Assembly (NCBI GenBank): GCA_029237695.1
Contig: CM055265.1
Location: 117,154,067-117,218,066, forward strand
Direction: 5' to 3'
DNA length: 64,000 bases
Origin: Conchocele bisecta
Lineage: Eukaryota; Mollusca; Bivalvia; Lucinida; Thyasiridae
Shown here: positions 1 to 64,000 of the stretch, in pieces
Position numbering within the stretch: the stretch's first letter is position 1
How the letters are laid out: every line of letters begins with the position of its first letter
Position numbers and translations under genes: made by a program
Notes under the pieces: generated by a model
The model's database searches: none
The model's input: only the letters and a program-made list of their open reading frames with translations
What the model was told of the DNA's origin: nothing

Positions 1-250
1 AGCGCTGAAATCAGAATAATCCTGGTCCGATACCAGGTCCTCGCCACACCAGAATCACTTGGCCCCTCCCAAAAGCAGTAGGATAAGTAATAATCTTACT
101 ACAATGTACTTTTATAATGGGCAATAACCCAATTCAACTCCCAGGTAACAAAAGAGCCAAAGATAAAAATGTACTGAAGGGTCAAACCAGGCAAACAGTG
201 ATTCCTATATGGAGGAACCACTACCGTTAATTTACGTCGTCTCGTTCTCC
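1..250 (+). repeat. SINE-like dispersed repeat, copy 1 (3' part)
   Basis: The motif CACACCAGAATCACTTGGCC followed by CCCAAAAGCAGTAGGAT and GGGCAATAACCCAATTCAAC recurs at 580-840, near 20.1 kb, inverted at 24.8-25.3 kb, at 53.65 kb and at 59.6 kb. This copy starts at the window edge, so its 5' part is out of view. A degenerate tRNA-type B box (GGGTTCGATCCC in the 20 kb copy) suggests a tRNA-derived SINE. That origin is inferred. Confidence 0.6.
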
Positions 251-439
251 CGACCACCACCCACGTAAAGTTTTGTATTACTTTTATAATAGTTTTTTTT
301 TCCAATGGAAAATATACAAATTAGGTCACAATTAACAACTAAAGTGTAAATCAGATCTGATTAGCTATTCTGTACAGGAAGCCTACGTATATCATTTATG
401 TTTGTTGGGGGTCTAAAGGCCTAGTTATCAACAGATGCG

Positions 440-850
440 GTAATTTAAGGCCGGGTCAATGGGTTTAATAATAAATCCCATATATTACCTGTACAAGTAC
501 ATGTTCAAGTACATGTACAAATGCGGGGAAAATCCTAAAATCAGAAATGATTATTTACAATAAAAGAACTATATACTCAGCCCTTAAATCAGGATGATCC
601 TGATCTGATGCCAGGTCCTCGCCACACCAGAATCACATGGCCCCTCCCAAAAGCAGTAGGATCAGTAATAATCTTACTACTTCTATAATGGGCAATAACC
701 CAATTCAACTCCCAGGTAACAGAAAGAGCGAAAGATGAAAACGTACCTGAGGGCCAAACCAGGCAAATCGTGATCCATACGTATTACTTTTATAATATTT
801 TTTTTCAGATGGAAAATATACAAATTGTGTCACAATTAACAACTAAAGTG
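440..850 (+). repeat. SINE-like dispersed repeat, copy 2 (longer)
   Basis: This copy carries an extra 5' block (GGGTCAATGGGTTTAATAAT, then CATGTTCAAGTACATGTACA and AATCCTAAAATCAG) before the shared CACACCAGAATCAC and AGCAGTAGGATCAGTAATAA body. The sequence after the body also matches copy 1 (AAATATACAAATT.GTCACAATTAAC), so copies 1 and 2 are a tandem duplication of about 540 bp. The 5' block also occurs alone inside both palindrome arms (about 35.84 and 51.66 kb). Confidence 0.6.
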
Positions 851-2424
851 TAAATCAGATCTGATTAGCTATTATGTAGAGGAAGCCTACATGTATGAAT
901 GGAATAGTAACTCTGCTACAGACGGTACAGGAGTAGATTGCAAGAGTTATTGTTCGCAACTACAATAACATGGTTCAATAATAATGAGACATCATTGATT
1001 CTATATTTTATATACATATTGGTGTCGTTTTTCTAGTTTCGATGTAGAACCAATAACTCATTAAACTGTGTTTATTCCATTGGGTGACAGTCCAGTTGTT
1101 ACATTTATAATAGTATAGCCAATTGTTCTCGTCATTTTTTAAATTTTATTTCCACTTCAAGGGACCAGGGGTCTCAGAAATGTAATTTCCGTTACGTACA
1201 TTTACATGACGTAAATATAGCTTTACATTTACATTTTCTTTTCAACGGCATAAAACATACAACTGAAGGGGCATCTATTTAGAAAAGTGTCAAGAATATG
1301 GTAAGCTAATTGTATTAGTGCAAAACAGAGAAATTTAGTAGCAAGTCGTGGAATTTCTCATTTATGGTAACCCAACAACATATATTTAATATGAATATAA
1401 AAAATGTCATTTCGGCTAATTCTGCGCACCGGCTAATGCACAATTCACGTAATGTTTTGCCCAGCTTACGTCAGAATAAATTATGTTGATTTTGGAATAA
1501 ATCAGCTGATTAACGGTATACTAAGTCACAATTTTATCCCATTCCGATAGTTTGGTAAAAAGTTATTCAGAACATGGTCAAAATGATTGTGTGGTCCTGC
1601 GTACTAAATTAATAGATCAACAACGAATCTGTTAAAAAAAAAAAAAGCTTCATAAACCAATAATACACATGCAAATATACCGACATTGGTTATCATTTTA
1701 TTCCCGTATTATTCGCAAAACTCAAGGACAAAATGGACTGATATTTTGATCAAATTTGGCTGGGTCTCCGCTAGGCGGATACAAATAATAGACGACAGAT
1801 TAAATAGTAAAAGCCATCTGTTTAGCCGTGATTATCTCGGCTAAGAACTGCCTTGAATGTTCAGGGAATTTAGACAGAATATGGACATTTTCACGAAAAT
1901 TATTATTAGGTGCGCAGAATTAACAGACACGATTGTAATCCCAACAAACATACAGTCTCCACCCCCGCCCATATTTCGTGAGGTCACCCCAATGAAGCAA
2001 AGAAGTCCCTCATCACCACCCCAGACCAAACATGGGTACCCTGAGTACAAATAAATTTTAGGAAGCCCACCCACTGCAATACAAATACTTATTACAAATA
2101 CTGCACTTCAATTTTTTTACTTGTTTGGTCACTGTTGTTATAGTTTTCTAAATCGTGTAAACACGTGACTTTCTGAAAACACTTGTCTTAAGAAAACAAC
2201 ATGAATAATCAGACATGTAAAATATTGGTGTGTGCAAAGCCACATACACGGTGCGAAGCCGGGTACACTGACTTAATAGAAATACTGCACCGGCCTATAT
2301 TCATGATATTTCGGGGAAAATTCACCGCTGTGCAAATGCAGTGTACCTGGATTCGCACACCTCAATTTTTTACTTATTTCATCACTTTTGTTACAGTTTT
2401 TATAACACATTTGACTCTCGGGGT
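851..2424. other. AT-rich stretch without a recognisable gene
   Basis: Short open frames (for example 1,857-2,054 and 2,201-2,452) have no recognisable motif and no coding character. The second one runs into a G homopolymer. I see no repeat copied elsewhere in the window except scattered short motifs. Confidence 0.6.
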
Positions 2425-2448
2425 GGGGGGGGGGGGGGGGGGGGGGGG
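2425..2448 (+). repeat. poly-G tract (about 24 G)
   Basis: An uninterrupted G run follows CTCGGGGT. Similar tracts occur at 19,231-19,245 and 39,887-39,905, with C runs near 24.12 kb and 47.82 kb. Exact lengths of such runs are unreliable in assemblies, and long G runs can form G-quadruplexes. Confidence 0.9.
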
Positions 2449-3598
2449 ATGAAAGTAGTGTCTTTTTTAAGTGGCTAAAAGCCTATATAGACAATAGATA
2501 ACAGATACTAGCCTAAATAGATAATGAACCGACTTGTTGGACTGAAAACATATATTCAAAGTGAATCTACAAGTATCGAGGTGCCACAAACACACAGAGT
2601 CCGAGATGCACCATAAAGTAGAAATTAGCTATTTAAACAACAATTGTGGAAACAACATTGGTCGCGAAAACCAATGACTCGGCACATGCACAGGCAATGT
2701 TGAATATCCCCCACCACTTGATTTCATGTTAGATTGAATACAATGGAATTATTTTAGTAACCCTGTGGTTAAAAGTGCTGTCGAAGTCAGCACGATTCAA
2801 ATATTGGTCAACAGTAATAAAGAAATAATTCCTATCTGAAACGAATGTTTCGTGTCTGGCAGCTAGTAGTAGTAGACTTATGTAAAATGTAGGTCAATTA
2901 TTGATGCCTCCTGGCTGTCGCCGTATTGTCCTCTCAACATTAGCAAATTTGCAGAAATGTACGTATGTAGCATTCACAAATCGTTGAGTACACAATGAGT
3001 ATCTGTATTTCCGTATTTAGAGCTTATCAACAATGAAGACAGCAATCACGATGGCAGTACGTGTAATGGCAATATGACCAATCATTGTATTATTACGCGT
3101 TTGGCAGGACACGAAATATAGTATGACGTCACAATGAAAATACAATCGCATTTAACAACAAATAGCTGACTTTTTAAACGTAAATTTGTTATTGGTTGGT
3201 ATATTACATTAAAAAAAAGTGTCCTGTGTCCAATAAATTGGACACATGACACTATGGCGTTTAGTAGAAAGGTTCAAATATTGACTCTATATGTACCAGA
3301 GGTTCTAAATGAGGCTCCATACGGGATAATCTATTTAAACTAAATTTCATTGGGAAGCTATTTTTTTTGCAAATTACATGCGTATTATTATTTTAATATA
3401 ACCTATCAATGTTTACAGGTGTTAGCATGTTTCAATATTGAACTAACATATATCTTGTTGGTATTGGCACAATTTCATTTTACGAATTTTCCGGCAGCGA
3501 ACCCCATTCGGCCCATCGACCGATTGTAATTATAGAACGCCTGTAACTATTCATCAGAATATAGGCGTTCTATGAAAAATAATCTACAAAACGCCCCA
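2449..3598. other. intergenic, with two short hairpins
   Basis: No coding signal was found. An imperfect hairpin lies at 3,217-3,251 (GTGTCCTGTGTCCAA, loop TAAA, TTGGACACATGACAC). A second lies at 3,532-3,573 (ATAGAACGCCT pairing with AGGCGTTCTAT). The second stands immediately outside the 3.6 kb transposon. Confidence 0.6.
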
Positions 3599-3602
3599 TT
3601 AA

Positions 3603-3990
3603 TGCAAAAAGGTGCTATCTGCATATTTTGACATTTCGAGATAAATGAGTTTCAAGGTTTGAACATTTATTGTATGTGCACTATGTATATTTGGGCCAAT
3701 ATGTGTATACCTTACAATATGTCAATATGAAAGCTAGTAACCATGAACAGGACTTTGAAAATCAATCATGCGTTAATGAGTCTGACATCATTTTGTCAAA
3801 TAGCACCTTTTTGCACAATGCACTTTGTCTTTATGTTCCATGCAAATAGGTTCTATTTGCCAAATAGCTCCTTTTTGCACAAACAAATGATATAATATAT
3901 GAAGCACAAAGGTGCTATTTTCCAAATAGCACTTTTTTGCAGGCAAACTGTTTCAATATATAATGCGTCTATTTCCAAATAATACCTTTT
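3603..3990. repeat. left subterminal repeat cluster of the TTAA transposon
   Basis: The motif CAAATAGCACCTTTTTGCA, or close variants, occurs at 3,797-3,815, 3,861-3,879 and 3,923-3,941. An inverted partial copy lies at about 3,905-3,920, a degenerate copy near 3,973, and the related terminal repeat is at 3,603. Repeated subterminal motifs in DNA transposons often act as transposase binding sites. That role is inferred here. Confidence 0.75.
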
Positions 3991-4425
3991 GGTTTAAATT
4001 AGCAATAATAATGATGTCCACAGTAATGTATATTTATTAATTATGTATGATTACACAATTCTACTGACTAATATGATGCATGCAAGCCAAAGATAACTAT
4101 TTACATCATGTAATTATGTTGAAAATAACTTGATAAATCTTATATTTTCTATACACTATGTACTATATTTATTTATCTAATTTCTCGTCCACAACAAAAT
4201 TATGTCTGGCACATTTTTTCACTTTCCACATTCAATATTGACTTGCATAAGTATGTCTATTTTGTGAAGCAATATGTTACTACACATTGCTTTCAATTGA
4301 ATACCACCCCCATTGTGTTATTGCATATACAAAAAAAAGAATATTATTGTCAAAAACTAGCAATATGAATCAAACATGGCCTTGTATTAGCCATGTTACA
4401 GACATAGTTTTAATAGTCACTGGCA

Positions 4426-5410
4426 TTACTCATCGTCATCTGCATGATCAAGAGTCCTCGTCATACTCTGAAACATCTGGCATCGGGAGGCGGTCTGTAA
4501 CTGTTTTGGAGGTGGGAATATTGTTATAATATTGGTGAAAGTCTTTGGGAATCAGGTTAATTATGTCTATTTTCTTGGCACTAGATATTCGTATTTTTAC
4601 ATTGTAACACCGTGAAAGATCACCTTGTATGTTGCATAATTGATGCTCTGATTGTGATTATATTTACAAATCGTGTTTCATCGTACGACTCATTCAAAAA
4701 GATGCTACCTGGTGATGACTTCTGTATTTTTATCCAAACAAGTTTTAACCAATTTATTTTGATGCCAGAGGTACTCATTTTCATGTTTGAACAATACTTG
4801 TTTGTGAATTATTTTAAATCGACTATATTGGTATATTTAATTGCTACAACGATATAAGGTTTCTTTCGTCGAGCAAGAGATATAACTGTATGCCACTGAG
4901 ATGGAACTTAAACAACTGTTTCCTTTTTTGCTCCTTCAATGGCTGAATGCATACTGTCAGATTCCATCTGTGAGTGCCCAGACCCAAAGAATTATGGTTG
5001 ATGGTTTCCAGTGTGCTGTTACATTTGTTAATATTAAATAGATAGGCAGAGACCACATACTGATTCCGATTCTGTCCACCGCACGTATCTGAGTAAAATG
5101 TAATTTGATTCACTCCAGAATTTGTGACAAATTTTCAACATATTCAACAAGTTGGCAAATATAATCCCTTTGTCGATTATAATATAGTAAGTCCCAGAAT
5201 GATGTGAACATATTCTGTCTAGTGTCTTCATTTACTTTGGATGTACATTTAAATTTACATTTTCTACACGTTTGTAATTTCATTGTGCACTTATTAGGAA
5301 CAGTTATTCCTTTCACATATATATATATTCTCGACCAGATGCTCTGTTTTGTTTCCTAACATTTCCTTTCCACAGCTCACGACGAATCACTCTCTCTCGG
5401 CTAAGCTTTT
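4426..5410 (-). pseudogene. transposase core of the TTAA element, frameshifted
   Basis: Read on the minus strand, three frames together give a recognisable DDE-type transposase. A basic start (ELWKGNVRKQNRASGREY, about 5,380-5,325) is followed by a Cys-rich block (KCKFKCTSKVNEDTRQ, FWDL, QRDYICQLV; about 5,270-5,130). Next comes FYSDTCGGQNRNQYV (about 5,100-5,056), then GHSQMESDSMHSAIEGAKK (4,979-4,923) in a shifted frame. An in-frame stop sits at 4,908-4,910, followed by VPSQW and ISLARRKKPYIVV. After another shift, KKIDIINLIPKDFHQYYNNI and an acidic tail end near 4,426. The SD..GGQN and H..ME.D..H motifs fit families seen in many animal transposons. Sequence between the Cys-rich block and the SDTCGG block seems deleted. 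At least two frameshifts and one stop make it dead. The N-terminal part was separated by the insertion at 5,412. Confidence 0.72.
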
Positions 5411-5448
5411 TAGCTCGCCTGCACGAAGTGCAGAAGAGCTTATGGCAT

Positions 5449-5515
5449 ACCCCCGGCGTCGTCGGCGTCGTCGTCGGCGTCGTCGGCGTCGGCGTCAGCG
5501 TCTGCGTCGTCCACA
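5449..5515 (+). repeat. (GGCGTC/GTC)n microsatellite
   Basis: A run of GGCGTC and CGTCGT units lies directly upstream of the tandem core of the nested element. Confidence 0.9.
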
Positions 5516-8230
5516 AACTTAACGTTGGATAAATGTCTTATAACTTCTATTTCCTTTCATGGAACACCTTGTTATTTCATACATGCATTCCTCAGATGAC
5601 CCTCTATCATGCTGTAGCAAATCCATGACCCACCACCTAGCCCTTACCCCAAGGTCAAGGTCACAAATTTGGCACATTCATAAACTTAACGTTGGGTAAA
5701 TGTCTTACAACTTCTGTTTCCTTTCTCATGGAACACCTCGTTATTTCATACATGCATTCCTCAGATGATCCTCTATCATGCTGTAGCAAATCAATGACCC
5801 ACCACCCAGCCCTTACCCCAAGGTCAAGGTCACAAACTTGGCACATTCATAAACTTATCGTTGGGTAAATATCTTATAACTTCTGTTTCCTTTCATGGAA
5901 CACCTTGTTATTTCGTACATGCATTCCTCAGATGAACCTCTATCAGGCTGTTGCAAATCCATGACCCACCACCCAGCCCTAGTCCCAGTACAAACGGTCA
6001 AGGTCACAAAAAACTTGGCACATTAATAAACTTAACGTTGGGAAATGTCTTATAACTACTGTTTCCTTTCATGGAACACCTAGTTATTTCATACATTCAT
6101 TCCTCAGATGACCCTCTATCATACTGTAGCAAATCCATGACCCACCACCCAGCCCTTACCCCAAGGTCAAGGTAAAAAACTTGGCACATTCATAAACTTA
6201 ACGTTGGGGTAAATGTCGTATAACTTTTGTTTCCTTTCATGGAACACCTTGTTATTTCATACATGCATTCCTCAGATGAACCTGTATCATGCTGTAGCAA
6301 ATCAATGACCCACCACCTAGCACATACCCCAAGGTAAAGGTCACAAACTTAGCACATTCATAAACTTAACATTGGGGTAAATGTTTTATAACATATGTTT
6401 CCTTTCATGGAACGCCTTGATATTTCATACATGCATTCATCTGATGATACTATATCGTGCTATAGCAAATCAATGACCCAGCGGCCATCCCTTACCCCAA
6501 GGTCAAGGTCACAAGCTTGGCACATTCATAAACTTAACGTTGGGTAAATGTCTTATAACATCTGTTTTCTTTCATTGAACGCCTTGATATTTCATACATG
6601 CATTCATCCGATGATACTCTATCGTGCTATAGCAAATCCATGACCCACCGCCCACCCAATCGTTACCTCAAGGTCAAGATCACACATTTAGCATGTTCAT
6701 AAACTTAACGTTGGGTTAAATGTTGTGTAACTTCTGTCTATTTACAGGGAACGCCTTCATATTTCATACATGACTTCATCTGATGATACTCTATCGTGCT
6801 ATAGCAAATTCACGACCCACCGCCCACCCCTTTCCCCAAGGTCAATGTCACACTCATAGCACATTCATGAACTTAATGTTAAGGTAAATGTATTATAACA
6901 TCTGTTTCCTTTCATGGAACGCTTTAATATTTCAACATATGCATTCATCTGATGATACTCTATCATGCTATAGCAAATCCATGACCCACCGCCCATCCCT
7001 TACCCCTAGGTCAAGGTCTCAAACTTAGTACATTCATAAACTTAACGTTGGTGTAAATGTCTGTTTCTTTTCATGGAACGCCTTGCTATTTCATACATTC
7101 CTCAGATGACCCTCTATCATGCTGTAGCAAATCCACAACCCACCACCCAACCCTTACCCAAAAGTCAAGGTCACAAACTTAGCATGTTCATAAACTTAAC
7201 GTTGGGGTAAATGTTGTGTAACTCCGTTTTTCTTTACACTTTGGAACACTTTGACCTTATATTTCATACATGCATTCATCTGATGATACTCTATCGTGCT
7301 ATAATAAATCCATGACCAACCCCCACCCCTTTCCCCAAGGTCACGGTCACAAACCTAGCACATTCATAAACTTAACGTTGGGGTAAATGTCTTATAACAT
7401 CTGTTTCCTTTCATGGAACGCCTTGATATTTCATACACGCATTCATCTGATGATACTCTATCGTGCTATAGCAAATCCATGACCCAGCGCCCACTCCTTA
7501 TCCCAAGGTCAAGGTCACAAACTTGACACATTCATAAACTTAACGTTGGGATAAATGTCTGATAACAACTGTTTCCTTTGATGGAACACCTTGATATTTC
7601 ATACATACATTCCTCAGATGACCCTCTATCATGCTGTGGCAAATCCACAACCCATCACCCAACCCTTACCCCAAGGTCAAGATCACAAACTTAGCATGTT
7701 CATAAACTTTACATTGGGGTAAATGTTGTGTAACGTCTGTTTCTTTACACTTTGAACGCTTTGATATTTCATACATGCATTCATCTGATGATCCTCTATT
7801 GTGCTACAGCAAATCCATGACCCACCCCACCCCTTTCTCCAAGATCAACATCATAAACTTGGAGTAAATGTCTTTTTATAACTTCTGTTTCTTTACAGGG
7901 AACGCCTTCATATTTCATACATGCATTCATCTGATGATACTCTATTGTACTGCAGCAAATCCATGACCCACCCCCACCCCTTTCGCCAAGGCCAAGGTCA
8001 CAAACTTAGCACATTTATACATACAGTCCTCATGTGAATATATATCATGCTGTAGAAAATCAACAACTTAGTGTGTTCATAAACTTAACGCTGGGTTAAA
8101 TTTTGTTTTCCTTCTCTTTTCAGGGAGCGCATTGATATTTCATACATGCATTCATCTTAATATTCTATATCATGCTATATCAAATCCACGACCCACCTTC
8201 CACCACTGATCTCAATGTCAAGGTCCACCG
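5515..8230 (+). repeat. ~170 bp tandem array, about 16 units
   Basis: Each unit begins near AAACTTAACGTTGGG. It contains CTTTCATGGAACACCTTG, TTTCATACATGCATTC, a GATGA-CTCTATC-TGCT block and CATGACCCACCACCCA, and ends with CCCCAAGGTCAAGGTCACAA. Unit starts fall near 5,516, 5,682, 5,853, 6,029, 6,194, 6,362 and so on to about 8,086. Later units are more diverged and some are shortened. TCAAGGTCA, present in most units, equals the known extended half-site of ERR and NR5A nuclear receptors. Function is not shown. Confidence 0.9.
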
Positions 8231-8322
8231 CACACCCCTTATCCCAGGGTCAAGTTATATAATATTCATGTTTTTTATACAACTGTGACAAGTTTGAATG
8301 AAGACTGCCAACAGGCGAGCTT

Positions 8323-8484
8323 CGTTTTCTTCTGACAACTCTTGTTATGTTGAGGGCTGTGGTAGACGACTTCATTGTGTAGAGTCAATTTTGGAAAACG
8401 ATGTTGGCGTTGCTTTGTTGGTGTTGCCATTTGGTCATTTTGTGTATTTTCAGTAACTCTAACACTTGACTTATCACTAGTCAC
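8323..8484 (-). pseudogene. N-terminal transposase segment cut off by the nested element
   Basis: The minus-strand frame from 8,484 runs to the border of the nested element. It is rich in Lys, Arg, Gln and Thr (ENTQNDQMATPTKQRQHRF; KSCQKKTKLA). It points in the same direction as the core beyond the insertion. Joining the two is consistent with one original gene with a basic leader, but the segment itself has no diagnostic motif. Placement is inferred from position and strand. Confidence 0.45.
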
Positions 8485-8491
8485 GACACAG

Positions 8492-8800
8492 TCATAGTGT
8501 TATCTTCCTTTTATCTTCATATGCTAAATGTATGTAACTCCCACGTGCGTCACCTTCACCATGAGCTGGCTTGACATCATACACAGGATTCAACATGTCA
8601 CTGGAAATTATTTTTATTGGACGTCGGAACAGATTTGCAGCAGCGAGAGGAACACAATCTGACAATTCCGATTTATATTGTCCGGGTGACTTTAACATTG
8701 TCACCTGCTCATTAAATACTAGTGTAGCTATGTGTATCTCTGATGCGTCTCCGTGTAAAAAAATGTATATAACGGTCAACATTTTCAGACAAATTAACAT
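8492..8800 (-). pseudogene. OTU-like cysteine protease fragment within the transposon
   Basis: This ~100-codon minus-strand frame contains SELSDCVPLAAANLFRRPIK followed by IISSDMLNPVYD and, near the end, YIHLAYED. The pattern of a small-residue helix, then L-rPI-I-S, then a late I-LAY strand resembles the C-terminal half of OTU-type deubiquitinase domains carried by several animal transposons. The catalytic DGNCLF segment is not visible, and the usual HY/HF after LAY is lost. It lies between the transposase N-part and the upstream linker ORF on the same strand, so it is probably another relic gene of the element. The identification is tentative. Confidence 0.35.
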
Positions 8801-9331
8801 AAATCTGCATTGTTGTATACCATGTATTGAGGGTGTGTGAGCCTTAGCTTAACCACTGAGTTGTGGGATGAGTGAAACAACACGACGTGTTTACTGCTTG
8901 GATATATTACTAAGACTAACGATAGTAACGACTCAGTGGCCGTTGCAGCCACACATATATAAACAGAGCATGCGCACTGGATGCTGGGGTTCAAGGTGAA
9001 TACATGGAGTTAGTATCAAGTATAGGCAGGGTATTGCCATAAGCAAGTTTGTTAAAATACTACATCTCCTCTTTTTTCAGAAAAGGAAAAAATAGAAAAA
9101 CATTTAATGATACTTGTTTCCTATTATTCTAACAGTTACGTTCTGAAAAAGCTTCTTATTAATCTAGAGTTATACTGTAATAATCTTTATGACACCCTGG
9201 ATATGTCTGGAAAAGGCATGAACAATTGTCTATTTTCGCAGGTTTGTTCACACAGTTAATTGCGGTTATATAGAACATGTATACATACATATCATTCATA
9301 CAACATGCGCAAGATCATCTCAATGTTCAAC

Positions 9332-9541
9332 TCATTTTGTCCACTGGTCTCCAGTGTACAATGTGTTTGGTTTGGATACTCTTCCTGATCGCGTCTTATA
9401 CTGGGTCATAGCGGGAAATGTTTTCCGGGAGATTGGGTCATTAACCGGGGATGTCTGACCAAGCTTAGCAGCAGGTAATGAATGGAAATTTCCATCACTG
9501 TAGTTGTTATTCTGTTGCTGACCTGCATTGTCCTTGTGCAA
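9332..9541 (-). CDS. short linker-like ORF at the 5' side of the transposon
   Basis: The frame is 69 codons long. It is rich in Asn and Gln at the start (HKDNAGQQQNNNYSDGNFHS) and ends with TQYKTRSGRVSKPNTLYTGD. A TRSGR.SKP.. motif is common in linker regions of transposon polyproteins. It is coding-like only in that motif and has the same orientation as the transposase fragments. It may be an exon of the same gene, and no start or splice sites can be fixed. Confidence 0.3.
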   Translation of the reverse strand: MHKDNAGQQQNNNYSDGNFHSLPAAKLGQTSPVNDPISRKTFPAMTQYKTRSGRVSKPNTLYTGDQWTK

Positions 9542-9603
9542 GATAACGAAAGTTGGGAAATTTGTGCAAACTTGCTCTATAGTTGTTATCTAACTATGTT
9601 AGA

Positions 9604-9900
9604 CAAATAGCACCTTATGACATCAAACATACATGTATCACAGTGATTTAAAATAATATAATGCAAAAAGGGGCTATTTGACAAATAGCACCTACTTGCA
9701 CAAACATGTATGCATATAGCACCTTATTGCAGGCAGAATGTACCACAAATGCAAATATCACCTTTGTGCATTTGCCCTTTTCATCTCTGATAATCAGGTT
9801 ATTGGTTCAAATATTTTTTGGCAGCAAGATATGATTATTTGCCACTTATTTCTATCAAAAAGTGATGTTTGACCAAAAGTGCAGATAGCACCTTTTTGCA
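9604..9900. repeat. right subterminal repeat cluster of the TTAA transposon
   Basis: Variants of ACAAATAGCACCTTTTTGCA occur near 9,604, 9,678, 9,714, 9,743 and 9,880. An inverted copy lies at about 9,662 (GCAAAAAGGGGCTATTTG). The set mirrors the left cluster. Confidence 0.75.
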
Positions 9901-9959
9901 TTAAGGGGGCGAAAATCACTATGTGTTTCCTTGAAGGAAACCGAAAAAACAAATAACTG

Positions 9960-10215
9960 TCTGAGCCACTATGGAAACAACTGTAAAATTATGTTACGCG
10001 TATCCAGCATTAAAATGTTTGTGAGCCACAAATAGTAAAGCGTACGGTTATAAATAGGACAACGTCAATCTATTGCAATGACGCAACTATTTCAAGTGTC
10101 AAAATCCGACGTGACGTTGGTAAATTTAAGCGTAACTTTGCGACGTCATTTTCAGGCTTTCATGACGTTGTCATTAGGGCTGGTTTTCACAGAGCGCGAC
10201 CCATATGTATCGTGA
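9960..10215 (+). repeat. dispersed repeat, inverted relative to a copy at 30.1-30.3 kb
   Basis: The stretch with AGCATTAAAATGTTTGTGAG, ATTGCAATGACGCAACTATT and AAAATCCGACGTGACGTTGG matches the reverse complement of 30,128-30,300. Its distal part (CATGACGTTGTCATTAGGGC, then GCGCGACCCATATG) matches 38.66-38.72 kb and 48.84-48.90 kb in the palindrome arms. No coding is seen. Confidence 0.7.
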
Positions 10216-11100
10216 CCCCTGAAAGCAATGGTACATAATGCAGACACAATTTGTGGTGTTTTCCAACCGAGCACCTGCACCGGAAGTGCTTCTCACGTCA
10301 CAGGGGTCAGATATCGCGACCTTTGTCGGCTGTCAGTGATGGCAGCTATTTGCAGACACGCGTGTTTACATGTAAACATTGGCGTTTTTCCATGCTTTTG
10401 AAGCTAGTAAACGTAATATATAAACAGAACATTGGTTTTTATTTGTAGGTAAATAGTTTTTCTATGTTTCAACCTCATTAGTTAATACACACGTTGTTTA
10501 AGATCGTTAGAATCTCGAATTATGGGTAGTCCAGGATACTTAAAGTACAGAAATATGGTATCACCACAATAACTGATCACTTGCGGAATTAGAGACTGAA
10601 AGTTGCATATCCATCATCCATAAGCAAATGTATTATGCTAGTGCAAACCCATTCCCATCCACACGTTTTCTCTAGAATAAATTACTTTTTGTAACTCCCA
10701 GAAATAAATTTACGAAATTGGCGGCTAACTGGTCCACTGTCGGTGATAATACGCACGAAATGTCTGGATTCGTATTTTCCAAAATTTAACTGATAAACTG
10801 AACCCAAAACTGTGAAAACTATAAAGAATAGTATATGTATAGATTTAGATACCAAGCAAGACAAACCAAAACGCCATAGGATAAGCTGGCACTGGGCACT
10901 ATTTTCTTGGTCAATATGGCTGCCCCATAGAGATTTTCGTGACATAATATGCTATCTCAAAGCAGATAACATATAATCAAAGTACTGAAACTAGGTAAGC
11001 TCCACAAGATTACTAAAACTTATTGTTTATTTATATAATGATGTTTAATGGCTTATCATCAGTTAAAGTCATTTTAGGTCGGTTAACAGGGTCAAATCTC
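10216..11100. other. no recognisable gene
   Basis: A short inverted pair (CGTGACCCCTG near 10,212; CAGGGGTCA near 10,299) is the only structure I see. Open frames at 10,251-10,448 and 10,682-10,945 lack known motifs. Confidence 0.5.
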
Positions 11101-11129
11101 ATATTACATGTGTATGGCAAGCAAAATGC

Positions 11130-11860
11130 ACAATAAGTCCTTAAACCATGGTTTGGAGCTTAAACCCTAGTTTAGGCTCCTCAAACCCTAGTTTGGGCTA
11201 GCCAAATGCACGATAATTCACTAAACCCCAGTTTGAGAGTCTAAACCATGGCTTAGGCAATTATTGTGCATTTGGTCAGAAACTGCCGTTTGAGATCGTA
11301 ATCCAATACAAAGCCTAAACCCTAGTTTGGACCCAAAACATAGTTTAAGATAAAAACTGCCAATCGTGATCCCAAACGGTAGTTTTCTTAAACCCTATGT
11401 TTGGACAATTATTGTGCACTTGGCGGCTCAAACCACCGTTTAGACTCTCAAACTAGGGTTTCTGATAGCTTAAACCACGGTTTGAGCACTAACCCCAGTT
11501 TAGACTTCCCAAACCCTAGTTTAGGCTCGCCAAATGCACAATAATTCACTAAACCCAAGTTTGAGAGTCTAAACCATGGTTTAGTCCCAAACCCCAGTTT
11601 GAGCAATTATTGTGCATTTGGCCAGAAACTGCCGTTTGAAATCGCAATCCAATAACAAGCCTAAACCCTAGTTTGGACCCAAACCATAGTTTAAGATAAA
11701 AACTGCCAATCGTGATCCCAAATGGTAGTTTTCTTAAACCCTTGTTTGGGCAATTATTGTGCACTTGGCGGCAGAAACCACCGTTTAGACTCTCAAACTA
11801 GGGTTTCTGATAGCTTAAACCACGTTTTGATCTTAAAACAGGGTTTAGGCTCAATACATT
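11130..11860. repeat. AAACC/GGTTT dyad field, duplicated ~320 bp block
   Basis: More than twenty short near-palindromes of the form AAACCnnGGTTT or AAACCCTAGTTT (such as TAAACCATGGTTTAG) are packed into about 0.73 kb. Between them lie CAATTATTGTGCATTTGG and its inverse. A ~320 bp block starting GCCAAATGCACGATAATTC near 11,200 is repeated from about 11,526. No protein explains it: the frame at 11,549-11,764 is a product of the repeat. Confidence 0.85.
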
Positions 11861-12600
11861 TATGGTTTTCATTGGACGAATGTTTCTTAATGTCTAGTTT
11901 TGATTGGCTGACAGAAATTCCTTCGCGCTGGTCGGATAATTTGGAAAGTCGGGTTTTCATTGACTGACGCATTTTCACGCGTCTGCAACAACAATTGAAT
12001 GCTGAAATGGTGACAAAAATTAACAAAGAATATTTTAATAATTGCAAAAATAATGTTGTCTTATCATAACACGAATGTGAACATGTTTTCTTACTCTCTT
12101 GCCTGTCATAATCAGCATATTTTCCCAATTTATGAACAGTAGCTGCATATTATAGGTGCCAAACTGTGACGTCAGTTAAGAAGAGTGACCTTAGAACATA
12201 TGTTTCCAATGTATACGCTACTCATAATAATTATTGTACTTTCACATTCAGCAGATTGTTACTAATAAACATAACAAATGCCGTATTGACTCAACGACCA
12301 CCAGCGTATGGCCTGATCAGACAGCCGGGAAGCGTATTGTAATATTGGGCTATACTGGTGGGCTATATCGTAAGGTCCTTGCTGTATAATCACCAATTGA
12401 CAATAAACATCCGGTACACCTTGGTGCAAACAATTAACTGTTTGTCGTCTTGTGATAAATATTGTGTTGTATTATAGTGTATGCTCAAGGACCAGTAGGC
12501 CTATTGCTGAATAAGCATTACCATGTGTTATCAAAATTAAACATGATGTCATAAACGCAGTAATTATCAATCCACGCTGATCAGAATATCTACAATCGGT
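11861..12600. other. no recognisable gene
   Basis: A minus-strand open frame at 11,793-12,128 (111 codons) spans the end of the dyad field. It shows one hydrophobic stretch (LLKYSLLIFVTISAFNCC) but no recognisable domain, and I do not call it a gene. From about 12,300 the first degenerate satellite-like units (GTGTAGTGCCTGATCAGC) appear. Confidence 0.5.
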
Positions 12601-13832
12601 AGATCAGTATAGTCCTTGATAAACTTGCATATATACACAGGCTGCTGAGAATATCACCAAATTGTAGACCAGTGTAGTGCCTGATCAGCATGCTCATCAA
12701 CTTGGGACGACCACACTATCGCTAATATGTACACCAGTGTAGTCTCTGAGCAGTCTGCATATCCAGTTGGGTTGATCAGACTATCAGAAATCTGTACAAC
12801 GGTGTAATCCCTGAGCAGCAGGCATATCTAGTTGGGTTGATCAGATTATCAGTAATCTGTACACCGGTGTAGTCCCTGAGCAGCCGGCATATCTAGCTAG
12901 GTTGATCAGACTATCAGTAATCTGTACACCGGTGTAGTCCCTGAGCTGCCGGCATATCTAGCTAGGTTGACCAGACTATCGGTAATCTTTACACCGGTGT
13001 AGTCCCTGAGCAGCCGGCATATCCAGTTGGGTTGATCAGACTATCAGAAATCTGTACAACGGTGTAGTACCTGAGCAGCAGGCATATCTAGTTGGGTTGA
13101 TCAGACTATCAGTAATCTGTACACCGGTGTAGTCCCTGAGCAGCCGGCATATCTAGCTAGGTTGATCAGACTATCAGTATTCTGTACACCGGTGTAGTCC
13201 CTGATCAGGCGGCATGTCTAGCTAAGTTGTTCAGACTATGGGTAATCTGTACACCAGTGTAGTCCCTGTGAAGCCGGCATATCTAGCTAGGTTGATCAGA
13301 CTATCATTAATCTGTACACCGGTGTAGTCCCTGAGCAGCTGACATATCTAGCTAGGTTGACCAGACTATCGATAATCTGTACACCGGCGTAGTCCCTGGG
13401 CAGCCGGCATATCTAGCTAGGTTGATCAGACTATCAGTAATCTGTACACCAGTGTAGTCTCAGAGCAGCCGGAATATCTAGTTGGGTTGATCAGACTATC
13501 AATAATCTGTACACCAGTGTAGTCCCTGAGCAGCCGGCATATCTAGCTAGGTTGATCATACTATCAGTAATCTGTACACCAGTGTAGTCCCAGAACAACT
13601 GGTATATCCAGTTGGATTGATCAGACTATCAGTATTCTGTACACCGGTGTAGTCCCAGAGCAGCCGGCATATCCAGTTGGGTTGATCAGACTATCAGTAA
13701 TCTGTACACCGGTGTTGTCCCTGAGCAGCGGCCATATCTAGCTAGATTTATCAGACTATCGGTAATCCGTACACCGGTGTAGTCCCTGATCAGGTGCCAT
13801 ATCTACCTAGGTTGATCAGGCTACTGACACTA
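12600..13832 (+). repeat. 65 bp satellite array, left block (about 18 units)
   Basis: The unit can be read from GTTGATCAGACTATCAGTAA, then TCTGTACACCGGTGTAGTCC, CTGAGCAGCCGGCATATCTA and GCTAG. I counted 65 bp from one GTTGATCAGA to the next. The array shows two alternating subtypes (GCTAGGTTG and GTTGGGTTG) in small higher-order blocks. Confidence 0.92.
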
Positions 13833-13834
13833 TA

Positions 13835-13856
13835 TAAGTAAGTAAGTAAGTAAGTA
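13835..13856 (+). repeat. (AAGT)n microsatellite, possible LINE tail
   Basis: About five AAGT units begin at the left edge of the insertion. On the opposite strand they would form a simple-repeat 3' tail, as many non-LTR elements have. Confidence 0.85.
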
Positions 13857-14529
13857 ATTTGTTTATTATAGTGACATGTGTAAACGTACAAGAATAAATA
13901 TAACATTGATAATCATACTAATTACACCCGGCCAATTGGACCTATATGTCACCTTGTTGCAACATAAATGTTTCACTTGATTCAAATAACGTTTGGTGTT
14001 TGCAGAACATGAGTTTCTGGTTGTATGCATTTGCCGGACAATGACCGGACCAACGCTCAGCCCCCGACCCACGGTCACAATAGCTTACGGAACATTTTAC
14101 TCATCAATACTGACAGCATTGATGCCTTAATGCGACCGTATTCTGTACAAATGCGTGAGCAGGTGGATTAGCAGGTTCGGGATTTCCAGCAAATACATGC
14201 GACCGAATTATACAATTGGCTTGTCGATGACCAGTGTAGTTTTTAATCGATATGCGTGTATACGCAGTTCGATTCGAAGCTAAACTGTCAATTGGCTAGT
14301 ATTATTGAACAGAGCAAAGTTCAATCATGCCGTGTTACTAATCAGCATAATCTGGATTTACTCTGGTCACAAAGGAAAGAAATAGGTGTATACGTCTGTC
14401 GCTGAGTGAGGTATTGTGGAATAATAACTGGTGAGTAAATGTGTGTGTGTCATCCTAATTAATCACATAGCATTTGACGACTTTCACTTGTGATAGTGTA
14501 CTTGTACTTATATTGTCAAATTAAGGGTT

Positions 14530-14730
14530 TATTTGTGAACAGTGTATATGCTCATCAGCATACGGATCACCGCAGTCTGATGACGAAATAAACTGCTCAA
14601 TAAATATAACACATACACACCAGACCAATGCGATGCGATATGTTGACCTACAATATATACCCTGACCAATCCGCACTGGCACGCTGGCTGATCCGGGTCT
14701 ACACTACTTGCCCTGTTGTATGGTAACCTC
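14530..14730 (-). repeat. palindromic MITE-like repeat of the GACCAGTG family
   Basis: GACCAATGCGATGCGATATG, then CTGACCAATCCGCACTGGCA and CTGATCCGGGTCTACACT, resembles the palindromic family best seen at 20,455-20,512. The family recurs at about 26.2, 38.15, 49.4, 51.95 and 57.0 kb. Confidence 0.45.
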
Positions 14731-14787
14731 ATTTTCGGTTTGATATTATTGATTTAAGATGGTTATTGTGATCAAAGATTGTAGGAT

Positions 14788-16620
14788 TTAGTTGTAAATG
14801 ATGTTTCGGCGTCTCAGATATGCTTTCACAATATATTTGCTTATTTGTCTAGCACAGTTCTGAATAAGAAAGCGAAGTTTATCTGTATCACTTAGAGTTG
14901 TGAAGTTAACTGCTGTATTTAGGTAATTAAAAAGGTTTGTTCTTATGTCTGTATACAGTTCACAGTGTAGAATGAAGTGAGTTTCACTCTCTACTGCCTG
15001 CAGATAACAAAATCTGCATAACCGCTGGTCGGGGGTTTCACCTATATATCGTCCTGTTTCGATTCTTAGCGGGAGTATACCGCACCGGAATTGTGCCAGT
15101 AATGACCGTTCATATTTCTTCATGGAGAGCTGCAGGTACTGTTCTTGTTCGAAGCATGTTTTGTATGTAATATATGTTCTTAGTTCAGGAACTTTAGTCA
15201 CGCTTTGTTGCCAAATATTCGAGTAATAGTTTTTGATATGTGTCTTTGCAACAGTAAGATTTACCACCATTTTGTTGTCATAGTAGTTTGTCAAATTCAA
15301 TTTGGTAAACACTTCACGCAATTCACTGCACCAATTGTTTTCACAAAGTATATAATCTCTTGTGAATGCGCGTTTTGTTATTCTATTGTCATCAAATTTA
15401 TTCAATCTGTTCCAGCAACGGATCATGGATAGCCATCGACGGTAGTTACTTGGGAGCCAACCAATGTCTCCGGTGATTTCCAAAATTGGTGCGAATCGGT
15501 GGACTCCCATGTAATAACGTATGGCTCTATTTTGAACGTTGTCTATTGATTGGTAAGATTTGTAGCCCCATACACCTGATGAGTAATCCAGAATGGGTAT
15601 CACACACGATTCGTATACCTTTTCAAATGATTTAAGGCCGAACTCTTTAATATAATGTATTTTCGAGATAATTTTCCCAAGAGCTCTGCCGGCGCCTTTC
15701 GATAACGTCTCTGCGTTAAATGTAAAATTACACTTGTAATGGAATGTTACACCAAGATATTTGTATGTATCGACTGTTTCCAGGATATTTTGTCCTATTC
15801 TAAAAATGTGGTTGGTTTGGGGAGCGCGTCCTTTTCGAAAATGCATGCATTTGGATTTGTTAGTGTTTATGAGCACTCTCCATCGTTTGCACCAGTCATG
15901 GAGCTTGCTTGGCATGAGTTGGAGATCCGTTTCTGACTTCGCAAGTAGCACAATATCGTCCGCGTATAGTAATATAGACAATGTATTGTCATCCAGTTGG
16001 CATCCAAGGTCAAGGTCATTTATCTCTTTGACAAGGTCATTTGCAAATATGGAGAACAGTGTTGGAGACAGGTTGTCACCTTGCTTGACACCGGTCTTGC
16101 AGTCAAATCATTCCGTTAGTTTGTCATTTATCCGTACACACGATGTAGAATGTCTATATATGCTTTTGATCGAGTCGTATATTTTCCCATCAATGTTGTT
16201 CAGGAGCAGTTTGAACAGCATCATGTCTCGGTCTATGAAGTCAAAACATTTACGGAGATCTATATATGCAGCAAATACTGAAGGATTGTTTCGCACAACA
16301 CTGCTGAGAGTATATACATGATCTTCACACGATCTGTTCTTTCTGAACCCATTTTGCTCATCCGCCAACATCCCATTTCCCTCTAAATATTGTGTCAATC
16401 GTTTGTTAATAAATGCACTATACAGTTTGCTCACACATGACAATAGACTAATTCCTCTATAATTCATTGGAATACGTGGCGCTGTCTTTGAGGATCGGAT
16501 AAATTATGGCCTTTCTCCATGTTGAAGGGATTATACTCTTGTCAAATATTAACTGGAATAATTGGTGTAATGTTACAATCACCTGTGGGAATTTGAGCAC
16601 ACTGTAAGGGATATATATTA
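14788..16620 (-). pseudogene. LINE reverse transcriptase with C-terminal zinc-knuckle region
   Basis: The coding runs high to low. It begins with a partial N-terminal RT segment (FDKSIIPSTWRKAIIYPILK, 16,620-16,470), followed by a one-base frameshift near 16,460. Next comes a frame with NYRGISLLSC, the template-binding NGFRKNRSCEDHVYTL and motif A YIDLRKCFD. An in-frame TGA lies at 16,108-16,110. The same frame then continues with GVKQGDNLSPTLFS, the catalytic YADD (ILLYADDIVLLAKSE), thumb and connection, and a C-terminal CRFC-HFILHC knuckle ending at 14,788. The family usually has an upstream endonuclease ORF, which is absent, so this is a 5'-truncated copy. With one stop and one frameshift in about 600 codons it is fairly young. 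The clade is uncertain; I and Jockey relatives are possible. Confidence 0.85.
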
Positions 16621-16733
16621 GCCAATATATGAATATGTGTTTACTGTATATAATGATTTTTTTAAATTTTAGTGAAATAATATCATCAATAATAATAAAC
16701 AGCAAACAAATGTTTTATTCATCCCGGGAATTA

Positions 16734-16890
16734 ATGAAGGGGGTTTTGTCCACCCTGTAAAAATCATGAAGGGGGTTATGTCCACACTGTACAAATCATG
16801 AAGGGAGTTATGTCCACCCTGTCAAAATCATGAAGGGGGTTTTGTCCATGTTGTCATTTTCACACGAAGAGGGTTATGTCCAAGGGTGTT
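16734..16890 (+). repeat. 32 bp minisatellite
   Basis: About four units of ATGAAGGGGGTTATGTCCAC plus CCTGTACAAATC are present. The last ones are degenerate (CGAAGAGGGTTATGTCC, GGGTGTTTTGTCC). The array lies at the 5' side of the LINE insert. Confidence 0.85.
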
Positions 16891-16906
16891 TTGTCCTACA
16901 TTCACA

Positions 16907-17345
16907 TTGTATACGAGCGTAGTCCCTGATCAGGCGGCATATCTTAGCTAGGTTTATCAGGCTACCGACACTATGTATACCAGTGTAGTCCCTGATCAGG
17001 CGGCACATCTAGCACAGTTGATCAGGTTACCGACACTATGTATATCAGTGTAGTCCCTGATCATGTGGCATATCTAGCACAGTTAATCAGTTTACCGACA
17101 CTATGCATACCAGCGTAGTCCCTGATCAGGCAGCACATCTAGTTAGGTTGATCAGACTACCGACACTATGTATACCAACGTAGTCCCTGATCAGCCTCCA
17201 TATCTAACTAGGTTGACCAGACAACCGGCACCATGTACTGCAGCACATGCACTAGTAGTCCCTGATCAGCTTGCATATTTACCAAGGCTGTTTAGACTAC
17301 CGGCAATATGTACATCAGTGTAGTCCCTAATCAGTCTGGATACAG
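16907..17345 (+). repeat. 65 bp satellite array, right block (about 6-7 units)
   Basis: The unit AGTCCCTGATCAGGCGGCAT, then ATCTAGC-AGGTTGATCAG and ACCGACACTATGTATACC, matches the left block. This block uses the TGATCAGGCGG variant. It is the continuation of the array after the LINE insert. Confidence 0.9.
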
Positions 17346-19230
17346 TAGGGATTCTACATAAATATATTTTGGCTGACATAAATAATTAATTTTTATGGCG
17401 ACATTTTGCAAAATTATGTTCGGTTGGTATAAACATATGCATTTACTGCATTCGCATTTAAACATGTACATAGGTAATAGTTTGGATTGGATTGAAAGCT
17501 TATACAACTTATTGACATCCTCTCCAAAACATTATGCAACATTTACATTGGCGACTTGTGAAGTGATTACATTACATTGTTCATACATGTGTACACGGTT
17601 AACTGTGCATGCGAAATAGTGTTAGATACCAGTACTTTCATCGAGGTATGCAATATAGAAGTTTCTACTTACTGTGTCATAATATTAAACATTATTTTTT
17701 ATTATATTAATTATTGATCAGAATCCGTTGAGAAATGACCCGGTGAGTCAGTTTTCAACGAGGGTCAACATTTAATGCTACACCTGTGTTGAACCTTATA
17801 TGTCACAGAAACGAATATATCACACGTGTGAAGTATGTGTGCGAATGCGTCACATATTTCGGTGAATACTGGCCGAATTCGGCCGAATACATCACAAACC
17901 GAAAATCTCACTCAAATATTTTTCCACTTGTTGGTATAAACGAATATGTCACACAATCGCAAATTTCAAACTTGACCGAATATGGTCATATCATTATCAA
18001 ATCGAATGTATCGACAAGACGATCACTTTGGAGCATTTAGTGTCGAAATCTGATCATTACGTAATCCAAGATGACCGCCGAAAAATCAAACGGTCATTAT
18101 TTTATTAGAGATTTCTTATTTTCATGAACCGCCTGGCTGATACTGGACAAACTTACAGTTATGATCCGTGGGTGAAGACTTTTCATATATGTTAAAATGC
18201 AGATCATCGCATAATCTAAAATGGCCGCAGTCAAAAAGTATGTCAAATTCTTAAAAAAAATCTTTCGATGACGGATTTCGATGACACTTGGTTGGAATGA
18301 TCGATATTTAACGCTGTTTCAGATTTGTTCAAATGGTGGCCCCTGGGTCAAGAAAGGGCGGGCCGGAGGGGTCAAGTAGGGGTCAAATTTCAGATTTTAC
18401 CGTTTATGGTCATGTCATATATCAACTCAAAGGTATCGACAAGACGATCACTCTGGAGAATTTTTGGTCGAAAGTTTATTAGTGATTTCAAGCGTCTTTG
18501 CATTGTGCATCAGACTGTCTGTTATTATACCGTTTATCATTTATTCATATTTGTTCTGCATCACCTTTGTTAATGCTGTTTTATAAGCATTATACTGTTT
18601 ACATTGTTCTCAATTTTTATGTTTCAAGCCAACTATTACTATGGTGGACAGAAAAATTTTGATGGTATATATACATGTCTGGACCATTTCTGACTTACTT
18701 TATAATTTGGATAATAATTTCAGGTGAGCGAAGCAGGCCCATTTGATTGTTATATTGCTTTTTAATCTCCATGTCTGTGACATAGAGTCTATCGCATGAA
18801 ATGTAAACTTCTATGATAATAGTAACTAAATATAAAACATTATGGTACAAATTGTTAACCGATGGTCAGTTTCGCCTGTTCAATATTTACATGTCCAATG
18901 TTCCAATCATTGGGTGTTCTATTTATATGATTAAAATCAAATTAAGATCAGCTTTAGATTTTAAAAGCATATTATATCACCAGTCAATGTATATTCCCGT
19001 ACCACTTCCCTCCATGGAAGTAGCGGGACTTTATCTGGGCATACTGGGCATACACCGGGGCTTTAACAGCCGATGATGTCCCGCACTGCGGTGACATTAC
19101 ATGTTCTCTAACTGTTGCTAAATTTGTGCTGCGACGTTCACCATTTGGCCCTGCACTGCGGGGAATTTTACCTGGACATTTACTGGACTTAACAGCATAA
19201 TTATTTAAAGACCCTCTATTTCTTGGGGGC
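17346..19230. other. AT-rich stretch with a short direct duplication, no gene
   Basis: GTATCGACAAGACGATCACT occurs at about 18,008 and again near 18,432. Around both copies TATGGTCAT and TCATTATCAAATCG / TCATATATCAACTC also match, which marks a diverged repeat at about 425 bp spacing. Open frames at 17,395-17,619 and 18,813-19,076 have no motif. A 15-base G run stands at 19,231-19,245. Confidence 0.5.
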
Positions 19231-19442
19231 GGGGGGGGGGGGGGGAATTTAGTACTAATTACACAGATATTATGGCATCATTTTCAGACATATTTTACAT
19301 TCGAATGCATGCATGCCCCTTTAAACTGTGACCTTGCGGAATGCATCATCACTATCATAAGCTGGGTGTAATTTAAAAGTTACATACGCTTATTCGGCTT
19401 TACTTAAATATACAAATACAAAAGGCATGACCTAATGTATTT

Positions 19443-19495
19443 ATGTAAGACCGTGAAAAAGGCACTCACACTCAGCCTTTTTCATGGTCTTACAT
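19443..19495. repeat. 21 bp stem hairpin
   Basis: ATGTAAGACCGTGAAAAAGG plus C pairs with GCCTTTTTCATGGTCTTACA plus T. There is one G-T type mismatch and an 11-base loop (ACTCACACTCA). It could be a tiny MITE or a foldback precursor. No further context supports an RNA gene. Confidence 0.8.
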
Positions 19496-19689
19496 ACCGG
19501 CTTCGTGCGATAGGAGAATGAAATAGCTAGGTTAAATTTTACTGCCTCATTACCTCCTTCATTTAATGTACATATTTTGATTGTATGGCAGATATTAGTA
19601 AATTAGGAAACAAACTTGCCCCGCCATTTTTTGGCTCAAATGCCCGGGTTTGGAAGGTCATCGAGCCAATTCCTACCATTAAATATAAG

Positions 19690-19797
19690 ATAATAAAAGC
19701 ACTCGTATTTTTTAGAACTGGTGGAATAGTGACACAAGTATATACTTATTTAATTGATATAAAAAACATTTTGTGCCTAAAGAGTGGGCATGTACCT
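19690..19797 (+). repeat. partial copy of the TTAA-flanked MITE (right end)
   Basis: The end TTTGTGCCTAAAGAGTGGGC, then ATGTACCT followed by TTAA, matches the right end of the complete copy at 26,965-27,467. The left end is not present. Confidence 0.7.
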
Positions 19798-20019
19798 TTA
19801 ACCAACAACACATACTTCTTAGTAGGGAGTTATGTTTTGATCTATAATAAGTAACTTTCATCTTAAGATACGCAAAGTGCATGCTACGAAGCGTGCCGCC
19901 ATGTGTACACCAATAAATCGCGCGATAGTCAAGTAGGCTTAATTTGCCATTATATGAGATATGTGGCTGTGACTGGATGAATGGGGCTTATGCAACCAGT
20001 GATGTGATGTATTGGTGTG

Positions 20020-20240
20020 TAGCGGCATATCAACAGCTAATGTCATTTAAGGTAGGGTCAACGGGTTCGATCCCTCATTCGGTCCCAAAATCGGAACGGA
20101 ATATTTACATATCAGCCCTGGAATTAGAATAACCTGACATGGTAGCAGGCCCATACCACACCAAAGTCACTTGGCCCCTTCCTTCCCCTAAAGTAATAGG
20201 ATTGCGTATAATCGTATTATTCATATAAGTGGTGTAACCA
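20020..20240 (+). repeat. SINE-like dispersed repeat, copy with clear B box
   Basis: GGGTCAACGGGTTCGATCCC matches the polymerase III B box (GGTTCGANTCC). It is followed by GGAATATTTACATATCAGCC and the shared CACACCAAAGTCACTTGGCC body. No good A box or cloverleaf can be drawn, so I treat it as a SINE and not a tRNA. Confidence 0.6.
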
Positions 20241-20267
20241 GATTCAACGTTAATGTTGAATCCAGAA

Positions 20268-20410
20268 CGTTAAATAGTAATGTCCGTTAAAATTTTAAGG
20301 AAATACAGTTATCGCCCATGATATCAGTGTGGAAATTTACGTCTGATATAAAATGTATAATAATGTCAATCAATAAGTGGGGTAATGGTGAATTGATGTT
20401 TATTTTGCCT
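20268..20410 (-). repeat. internal part of the TTAA MITE family, reversed
   Basis: TAAATAGTAATGTCCGTTAA through AAGTGGGGTAATGGTGAATT is the reverse complement of about 27,030-27,175 with moderate divergence. Neither terminus is present. Confidence 0.7.
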
Positions 20411-20454
20411 TTAAATTACCCATCGCATTCTCACACCTGGCACCCACTTTGCGA

Positions 20455-20512
20455 CCAGTGTAGATCCCGATCAGCATGTGCATCCGCACAGTCTGATCAG
20501 GATCTGCACTGT
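20455..20512. repeat. palindromic MITE (GACCAGTG family), best copy
   Basis: GACCAGTGTAGATCCCGATC folds back on GTCTGATCAGGATCTGCACT. Related pieces occur through the window (14.6, 26.2, 38.15, 49.4, 51.95 and 57.0 kb). The 65 bp satellite shares GTGTAGTCCCTGATCAG with it. Confidence 0.7.
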
Positions 20513-20759
20513 TTGTGACAAAATTCTATTTTAACCGCCAATATCTGACAACAAAATGTAAAATGTTTTAAATTTACAATGAACATCTCATGGTTAATGG
20601 AATAGTCTAAAATATAACATGGAATATTCCATCTCAGTTACTTGGTGTTGAAAGGGTTATAATGAATACAAGTGCAGGAGGCAACTACTAAACTAAGCAG
20701 AGCAATATACGCCCGATGGTAGCTTTGAATGAAACATTGACATTTAACATATTCGTTTA

Positions 20760-21265
20760 ACAAGAGTTGTTTTCAGCATTCTAGCGCCAACTGTTCTCGA
20801 GTTATTGAGTCGAACTTTTATTGCCCTAGGTCACCCCGCGACCTTGACCTTTGACCTACTGACCTCAAATCAATAGGGGTCATCTGCTGGTCATGACTAA
20901 CTTGAAAACCAATACTGGGCATCCTAGGTCATGGCGTTCTCGAGTTATAGAGCGGCAACTGTTTTATTGTCTAAAATCAAAGCGATTTTGACCTTTGACA
21001 CACTGTAGTCAAGTCAAATTGGTCATACACTGGTCGTTACTGACCTGCATATCAAGTTTGAGGATCCTATGTCAAGATTATTTTGGGGCAAACCAAATCA
21101 CTAACGGACGGACAGACGATAAGCACCATAACATGATACTCCCCTACCCAGGCGAAATACGACCATGGTCAACCATGGTCAACCACTGCCAAGCACAGTT
21201 GACGGACGGACTGACGGACGGGACGGACGGACGCGGACGGACGGACGGACGGACGGAGACAGACG
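20760..21265 (+). mobile_element. MITE/Pearl-like element ending in (ACGG)n
   Basis: AGAGTTGTTTTCAGCATTCT and CTCGAGTTAT open it. CCTTGACCTTTGACCTACTG, GGGGTCATCTGCTGGTCATG and CCTTTGACACACTG follow. It closes with ACCATGGTCAACCATGGTCA and an ACGG tract at 21,199-21,262. Tandem GACCTTGACC blocks plus a tetranucleotide tract are the hallmark of Pearl-type bivalve repeats. The exact family is inferred. Confidence 0.6.
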
Positions 21266-21344
21266 TTAAGGTAGTACGCGTAAATTCATCATCAGTAATA
21301 ATCTGACGTAACTTCCGGCACGCGCGTGACCAATTCTTGGGTCC

Positions 21345-21535
21345 AGGCCCAATTCTCGGGCTCACGTCCCATGTTCGGGGTGTCCCCGTTTTCGGGCTCA
21401 GGCGCCATTTATGATATTATGCCGCTTTTCGGGCATTGGCCCCTAGAATGGGGACTGATATCCCTCAAAACGGGACGTAAGCCCCATTTTCGCGGCTCAG
21501 ACCCAGTTATCGGGCTTGCCCATCCCATTTTAGTA
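21345..21535 (+). repeat. GC-rich degenerate ~25 bp tandem repeat
   Basis: Units resembling CCCATTTTCGGGCTCAGGC are repeated (CCCAATTCTCGGGCTCACG, CCCATGTTCGGGGTG, CCCATTTTCGCGGCTCAGAC). This makes a GC-rich island in AT-rich DNA and an open frame (21,326-21,538) that only reflects the repeat. Confidence 0.65.
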
Positions 21536-21539
21536 TAAA

Positions 21540-22435
21540 AGGACTGGATTTTTCACCATTCCTCACTCTGGCAAAGTAAAATCTCAAGACAACGTCTCCA
21601 CGCTAATTTCCGTGAAAAATGCACAAAAACATAGCAGTAAGCTGATTTAAATTCTAGTTCTCATAGCAAGAACCGTTTAATATTTAGACTAATGGTGATG
21701 TCTAGCCAGAGTCACTTTTGGACATTACTCTATATTTAAATAGATATAACGTTTTATGCAATAATTGCACCATTGCGAGTCACATGGACCTCCTGTCATA
21801 CACACTGATGAATAACTGGTTTGTTCATGCACAGCTGTCTTCACGGCAATACTTCGACTGGTATTAGATGGCCAACTTACTGATATATATATATTACGCT
21901 AGACATTTAGGCCTTGCATAGATTAATCACATTACCGTCCATTGCGGGTTTTAAGAAACAGTCGTATGCACAACCGCGTTATTATAGTTAGTCTACAGTG
22001 TATTTCCAAAAGTACGTTACTTGTGCCACTCACTTGAACCGTCTCGTGAACATTTGTTGTTTTAGTCATTAAAAGCTAAATAAATAGTTTAAAGTTTATC
22101 CAATCTGTTATAAATACGTTCCCTGGACTGTCAGCCTGCATCAGTACCCGTGTTCCCGTCCCTACAGATGGGCAGCCGCTAAACCAGATCTGGGAGACAC
22201 AGGCTACAGGCTACACGAGTGTTTGATGATACTGGGGTATACAGTGGTACTCGCATAGCAAGGGTTTAGTCCAACGGCCAAGGGTACAGCAAACAGCTGG
22301 TTTGGTACAGCGACTCTTAACAACCCATACAGCATAGGCAGGGTCCAAACGGGGCCATACCATACGCACCACTACCGGCGCGTAACAATATCACCCTAGT
22401 GCACTTATTATTATGCTCCACCACGATAATGGAGG
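21540..22435. other. no recognisable gene
   Basis: No coding frame, repeat or hairpin above background was found by reading. Confidence 0.5.
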
Positions 22436-22740
22436 GGGCATTTAGTTTTACCCTTGTCCGTCCGTCCCGTCCGTCCATCCGTCCCGCCCGTCACCAACCT
22501 TGTAAGTCGTAAAACTTTCAAACCGTACTAGCTACACACCTGAATCTTGGTATGTAGCTTCGTTATGATGAGTAGATGCGCAAAGTTGATTTTTATGTTT
22601 TATTCGACCCCGGGGGTCATAGATTATCGCCCCCTTTTCTACTTATTTTGTCTTGTAACTCGTAAAACGTTTTAACATTAATATGCTACAGACCTGAAAC
22701 TTGGTATATATATAAATAATATATATGTATAAGGCCATAA
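22436..22740 (+). repeat. repeat element starting with (CCGT)n
   Basis: CCACGATAATGGAGGGGGCA is followed by TGTCCGTCCGTCCCGTCCGT. Then CTTGTAAGTCGTAAAACTTT and a diverged second copy near 22,650 (CTTGTAACTCGTAAAACGTT) appear. This indicates a ~160 bp tandem unit, again in the Pearl-like style. Confidence 0.55.
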
Positions 22741-23700
22741 CAAAAGTTCTTTGGTTTTCAGATATCGCTGCGACAGAAAAATCCCTGCACGTCGAGCATT
22801 TTATCATCATGGAGAAATAACATTTTACTTTAAATTCACCGCATGATCAATAAAAAACACGCCCATGCAACAATATGTTAAATCCAATCATGTTTGACGA
22901 AATTCTGGTGATGTTTCATGTCTAAAGATGTCATAGTAACTTTATAGAACATACATGTATATGCACCTGGCGACTTGAAAACTTGAAAAAATCAGAGACA
23001 AAAAGACACATGTGTATATTAAAATTAGGTAAATTAAAGCTATTTAATCCATGTCTCTCAGAAATAAATCCTTGTCTAATTCTAAAGTAGAATTTGCATG
23101 TACAGCCGATGTACATCCAACATGACAAATAATTATTTGACTGTCGAATTCTTACCTCGACAAATTTTGTTTTTAATCTAATTTGCTGTGTACACCCCAC
23201 CCCATCCGCCCCACAGCGGAGAATTAAACATTTATACAGGAATTAATTAATTATTGTCGTCCTTTGCTCAGTGAAGTTGATAGTCAAGTTCTCGACTCAA
23301 ATATGTGTTTGACCCTTTCAAAACTAGAGACCTCTCAGTACCGTAACCAGGATTGAGACAGACGAGGAGGTCGCCTTGTCACTTATTTTGCCGCTTTTTT
23401 TGTTGTTGCTAAGAATTAAACAAATCCCCGAAGTGGTGGCGGGCAGAATGTTCCCTGACCCCCATACTGGGACTTGGTTCGCCTCATCTGCTTTTTACCT
23501 CTGGTTATGGCCCTGCGAACAGTGTATCTATCCTGATGAACCGACTCGTAATGAGCCGTCTCATTCAAGATATGCACCACTTGAGCATATGTTGTTGTTG
23601 TTGCAAAATGACTCCCTTTTCTGCATAATGGAAGTCTTAAACTTAACATGAAACAGTTCATTTCAGTTACTTAGGGGTGAAAGTGTTAATCGTCAAAGGT
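22741..23700. other. intergenic; diverged MITE-like pieces, no gene
   Basis: The 23,470-23,680 region carries a degraded member of the GACCAGTG family (CCCTGCGAACAGTGTATCTA). The minus-strand frame at 22,931-23,200 has no recognisable motif. Confidence 0.45.
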
Positions 23701-24600
23701 TGTAGCAGCATTGTCAATGAAAAAATAGCAGTATGGACAATTTTTTAGAAATCTAATATCCTATCCACAGGAATCTTCGGAATGTCAAATTTTTGGTGGA
23801 TTAACTGTGCAGTTGGTCATGGACATGCATAGACGGATGGATTGACACATGCACACATGCACAACGTGTGATTACTGGCGTTTAACTCATTTAATTTATG
23901 AAGTATCTCCCCTGTTTATCACAGTCTATTATAGTATACATATCAAATAAAATAAAATACAAAGTCTTCGGATTTTGATCAAATAAAATAGTGTGTCTTG
24001 TGATAATATAAATAGAAAATTTGCATTATAGAAGGCAACACAAAAGATATAAAGTTCCTGACACTTCATCCGGGCCGTAACCAGGAAATCAAGAACGAGG
24101 AGGCAGTGGTCATGCCCGCCCCCCCCCCCTCCACCACCCACACACGGAAAGAAAATTACGAGTATTTATTATAAAATCCAAACATACTTACAAATAGAGC
24201 AGATTCTGATGACACGGCTCGTTATGAGAGGGTCACCTGTGTCTACACGGCTTTGTTGAAACTTTCGAATTAACTCGGATTAATCGAGTAAACCAGTTCA
24301 ACTTCAAGAAAAGCTTATTTTCGAATTACAGATGTCGCAATCATATTTGTTTCAGTGCTATTCTATCGGTGTTACATACGGCAATGCTGTGTTTGGAAAA
24401 TGAGACACTTTTCGGAATTAAAATTATAAAATTATAGGTTGCATTGGGATTCGAACCTACACATTGATACTCCACTAATGGTGCAAATTCGAAATCTGGA
24501 AATAATAATACATAAATTAATTTATTTGGAACCTCAATGTTTACACAACTAGAAATTAAGTTTCGTATGCACAACTAGAAATTATGTTTGTAAAACATTG
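23701..24600. other. intergenic with a repeat end and a C-tract
   Basis: CGGGCCGTAACCAGGAAATC at about 24,069, followed by ACGAGGAGGCAGTGG, resembles the terminal sequences of the GGCCGTAGCCAGG MITE at 31,643-31,902. A 12-13 base C run sits at about 24,119. GGATTCGAACC at 24,449 is a reversed B-box-like string without a cloverleaf. Confidence 0.45.
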
Positions 24601-24639
24601 ATATGCCCCCATGGCATAATGGACTATAACTAGAAATTG

Positions 24640-24810
24640 TCTGTCAAAAATGATTTTTTTTTAATTTGCACAAATTTCAAAGTCATTTGAGAAAGTCCTA
24701 CACACTTTTTGACGTAAGAAAATGGCTAATTGTTTCAGCACCATTTTGAAGGTCACAAAATGTCATGTCATTGGTGATATGATTGCATCACACATATTCA
24801 GGTGAATTAG
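24640..24810 (+). repeat. single ~170 bp unit of the GTTAATGG-type family
   Basis: AGAAAATGGCTAATTGTTTC, AGGTCACAAAATGTCATGTC and CACACATATTCAGGTGAATT correspond to the tandem units of the palindrome arms (36.1-36.8 kb). The second half continues after the SINE-like insertion, at 25,290. Confidence 0.55.
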
Positions 24811-25288
24811 CCCCGTGCAGGCACCGGGGCGGGATCAACTGATCCTGAGAATAGTGCTGCAGTAGCCATTGCTTGTCGTAAAAGGCGACTAAACTGGCTT
24901 AACGATTGGGTTCATACTTTCCGGAACCCACTATACCGGATTTGCCCTCATGTACATTTTTGGCTTTCTTGTATATGAGAGTTGAGTCGGGCTATGCCCC
25001 ATATATAAAAGTAAGATTAGCGCTAATCCTATTACTTTTAGGGGATGGGATAAATGATGCTGGTGTGGCGAGGGCCTGGCACCAGATCAGGTTGTTCTGA
25101 TTTCAGAACTGAATATATATTTTGATTGTAAATATTGAGTTCTGAAGTTGGGATTTACCCCCTCGGACAGGTTGATACGGGACACGACCCCGTTGACCCG
25201 TCTGCGTGTAGACTCCCTGAGGCTTGTACCTCTATGTCAGAAAATCGGACGTTAAACCCTATTTACTCACTCACTCACTCACTCAGGT
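24811..25288 (-). mobile_element. inverted SINE-like copy with (ACTC)n end, inserted in a 170 bp unit
   Basis: The body is the reverse complement of the CACACCAGAATCAC family (GGTGTGGCGAGGGCCTGGCA). Outside it lie GTCGTAAAAGGCGACTAAAC and, at the other end, GGACGTTAAACCCTATTTAC plus ACTC repeats. The flanking sequence TATTCAGGTGAAT occurs on both sides (before 24,811 and after 25,283), which suggests a target duplication of CAGGTGAAT. Confidence 0.6.
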
Positions 25289-25600
25289 GAATGAACTGTC
25301 CAAATATTAAAGCAATACTTTACGTACTATTGAAGATATTACATGTTGGCGAAACTCTTACAAACTTTTCGACGTAACACAATGGCTTAAGTGTTTCAGT
25401 GATAGTTTGAAGGTGACACTTGTGAAGGTCGTGTTAATGGTGGCGCGGGTGTGTGACAAATATTCAGGTGATTCAAGTGTCCAAGTTTTGAAGCAATGCT
25501 TTATCGTAATATTGACGCTATTACATGTTGAACTAACTCTTATCAAAGTTTCGACGTAAATGTACACGGACGGACGTACGGACGGAAGGACGTACAGAAC
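25283..25600 (+). repeat. ~170 bp units ending in an (ACGG)n tract
   Basis: CAATATTGAAG-type text, GGTCGTGTTAATGGTGGCGC and CACGGACGGACGTACGGACG at 25,563-25,590 show the Pearl-like layout. It continues the unit interrupted at 24,811. Confidence 0.6.
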
Positions 25601-25756
25601 CTCAAGAGCAACGCAATATGCCCACATAATAATTAATACATCTTAGAATGTCCTACATAAAGGCACATAAGTCGATATTTATGCTGGAATCACCCCTAAA
25701 TGCAAACAGGGTTTCCTCCAGGAACAGTGAGCTTATATTAAGAGTATCCATCATAT

Positions 25757-25876
25757 GCACTGGTGTGGGGCAAGGATACTCCACCCGAATGTCAGAATAT
25801 ATCATCAGAGGTTTGCCGAGTTTCTGACGACATATTCTGATCACGAGGGTGGAATACCCTTCTCTCACACCAGTGC
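25757..25876. repeat. 120 bp foldback MITE
   Basis: GCACTGGTGTGGGGCAAGGA plus TACTCCACCC pairs with GGGTGGAATACCC and CTCACACCAGTGC. The central third is unpaired. No target duplication is evident. Confidence 0.75.
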
Positions 25877-26270
25877 CCCTATCGCCCCTATATAGAACAT
25901 ATTTGCGAATCTCAAACTATTTATCTGACCCAGAATAATACCCAACTTACTTTGTATTCGCTGAATTTATGCGCCATGTCAACAAAACGTAAAAACTTTG
26001 CTCAATGGATCGTTTACAAATTATTATTAAATTGATGTTCAGTGTCATCACCATTCAGCACTATATCCTTATCTCAGGTCACCTGGTGGGCGAGAACAAA
26101 TGAATACACATTTCCATATCCGTTTTTGTACGAATAATATAGTCTAGACTTACATCCGGATACATGTCTGGATAACCAGCGCATTCGCAAATCGCAGTAA
26201 TCCACTAATATACGATCCACAGTCTGTATGTGTGACCAGTGTAGATGCTGTTCCGCCTTAATGTTTATCG

Positions 26271-26310
26271 CTAACCCGAATGTTCTGTTTGTGCAAAACA
26301 TTCGGGTTAG
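26271..26310. repeat. perfect 14 bp stem hairpin
   Basis: CTAACCCGAATGTT pairs exactly with AACATTCGGGTTAG around a 12-base loop. Confidence 0.85.
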
Positions 26311-26740
26311 TTTACCACCTATCAATAATGACTATAATTTCCGTAGTGTTTAAAAATAAATATGAGTACATGTACTCTGTTCTTTTTTAATCGAAATCAG
26401 AAAACAATGACTGGTCGATGCCGAGTTGAGCTGTGCCCGCGCCCAGATGGCTCTATATCAGAACACTGAATACTGTAGACAATTATCAGACTGCGAATAT
26501 CTCCAGGCCGGGTTGGTTAAGCAGTGACTGCAAGCGGATTAATACGGTTATGTCATGTTGCGAACCAGCACATGACCGCAATACATTGAGTGCACGTCTA
26601 CGGAACGCTGTGTCTAAAAATAAATGTTGAAGTTATTGTATTTATATCAAACTTATAACACAGTTTACAAAATATATCATATTTATCTCAGGTTTCCACC
26701 GTATCCGTGCAATAAATTAGTTAAATTATATCTTCTCGTT

Positions 26741-26860
26741 GAATACGGTTAGTTAACAGCGCGTGGGGGGATTTTAGGCGGCCGAAATACGTCTCGCCTA
26801 GCGGCTCGACGATTTCCGGCCCTCTAAATTTCCCCCATGCACTGTTAACTAACCATATTC
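26741..26860. repeat. 120 bp foldback MITE
   Basis: GAATACGGTTAGTTAACAGC pairs with CTGTTAACTAACCATATTC at the right end. Inside, GGGGGGATTTTAGGCGGCCG pairs loosely with CCGGCCCTCTAAATTTCCCC. Confidence 0.75.
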
Positions 26861-26964
26861 GACTCGAATACATTATCTAACTTATACAAGGAGTGTGTAA
26901 ACAAGTACAAACTGCTACGTGAAATTTCTAAAATCTCATTCTTGCCACACTTTCTGGACTTTAA

Positions 26965-27467
26965 AGGTACATGCCCACTCAGTAGGCACAACATGTTATT
27001 TATATCAGAGACATCATCTGAGACATTTTCTGGCAAATTAAACATTCATTCACCATTACCCCACGTATCGATTGGCATTATTATACATTTTATATCCGCC
27101 GTAATTTTCCACAATGATATCAGGGGCGATAACAGTGTTTCCTTAAAATGTTAATGGACATTACTATTTATTCTCTGTATTTTATCTTTTGATGTGCAAT
27201 GATCATACTTTAGAATCTGTCGAAAATATTCTTTTTTCAGGTGGCGCATTTAATTAGTATAAATAATTAAAAAATATCATCCCTCATTTGCATATGAAAA
27301 TAGCCTGATACCACCACGAGTCACTATCAGTAAAATAAATATTACTAAATGATTTATATGTATAGAGTGCGCTCGTAATTTTTAGAACTGGTTGATAAGT
27401 GACACAATTATAAACTTATTTAATTCCTATAAAGAACATTGTGTGCCTACTGAGTGGGCATGTACCT
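26965..27467. mobile_element. 503 bp TTAA-flanked MITE, complete copy
   Basis: TTAA duplications stand at 26,961-26,964 and 27,468-27,471. The termini AGGTACATGCCCACTCAGTA plus GGCACA are nearly identical in inverted orientation over about 45 bases. Related pieces occur at 19.7, 20.3 and 59.8 kb. Its ends differ from those of the 6.3 kb TTAA transposon, so that element is not its parent. Confidence 0.82.
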
Positions 27468-27479
27468 TTAAGGTAGTAG

Positions 27480-28385
27480 GTCATAGATAGATACATATGA
27501 CTTCAATGATAATTGCTTCATATGATGTGATGTGATATATGAATATAACATATGTAAATATTGTCTTGTTACTGCATACTATATGGTACATTGAGTTGCC
27601 ATCTCCGCCTTCTTTGTATGTACCAGCCATCGTACAGTTTCACCATTTCGTGTGTTTTACACATACAGCAAATAATATGAGAGTAAACCAAATACAATTT
27701 GGTGCAATACATCATAGACAGATATGACTACGGCACGCTATAAATATTATGCCAGCAAACCTGAGCATTTCTCCCAACAATCTCAAAATAAATTGTGATG
27801 TGTAAACTTTTCAATCTGATGCACAGCTTATTGTTAGTGTACACGTTATCCATAGGTAAAGCCATATTTACTCATTTATTAGGTGAGTAGATACCAGGGA
27901 CAATACAATCATGTAACTGCTTACATGTCACTGGATTTGATAGATAATAACAGAGTACAGTAGTGGGTATATATTGTATTTGTTGTGTATTTTGCCAGGT
28001 AAAAGTGATACATAATGCGAAATTATTTGTATGAGGCTATTTATAATGAAGTTCATGTTGTTAAAGACGCAGACACAAACCTGTCCAGAAAACTGACATA
28101 TTTTACAGTTTGGTGTAATAAAATTGATAGGAGTCTGTTATCTTGGGTTTTCTGCATGTGATTAGCTACATTATACCATATGGTCTACTTCACATTTTGC
28201 GCTTTGTATCAAACGCCAGAAGAGGTGAAAGTGGCTGATGGCTTGAACACACAATATGCCGAGTTCACCATTATGTGCCGTATAGGATACAGTGACGAGG
28301 CAGTGTTCACATATATGTTTTATATATATTCCATCACATTTACGAAGCAATTATCTTTGAATCAAACGATGATCAGGTATATAAT
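27480..28385. other. no recognisable gene
   Basis: Frames at 27,539-27,727 and 28,180-28,395 carry no motif I recognise. The latter ends just before the decayed RT fragment and may be unrelated. Confidence 0.5.
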
Positions 28386-28389
28386 GGGT

Positions 28390-28815
28390 CCTTAAGAAAG
28401 CTTTTGGCCTGGTAGATCACACTGTATTACTGCAAAAATTGAAAATCTATAAATTCAAAATAGCATCACTTAACTGGTTGTCATCGTATTTAACTGACCG
28501 CAAGCAAAACGGTGGTATCTCTTCCGATTTCGCTAATGTCATAGCTGCTGTTCCTCAATGATTAATTCTTGGACCAACGTACTTTATTTATAAATGATTT
28601 GCCTTTATTAATTAACAACTGATATGTTTGCCGATGACGCAACAATTCATACATCAGGTTGCCATCCAATTATCATCCATACTAATCTACAAGCAGATAT
28701 AAGACTTAGTGCTATTGAGAATTGGTGTGACCAAAACAAAATGGTTATTAACGCGAACAAGACTACAAGTATGCTAATTAGCACCAGACACAATTTGCAG
28801 CTGTATCTGACCTGA
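28390..28815 (+). pseudogene. decayed non-LTR reverse transcriptase fragment (CR1-like)
   Basis: The plus strand gives KKAFGLVDHTVLLQKL (motif A region, with the usual Asp of KAFD replaced by Gly). It continues with SLNWLSSYLTDRKQ, then VPQ-stop-LILGP where the family has PQGSILGP. MFADDATIHTSG (the ADD catalytic motif) and IENWCDQNKMVINANKT follow. At least three stops and frame changes break it. It is an internal piece only, with neither endonuclease nor 3' tail. This is a different family from the RT at 14.8-16.6 kb. Confidence 0.8.
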
Positions 28816-29800
28816 GATTAACTTTTTGTGAATCTGCTATTGCGTCTGTAGCTTGTTTGTAATGGGGTGGAAACCGGGGCGCCCGGAGAAAAACAACAGA
28901 CACAACCGTCGGGACATAACTCAGAACAAATACCGCGAGACATTGGTTCTTGTTCAGTCATCGTGCTTCAAGACATGGCACAGGGGTAAATTCTTCAACA
29001 AACTCAGTTTTTATGATATCAATTCATATGCAAATATAAAATGGCAAAACCCCGTACATTAAGACCATAGGTATTAAGGTGTATACCGATATAATTCATG
29101 TGTAAACTGTGAAAACAGTATCTATTTAAAGCTACACGTTGTGTCAGTATAATTATAGCCTATCTAGAATATAGGCCAATATTTGAAGATTAAATCCTAA
29201 AAATAAATGAGGCCAAAACAAAACGAGGAGGCAACCTCCTCGTACCTCAGTGTAGTTACGGCCCTATTCATATGAGACGCATTTCCCTTTAAATATCCGA
29301 TAGCTAGTACAGTATATCCCTTTCCAATAACCAACCAAGTTCGCACACTTGTAAATGCATCAATAAATTAACATAGATCCAATGAACTTAGAACTACATA
29401 ACACTATCCAGTGTTATTTTATGCGTCAATCTACTTGATAAATCAAACAATTACATGTATTGGTGTAAGTTAACCTAGCATGGGATGAATTTGATGGTGA
29501 TAATTTATATCATTACACACATTCAGTTGATGACAGTTACTTCCCTTTATAAACAAACTTTGAAGGCGCAAATGTTTCAATTTGTATTACTTATTTTGGC
29601 TATTAATGCATGAAATAAACTATGTCAGTGAATACACAAGGTATGTTGTTGTATAGAAATATATATATAGATATCTCACATCCAAATAAACACGATATCC
29701 ACGCTGTTGAGTGTCAAAATAACCAGACAGCTGTGGTTGTCAAGTGGGTGGGGTAGGGGAAATAGGACCCAATTTATTTTATTCAAATCAAAGGTTAGCT
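28816..29800. other. intergenic; one short hairpin
   Basis: ACGAGGAGGCAACCTCCTCG at about 29,224 is a palindrome with sequence like the GTAGCCAGG MITE terminus nearby (GTAGTTACGGCCCT). No gene is seen. The frame at 28,853-29,062 has no motif. Confidence 0.5.
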
Positions 29801-29900
29801 ACCAGCCCACGCGTGTACCAAGTTTTAATTTCTACAGTAGGTTTATGACTGCAGAGGTAATTTAAATTGAAAATATTAACTTGGTACACGGGTGGTATGG
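29801..29900. repeat. 100 bp foldback MITE
   Basis: ACCAGCCCACGCGTGTACCA plus AGTT pairs with AACTTGGTACACGGGTGGTA plus TGG. Confidence 0.75.
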
Positions 29901-29959
29901 GTATTAAATTCATGAACGTAGGGAAGAAAATGTCAAGAAAATGCCAATTTCCGGTTTCA

Positions 29960-29990
29960 TGACGTCACGCCACGCGGTGTCATGACGTCA
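29960..29990. promoter_or_regulatory. pair of perfect CRE palindromes
   Basis: TGACGTCA occurs at 29,960-29,967 and 29,983-29,990, separated by CGCCACGCGGTGTCA. This equals the known CREB/ATF site. No gene start follows, so a regulatory role is only possible. The same octamer appears at 38,892 and 38,921. Confidence 0.35.
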
Positions 29991-30124
29991 TCGCATGATG
30001 TAAACTGATCAAAATTATATTTTTTAAAGAGATGAGATGTTGTATTTAACAAAACGGGTAAAATTTATATATTTTTGGGAAAATTAAACCAGATGCGATT
30101 TCAGGGCCTTACCGCACCTTCCTC

Positions 30125-30300
30125 TTTACCAACGTCACGTCGGATTTTGACACTTGAAATCGTTGCGTCATTGCAATAAGTTGTCCTATGTATAGCCGTA
30201 CGCATTACTAATTGTGGCTCACAAATATTTTAATGTTGGATATGCGTGGAAGAATTTTACAGTTGTTTTAATAGTGGTTCGCTATGTTACGTGTACTGTA
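30125..30300 (-). repeat. dispersed repeat, inverted copy of 9.96-10.13 kb
   Basis: TACCAACGTCACGTCGGATT, TTGCGTCATTGCAATAAGTT and GTGGCTCACAAATATTTTAA are the reverse complement of the 10 kb copy with scattered changes. Confidence 0.7.
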
Positions 30301-30880
30301 ACGTTTACGACTACATGTACGTTTTTGAACTTTCACACTAGCATTACATAACATTTTATCCATATAATATCACTTATCTACTGTACATACATGTATGTAA
30401 AATATCGGTAAACGATATACTAACACAAAAAGAAAAACATTTATCGGGTTCATACGCGAACTGGGCTGCAGACACCACCAGCTCACATGCTACTCAACAT
30501 TGCTCGTTTTTGATCATTTATTTTTATAGCAACCCCGAGAACGTACATTTATATTTTGGCATAAAATGGTAATTAAAATAGTCAATGGTCTACATACAAT
30601 TGGTTTGTTTCGCTAATGGTACACGATAATACACTTATATCATCTGTCATTACCAGCTGTCAACAACGACGTCAGGTATGTCAAAAGCGTAAATGGAAGC
30701 GACGTTTCCGACCTCATTTACTCGATAACGTCAGTTTCGCCATAAGGCACCTTTTCGCACGACGCGGCTCATATAATGTTTGAAGAGGTAAGCCGATGTT
30801 CACACTGGTAGTCTACGTTTGAGGGTGTATTTGTGGCATATTTGTGGGGCATTTTAATAAAATATACACGTATCCCAAAA
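30301..30880. other. no recognisable gene
   Basis: I see nothing beyond a diffuse repeat GAGGGTGTATTTGTGGCATA (30,818), which recurs at about 31,190 and 31,378. Confidence 0.5.
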
Positions 30881-30882
30881 AG

Positions 30883-31100
30883 CAGGCGCGTAGCTGCACT
30901 AAGGCACTGCAGGCCTGGGCCTGCAGAATTTTCGAGAAAATGGAAAAATAGAAACGACCAGAGTGCATCATTTACCTTCTAGTTTAGATTTTTTTTCTGA
31001 GGTAGAAGGGCATGCCCCCAGACCCCCTAGTATACTGCAACAACGGTGCTCGAAGTCGTCAACCGGGCCTGCAGATTCAAATTGGCTAGCTACGCCCCTG
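30883..31100. repeat. 218 bp MITE with CAGGGGCGTAGCT-type ends
   Basis: The left end CAGGCGCGTAGCTGCACT and the right end GGCTAGCTACGCCCCTG are imperfect inverted repeats. The interior holds GGCATGCCCCCAGACCCCCT, a phrase common in this widespread class of animal repeats. Confidence 0.65.
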
Positions 31101-31642
31101 AAAAGGGCGTACAATAATAAAGATCAGGGTCTACACTCAAATTCACACAAATTATGATAACGTAAGGAGAGCTTACACTGATATGCTTGAGGGTGTATTT
31201 GTGGCATATGTATACATATTGAACTATATTTGCATGTATTTCCCATATGATTGGTGATTCAATGTGCATAAATCGAACATATGGCCAATTTAACAGATGT
31301 ATTTGACTACATATGTAATTATATGATGTGTGTTGGTGTCAATATATGCTTTACACTAATATCTGACACTATCTATGGTGTATTTGTGGTATATTTATAT
31401 GTATTGAAACTATATTTGGGTGCATTTGAGTGTATTTGGGTGTTTCGTGTAACCGTTTCCCCGGACAACACTAGCATCATCACGAACTTTGCTCGTTCGA
31501 CGGTATGGCCGCACCACTTTTCAATACCCTCCTACGCCACTGCGTCACAATTAACTGTTACGTAAATGACGTCAATTATATTCGGAACTAAATTTTCCAA
31601 TAATTACAATGTATCTTTCTGACGGTACATGTATATAATCTA

Positions 31643-31902
31643 TCAAGGCCGTAGCCAGACCTAAAAATGAGACGAGGCGAAAACAACATTGTGAACAAGC
31701 GAGCGCGAAGCGCGACGCGCACCGCTAACGCGTGGCGTTTGGGGGTCCTCCCCCAAGATAGTTTGGACATCTAGATCGTCATAGACGCGATTTCCCGGCA
31801 CTTAGACCACCGGATACGGCATTAAATATAAACAAAATAAAAAATCGTCAAAATCTGAGACGAGGCGGCTGCCTCATCTGCCTCATCCTGGCTACTGGCC
31901 TG
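31643..31902. repeat. 260 bp MITE with GGCCGTAGCCAG ends
   Basis: TCAAGGCCGTAGCCAG and CTGGCTACTGGCCTG form inverted ends. GACGAGGCGAAAACAACATT on the left mirrors GAGACGAGGCGGCTGCCTCA on the right in part. Confidence 0.65.
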
Positions 31903-32090
31903 TCTATCATAGTTGGCGATGGTAGCAAATTACGAAGTCACATGTCGGCTAATTATAGATTAAAATCGATAGTGGTGCGTTTGGTTTGTTCACTACATGT
32001 ACATATCATAGTTTTATTCTGTTCAATGTTTGATAGTATGCATCCAGAGACCGTGAGTGTAATGATTTATTTGATATTGTCCGATACTGG

Positions 32091-32325
32091 GGCCCGTTTC
32101 ACTAAAATTCGTACGACTAAAATGTTCGTAAGTACAAATTTAGGATCGTCTGGAAATTTCAATAGATGGTTTTACATTTATTGAGCAGAGGCTTTATATG
32201 CAGCCTCTGCTCAATAAATGTAAATCCAATAATTGTTTACAAGAAAACATTGTTAATGTGAAATCCACAGATTTCATATTGCACTTACGAACATTTTAGT
32301 CGTACGAAGTTTAGTGAAGCGGCCC
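32091..32325. repeat. 235 bp MITE with 43 bp inverted ends and a nested hairpin
   Basis: GGCCCGTTTCACTAAAATTC at the left and its inverse GTTTAGTGAAGCGGCCC at the right extend over about 43 bases (GTACGACTAAAATGTTCGTA shared). A second, perfect 23 bp stem sits inside at 32,171-32,224 around loop TTATATGC. Confidence 0.85.
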
Positions 32326-32519
32326 ACAGGACACATGTTAAAATTGTTAATTTATAATTAAATATGTGTGTAACGTAACTTTAAGCCCAGCAGTATACCC
32401 AACATGCAGGTAAGTCGAAGGTGTGAAAGTCAAATGTTGGGAAAGTGAGACAGTCTAGACAGACCAAAAATCAAAATGTTGGGAAAGTGAGATACAACTC
32501 GATTTTCACCCGTGAAAAA

Positions 32520-32765
32520 CAATTAGTGCATCTCTAATATTGATAAATTTGTCGCACATTATTCTGAGAATGAGTCGATTTTTCTGCAACATTCACAAAT
32601 CAACATGCATTTCAAGAATCGTCCTAATCGTCTTCAGTAATTGGTTTTATTACCCCCATGAGGGCAACGACATTAAATCTGACCAAATCGCGTTGACAGG
32701 CAGATTTATTATTACATCAGCCGAGTATATTGGGTATTACGACAACTGTTCTTTATTGTAAAGGT
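32520..32765 (+). repeat. diverged copy of the palindrome arm end
   Basis: CATTTCAAGAATCGTCCTAA, CGTCTTCAGTAATTGGTTTT and CATTAAATCTGACCAAATCG match arm text at 33.47-33.51 plus 35.30-35.40 kb. They do so without the LINE that separates those two parts in the left arm. This confirms the uninterrupted original sequence. Confidence 0.75.
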
Positions 32766-32822
32766 GCATGCTCGTTCTGAGCCGACTCAATGCATCCACA
32801 CGGTTTACTAGCACATATATAA

Positions 32823-33067
32823 GACGCGCCATGCGATTTTGCACCTTCGGACATCTGCGTAATTCATGAAATACGTTTACAAAATTTATGATATTTTCCC
32901 TAAATGGCGTCAAAAGTTGACAACATTTTCAGGGTACAAGCGGAATATACTTCTGCATGTACACTTGGTAAACTTTTTACTTTATTTATGAAACATATTG
33001 TAAAGTTATTAAACGTATTTAATGAAATTACGCAGATGTCCGAAGGTACAAAATCGCATTGCGTGTC
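32823..33067. repeat. 245 bp MITE with ~57 bp inverted ends
   Basis: GACGCGCCATGCGATTTTGC through ATACGTTTA is mirrored by AAACGTATTTAATGAAATTA through GCATTGCGTGTC. It lies immediately outside the left palindrome arm. Confidence 0.82.
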
Positions 33068-33509
33068 TCATTATAAACGTACATTTGTATGTAGTGTTGA
33101 AATAGTTAATCCTTATGGTAAAACATGTATCATTTTTCAAGTGTTTAAAAAATGTTTAACAACACACAAGAACCATCTCCTGTGGAGAATAGTCCAATGT
33201 ACTGCCAAAACATGTTTATGGGCAGAAATAAGATAACATTTAGAAAATATTACAGACAACATAAATTGTTTCCTATTTTGTTAGTGTTGTGGCTGTATCT
33301 TGCCATTTCACTATGTTCTAACATTTTATAACATCAACTGTGTCACGTGCAACGATTTTGACCCGATAGAAACAATGTGTGCATCTAAAATATTGATAAA
33401 TATGTTTGCGCAACATTGTTCTTTGAAATAGACGAGTTTGTTTTTCAATACTATCAAACAACATGCAATTCAAGAAATCGCCCTATCTCTTAATGGTCTT
33501 CAGTAATGA

Positions 33510-35297
33510 TTTTTTTTTTTTTTTTTTTATATTTTCTTTTTTTTTACTTAATGGTTTATTTTCAATTTTTAAATACATCATGTATCGTGAACATATTGTA
33601 CAACAAAACATAGTTGAAATCACATGACATGTTACTAGAAAAGAGCATACATAATGTATTTAGAAAGTGAACTTATTTAAGAAGAGTTTTTTAAGAAGAG
33701 AGTTATAGGAAAGAGAAAAAAAAGATAAAGAGGTCTTCCTTCTGTTCTCGTAATTCGTAATACATGTGATGTATAACGTTTATGTCAATAATATAATATA
33801 GTTGACATATAGTGTTAATAAACATGTAATTAACTTTGCTACGCTTGGTACATATTGATCGTCTTTTTGTTTTATTAATATTTCTTTTGTGGGTGTTAAA
33901 AGTTGAAATTACCCCATTTTATTATATGTAGATCTAGCTTGTCTTTCATTGTGGCTATTTCTTTTTAAATGTTGATTCGTCTTTTCAAATATTGCATGAA
34001 CAAGTTAAATGACAATTCTTGTTTTTCATATTTACATTTAATGAAGAAATATTTTGCAAGTATGATAATGAAATTAAATTGTTTAGCGATAAGGTTTGTT
34101 TGGTTTACACCAAATGAAATAGTATTAAAGTTAATTTCGTAAACCACACCTCTTTCATTTAAGAATGTTCTTAGCTGTGACCATACATGTTGTACGTTTG
34201 GGCATTCCCAGAATAAATGTTTTATATTTTCCACATTCATCATGTTCATGCTGCAAAAATCACATAAACTACTTGGTTCCATGCCACAATTAAGTAATAA
34301 TTTATTTGTGCCTATGATTCTCATTAAATATTTATACTGAAAATTCCGTAGTGTGGTATCTATTGTAAATTGCATACAAGTCGTGTATATATTTTTCCAT
34401 TCGAAATTAAAATCGGGAAATTAATTCGTCCATTTCTGCTCTGATTTTATTGATTCTATGTTTTTTTTATTTGTTTGTATAGTGTATAGAAGTTTATTTA
34501 CTCCATTGCTTGTCTGTACTTTTTGTAAAATAGGTTTCAGAGTTTGTACGGTATTTATGTTTTCTGTTTTAATTTTTTCTTTCCATTGCAGATTAATATT
34601 ATTTACTAAACCTTGGTGTTTGATAAAATCATCTGCCCTTATATTATACATTTCCGCAAAATTATTAAAACCGATAAATTTGTTTACTCTATAATCATAT
34701 AACTGTTCTATAAATTTAATACCCCTTTCGTGCCAAGATTTGATGTATATTGTTTTGTTTTGATACTTTATGTTATAATTATTCCATATAATTTCTTTCG
34801 ATATACTTTAGATTTTTTCTGAGAAATTGATGTTAGCCCATGATGCCAAAACATTGAATAGGAAAGTATGTTTTTACATAAGTGTTTTATATCCTGCGGT
34901 TTTATATTGCATTCGAAAAGTAGTTTCCCACCAAATGGTTCAAGTTTCTGTGTGTATAGCAGTTTCCACTGGCCATGGTTTTTATCATCACATATTCTTT
35001 TTACCCATGCTGCTTTTATCGCTTTTATTAAACTGTCTATATCGACCATCTTTAAACCCCCGCGTTTATATGTTTGAATTATTGTGTTCCGCTTTATTTT
35101 ATCGGGTTTTCCATCCCAGAGAAAATCAAACAATTTCATTTTAGTTGTTTTAATTATGCTGTCTTGTGGGTCAGGTAAGACTGTTAATGTATATATTAGT
35201 TTCGGAAGAGCAAATGTTTTGATCACACTAATTTTACCTAATAAAATTAGTTTTCTTTTTTTCCATGTCTCAAGACTTTTGACGAACTCTTATTATG
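33510..35297 (-). mobile_element. 5'-truncated L1/Tx1-like LINE inserted in the left arm
   Basis: A poly-T run at 33,510 (poly-A on the minus strand) marks the 3' end. ATGA stands on both sides (33,506-33,509 and 35,298-35,301) as a short target duplication. The right arm and the diverged copy at 32.5 kb show the uninterrupted site (CAGTAATGAGTTTTATTAC). Confidence 0.88.
33965..35226 (-). pseudogene. C-terminal part of an L1/Tx1-like ORF2
   Basis: The piece at 35,226-34,768 reads TFALPKLIYTLTVLPDPQ, LFDFLWDGKPDKIKR and YKRGGLKMVDIDSLIKAIKA, the standard post-RT region of L1-type ORF2. The piece at 34,651-34,421 is a weakly conserved middle. The piece at 34,375-33,965 has NFQYKYLMRIIGTNKLLL, then SSLCDFCSMNMMNVENIKHL and FWECPNVQHVWSQL, the C-terminal zinc-knuckle block. 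The RT and endonuclease domains are missing by 5' truncation. Stops or frameshifts separate the three pieces. Family assignment is confident at the L1/Tx1 level and open below that. Confidence 0.85.
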
Positions 35298-35902
35298 ATG
35301 AGTTTTATTACGCCTATGGGGATACATTAAATCTGACCACGTCACGTTGACGGGGATTTATTATAGAATCATGCCGAGTTTCTTCGGTTTTCAGTTGACT
35401 GTTTTGTTTTATTTTATGCGGTTTGAAAACCACGCATCCGTGCCGTCTGATCTGGGTGTCAACTGTTCGCCATTCCATCAAAGAACAATTATTATTAATC
35501 CAGCGAACAATTATTTTACTAGCAACATGATCAAGCTGCAACAGTACAATTGCCAATCAGAATCTACACTGGTCATGAATGAAATACGCGCGGCTTTGTC
35601 AGAACGCAGCTCAAAGTATAGAGCTCGGCAAAAACAATTTAAGCTCCTGTTTTCGAGATACGCTTATGTATTCATCATTTATATATCAAATAAAACCATT
35701 TTTACAGTAATCTGACCAGTATGTGCCGTTCTTTTACGTATTTCATATTCCGGACAGCCAGTTTTTCCAGCCGTCACTGCATGACTAACTTCCCCTTAGT
35801 TTGCTTACCACAGTTATTTCCCTTTGCGGTCACGTGGCACATGTTCAAGTACTTGTACAAATGGGAGGAAAATACCAAAATCAGAACTGCATATTTGCAA
35901 TA

Positions 35903-36800
35903 AACAAGAATTCCGCCGCGGAAGCGGTGTCGCGCCTGCCGAGGCATTTGATCGTAGCATGGGCATCACAAAGACCGTCAGAGAAGTGCTCTACAAAGGT
36001 CACGGTTAAAGATTTTTTTTTACATAAAAAACGGTATTTCCACAACCATGTGAAGGTCAACTATACATCATCATGATTATGTTTTTAAAACATGGATATT
36101 CCCCTCTTGAATGTAAAATGGCTGAATGTTTCAGCGATCTTGTGACGATAAAAACAAAAGGTCAATGCCACGTTAATGGTGGCATGAGTGTGTTCCAAAT
36201 GCTCACATGTATCAAGTGTCCAAATATTGAAGCAATCCATCAACTAATTTAATATTATACAATGATGAATAACATTGTGCAAATTATTTAACGTAAACTA
36301 TGGCTATCCGCAAAAATGTAAAAGTACAAAAGGTTAATGCGGGCATGAGTGTGTTCCAAATGCTCACATGTATCAAGTGTCCAAATATTGAAGCAGTCTG
36401 TCAAGTAATATTAGAGTTATATTAATATCGAAGAAACTTGTACAAACTTTTTGATGCAACAAAATGGCTATATGTTTCCGCAAACAGATAGATACAAGAA
36501 AAGGTCATAGTCATATTAATGGCAGCATGCGTGTGTTCCGAATGATCACATGTATCAAGTTACCAAATATTGAAGAAATCCATGAAGTAATTTTAAAGTT
36601 ATAGCACGATGAAGAAACTTGTGCAAACGTTTTGACTAAAAAAAAGTGCTTCAGAAAAAATGTGAAGGTAAAAAAAGGTCAACGTCATGTTAATGGCGGC
36701 ATGAGTGTGTTCCAAATGCTTACATGTATCAATTGTCCAAACATTGAAGCAATCCATCAAGTAACATTAAACGGGCTCCAGCTTTGTTTGAGCAATTCCA
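35903..36800 (+). mobile_element. tandem-repeat element with the AAGAATTCCGCC end (left arm)
   Basis: ACAAGAATTCCGCCGCGGAA and GCGGTGTCGCGCCTGCCGAG open it. The same opening occurs at 54,083 and, reversed, at 51.58-51.63 kb. About four ~170 bp units follow (GGCATGAGTGTGTTCCAAAT at 36,180, 36,343, 36,522 and 36,700). Confidence 0.7.
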
Positions 36801-36959
36801 GTTGCTCAAAGTAACGACCCCATATGCATAAGGAGGTTGAAAAATTCAGACTGGACTTGACTATGGAAATTATCATAATATTTTAGTAGCCGACGACTGA
36901 TTGGTGTCACCATGAACCATTTCATAGACTGCATCTCTCTACGATCTCCTTTGCCTTCA

Positions 36960-37770
36960 AGCGTTATGAAAATGTTCATAAGAATTGTTCAGTAATCACC
37001 AGATCAACCACCGTTGTTACTCACATATTGAAGTCACTATGAAAATATTCATAACATTCCGTTCTCAGACAAACAATAGTCATTATGAAAATGTCCATAA
37101 ACCGTACTATCCATCTAATTATGACAATTTTCATAAAACGTAATATCGCTCTCACTATGAAACATTTTCATAAACCATACTATCTTTCTCAACATGTAAT
37201 ATCTCTCTCGCTATTAAAGTTTTCATAAAATGTAATATACCTCTCACTATGAAAATGTTGATAAACCATTCTATCCCTCATACATATTGAAGTCGCTACA
37301 AAAAAATTCATAACATTACTGTTTTCAGACAAATGTTAGTCGCCATGAAAATGTTCATCAAACGTACCATCGCTCCTGCATATTGTAGTCGCTATGCACA
37401 TTTTCATAACATTCCCGATCTCAGACAAACATTAGTCGCTATGAAAATTTGCATAATATTTCCGTTCTCAGACAAACATTAGTAGCTATGAAAATTTCCA
37501 TAAACGCACTTACGACATGTGTCAGTTGTATTCTCAGACAAACTTCTCAATCACTATACGAAATTTCTTAAAATGAAATGCTCTACAAGTTTGTTCGCCT
37601 CCAAACGGTATGAAAATTTGCATAAAAACTAATAAACGACATTCAACGGTGCAACTACCGTTGCAACGTTGTTCATCACATACATGTAGTGCAGTCAATA
37701 TGAAAATATTTCAATAGAGTTTCGTTCTGAAACAAACATTAGTAAGTCACTATGAACTTGTTCATAAAAT
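36960..37770 (+). repeat. ~60 bp degenerate repeats in the left arm
   Basis: CTATGAAAATGTTCATAA alternates with CGTTCTCAGACAAACATTAG about a dozen times. It is mirrored at 49.83-50.60 kb in the right arm. Confidence 0.8.
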
Positions 37771-40700
37771 GCAGCTAGGTTTACTACAAGTCATTGTTCC
37801 TATTGGCAGTAATTGTCACTATGTTAATCTTCCAAAGTTCTGTCAAATTAATGGGCTCTCTGATTCATAAGCATAATTGCAGCACGTGTAATAAACAGGA
37901 ACTGACATGACTCTTACACCAGGGAATCATGTTTAGACGCACGTACACATACTGGTTAAATATTAATTAGGTGGTCAAGCTATTGTAGAACATAAATGTG
38001 ACTGTGACTGGCAACATTGGGCTTATGTGATTTATGACGAGTGTAATTCCTAATAAAATGTAACACCTATTTAGGCTAAGAACGATATACAATGTATGTT
38101 GCTTTTTAGAAATATGATGAGCGTTTCATTCATGACGGTGTAGACCCTCATCAGACTACACGGATGTGCATACTACGCTGGTGGCATAGCCCATAAGTCC
38201 TGTTTTTCCATATTTTATCATATCGGCTGATAATATAACCAAACGAGTTAAAAGGTGACCATACTATCTACATGTATGACAAACATTACGTCACAAGTCA
38301 TGATCGGAAACAGTGCAAACTAGTAAGAATGTCCCATATAGCAAAGGAATTGTCCCATAAATATAGAACCTATATGTAATTCATCACACGCAAATGACGC
38401 CCACCTTCTTATAATATGTATACATGTAGGTACGATTATCATAATACTTGTATTTAGGGTTGAATCTAAGGAAAACTAAATAACGTATACATGCCTCAGT
38501 ATAATCCAATGTTCAGCAGTCAAAACGGAAAGCGTGATATGCCGCCGAAAGTACACTGCATGTTACGGGGCGGGATTAAATGCTGCGCCGGTACGGGGCT
38601 AAATCTTATGTTGTTGTCCGTCGTTTAATTTTTGTTTTCCACCGGTAGAACATGTCTTATATACATATGGGCCGCTCCATGCGAAAACCGGGCTTAATGA
38701 CAATGTCATGAAAAGCGGTAAACTTGTCGGAAAAACGACGATTCAATTTGTCTAACGTCGCCGTAAAAGTTTTGCCCTCCCATTTACGTTTATTGGTGTC
38801 AGTTAACATTAAGTGTGAACAGAAAAACGGAAAATTATATCTTACTGAAACTTTCACTAATATGAGACGCGATGCCTCAGTACACATATTATGACGTCAT
38901 GACGTGACATCTCGCACTTGTGACGTCACTGAACGTGAATCCATGTTTGACTTTATGGTCATGGTGTCGTGACAAAATATTATAGCAAGGATACTTGCAC
39001 GAGTTCCTCGCAGCATCAATGACTTACAAATGCTTGAGGCGCTGTACATTGTCGCCTAACTGTCGTTCATTGACATTGTCGCTCTTTTTCGTCGGTTATC
39101 CTCATGAATTCAAAATGGTGAACGCATAATTTTACTGGCTACATATTAGCGAAGTATTCACTTACACTGCACTTTGATTCCTAAATAACCTTAAATATGA
39201 ACCTAGTGTATGCCAACGATATTACCATCTATTATCTTGGTAATTTGAGACTTTAGAACAAGTCGAGCCTGTAATTAAGTTAGCGAATGATATGACATTT
39301 AATGCCACTCATTTTATCATAAACGGAGGTAGACACGCATCTATATAATGACATTAATATCCGGGGTTTGTATTGAATTTGGCAAGACAAATGCATCAAA
39401 ATCTTTCTTATAGATGCAGAATTAGTGATTTCAATGAAGCTTCTTGATTGTTTGTGAATAAGCAATACATAATGCACAAAACACACAGTGAGGTCGGTGG
39501 AGTTTTCGAAAAGTCTTATTAATTGGAAATTAATTGGAAATTTGATGGTCATAAACTTGCTTTCACCACGATGTGTAGTGTCAAATCATCAACTTATCAT
39601 CTGAATTCATAATACTGTATATCAGGTACATGTATATAATATTGTTGTAAGCGAAGGGCCTCGTATCCTTGTGTAGTGTATACAAATGTACATGCACGTG
39701 AAGCCTATGCAGTAATAAGTACCTGTTATTGGTTAGTCAGTTATACAAATCATTTACGAGGGGTGTTCACAAATTAAATTCCCGTAACATCTCTGATCAC
39801 GTAAACATGAATGAGATTAGTATGATTATTATGGAATAAACACTATAAAGTATCACTAGTGCTTGTTCTGGGCCGAATTGTCATTCGGGGGGGGGGGGGG
39901 GGGGGCGATCAAGCTAAGTTGTTAGAACTATTTTTTATGGCGTAAGACCCGTGATCGGGGTTGATAAAAAATAATATAATTATTATACTGAAAAGAAAAC
40001 TAGCGCTGCGAAAGCTAGTTTTGTGTGCAACTGATGACTAATTTAGTTTATGCTATTGTCTGAATACCGTCTATAACGTATTTGTAAGCCAATCGCTATC
40101 CACACCACAGTTATGAAACTATACCAATATGTGTATGTATAAATGGTTGCTGAGTGATGTGAACACATACCACTTCACGTGAGAGCATCGATTTATAGCA
40201 CTTTCATACCATTTACTGAACACCCCTCGGGTATATTCCGTGCACTAATGTAAACAGAAACATGGAGATTCGCCAGATATAAATATATGTTTTCATTTTT
40301 AACAATGTTCTACATGCACTTCCGACAGCTAAGTCAGGCAATGCAATTCACCTTTGTTCAAACATACCACCTGAAATACCAGCAGTAACATTATTGACTG
40401 CTGACGTTGTCGAAGTGGATTCCTTGTATGCGGCTGTTCGTGTACGGTATTAAAAATTGAAGTCATGGGGCAAGATTGGGCGAATATGGAGGATTGAATA
40501 ACGCCTCATTCGACGATATTTGATAATAGATTCATCCACTGTAACCACTCAATTGGAAAAATGTACATATATCATTTCAACTATCCTAACAATCGAGAGA
40601 AATTGATAACTCGCTTTCTGCTACATGTTCACCATCATCGGGATCCATCTAGCTCTAAGTCTCTTAATATTTAAATATTTTTAATCACACAATGAGTTCA

Positions 40701-41339
40701 ACCGATCTGGCATTTCACGAAAAGCTGCCAGTCGACCAAGACTTTTACATTGGGTCACAACGTCTGACGACGTCACTTTTGTACCTCCATGTCTGGCCTA
40801 GCCTTTCGATCATTCATGCCCATTGTCTATCCGACTGTATCGTTCGTATATTGTCATTCCGATGATGGACTTTCTCTGATCATCAATATCTCGTGTTTTG
40901 TGTTAAACTACAAACTTTAATATAATCTCATGGCATATTCTCTTACACAGAGCTGTCAGTCATTAAACTACGTCATTTCCGGCCATGATGTCAGATTTTT
41001 AAAATATTTCGTCGCATAGGAAATGTTAAATAATGTCGCTATTATTCCCCAAATTTATTTCAGACAGCAGCAAACAACAGGGAAACGCCAACACTTCTCA
41101 CTCTGCCTTATTTGAAAATCATTCATATGAAATTACATTACTTGGGCCGCAATCTAAAACATGAAGTTACATTAGCAAGTGCAACGCGAGCTATGAACAT
41201 TAGTTTCATACTTTGTCTTGGCCTAATGGGAAACACTTGGCCAAGCTACGAAATATCCAAATTTGGCTGACATGCGATAAAAGATGACAAATCTATAAGA
41301 CTTGTCCGGATATTTTATCAACACCAGTAGTATATAAGA

Positions 41340-41640
41340 GTCAAAATGATACCACCTCCCTCTGAGAGCCCCCACGCTACGCGCGGTGCCTCCCATCAGG
41401 AGGTGGTATCATATTTGCCTATTATATACTACTCTCCTGAAAATTACTACATAAATACATATAAAGAAAGAAATAAAAAAATCACCAAGTGTAGGCTCAA
41501 CTTTTATCGCCAAAAACATGAGAATGCGGTATTATGACAATGATAATTTTCTGTTGTCAAAATGATACCACCTCCCTCTGATAGTCCCCACGGTACACAC
41601 GGTGCCTCCCATCAGGAGGTGGTATCATTTTTGACTCTCA
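41340..41640. repeat. two ~70 bp hairpin mini-elements, left arm
   Basis: Each starts AATGATACCACCTCCCTCTG and ends CATCAGGAGGTGGTATCAT, giving a foldback of about 70 bp. The centre is GC-rich (CCCACGCTACGCGCGGTG). The copies lie at about 41,344-41,413 and 41,557-41,629. GAGTCAAAATGATACCACC is the shared outer edge. Confidence 0.85.
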
Positions 41641-41746
41641 TAAACTACTCAGGTTTCCTCCACTGTTCGCATGGTATGGATGCGAACTTTTATATATCAA
41701 TGAGGTCATAGTGACAACTCATAGGAGATGGTGATGCGAGATGTCA

Positions 41747-42070
41747 CCACCTCTGACAACATGTTAGAGATAAGCCGCTCCTATGTTATACTCAGTATAT
41801 ACAGCAATCTGCCATACATAGCAAAGCCTGTCATACACAACAAGTTACCACCTCTGACGTCCTGTTAGAGATAAGTCACCCCTAGGTTGTACTCAGTATA
41901 TACAGCAATCTACCATACATAGCAAAGCCTGTCATACATAGCAAGTCACCACCTCTGAACTTGTGTTAGAGATAAGTCATCCATAGGTTATACCAGTGGC
42001 CTGTCATACATAATAAGTCACCACCTTTTACAACCTGTTAGAGCAAAGACATCCATTAGTTATACTCATC
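41747..42070 (+). repeat. ~101 bp direct repeats just upstream of the SAP-like ORF
   Basis: Four units begin CACCACCTCTGAC-type text and continue TGTTAGAGATAAGTCA, then TACTCAGTATATACAGCAAT and AAGCCTGTCATACA. The last two are shortened. The right arm keeps only the outer part. Confidence 0.8.
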
Positions 42071-42073
42071 ATA

Positions 42074-42484
42074 ATGCCTACCATAAAGCAAATGAGAGAG
42101 CAAGCTAAGAGTTGGGGAATTTCCCTAAGAGGTTTGAAACTCAAGAAAGATATAGGGGATAGGATAAGTGGTGCGCGAGCTGTCGTTCGCGAGGAGAGGC
42201 TGCGTCGTGCGGTTTCGACCGGATGACTGCCTGCCGACCCTGAAAACCAATCCGAAAAATTGTAGAACGAGATGACGGCTAGTCTGCGTGCCACTGCTTA
42301 TGCGCAGAGTGTTAAAGACGACCACAGCACTCGGACAAACGCACTCCACAAAATCGAATACAACAGTATTAATCAAAGTATGATGGGGAGACCTCCTAGG
42401 AGGAGGTGTAATGTCGCCAGAGCTTTGGTGGAGGAGGATCTAGGATTCTCGCCGAAGAAGCTGAAGTTAGGGAAACTAATATAA
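42074..42484 (+). pseudogene. small basic ORF with SAP-like N-terminus, two in-frame stops
   Basis: From ATG at 42,074 one frame gives MPTIKQMREQAKSWGISLRG, then LKLKKDIGDRI. Both the spacing and the residues fit a SAP or KLRKAEL-type helix-turn-helix. Stops lie at 42,224-42,226 (TGA) and 42,263-42,265 (TAG) in the same frame. It then continues to GRPPRRRCNVARALVEED and SPKKLKLGKLI before the TAA at 42,482. The total would be about 136 residues, basic, with possible nuclear targeting runs. The right arm retains the C-terminal half (43,874-44,040, minus strand) as an inverted copy that runs toward the polymerase start. The SAP call is pattern-based and tentative. A DNA-binding or packaging protein of the large element is a reasonable guess. 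Confidence 0.5.
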
Positions 42485-42544
42485 AACGTCCACATCTCCT
42501 CCTCCCCCGTCCGTCTGGTGGCGGTGACCTCTTCCATGAACCAT

Positions 42545-43808
42545 GGAACGGTTTGCAGGGCGTGTAGTCTATCACCTTATGCACCGCCTTAATGACCATA
42601 TCGTGCTCCAGATAACACTTTTGCAGCGGGGAGTATATTATCACCTTCTTAACGGACAGTGCCCCCACGAGCTTTCTCTGATCCTAGTCCTCCCGGTCAT
42701 GGTCAGGTAGTCCTTCATGTGCTGCGGAACCTCGGTATCGTCGACTTCTCGCTTAATGAACAGCGGCGACATTTCCGAGAACTTATCTCGCAACGTTTCC
42801 GGGACCTCTATATCCAGCTCTGCAAATCCGAACCACTTGTCACGCCTGACCTTCCTCACAAAACAGTCTATATACGACTGTCTTTCCAGGTCGTCACACG
42901 TCCATATCTCCTCCTTCCCGCGCGGCATGTCCTTCGACAGGGTCGACAGGTACAGCGCATTGGCGTCGTACCCCAGCACCACCTTGCACATATTCTCCTC
43001 CCGAATCCCTACCTGACCCCTGATCGTTGACCTGCCAGCCTCGGCGTATCTGGAGAACACTATGGACGGACCACCAACCAACCCATCCTTCATCATCGCG
43101 TAAGTCTCATCCTTCGGTGACCACAGCTCGGGCGTGTCCGTCTCCCTATCGATCGACCCGCGGAGCAGGTACTGAAGGGAAACCCTCGGAAGAGATACCG
43201 CATCGTTGAGTATGTACACACCCCTCCCTCTGTAAGAACTCCGTCATTTCAGTCAGGGCCTCCAGGAACGGTCCGACATCCAAGTCGTTGCAGTGTTGCA
43301 ACCATTCTTGGAACGTCTTCATCCCCTTTTCTCGGAAGTTCCTTACTACGCGGTCCGTTATCGTGACCGAGGTATTCGCCAGCCAGAGATCTTGGCTCCT
43401 CACAGCAACGGATCTCCCTCCACGGTGAATGGCTATGCACCTAAACAGACACAAGTAGCCGTCGTACGTATCGACGGAATACATTCCCTTCTTCTGTCTT
43501 AACCAATCGGGGAGTATCCCTGCTCCCATGAAGAGTTGTTGCGCATCGATGATCATCTTCACCTCGACCGATATCCAACGAACGAATGTACATTTTGTGT
43601 TTGGACTATGGACTTTGTCGATCTCCATTCGACCTCTCTCTCTATCGGCTATCCAACTCTCCACTCTGGCGATCTCGTTTATCCACGGACTGCCCGGTGA
43701 ATGTTTGTGAAAGATCATCTTATCGTCGGTCTCGATGTTCCTAATACGATACGAGCACGAATACCTCAGATAACATGCAGTGGTCATCTCTGGCCGAATT
43801 GTATTCAT
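42545..43808 (-). pseudogene. family B DNA polymerase fragment (DNA_pol_B_2, Polinton-like)
   Basis: Minus strand, from ATG at 43,806-43,808. The N-terminal region has KMIFHKHSPGSPWINEIARV, VKMIIDAQQLF, LPDWLR and YLCLFRCIAIHRG, a set found upstream of the palm in these transposon polymerases. A one-base frameshift lies near 43,215. The next frame carries VVLGYDANALYLSTLSKDMP (motif A region, Asp of DxxxLYL present), FAELDIEVPETL and PLFIKREV. A second frameshift near 42,655 leads to KKVIIYSPLQKCYLEHDMVI and KAVHKVIDYTPCKPF, after which similarity stops near 42,545. Motifs B and C (the second catalytic Asp pair) are missing, so it cannot be active. It fills nearly the whole palindrome spacer. 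A stop codon overlaps the start as TAATG at 43,806-43,810, which suggests a compact gene pair. Confidence 0.8.
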
Positions 43809-44289
43809 TATGCGATCTCCCCGTCTATCCCTCTCTCGAAGGTCCAGACTATCTTCCTCCTACCCCTATCAACAGTTTCCCTAACTTCAGCTTCTTCGCG
43901 AGAATCCTAGGACCCTCCTCCACCAAAGCTCTGGCGACATTTCTCCTCCTCCTAGGAGGTCTCCCCATCAGACTTTGATTACTACTGTTGTATTCGATTT
44001 TGTGGAGTGCGTTTGTGCGAGTGCTGTGGTCGTCTTTAACAGGTGACTTATCTCTAACAGAACGTCAGAGGTGGTAACTTGTTGTGTATGACAGGCTTTG
44101 CTATGTATGGCAGATTGCTGTATATACTAAGTATAACATAGGGGTGGCTTATCTCTAACATGTTGTCAGAGGTGGTGACATCTCGCATCACCATCTCCTA
44201 TGAGTCGTCACTATGACATCATTGATATATATAAGTTCGCATCCATACCATGCGAACAGTGGAGGAAACCCGAGTAGTATATGAGAGTC

Positions 44290-44582
44290 ACAAATGATAC
44301 CACCTCCTGATGGGAGGCACCGTATGTAGCGTGGGTGCTCTCAGAGGGAGGTGGTATAATTTTGATAACAGCAAATTTTCATTGTCATAATACCGCATTC
44401 TCATGTTTTTGGCGATAAAAGTTGAGCCTACCCTTGGTGATTTTTTTATTTCTTTCTTTATATGTATTTATGTAATGATTTTTAGGTGAGAAGTATATAA
44501 GAGGCAAACATGATACCACCTCCTGATGGGAGGCACCGCGCGTAGCGTGGGGGCTCTCAGAGGGAGGTGGTATCATTTTGAC
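44290..44582. repeat. two ~70 bp hairpin mini-elements, right arm
   Basis: ATGATACCACCTCCTGATGG and GAGGGAGGTGGTATAAT/ATCATTT form foldbacks at about 44,294-44,362 and 44,509-44,578. A half copy (CTCAGAGGGAGGTGGTATCA) lies at about 45,103. Confidence 0.85.
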
Positions 44583-45858
44583 TTTTATATACAACTGGTG
44601 TTGATAAAATATCCGGACAAGTCTTATAGATTTGTCATCTTTTATCGCATGCCAGCCAAATTTGGATATTTCGTAGCCTGGCCAAGTGTTTCGCATTAGG
44701 CCAAGACAAAGTATGAAACTAATGTTCATAGCTCGCGTTGCACTTGCTAATGTAACGTCATGTTTTCGATTGCGGCCCAAGTAATGTAATTTCGTATGAA
44801 TAATTTTCAAATAAGGCAGAGTGAGAAGTGTTGGCGTTTCCCTGTTGTTTGCTGATGTCTGAAATAATTTTGTGGAATAATAGCGACATTATTAACATTT
44901 CCTATGCGACGAAATATTTTAAAAATCTGACATCATGACCGGAAATGATGTAGTTTAATGACTGACAGCTCCGTGTAAGAGAATATGCCATGAGATTATA
45001 TTAAAGTTTGTAGTTTAACACAAAACACGAGATATTGATGATGAGAGAAAGTCCATCATCAGGATGACAATATACGAACGATACAGTCGGATAGTGGGGC
45101 CTCTCAGAGGGAGGTGGTATCATTTTGACTCTTATATACTACTGGTGTTGATAAAATATCCGGACAAGTCTTATAGATTTGTCATCTTTTATCGCATGTC
45201 AACCAAATTTGGACTGACAGCTCTGTGTAAGAGAATATGCCATGAGATTATATTAACGTGTGCAGTTTAACACAAAACACGAGATATTGATGAGAGAAAT
45301 TCCATCATCAGGATGACAATATACGAACGATACAGTCAGATAGACAATGGACATGAATGCGCGAAAGGCAAGGCCAGACATGGAGGTACAAATGTGACGT
45401 CGTCAGACGTTGTGACCCAAAGTAAAAGTCTTGGTCGACTGACAACTTTTCGTGAAATGCCAGATCGGTTGAACTCATTGTGTGATTAAAAAGATTTAAA
45501 TATTAAGAGACATAGAGCTAGATGGATCCCGATGATGGAACATGTAGCAGAAGGCGAGTTATCAATTTCTCTCGATTGTTAGGATAGTTGAAATGATATA
45601 TGTACATTTTTCCAATTGAGTGGTTACAGTTGATGAATATATTATCAAATATCGTCGAATGGGGCGTTATTCAATCCTCCATATTCGCCCAATCTTGCCC
45701 CATGATTTCATTTTTTAATACCGTACACGAACAGCCGCATACAGGGAATCCACTTCGACAACATCAGCAGTCAATAATGTTACTGCTGGTATTTCAGGTT
45801 TTATGTTTGAACAAAGGTGAATTGCATTGCCTGACTTAGCTGTCGGAAGTGCATGTAG

Positions 45859-47228
45859 TATAAAAAAGATGTTATACCGTTTAATTTGAAAAATAATAAC
45901 CCATTGTGCTAGCACGAATGAAAGCATGGAAATGTTCTTCTTCCATTGAAAAATATGGAGCTTAACATTAACATAACGTCATTTTGACGTCGGGCCCCAT
46001 ATCTTGTGATGACGTTGTCTTGGTAGCGATAGAATTGCCCATGATACGTTAATGACGAGTTGTGCATATGAAATCGATGAAGCATTTATCAATCATCATG
46101 GATGTGCATTTTCAGTTAACCAAAGGCATATGGATGTTGCAGCATAATAATACTGGTTATTCAACCAACACTGGAGTGACCGTACAACTTTATGTACATA
46201 TTGTGCTTGCAAATCTTCTGAAATTATCCCGCGGGACCATAACCCAAACCGCGTAAATATAATACATAATTGGATGTTGCAGTTGCAGGTTATGCACATG
46301 GGATGCCCATCCCTCATTTTAGATATGTGTGACGAATGACTTTCATATCATGATAAAGTTGTGTTATTTTAATTACACATCGACTCTATTGTTGGTCAGA
46401 GGTTGGTAAGTGATTTGAACACCCCTGCAGACAATAGAAAAGTTTGCATCTATATGCAAACCTGGGCACGAAATAGTTCGTGCTTCACGGTAAACCACAC
46501 ACGCTGTGCAGCTATGGTCATTTGGTGACACGCGGAATACCTGCTGAGAAAATGGACCTTACGACGGCGACTGCAGCCCACATCAGTACACATTTGCGCA
46601 ATTTGATCAGGGGATACGTTGGTCGCAATTCAAGCAATTAAAGTTATTATTGTCACCGACTTGCAGAATTTGATCAATATATCGACCGAATAACTACAAA
46701 TGGTGGTGAGAATCTGTACTGGTCACTCATACATGTAATGTACATACATTGTTTTATCAACCAGCGACCCACGCGAGTAGCGAGAATCAGATTGGTGCAG
46801 CCTGGAGTACATGTATTTTTACTAAAGTGTTTTGTTAATCCACTGGGAATTTGAAAAAAATAACCAGGAGACACGAATTAGACAGACAACACATTTCAAT
46901 TAAACACGTCTTTAATTCCGAGAGGTATGAATTAAAGACGGTCGATTTTTACGTTTTTCGTCTCCAGGGACTGTCCACAGAAGTTCCCACTCCATCTGCC
47001 CCTCTACTCAGACAAGGAATATATGCAGTAACATTTCAATCGTTGGCATTTATTTTGCGGATTCGGACATCTTGGTTCGGCTATCGAAGGGATACATGAA
47101 AGATGATAAACAAACACACACATTTCACTTGTAATCGAGTTGCGGGGACCAACCTGGGTCAGTAGCTGACGTATAGAAGAAATATGTTAACATAAAGACT
47201 CACGGAAGACATGACTAAAGTGTAATAA
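45859..47228. mobile_element. 1.37 kb unidentified insertion, right arm only
   Basis: The left arm reads GGAAGTGCATGTAGAACATT (as reverse complement). In the right arm ATGTAG is followed by 1,370 bases and then ATGTAG again (45,853-45,858 and 47,229-47,234), a 6 bp target duplication. The ends TATAAAAAAGATG and AAAGTGTAATAA show no clear inverted repeat. No coding domain is recognised in the frames at 46,062-46,317 or 46,851-47,099. Confidence 0.72.
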
Positions 47229-47820
47229 ATGTAGAACATTGTTAAAAATGAAAAAATATATTCATACCTGGCGAATCTCCATGTTTCTGTTTACATTAGT
47301 ACACGGAATATACCCGAGGGGTGTTCAGTAAACGGAAGGAAAGTGCTATAAATCGAAGTGGTATGTGTTCACATCATTCAGCAACCATTTATACATACAT
47401 GTAATACACATATTGGTATAGTTTCATAACTGTGGTGTGGATAGCGATTGGCTTACAAATACGTTATAGTCTGTATTCAGACAATAGCATAAACTAAAAT
47501 TAGTCATCAGTTGCACACAAAACTAGCTTTCGCAGCGCTAGTTTTCTTTTCAGTATAATAATTATATTATTTTTTATCAACCCTTATCACGGGTCTTACG
47601 CTATAAAAAATAGTTCTAACAACTTAGCTTGATCGCCTTTTCAGTGTGATACATGTTTTCGTAGTCGGGTTGCGACGATCAACCACCATACACGATTAGT
47701 TGCGACTCGTAACTCCATGGTTCGGTGTACGAATACAATCTTCAGTTTCGGCTTCCATTCTCATAAATCTCTATTTATCATTTTTGGTTTTCCAAAAATA
47801 TATTTTTCACTCAACATTTT

Positions 47821-47860
47821 CGCCCCCCCCCACCTTCCCCCCCCCCCCAACCAATGTCAA
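47821..47860. repeat. C-rich tract next to an arm-specific segment
   Basis: CGCCCCCCCCCCACCTTCCC and a further C run stand where the left arm has only a 19-base G run (39,887-39,905). The left arm lacks about 180 bp here. Confidence 0.7.
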
Positions 47861-49829
47861 TTCCGCCCAGAACAAGCAATAGTGATACTTTATTGTGTCT
47901 ATTCCATAATAATCATACTAATGTCATTCATGTTTACGTGATCCGAGATGTTACGGGAATTTAATTTTTGAACACCCCTCGTAAATGATTTGTATAACTG
48001 ACTTAACCAATAACAGGTACTTATTACTGCATATGCTTCACGTGCATGTACATTTGTATACACTACACCAGGATACGAGGCCCTTCGCTTACAAACAAAT
48101 TATATACATGTACCTGATATACATTATTATGCATTCAGATGATAAGCTGATGATTTGACACTACACATCGTGGTGAAAGCAAGTTTATGACCATCAAATT
48201 TCCAATTAATTTCCAATTAATAAGACTTTTCGAAAACTCCACCGACCTCACTGTGTGTTTTGTGCATTATGTATTGCTTATTCACAAACAATCAAGAAGC
48301 TTCATTGAAATCACTAATTCTGAATCTATTAGAAAGATTTTGATGAATTTGTCTTGCCAAATTCAATACAAACCCCGGATATTAATGTCATTATATAGAT
48401 GTGTGTCTACCTCCGTTTATGATGAAATGAGTGGCATTAAATGTCATATCATTCGCTAACTTAATTACAGGCTCGACTTGTTCTAAAGTCTCAAATTACC
48501 AAGATAATAGATGGTAATATCGTTGGCATACACTAGGTTCATATTTAAGGTTATTTAGGAATCAAAGTGCAGTGTAAGTGAATACTTCGCTAATATGTAG
48601 CCAGTAAAATTATGCGTTCACCATTTTGAATTCATGAGGATAACCGACGAAAAAGAACGACAATGGCAATGAACGATAAGTTAGGCGATAATGTACAGCG
48701 CCTCAACCATTTGTAAGTCATTGATGCTGCGAGGAACTCGTGCAAGTATCCTTGCTATAATATTTTGTCACGATACCATGGCCATAAAGTCAAACATTAG
48801 ACAATTAAAATCGTCGTTTTTCCGACAAGTTTACCGCTTTTCATGACATTGTCATTAAGCCCGGTTTTCGTATGGCGCGGCCCATATGTATATGCGACAT
48901 GTTCTACCGGTGGAAAACAAAAATTTGACAGACAACAACATAACATTTAGCCCTGTAAGGTTTAGTCATGCATACAGACATGAATACCGGCGCAGCATTT
49001 AATCCCTCCCTATAACTTGCAGTGTACTTTCGGCGGCATATCACGCTTTCCGTTTTGACTGCTGAACATTGGATTATACTGAGGCATGTATACGTTATTT
49101 AGTTTTCCTTAGGTTCAACCCTAAATACAAGTATTATGATAATCGTACCATACATGCATACATATTATAAGAAGATGGGCGTCATTTGCGCGTGATGAAT
49201 TTCATATAGGTTCTATATTTATGGGACAATTCCTTTGCTATATGGGACATTCTTACTAGTTTGCACTTTTTCCGATCATGACTTGTGACATAATGTTTGT
49301 CATGCATGTAAATAGTATGGTCACCTTTTAACTCGTTTGGTTATATTATCAGCCGAAATGATAAAATATGGAAAAACGGGACTCATGGGCTATGCCACCA
49401 GTGTAGTATGCACATCCGTGTAGTCTGATAAGGGTCTACACCGTCATGAATGAAACGCTCACGATATTTCTAAAAAGCAACATACATTGTATATCGTTAT
49501 TAGCCTAAATAGGTGTTACATTTGATCAGGAATTACACTCGTCATAAATCACATAAGCCCAATGTTGCCAGTCACAGTCACATTTATGTTCTACTATAGC
49601 TTTTTAAAACACTGACCACCTAATTAATAACCAGTATGTGTACGTGTGTCTAAACATGATTCCCTGGTGTAAGAGTCATGTCAGTTCTTGTTTATTACAC
49701 GTGCCTCAATTATGCTTATAAATAAGAGAGCCCATTAATTTGACAGAACTTTGGAAGATTAACATAGTGACAAATTACTGCCAATAGGAACAATGACATG
49801 TAGTAAACCTAGCTGCATTGTATGAACAA

Positions 49830-50600
49830 GTTCATAGTGACTTACTAATGTTTGTTTCAGAACGAAACTCTATTGAAATCTTTTCATATTGACTGCACTA
49901 CATGTATGTGATGAACAACGTTGCAACGGTAGTTGCACCGTTGAATGTCGTTAATTAGTTCTTATGCAAATTTCCATAACGTTTACAATGATAGAGAAGT
50001 TTGTCTGAGAATACAACTGACACGTGTCGTAAGTGCGTTTATGGAAATTTTCATAGCTACTAATGTTTGTCTGAGAACGGAAATATTATGCAAATTTTCA
50101 TAGCGACTAATGTTTGTCTGAGATCGGGAATGTTATGAAAATGTTCACTACAATATGCGGGAGCGATGGTACGTTTGATGAACATTTTCATGGCGACTAA
50201 CATTTGTCTGAAAACAGTAATGTTATGAAATTTTTGTAGCGACTTCAATATGTATGAGGGATAGAATGGTTTATCAACATTTTCGTAGTGAGAGGTATAT
50301 TACATTTTATGAAAAGTTTAATAGCCAGAGAGATATTACATGTTGAGAAGGATAGTATGGTTTATGAAAATGTTCATAGTGAGAGCGATATTACATTGTA
50401 TGAAAATTGTCATAGTTAGATGGATAGTACGGTTTATGGACATTTTCATAATGACTATTGTTTGTCTGAGAACGGAATGTTATGAACATTTTCATAGTGA
50501 CTTCAATATGTGAGTAACAACGGTGGTTGATCTGGTGATTACTGAACAATCCTTATGAACATTTTCATAACGCTTGAAGGCAAAGGAGATCGTAGAGAGA
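49830..50600 (-). repeat. ~60 bp degenerate repeats in the right arm
   Basis: Reverse-complement counterpart of 36.96-37.77 kb, with TTATGAACATTTTCATAGTG and CTAATGTTTGTCTGAGAACG units. Confidence 0.8.
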
Positions 50601-50689
50601 TGCAATCTATGACATGGTTCATGGTGACACCAATCAGTCGTCGGCTACTAAAATGGGATGAAATATTATGATAATTTCCATAGTCAAGT

Positions 50690-51632
50690 CCAGTCTGAAT
50701 TTTTCATAGAATTGCTCAAACAAAGCTGGAGCCCGTTTAATGTTACTTGATGGATTGCTTCAATGTTTGGACAATTGATACATATAAGCATTTGGAACAC
50801 GCTCATGCCGCCATTAACTTGACCTTGAACTTTTTTTACCTTCACATTTTTTCTGAAGCACTTTTTTTTAGTCAAAACGTTTGCACAAGTTTCTTCATCA
50901 TGCTATAACTTTAAAATTGCTTCATGGATTGCTTCAATATTTGGACACTTGATACATGTGATCATTCGGAACACACGCATGCTGCCATTAATATGACGAT
51001 GACATTTTCTTGTCTTTACCTGTTTGCGGAAACACATAGCCATTTTGTTGCATCAAAAAGTTTGTACAAGTTTCTTCGATATTAATATAACTCTAATAAT
51101 ACTTGACAGATTGCTTCAATATTTGGACACTTGATACATGTGAGCATTTGGAACACACTCATGCCCGCATTAACCTTTTGTACTTTTACATTTTTGCGGA
51201 AACACATAGCCATAGTTTACGTCAAATAATTTGCACAATGTTATTCATCATTGTATAATATTAAATTAATTTATGGATTGCTTCAATATTTGGACACTTG
51301 ATACATGTGAGCATTTGGAACACACTCATGCCACCATTAACGTGACATTGACCTTTTGTTTATATCGTCACAAGATCGCTGAAACATTTAGCCATTTTAC
51401 ATTCAAGAGGGGAATATCCATGTTTTAAAACATAATCATGATGATGTCTAGTTGACCTTCACATGGTTGTGGAAATACCGTTTTTCATGTAAAAAAATAA
51501 ATCTTTAACCGTGACCTTTGTAGTGCTTTAAGCATGCACTTCTCTGACGGTTTTTGTGATGCCCATGTTACGATCAAATGACTCGGCAGGCGCGACACCG
51601 CTTCCGCGGCGGAATTCTTGTTTATTGCAAAT
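50690..51632 (-). mobile_element. tandem-repeat element with the AAGAATTCCGCC end (right arm)
   Basis: Counterpart of 35.90-36.80 kb, ending (on the plus strand) with GGCGCGACACCGCTTCCGCG and GCGGAATTCTTG. Confidence 0.7.
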
Positions 51633-52392
51633 ATTCAGTTCTGATTTTGGTATTTCCTCCCATTTGTACATGTACTTGAACATGTGTCACGTGACCGCAA
51701 AGGGAAATAACTGTGGTAAGCAAATTAAGGGGAAGTTAGTCATGCAGTGACGGCTGGAAAAACTGGCTGTCCGGAATATGAAATCCGTAAAAGAACGGCA
51801 CATACTTGTCAGATTACTGTAAAAATGGTTTTATTTGATATATAAATGATGAATACATAAGCGTATCTCGAAAACAGAAGCTTAAATTGTTTTTGCCGAG
51901 CTCTATGCTTTGAGCTGCGTTCTGACAAAGCCGCGCGTATTTCATTCATGACCAGTGTAGATTCTGATTAGCAATTGTACTGTTGAGGCTTGATAGTAAA
52001 ATAATTGTTCGCTGGATTAATAATCATTGTTCTTTGATGGAATGACGAACAGTTGACACCCAGATCAGACGGCACGGATGCGTGGTTTTCAAACCGCATA
52101 CAATAAAACAAAACAGTCAACTGAAAACCGAAGAAACTCAGCATGACTCTATAATAAATCCCCGTCAACGTGACATGGTCAGATTGAATGTATCCCCATA
52201 GGGGTAATAAAACTCATTACTGAAGACCATTAAGAGATAGGGCGATTTCTTGAATTGCATGTTGTTTGAGAATATTGAAAAACAAACTCGTCCAATTCAA
52301 AGAACAATGTTGATGCAAACACATTTATCAATATTTTAGATGCACATATTGTTTTTCTCGGGTACAAATCATTGCACGTGACACAGTTGATG

Positions 52393-52656
52393 TTATAAAA
52401 TGTTAGAAAATAGTGAAATGGCAAGATACAGCAACAACACTAACAAAATAGGAAACAATTTATGTTGTCTGCAATCTTTTCTAAATGTTATCTTATTTCT
52501 GCCCATAAACATGTTTTGGCAGTACAAAGACCAACAAAGATACATATCTGACGTCACTTTGTCGCATCGACGTACAATACATACATTACGTCCACAGGTG
52601 ACGGAAAAAAAAATAACATGACGGTGTATATATATATAGATATTAAAGGTTAGCAA
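52393..52656 (-). other. open frame crossing the outer palindrome border
   Basis: Its last ~40 codons (FMGRNKITFRK, QHKLFPILLVLLLYLAISLF) are also open in the left arm (about 33,210-33,330, plus strand) with few changes. The sequence looks like a short basic stretch followed by one membrane segment. It resembles a signal anchor, but nothing recognisable follows. It may be chance or the remains of a first exon. Confidence 0.25.
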
Positions 52657-53640
52657 CGAACTTTACGAAGTGAAAGACGTGCCTTTTAAAAATCTGTTAA
52701 TATGATAGAAATCGGTACCTTACTATTCCGTTTGATGTTTAATATTTGTGAAAATACACCAGTCCGGGTCTCGGTGCCGTTTACTGGGTGTAAGAGTACC
52801 TTGCGCCTGTGGTACAGCACTAGATTTGAACCTAGTCCTCCCCCGAAAAAAGTCGTCGTTATCGAGGGTCCCTGAATTGTTGCTCAAATTTCCCATTATC
52901 GAGTATTTTTAGACGTTCAAACACGTCGACATTTATAATGTTACATTTAAACCGATTTTGTATACGTCCAAAGTGAAGTACACATCCTGGTATGCTCGCT
53001 ATGCTTCTTACTTGTGGACAAAATCGAATTTTTATCTTTCTTCATCAGAAAATTCAATCGACCTATTTTACAACGGCCATTTTTATATTTTTGCATTTTT
53101 TACTTTAAATTATTTTCACAATTTGAAATCTACATTCCTTTGTGCTAAACAAAACAGAGAATTACACCGACTACAGTGTACAATACTACGTAAGTTTATC
53201 GGCTAACTTTCGAGGTTGTGTCAACGCATGGTTACTTGAATAGTTCTGTGGGTGGGGTATTGATCTGGTAACGTTTCTGTCACAGCAGTCGCCGAGCCAT
53301 AATAATTTGATTTGTGTATCGATTTGATAAATATACTATTTTGGGGTATTTTATACAGCGGATCTAACATGTTAGGTGATTTTTATGGTATTTATTAATA
53401 GACTACTAACTGTATAAGAAACTACGCTAAGCCGAGTTTCTTATGCAATCAGTGAATCATAATGAGTTTAATATTAAATATCATGTTAAGTAATCAGTTA
53501 TTTAATATCCTATTTATTGTATAATATAATCATAGAAACATACTCAAGCTGTACTGATCAATTAACTGAATGTTTTCTGTAGCCTAGTTTCTTACACTAA
53601 CTAGTAGTAGTACATATTTGACCTGTATGGAAAGGGGGTT
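52657..53640. other. no recognisable gene
   Basis: The plus-strand frame at 52,958-53,206 (82 codons, rich in Phe and Tyr) has no known motif. CTAGATTTGAACCTAG near 52,830 is a short palindrome containing a reversed B-box-like string, and no tRNA fold is possible. Confidence 0.5.
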
Positions 53641-53765
53641 GGGGGAGGAGAATCTCAAAATCCGAACTGAATATTTACAGAAAAATTAGTACCATAACCT
53701 GGCCTGGTGCCAGATCATCACCATACTAGAATCACTAGAATCACTTAGCCATTTACCCTATGCAT
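53640..53765 (+). repeat. SINE-like dispersed repeat, short copy
   Basis: CCGAACTGAATATTTACAG, CCTGGCCTGGTGCCAGATCA and TAGAATCACTTAGCCATTTA match the family body seen at 580-660. Confidence 0.6.
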
Positions 53766-54119
53766 GCTCTTGACAAGCCACCCACTCCAGACAACAAATT
53801 GCCGATACAATGCGTTCAGAAATATGATAGAAATCAATTTTTATTACTCCCCTTTCATCACCTGCTGTACAATGTAACATACAAATGTATCCGAGATTCA
53901 GCTTGGCTTTTATTTAGAAGACACCACTAGATGTTAATTTTCCTATCCCCTGTGACTAACAAACATTGCCGATCCAGATAAGGCACATGGACCCTTTCAA
54001 CACTAAATAACTTGAACAGATTTTGATATGTTAATTTACCGATCTAATTGTCACTAAATGATTTTCAGACTAGTCTATTATGACAAGAATTCCGCCACGG
54101 AAGCGGTGTCGCGCCTGCC

Positions 54120-55010
54120 GAGGCATTTGACCGTGAACATTACAAGTAAATAAATTACCTTGACCTTCAGAATTTGGATGTGGGGGTGTGCATAGTGAAG
54201 CATCATCCATAGACAAATATTGATGTGAAATATTATCAATGTCTGGAAAGGGGTTAAAGAGATATTGTAAAAAAACAATAACTTTAACGCATTTCTGTTA
54301 CAAATCCGGTGAACATTACAAGTAAATAAATGACCTTGACCTTCAAAATTTGGATGTGGGGGTGTGCGTAATGAAGCATCATTCCTAGACAAACATTGAT
54401 GTGAAATATTATCAAAGTCTGGCAAGGGGTTAAAGAGATATTGTGAAAAACAATAACTTTAAGCCATTTCTGTTACAAAACCGGTGAACATTACAAGTAA
54501 ATAAATGACATTGACCTTGAGAATTTGGATGTGGGGGTGTGCGTAATGAAGCATCATCCCTAGATAAACATTGATGTGAAATATTATCAAAGTCTGGCAA
54601 GGGGTTAAAGAGATATTGTGAAAAAACAATAACTTTAACATATTTCTGTTACAAAACCGGTGAACATTACAAGTAAATAAATGACCTTGAACCTGATAAT
54701 TTGGATGTGGGGGTGTGCGTAATGAAGCATCATTCCTAGATAAACATTGATGTGAAATATTATCAATGTCTGGCAAGGGGTTAAAGAGATATTGTGAAAA
54801 AACAATAACTTTAACGCATTTATGTTACAAAACCGGTTAACTTTACAAGGAAATAAATGACCTTGACCTTCAAAACTTGGATGTGGGGGTGTGCGTAATG
54901 AAGCATCATCCCTAGACAAACATTGATGTGAAATATTATCAATGTCTGACAAGGGGTTAAAGAGATATTGGGAAAAATAAATAACTTTAACGCATTTGCC
55001 TTACAAAAAA
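54120..55010 (+). repeat. ~175 bp tandem array, five units
   Basis: Units carry AACATTACAAGTAAATAAAT, GACCTTGACCTTCAAAATTT, GGATGTGGGGGTGTGCGTAA and AAGGGGTTAAAGAGATATTG. The reverse frames at 54,078-55,164 are open only because the unit lacks stops in one frame. Confidence 0.92.
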
Positions 55011-55068
55011 ACCGGACGACGCGGACGACGACGGAAAAAGCGCCGACTATAGTCGCGCCTTTGCTAAA

Positions 55069-56897
55069 GGTTAGAAGATACCAAATGGTGCGAAACCGCC
55101 CAGGGTGTATGCAAAAGTAGTCCGGTATAAAAAAATAGTGCGGGTGTTTTGAGGTCACAGACACCGTTTGCTTGCAAATCTTGATCCATTACTACCCAGT
55201 TTCACTTGAGGAACATTTTGGGGTGCCTTTAACACCAGATTTCAGCATATTTGTAGCATTTAAAAGAAAACACTGAACCTGTTGGTCACTTGATGTACAC
55301 GGAGTTTCCGTGGCCAACAAATGTACACAATATTGGAGGATATGACAAGTTTGGATTTTTCTTTCTTAGGAGTAAGTGAACCTATTGTTTAGTTCATGCA
55401 GAACCAGTACAGACTGGCTGCAGGTCATGTACAAGTGGGTTCCACAACATCCATACGAATAGTGAAAGTAGGAGAGACTGGCCTTATTGGATGGCATTCG
55501 GTTAAATTATATAGTAAAACTATTTGGTGGTGTCTAACCAATAAGGTGTGCCTAGGCCCTATGTGAGATATGTTTTTTTGTAGAATTTGAAGTTGGAAGT
55601 TTATGTTTCTTGTAGCTATGTCTCTGGGAACATAATTTAAAGTTACTGCGACAAGAGTATCGAGCGGACTCCGCGATGCAACACATTTGTTCTTTTTGTA
55701 TCGCAGACGGACAGTTATCGGCTTCAAAATCTTCTAAAATCTTGATTTCTCAGCTTTATTTAGTCAAATATAATAAACCAGTGTATGTAAGTTACCTGTA
55801 GGTGATTGGGCTTGGAATGTGATAGTAATATACACCAAAACAGTCATTATAGTGTGTTTTTCATTTTTTTTCTTCTTGATATTGGCTTCCTGATGGACAA
55901 TTAAGAAGTTTGGGAAAGTGGCGCGACATCGCGACGCTGTTCCTAAATTTGCCAAAATTAGGCGTAAGTGTATTGTTTTCACATATCGGTATAGTACCAA
56001 TACACTAGTACTCAAAAAACCTTGTTTTTCCTTTCCTCCTGTGTCATAAAGCAAATTTCTTGACTGACCGTTCCAAGCCAGTACCCTTTTGTCTGTCGAC
56101 CATTCCAGAGTGGCATACATGTTGGTATAGTTTCAGTGATGAGTCTTTATATGTAGAATGGTTAGCTATAACACTATTTAGGGTAATGTTATGTGATTTT
56201 ATGGAGATTTGTGCTTTTAATTCATCATCTATTAAAATTCTCCATAGTTCTGTAGTAGCTCAATTTAAGGCAGAATGTGGACAGTCACATGGTGGAGTTA
56301 CATAGCTGCTGTGTGACAACCATTTGAGATATTTGCTCCAAACTTGGTACTGTATACAGGAATAGAAAGCTAGTTTTGAATAGTGAATATTGTAGAATGA
56401 GTTGTAGTGGGACTGGTACACTTATAGGTTAGAAGATACCAAATGGTGCGAAACCGCCCAGGGTGTATGCAAAAGTAGTCCGGTATAAAAAAATAGTGCG
56501 GGTGTTTTGAGGTCACAGACACCGTTTGCTTGCAAATCTTGATCCATTACTACCCAGTTTCACTTGAGGAACATTTTGGGGTGCCTTTAACACCAGTTTT
56601 CAGCATATTTGTAGCATTTAAAAGAAAAAACTGAACCTGTTGGTCACTTGATGTACACGGAGTTTCCGTGGCCAACAAATGTACACAATATTGGAGGATA
56701 TGACAAGTTTGGATTGTTCTTTCTTAGGAGTAAGTGAACCTATTGTTTAGTTCATGCAGAACCAGTTCAGACTGGCTGCAGGTCATGTACAAGTGGGTTC
56801 CACAACATCCATACGAATAGTGAAAGTAGGAGAGACTGGCCTTATTGGATGGCATTCGGTTAAATTATATAGTAAAACTATTTGGTGGTGTCTAACC
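55069..56897. mobile_element. 1.83 kb element with 471 bp direct terminal repeats
   Basis: Terminal repeats at 55,069-55,539 and 56,427-56,897 are each 471 bases. They start GGTTAGAAGATACC and end GTGGTGTCTAACC, so each has 7-base inverted ends (GGTTAGA/TCTAACC). I counted about four to five differences between them. TAAA is duplicated (55,065-55,068 and 56,898-56,901). The 887-base interior has no gag, pol or transposase frame. A short LTR-type element (TRIM-like) is the closest known layout, but the ends are not TG...CA and I see no primer-binding or polypurine site. A composite of two small DNA elements is the alternative. Confidence 0.8.
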
Positions 56898-56913
56898 TAA
56901 AGCAGGCGCGACA

Positions 56914-57475
56914 AAAAGGGGTTGTTTTTTTATTCTCCAAAACATATGAAAATTACTTGTAAAAAAGTGCATATATATCCCGATGAGTTGACTGGTCGCA
57001 AGCCGGCTCATCTGCATTTACACTGTTTGCAAATTCCACTATAGAGGTATGTTATGTTGAAAGGATTATGCTTGTTACAATAACATTGCTATGACCTGGT
57101 GATAAACTTCAACCAATTATATCAACTGCCATCCATCACATTGCACACTAGCCTCATAAATTGACAATATGTAACACAGTCCTGCAGAGGACCATCTGAG
57201 CAGATGGGTATGAATCTAGAACTTCGTTGTAATTACGTAATTAATATAGCATGAAGTGCATGTACGGTACATACCATATTTATTCTCGTAAACATACATG
57301 GGATGTGCAACTTTTGAAATCAAAAACAATTCAGCAGAGCTGCAGATAAGCTGCGTATTTGCGTAAACACCCAATTAAAATTGCCAAAAACCCAATTGAA
57401 ATCAGAAGTAGCAAGTATCAAAAAGCAATAACAAATTTGTGGTACCTTTATCATGCAAATATAGCATATTTTTCT
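56914..57475. other. intergenic with a MITE remnant
   Basis: GAGTTGACTGGTCGCAAGCC, then CATTTACACTGTTTGCAAAT at about 56,985-57,040, is a degraded GACCAGTG-family copy. No gene is seen. Confidence 0.5.
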
Positions 57476-57479
57476 TACT

Positions 57480-57980
57480 TTCCATGAAAACACATCTTGG
57501 TATTTCATTAGTAATGAAATGCCAATACATGTTTTCATTCATTTCGTGTTTCCTTCGACCAATCAAATCATGTTCTCAGACACCCTCTGAATCGCGAGAC
57601 AATCACCTTCACTACAGCCTACTTCCAGAAATTAATTTGCCTATATCTGTACCATATTTTAATCCCGATTGGCTTTGTTTGTTTTATGAAAAATTGAATG
57701 TATGCAATTGAGATAAACGGAAATTGTTTTATTTAACCACCAGATTATCGTGATTAATCATTGTGAAAAAATAATTGCCCTCGTGATTTGGGTCCTTACT
57801 GTACTAAACTAAACTTCTGGGTTTGCTCAAGACTTCACTCGTTTATTTATTTAGCGTAAGGACACACCTCAGCTCCGCTCATTACTTTCCACGATAAACA
57901 GTTTAACCTGGTTAAATCAAACGATATGTGTTAGTGCACTAACTAAAGAATTTGTAAATAACAATTGAACAGAAAATAAT
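57480..57980 (+). repeat. dispersed ~480 bp repeat, copy 1
   Basis: GTTTTATTTAACCACCAGAT, TACTAAACTAAACTTCTGGG and TAGCGTAAGGACA match 62.40-62.88 kb in the same orientation, with many small indels. Confidence 0.6.
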
Positions 57981-58612
57981 GATTTCTGGTGGTTTGATCT
58001 CTAGTACAAGAGCCTTGTGAATAAAAGGATGGGTAAATAAAACAACTACTGGTCTGTTTTTGTCTAAACCTGTTGTCATTTCTGAGGGCTACATGAACAC
58101 TGAAAAAAAGAAAAAAAGGTAGGATTTTTTTGTTTTTTTCTTATAATTTCTTTCCAGCAAAAAATTTCAGCAAGAGTCAACCACATCGACTTTAACCACA
58201 TAGCAAAAAAAAATGGCGTAATAACCTCCCGAAATTTAACCATTTGGCTAAAATGTTGAATAATCGTAAAGAAAACATCTAATGTAAAAGAATGCTCATT
58301 TATTAATTTATGCCAAAATATTCAAACTAATCGTTGAAATAATAGTTATATTTTTTCAATATAAAGGTAGGGTAGGAAAATGAAAAAAATCGTTTGGTTT
58401 TGTCAAATTGCGTTCAAAGAATAGATAGTCTACCCGTCATTCTGGGTGGTGGTCCAACATTATTCTGATTGTAACCACTTGGTCAAAGTTGCAATTCCGT
58501 CACAACAAATCCGTGTCCTAAAAAAAAATTTAATAAATAATAAAAAAAAAATACAATCTCAACATTATTAACATGGTTTACAATTTTAGACACACAAGCC
58601 TGATGTCTCGTT
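57981..58612. other. AT-rich, no recognisable gene
   Basis: A-rich runs and short homopolymers dominate. If the frames at 58.6-59.1 kb are a terminal exon, this would be its 3' flank. Confidence 0.45.
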
Positions 58613-59116
58613 TTACTTGTCTGGTACTGTTTGGTGGGCATTTTTGGTGCTGGAAACATGAACCTCCTTTATTCCATGTGTTTCCATCTTCTTTTTGATA
58701 TTATCATAAAGAATCCCATTATATCCCATCCGTGAATTGCTTGAGGAATAACAACAAGCACTGGTGTAATTTTTTCTTCTAACTCAGATATGACATTTGA
58801 AATCAAGTCAGATTTAGTAACAAAAACAAAAATTTCACCACAATATTATCCCATGGCACCAATTTGAACATTATCATTTATATTGTCATGGTTGAATTCT
58901 GGTATAATGTATTCAAGTTTAACAATATGCACTTGAAGAGAGAAGTTGAAACATTGATAGAATGTATGCTGCTTTAGCATCACTTTCTAAAGTGTCCAAC
59001 TCATGATAATGCAACCACTATATTTTTCTCTAACTGCCTCATCTACATTCTTCATCAGTTGGCACATCGCTGTCTTGTTCAATCATTTATACTTGTACAA
59101 TGGTGTCACGTTTCAC
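58613..59116 (-). pseudogene. possible terminal exon of an unidentified gene, indel-broken
   Basis: On the minus strand a T-rich tract and TATTTTCAG lie directly before 59,116, which fits a splice acceptor. Downstream, coding-like text jumps between frames at single-base steps. The pieces are DEAVREKYSG, HELDTLESDAKAAYILSM, VHIVKLEYIIPEFNHDNIND, then VQIGAMG interrupted by TAA, GEIFVFVTKSDLISNVISEL, EEKITPVLVVIPQA and, after another shift, GILYDNIKKKMETHGIKEVH and STKNAHQTVPDK, with TAA at 58,613-58,615. Amino-acid composition is that of a soluble alpha/beta protein. I do not recognise the family. Neighbouring repeats also show extra single bases, so the breaks may be sequence errors in a live gene instead of pseudogene decay. 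Confidence 0.4.
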
Positions 59117-59179
59117 CTGAAAATATGAAAATAATGAATAATAAAAAGTGTATTAGTATAATAACCAGTATATTTCTGA

Positions 59180-59290
59180 AGTATTTGCCAAGGTCATGTT
59201 AATGGTAGCATGAGTATTTGTTCCAAAATGTCTTTACATGTATCAAGTTGTGCAAATAAGCTGAAGTGCAATCCATCCATGTAAAATTAA
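59180..59290 (+). repeat. single ~170 bp-family unit
   Basis: CAAGGTCATGTTAATGGTAG, CATGAGTATTTGTTCC and ACATGTATCAAGTTG correspond to the units at 36.18-36.75 kb. Confidence 0.65.
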
Positions 59291-59439
59291 ATTAAAGCTG
59301 GGGGTTCCCAAATATGCCAGGTTTTAAATAATATAGCGAAATACAGATAGTTTCTGTATAATTGAATAGTTCTGTAGATATGTTTGTTTGAGGTGTAGTT
59401 TGGGGTTTAACCCGTTTCCTAATCAATAGAATAAGGTCA

Positions 59440-59760
59440 TTTATATGGCCGGCTCAATGGGTTTAGTACTACATCCCATATATTACCCTTGTATGATTAC
59501 AAATGGGGAAAAATCCCATAAATCGGTAACTGAAAAGAATTTATTTCTAACAATAAAAAAAGAAGATTCTATAGTAATTCAACCCTGAAATCAAAATTAA
59601 AATCCTGAATCCTGATGCCTGAGTGTCCAGGTCCCCGCCAAAAAAACACCAGAATCACTTGGCCACCCTCCCAAAAGCAGTTACAGGTGAATCAGTAATA
59701 ATCTTACTAAATTTTTATAATGGGCAATAACCCCAATTCAACTCCCAGGTAATTACTGGT
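59440..59760 (+). repeat. SINE-like dispersed repeat, long copy
   Basis: GGCCGGCTCAATGGGTTTAG, ATCCCATATATTACCCTTGT and CACCAGAATCACTTGGCCAC follow the same order as 440-730. This copy has many one- to four-base insertions relative to it (for example GCCAAAAAAACACC for GCCACACC). Confidence 0.75.
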
Positions 59761-59764
59761 AGAT

Positions 59765-60050
59765 AAGATGACATTTTCTGGCAAAAACATACACATTCAA
59801 TTCCCACCGATTGCCCCGCCCACGTAATTGATTGGCAGTAATTATACATTTTATATCAGATGTAAATTTCCACTCTGATATTCAGAGGCGATTAACTGGG
59901 TTGTTGTTAAAATGCTAACAAGACATTACAGTATTTAATAATTTATTCCTCAGTATGTAGTTTACTTTAAAATAATCTGTCAGAAAACAAAATATGATTT
60001 TTTGTTTTCAAGCGACACATTTAATTAGTAATAAATAATTAGACTAAGAA
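59765..60050 (+). repeat. partial copy of the TTAA MITE interior
   Basis: GACATTTTCTGGCAAA, TAATTATACATTTTATATCA and ACACATTTAATTAGTAATAA parallel 27,018-27,280. The terminal inverted repeats are absent. Confidence 0.65.
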
Positions 60051-60119
60051 AATGTGGTGCCATGTCCTCGGCACACCGAATTCCCCCGCTGGCAGCCAAA
60101 AAAAGAAAACAATGGAATA

Positions 60120-61690
60120 TTTGATTGATTAAAGCCATTTACCCGAGCGTTAAGGTTTTGAACGCACCGTTGAAACCCTTGGGCTTAGTGGGGGCGGGAA
60201 ACGAATTGTGGGATTTGATTGCACAGGGGCGGTAGAGGAGCCATTGTAAGCAATGCGTGTGTGAAAGATGTGGAAGCAGATCCAAGCAAGGAAAACACAA
60301 ATGTATAAGCCATTTTAACTGAATGTTAAGGTTTCAAACGCACCAAGTTCTGTGACCTTGACCCACTGTGCATTAGCGGGGGCAGGACGAATGTGGTGAA
60401 TTTTGGTTCACAGGGTGCGTAGAGGGAACCATTGGATCGAGCAATGGCGTGTGTGAAAGTTAGTGTAGGTAAAATTGATCAAACAAATTAAAAGTGGAAA
60501 AGGTGAAGGTCAAAGGTGTAAGGTCGAAGTAATTGGGTGGTGGGCGTGGTGTAAAGGCATGTTCATAAATGTGAATCATGTGTAAAATGTAAGGTTTAAT
60601 TGGCATTGGCAAAAGTATTGAGAAGATTATTGTTAGGATTAGAGAAACGTGCACGTAGATTTTGATCCCCAAAGTGCTAAGTAAACATTTAAAAGTTAAA
60701 GGAAACTGGTGGAAGGGTCAAAGGTGAAAGGTCGAAGTACTGGGTAGTGGAGGTGGCATGTAGGGCATAGTTCATAATAGTAATCAATGGTGTATAAATA
60801 ATTTTAAGCGATTATGGCAAACGTATTGAGAAGGTTAGTGTCAGATTGAGAAACGTACCCACGTATATCTGTCCCAAAGTGCCAATCAAACATTTAAAGT
60901 GGAAAAGGTCAAGGCCAAAGGTCAAGGTCGAAGTACTGGGGGGTGGAGTGTGTAAGGCATGTTTCATAATGTAATCAACGTGTATAAATATTGACATAAA
61001 TATGTGAAGCCATGTAGAAGTTACTAAAAGAAAATATGGTAATATCGGTACGTAACGGAATGGACCAGGACGGGACAGGACGGACGGACGGACGGACGGA
61101 CGGACAGACGGACGTAACGGACTACGCCTGTAACACTACTATGTCCCCTCCCGTAACCTTTCATGGTAGCGGGGGCATAAATATTGAAAGGCATTGGTAA
61201 AAAAAGGTAATTGATAAGTTAGTGTAGGATTGGAAAAGAAACGCGGCACGTATATTTGTCCCCTAAAGTGGCAATTAAATACAATTGTAAAGTGGAAAAG
61301 GTGAAGGTCAAATGGTGAAGGTCAAAGTCAATGGGTGGTGGAATGGTTTAAGGGCATGTTCCAAATAAGTATCATTGTGTTAAATATTTTTAAGCTATTG
61401 GCAAAAGTATTGAGAAGTTTCTTGTATGGATTGAAGAAACAACGTTGCACGTAAGAATTTGTCCCCAAAGTGCTAAGTAAACATTTGTAAAGTAGAAAAT
61501 GGTGAAGGTCAAAGGAAGGTCAAGGTCGAAGTACTGGGTGGTGGAGTTGTAGGTATGGCATTACATATGTATCATGTGTATAAATAATTTAACGGGATTG
61601 GCGCCAAAAGTATTGAGAAGTTATTGTAGGATTGAGAAACGTGCACGTAAGATTTGTCCCAAAGTTGCTAAAGTTAAACATTTAAAATAA
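60120..61690 (+). repeat. tandem repeat region (~180 and ~200 bp units) with (GGAC)n
   Basis: Two ~180 bp units (60,130 and 60,308: AAGCCATTTACCCGAGCGTT / AAGCCATTTTAACTGAATGT) are followed by about five ~200 bp units. The latter contain AAGTGGAAAAGGTGAAGGTC, GGTCGAAGTACTGGGTGGTG and GATTGAGAAACGTGCACGTA. A GGAC/ACGG tract lies at 61,070-61,115, followed by CTATGTCCCCTCCCGTAAC and GGTAGCGGGGGCATAA. The layout again suggests Pearl-like elements, one of them inserted in the other. Confidence 0.8.
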
Positions 61691-62399
61691 AAACTTAATC
61701 CAGCCCATCGATTTTTATTATTAATTACGACAATTTAAATAAAGTTGGGGTGTCTCATATGTTCGGCTTTTCGATCGGTTAAATAAACTAACATAGTGAA
61801 TAACAAGGCGCCATAACGTTTGGTCGAACACGGCCATCCGTCGATACATAACCAAAAATAAGAGAAAATGTTTAAAATTAGGTAATTGCCTAATGCAATT
61901 CTATGTATTTCTGCAGGATAATGAAAATATCTTTAGATGAACATATGCACTTTCCACTTCCCACTACAATATTGACATTAGAGTCCCTAAATACAGTTAT
62001 TTTGAGTTTGTTATGATACGATGGTAAGTGATTCATGAACTTAATTAATAATCGCTGTGAATTTGATATTCTTTTGCAAATTAATTTGTGTTCCAACTAA
62101 ATGCTATTTGTCCAAGTCAAGAAAACAATACCTTCTCAAATGAAAATGTGTAATTTTATTTTCCTCGCCAAAATATTTACATTAATCGATTAATAAAATC
62201 GCGAAATTTGTTATGATAAACGTAGGTCGTGTCCCGACCAAAGTTATGTAGCCCTTGTTTTGCATACAATGTATGTAGTTAAATACCGATGAAACGCTGA
62301 AATACCCGCCAAAAATGCCCTTTGTGCCATATGTTATGGCACTCCATTTTCCTTTATAGGAATTAAATAATGTGTATAAATAGTGTAACTAAATTCCCC
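61691..62399. other. no recognisable gene
   Basis: The minus-strand frame at 61,890-62,096 has no motif. The sequence is AT-rich and not repeated elsewhere in the window. Confidence 0.5.
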
Positions 62400-62880
62400 A
62401 GTTTGAAATTTTTAAAATGACGAGTGCCGTCCTTAAACGTAATACAAAAAAAGACATAATCATTTGGGTAATCTTTACTAAACAGTGGACCGCGTGTTTA
62501 TGTATAATGTATAGGTTTATTTTGGCTATGCCAATTGAGGTAGGAAATTTCAAAAAGTTTAATTTGATTTGCACAACTATTAGCCAATATTTGTTATGCA
62601 TGATTTCGCTTTGTTTTATAAATAAAGTAATCATGTGTGACATTGCAATAAAAGAAAAATGTTTTATTTAACTAGATTGAAGATTATTTAATCCTAGAAA
62701 ATAAGTGTCCTTGTGGATTGCGTTCTATCCGTTAAACTAAACAAACTGGGTTCGATATCGCTCACTCGTTGGTTTTATTATGCGTAAGGATAAAATCAAT
62801 TGGTGTCATTAATTTATCACGATAATCAACTTATACCTGGTTGTTTAAATTAACGGTAAATGTTCCATTCATGATTGGCA
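62400..62880 (+). repeat. dispersed ~480 bp repeat, copy 2
   Basis: GTTTTATTTAACTAGATTGA, GTTAAACTAAACAAACTGGG and TATGCGTAAGGATA parallel 57.48-57.98 kb. GGGTTCGATATC resembles a B box, but no tRNA fold fits. Confidence 0.6.
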
Positions 62881-62889
62881 TAGTAAATA

Positions 62890-62950
62890 ATAGGGAGTCA
62901 AAATGAAATACCACCTAACGGTGGTAATCAATTTTTACTCCCTATAAATA
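62890..62950. repeat. short foldback related to the palindrome hairpin mini-elements
   Basis: TAGGGAGTCAAAATGAAATA plus CCACCT is mirrored by GGTGGTAATC-AATTTTTACT plus CCCTATA. GAGTCAAAATGATACCACC is the edge of the 41.3 and 44.3 kb hairpins. The GC-rich centre is missing here. Confidence 0.65.
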
Positions 62951-63151
62951 CTACTGCCACCACCCCTCCCCAAAGAAAAACACCGTTTTTCGTCCAATAG
63001 TACAAACTGGTCACCAACACAAAAACGTGACAATTGGTGTCATAATACATCATGTATTTTTCACAGCCAATTGAACATATAAATTTAATAGGTTATAATA
63101 AAAATATTATAACAAATCATATTTACAAAATAGATAAAGTAATACAGTGGA

Positions 63152-63355
63152 ATGACCTTTTGTAATGACCTTATTGACGAATATTACTATAAAATGAAAT
63201 CATTATGCAAAATAGATTACATGAAATATCAGTGTAATTTATTACGCGCCGATAAAAGCGTTGGATTTTCAATATTATACCGAAAATTATGTAGAAATTA
63301 TAAGAGCCAAATTGGTGAAATGAAGCGACTAAATAGGATCTACAAACCGACCTAG
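63152..63355 (+). other. 67-codon open frame, unidentified
   Basis: KSLCKIDYMKYQCNLLRADK and YRKLCRNYKSQIGEMKRLNR give a Lys/Tyr/Cys-rich, helical-looking peptide. It is unlike the AT noise around it, but no family is recognised, and splice sites and start are undetermined. Confidence 0.2.
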
Positions 63356-64000
63356 TTGAAGGAAAGAGATGGTAACTAAATTTTATAAAACACTGTTTTA
63401 AAATCAACGCTTCGTTTACGGATACGAGATTTTTTTTCTACGAAGAAACGGAAGAAAATTAGTGGATTTAATTTGAATCAAATCTTCTTCCATATGGAAA
63501 AAAGAAAAATGTTATTCAGAGTTTTTTTCCCCCCTCCCCCAATAGGTCTAATTTAGCTTGAAGATCAGCAAAACTAACTTCTACCTAACTCTAGTCCTAC
63601 CAACGTTCCCCCCTAGCCCACCAGGGCAGCGTAGTTTGCTTATGTCTACAAAAGAGTTTGGGTTTGGGCACTAACGAACTTACAGGGTGGCATCTGGGTG
63701 CATTGAAATTGGTGGGGCGACGACAAGGAAACCTTTCTACGTCTCGAAATATGTTCTTTCGTCGAAGATAGTCTTTACAATCAAAATGTCTTACAACAAG
63801 TAGCACACTCCCAATTTTTTTTTGAATATAAATATGTATATGTTTATGTTTTAAATTGGACATGAAAAAAACATCATGTGTAAATTTTTTATTTTCATGT
63901 CCAATTGGAAACAGAAAACTCAAAACTCAAATGGTTATTAACAAATAAAAAGAAAATAATGATAACGCCAGAAATAGAAAGTTTGAGAAGAATGAATCGA
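63356..64000. other. no recognisable gene; one hairpin
   Basis: AATTGGACATGAAAA at 63,854-63,868 pairs perfectly with TTTTCATGTCCAATT at 63,892-63,906. The minus-strand frame at 63,597-63,923 (108 codons) has no recognised domain. Confidence 0.5.

Follow-up and report, generated by a model that had tools for sequence, protein, structure and literature searches.

The ~19.3-kb palindrome at 33198..52526 very probably arose by inverted duplication of chromosomal DNA, one breakpoint lying within an inserted Polinton/Maverick, an old virus-like mobile element, and on our best reading it sits in a segmentally duplicated region. An ancient rearrangement of the chromosome is thus the most likely explanation, rather than a new kind of giant mobile element. 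The window, by which we mean the whole analysed stretch of 64,000 nucleotides from Conchocele bisecta, contains no N. The left arm (33198..42477, forward strand, 9.3 kb) consists of host DNA at 33198-41325 followed by the polymerase-side end of the Polinton at 41326-42477, and its inverted counterpart, the right arm (43874..52526, reverse strand, 8.7 kb), of a Polinton end at 43874-44596 and host DNA at 44597-52526. The arms are 96.1% identical across 6,747-6,753 aligned columns, and the leading BLAST block between them in a self-comparison of the window reaches 5,121 bits; homology by chance is excluded, and the assembled palindrome is a real feature of the sequence. Both the outer coordinates given in the preliminary description and its 1.4-kb spacer (42478-43873, 1,396 bp between the arms) were recovered. 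Mismatches are distributed along the arms in a near-Poisson manner (variance/mean 1.00-1.20), which fits a single duplication event. The innermost 168 bp are less similar than the remainder (90.5% identity, Fisher p 0.0007), and this counts against the inverted-duplication reading.

Judged by sequence similarity, the spacer and the inner arms evidently belong to the Polinton/Maverick family, whose terminal motif is present in 732 copies genome-wide. The terminal repeat and the flanking repeat were measured on one copy, a 15.07-kb element on C7 fetched without its middle 5.9 kb: it has a 289-bp terminal inverted repeat of 90% identity with the end AGTAGT, i.e. (AGT)2, and a TAAACT direct repeat on both flanks, one base of which is ambiguous, in agreement with the 6-bp target-site duplication of Polintons. 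Among other copies, a packaging ATPase (Pox_A32) passes the cut-off in L032:6819-7502 (E 1.2e-10), and Capsid_N is found in L027:6768-7649 (E 1.7e-5, 24.9 bits vs a cut-off of 24) and below the cut-off in L032; for the integrase domain PF00665 (rve), a weak match in L026:7202-7789, a full-length copy, falls short of the cut-off of 32.6 (E 9e-5, 23.1 bits). The proposed Polinton/Maverick affinity of the polymerase relic is supported by this family having polymerase, capsid, ATPase and (AGT)2 ends.

The Polinton terminus lies within the arms, at 41326 and 44596. The left copy (41326..42477, forward) has an AGTAGT terminus and ORF remnants, together with an imperfect hairpin of ~108 bp and tandem repeats of ~101 bp; the right copy (43874..44596, reverse) ends in AGTTGT at 44596 and lacks a 429-bp segment. 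Beyond the terminus, both arms continue into the same host flank, TATCAACACC, and outside it they consist of host DNA, which makes up most of each arm. The Polinton of the window is truncated, with the polymerase side retained and the far end missing. Because the host flank is common to both arms, they point to one event, and two independent facing insertions of one element were rejected on the same ground. The earlier suggestion of an inverted duplication is supported by this presence of the Polinton terminus and the same host flank within both arms.

The same insertion recurs in two paralogs, U2 (with U3 the pair lying 0.21 and 0.43 Mb away) and U3, both of which have the window's host flank at the terminus; the Polinton insertion plus host flank is found at three places spanning ~0.44 Mb of one chromosome. 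No palindrome was found in U2 and U3, there being no self-inverted matches of at least 150 bp within any fetched stretch, and their polymerase sequence runs on beyond the breakpoint of the window. The two arms are sister sequences: 48 informative sites support this grouping and 0 oppose it in 2,854 columns aligned with U2 and U3, as do 14 against 0 in 1,699 columns aligned with L037 and L038. An inversion uniting two older units was rejected, as the arms would then not be sisters, and our early reading of the left arm as the copy was rejected after comparison with L037 and L038. The adjacency of X and the host unit near 38906 differs between the window and U2 and U3, which calls for an extra earlier rearrangement and weighs against our preferred explanation.

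An inverted duplication is expected to have an unfolded counterpart with which one inner junction is collinear, and U2 and U3 provide it. Continuous alignments span the right inner junction in 15 of 19 stretches and the left inner junction in none of the 19, and U2 and U3 are also collinear across the right one. The left junction contains ~25 bp of filler (42478..42502) unlike the polymerase family or the arm, the family match stopping at 42503 in most copies; a search for the source of the filler found nothing convincing. No clear microhomology, the inverted form of which would be expected of fold-back, is visible there, the matched ranges being separated by the 25-bp gap. In L027, the family match begins exactly at the right-junction base because this copy lacks ~94 bp there; we list this, too, against the inverted duplication.

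As to the outer edges, L038 (forward) and, in part, L037 (reverse) match the left flank (27615..33197, forward) and the outer left arm in one collinear run, and the left edge is therefore neither a junction nor an element end. On the other side, the right arm gives way to the unrelated right flank at 52526..52527, and a high-copy repeat starts ~65 bp farther on. The outer ends read TGTACTGCC; neither a target-site duplication nor (AGT)2 was found at them, the flanks sharing chance 5-mers only. The idea that these are the ends of an element fails on the lack of such a duplication and on the continuation of the left edge into the flank in two paralogs.

The spacer (42478..43873, reverse strand) contains a truncated Polinton polymerase gene contiguous with the right arm and has a GC content of 52%; a 5-kb left-arm piece has 36.6%. 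Two pieces of the gene remain open: 237 codons of the N-terminal region at 43146..43859 (reverse), matching the same segment in other copies, and 200 codons in another frame at 42641..43243 (reverse), whose counterpart ORFs match DNA_pol_B_2. The window's own polymerase pieces gave no Pfam match (E<=1; E<=10 for a third piece) and nothing useful in PHROGs. The broken DNA_pol_B_2-type gene reported for the spacer is supported through its relatives: over the spacer-equivalent segment, PF03175 passes the cut-off of 25.8 bits in L028:4386-5468 (E 7.1e-8, 32.2 bits) and falls below it in the corresponding ORFs of L027 (1.1e-5) and L018 (4.7e-4). The spacer is not symmetric, being collinear with the right arm only, and the polymerase lies at the centre of the palindrome very probably because the breakpoint fell within that Polinton. 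The polymerase is a relic, and we propose no present function for it. More generally, none of the 29 ORFs scanned among the 48 of at least 70 aa in and around the palindrome reached the Pfam cut-off, and PDB sequences gave no match or E 0.088 or worse. Scans of IMG/VR and GTDB found nothing relevant, the one contig returned matching in an unrelated ORF, and searches of phage records, Rfam and tRNAs were uninformative.

Several indels distinguish the arms. The left arm alone contains the 1,792-bp 3' end of a non-LTR retrotransposon with poly-T (33506..35297, reverse), which is missing in L037 and L038 and whose zf-RVT match (E 5.9e-5) is below the cut-off. A 188-bp segment (38755..38942, forward) is present in the left arm and L038 and missing from the right arm, and 429 bp (41881..42309, forward) kept by the left arm and U2 (95.6%) are deleted from the right arm. 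Because the right arm lacks these 429 bp, the core of the SAP-like ORF (42059..42223, forward) is confined to the left arm; it is thus not copied by both arms, contrary to the preliminary description, and Pfam does not call SAP in it even at E<=10. Conversely, a stretch of 1,382 bp in the right arm (45853..47234, reverse; 1,376 bp plus one CTACAT copy) is absent from the left arm, which retains a single CTACAT. The stretch is largely kept in U2 and U3, and a transposon insertion in the right arm was rejected on that account; the 1,376-bp block was lost from the left arm at the 6-bp direct repeat.

Read from left to right, the window presents the left flank, host DNA and the polymerase-side end of the Polinton up to 42477, and then the filler. 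Past the filler, the opposite polymerase strand follows from a point 1.4 kb further in (counted in the window; more in other copies), and from there the sequence retraces the Polinton end and then the shared host flank as far as 52526, with unrelated DNA beyond. A history giving this order would start with the insertion of the Polinton into host DNA, followed by a double-strand break or fork collapse within it. Resolution may have come through any of fold-back annealing, head-to-head joining of sister chromatids broken at unequal points, and replicative template switching. We dropped an argument that took the spacer orientation as favouring template switching rather than fold-back, since breakage of a dicentric may occur to either side. 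A second break with rejoining at 52526 would complete the structure, and the arms may later have diverged by point mutation, retrotransposon insertion on the left and deletions on both sides.

A rather unlikely alternative is that two divergent haplotypes of one locus were set head to head in assembly. The 3.9% divergence, the one-sided retrotransposon and the other indels would suit two alleles too, and alleles would likewise look like sisters in comparison with the paralogs. However, an artefact would need two separate misjoins, one with ~25 bp of filler in the Polinton and one at 52526, in a window free of N; moreover, the left and right flanks share short scattered repeat matches only, with no collinear homology, and a second locus has the same geometry (L022 on C12). 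A crossover between the natural inverted terminal repeats of the Polinton on sister chromatids, copying the host flank, is improbable. The family does have such repeats, and sister-chromatid crossing over between inverted low-copy repeats is described as a route in the excerpted text of PMC9199198. However, both arms hold polymerase-side sequence past the 289-bp repeat (in the left arm, 1,152 bp of Polinton), and the joined strand in L022 is polymerase interior and not the far end; a copy with lengthened repeats, as the one on C6 might be, would first be required.

That the whole ~19 kb is a single mobile element with giant terminal inverted repeats, be it a Polinton of unusual form or a novel class, is highly improbable. 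The central polymerase, the long inverted arms and a palindrome on C6 with 5.09-kb arms of 99.3% identity within a Polinton speak for it. Against it, the true terminus is inside the arms and nothing is duplicated at the outer ends, the left edge continues collinearly into flanking DNA at other loci, and the paralogs have no palindrome in the stretches fetched. Of the 40 scored matches to a host piece of the arm (from 2,883 candidates), 4 are full length, and all 4 are on chromosome C1. The self-synthesising element, or unknown giant-repeat class, of the preliminary description is not supported: the arms are mostly host DNA, the terminal repeat of the one full-length member measured is 289 bp and the paralogs are unfolded in the stretches fetched. 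Reading the palindrome as a chromosomal inverted duplication does away with a spurious "giant inverted-repeat element" and puts in its place an outgrouped illustration of the way such a rearrangement can arise, for which the unfolded paralogs serve as controls.

Two further loci resemble the window in being inverted duplications with a breakpoint within a Polinton and differ in their sites and junctions. The C12 locus, at another host site, has 1,737-bp arms of 96.4% identity and a copied host flank; the matched ranges at its junction abut without overlap, and this lack of microhomology, as at the left junction of the window, counts against our reading. At the C6 locus (L014/L015), the arms lie inside the element, and the spacer between them, 646 bp long, is collinear with the left one. 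Integrated Polintons might be preferred sites of inverted duplication, with recurrent Polinton-centred palindromes helping to build local segmental duplications, a tentative idea that we consider doubtful. Polintons encode their own polymerase and integrase. A hairpin-like terminus, stalled replication or the action of the element's replication and integration enzymes on a copy already in the chromosome could cause a break or the turning of a fork. If so, the window and the C12 and C6 loci would be three independent products, and a testable question is whether Polintons serve as inverted-duplication breakpoints more frequently than other repeats matched for copy number. A literature search for "Polinton" with "inverted duplication" returned nothing on topic, as judged by titles and the beginnings of abstracts.

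According to the excerpted text of PMC8097293, the terminal repeats of vertebrate Polintons are 46-1,447 bp long and the DNA_pol_B_2-type polymerase is protein-primed. The window resembles these Polinton/Maverick elements in its (AGT)2 terminus and its fragment of a DNA_pol_B_2-type polymerase, and differs in that its copy is a polymerase-side relic and its long arms are mostly host DNA. For human inverted duplications, passages of PMC3907307 give spacers of 766-70,466 bp (median 3,428) and junctions with insertions in 5/21 and microhomology in 13/21 cases; the 1.4-kb spacer and the inserted junction bases of the window fit these. As in the fold-back inverted duplications described there, the window has a single-copy spacer and extra bases at the junction, and the sequence past its breakpoint is not found beside the breakpoint. 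Unlike them, it is small, interstitial and old, as its 3.9% divergence indicates, and a terminal deletion or translocation is not seen within the window.

Self-comparison of the window with BLAST and a repeat finder bore out the palindrome proposed in the preliminary description, with imperfect inverted arms at 33198–42477 and 43874–52526 around a spacer of 1,396 bp (42478–43873; GC 52% versus 36.6% in one 5-kb left-arm piece). Chained alignments gave an arm-to-arm identity of 96.1% across 6,747–6,753 shared columns, and the arms also differ by large indels: the left arm holds a 1,792-bp retrotransposon 3′ end, segments of 429 and 188 bp are missing from the right arm, and one of 1,376 bp is missing from the left. 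Mismatches are distributed close to a Poisson expectation (variance/mean 1.20, 1.07, and 1.00 for 50-, 100-, and 200-column windows), and the innermost 168 bp (42310–42477 and 43874–44041) are more divergent, at 90.5% versus 96.3% elsewhere in the arms (P = 0.0007).

Two open pieces of a single gene overlap in different frames on the minus strand of the spacer (43859–43146 and 43243–42641). A Pfam scan of these two pieces gave no match, and the claim of a broken DNA_pol_B_2 gene was upheld through relatives. We searched the window's own assembly (1.89 Gb) with the spacer segment and found it to be high copy, with relatives 87–91% identical among the best 40 of 4,471 candidates, which were scored. 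We fetched 16 stretches from 15 places (L014 and L015 overlap) plus three adjoining ones, giving 19; L017–L029 (13 stretches) were chosen by match rank or as the same place in both listings, and those on chromosomes C6 (L014, L015) and C10 (L016) for the inverted pairs found there. Among 20 native ORFs of family copies scanned, one over the spacer segment matched DNA_pol_B_2 above the cut-off (L028, E 7.1e-8) and two did so below it (L027, E 1.1e-5; L018, E 4.7e-4). Capsid_N (L027, E 1.7e-5) and the packaging ATPase Pox_A32 (L032, E 1.2e-10) also passed, a second Capsid_N match (L032, E 9.4e-4) and the integrase rve (L026, E 9e-5) fell below the cut-off, and none of the remaining ORFs scanned gave a match above it.

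Similarity in most fetched copies breaks off sharply at one common end, reading AGTAGTATATGG...GTCAAAATGATACC in most of them. Vertebrate Mavericks are described in PMC8097293 as ending in (AGT)2, duplicating 6 bp of their target site, and carrying terminal repeats 46–1,447 bp long, and PMC10294476 reports Mavericks in all mollusc genomes analyzed there. A 15.07-kb copy on chromosome C7 (49686596–49701661), 5.9 kb of whose middle lies outside the fetched sequence, ends in inverted repeats of 289 bp (90%) and is flanked on either side by TAAACT, with one base ambiguous. Genome-wide, allowing up to one mismatch, we counted 368 + 364 occurrences of the terminal motif, of which one element can hold several, and 0 + 0 of its reversed control. 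In the window, each arm contains this terminus, the left one at 41326 (+) and the right one at 44596 (−), and in both it is bordered on the outside by the same host sequence, TATCAACACC. The Polinton share of the arms is thus ~1.15 kb on the left and ~0.72 kb on the right, the rest being non-Polinton. The first ~108 bp of the Polinton (41326–41433) form an imperfect hairpin with AGTAGT-like motifs at start and end in most copies examined.

The two inner junctions behave differently. A query over the right one aligned unbroken in 15 of the 19 stretches (L014 and L015 being two arms of one locus); in L027, owing to a lack of ~94 bp, the match begins exactly at the junction base, and no match was obtained in L020, L030, or L031. 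A query over the left junction (42477/42478) aligned across it in 0 of the 19, both halves being present but apart in seven. The family match stops at 42503 in most copies, and 42478–42502 matches neither side. Given continuity in 15 stretches on the right and in none on the left, the spacer forms one uninterrupted sequence with the right arm, and its connection to the left arm arose by rearrangement.

For a 673-bp host piece taken from the arm, the best 40 of 2,883 candidate matches were scored. Four of them were full length, all on chromosome C1: the two window arms and minus-strand copies at 117411031 and 117631297. The other 36 matches, covering at most 566 bp at 88–90%, are a dispersed repeat. 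In the unfolded paralogs U2 (L033) and U3 (L035), fetched around these two minus-strand copies, the same Polinton end abuts the same host flank as in the window arms and the polymerase sequence runs on beyond the window's breakpoint; neither showed an inverted self-match of at least 150 bp inside any one fetched stretch. Over 2,854 columns, identity was 96.2% between the arms, 98.35% between U2 and U3, and 95.3–95.7% for the cross pairs; 48 informative sites unite the arms and 0 contradict, and the arm–arm split lies at ~0.85 of the depth of the arms' split from U2/U3.

The outer ends did not hold up as element ends. X, 788 bp taken from the outer arm, has further near-full copies at C1:117687653 and C1:116574351. 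The stretches that hold them, L037 and L038, both run over 33198 into the left flank: L038 matches 27615–39272 in order and L037 matches 30281–37942 in reverse, both with gaps. The left edge, 33198, is thus no element end, and the second junction is at 52526. Compared with L037 and L038 over 1,699 columns, the arms once more grouped as sisters, with 14 informative sites for and 0 against. Because X and the host unit, the non-Polinton DNA adjoining the terminus, are separated by ~56 kb near U3 and nothing in the window matches the 5 kb of sequence fetched past L038, the fact that they adjoin near 38906 in both arms suggests that a separate change came before. The window lies within a region (C1:116.57–117.69 Mb) where segmental duplications of both orientations cluster locally, and a high-copy, very uniform repeat (52592–53300; 96–98% among the 40 best copies) starts beside the second junction. 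The window also holds satellite-like arrays of ~168-bp (5515–8019), ~65-bp (12715–13823 and 16908–17237, related to each other), and ~176-bp units (54133–55008), and a non-LTR reverse transcriptase piece (14788–16107; RVT_1, E 8.8e-19).

A stretch on chromosome C12 (L022, 14235500–14245499) is a second inverted duplication taking in host flank, and here the breakpoint falls within the polymerase gene of a Polinton. In each of its 1,737-bp arms (1803–3539 and 5222–6958 of the stretch; 96.4%) a Polinton terminus is bordered on its outer side by host flank that the two arms share. The spacer, made of polymerase-gene sequence, continues without a break into one arm, and at the junction the matched ranges abut with no filler. 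The very young palindrome at C6:1807730–1818552 has 5.09-kb arms (99.3%), which lie inside a Polinton and end ~60 bp short of its terminus; the 646-bp spacer falls within the capsid region. The C10 pair may be two elements, as its arms, 91% alike, are no closer than separate copies. Inverted self-repeats of at least 900 bp were found in one (L022) of the 13 stretches fetched regardless of pairing and in 0 of 9 chosen for other reasons (L030–L038); these counts cover the fetched stretches, and a special proneness of Polintons to inverted duplication is a proposal only.

Comparison of the copies shows that the sequence broke, reversed direction, and was rejoined; how this happened we infer. The first half runs from the left flank through X, the host unit, and the Polinton end up to 42477, followed by filler, and the second from the polymerase gene on the opposite strand through the Polinton end, the host unit, and X to 52526 and the right flank. 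A simple crossover between the Polinton's two terminal repeats is disfavored by our results, unless those of this copy had been lengthened. Among the routes listed in a review (PMC9199198), namely fold-back, U-type chromatid fusion, low-copy-repeat crossing-over, and replicative template switching, our results give no preference to any one of fold-back, U-type fusion, and template switching. For human inverted duplications, PMC3907307 gives inverted microhomology of 2–8 bp at 13 of 21 sequenced junctions, whereas none was seen at the window's junction. The plan is nevertheless similar to that described there, in which a single-copy spacer spans 766–70,466 bp (median 3,428) and 5 of 21 junctions carry insertions.
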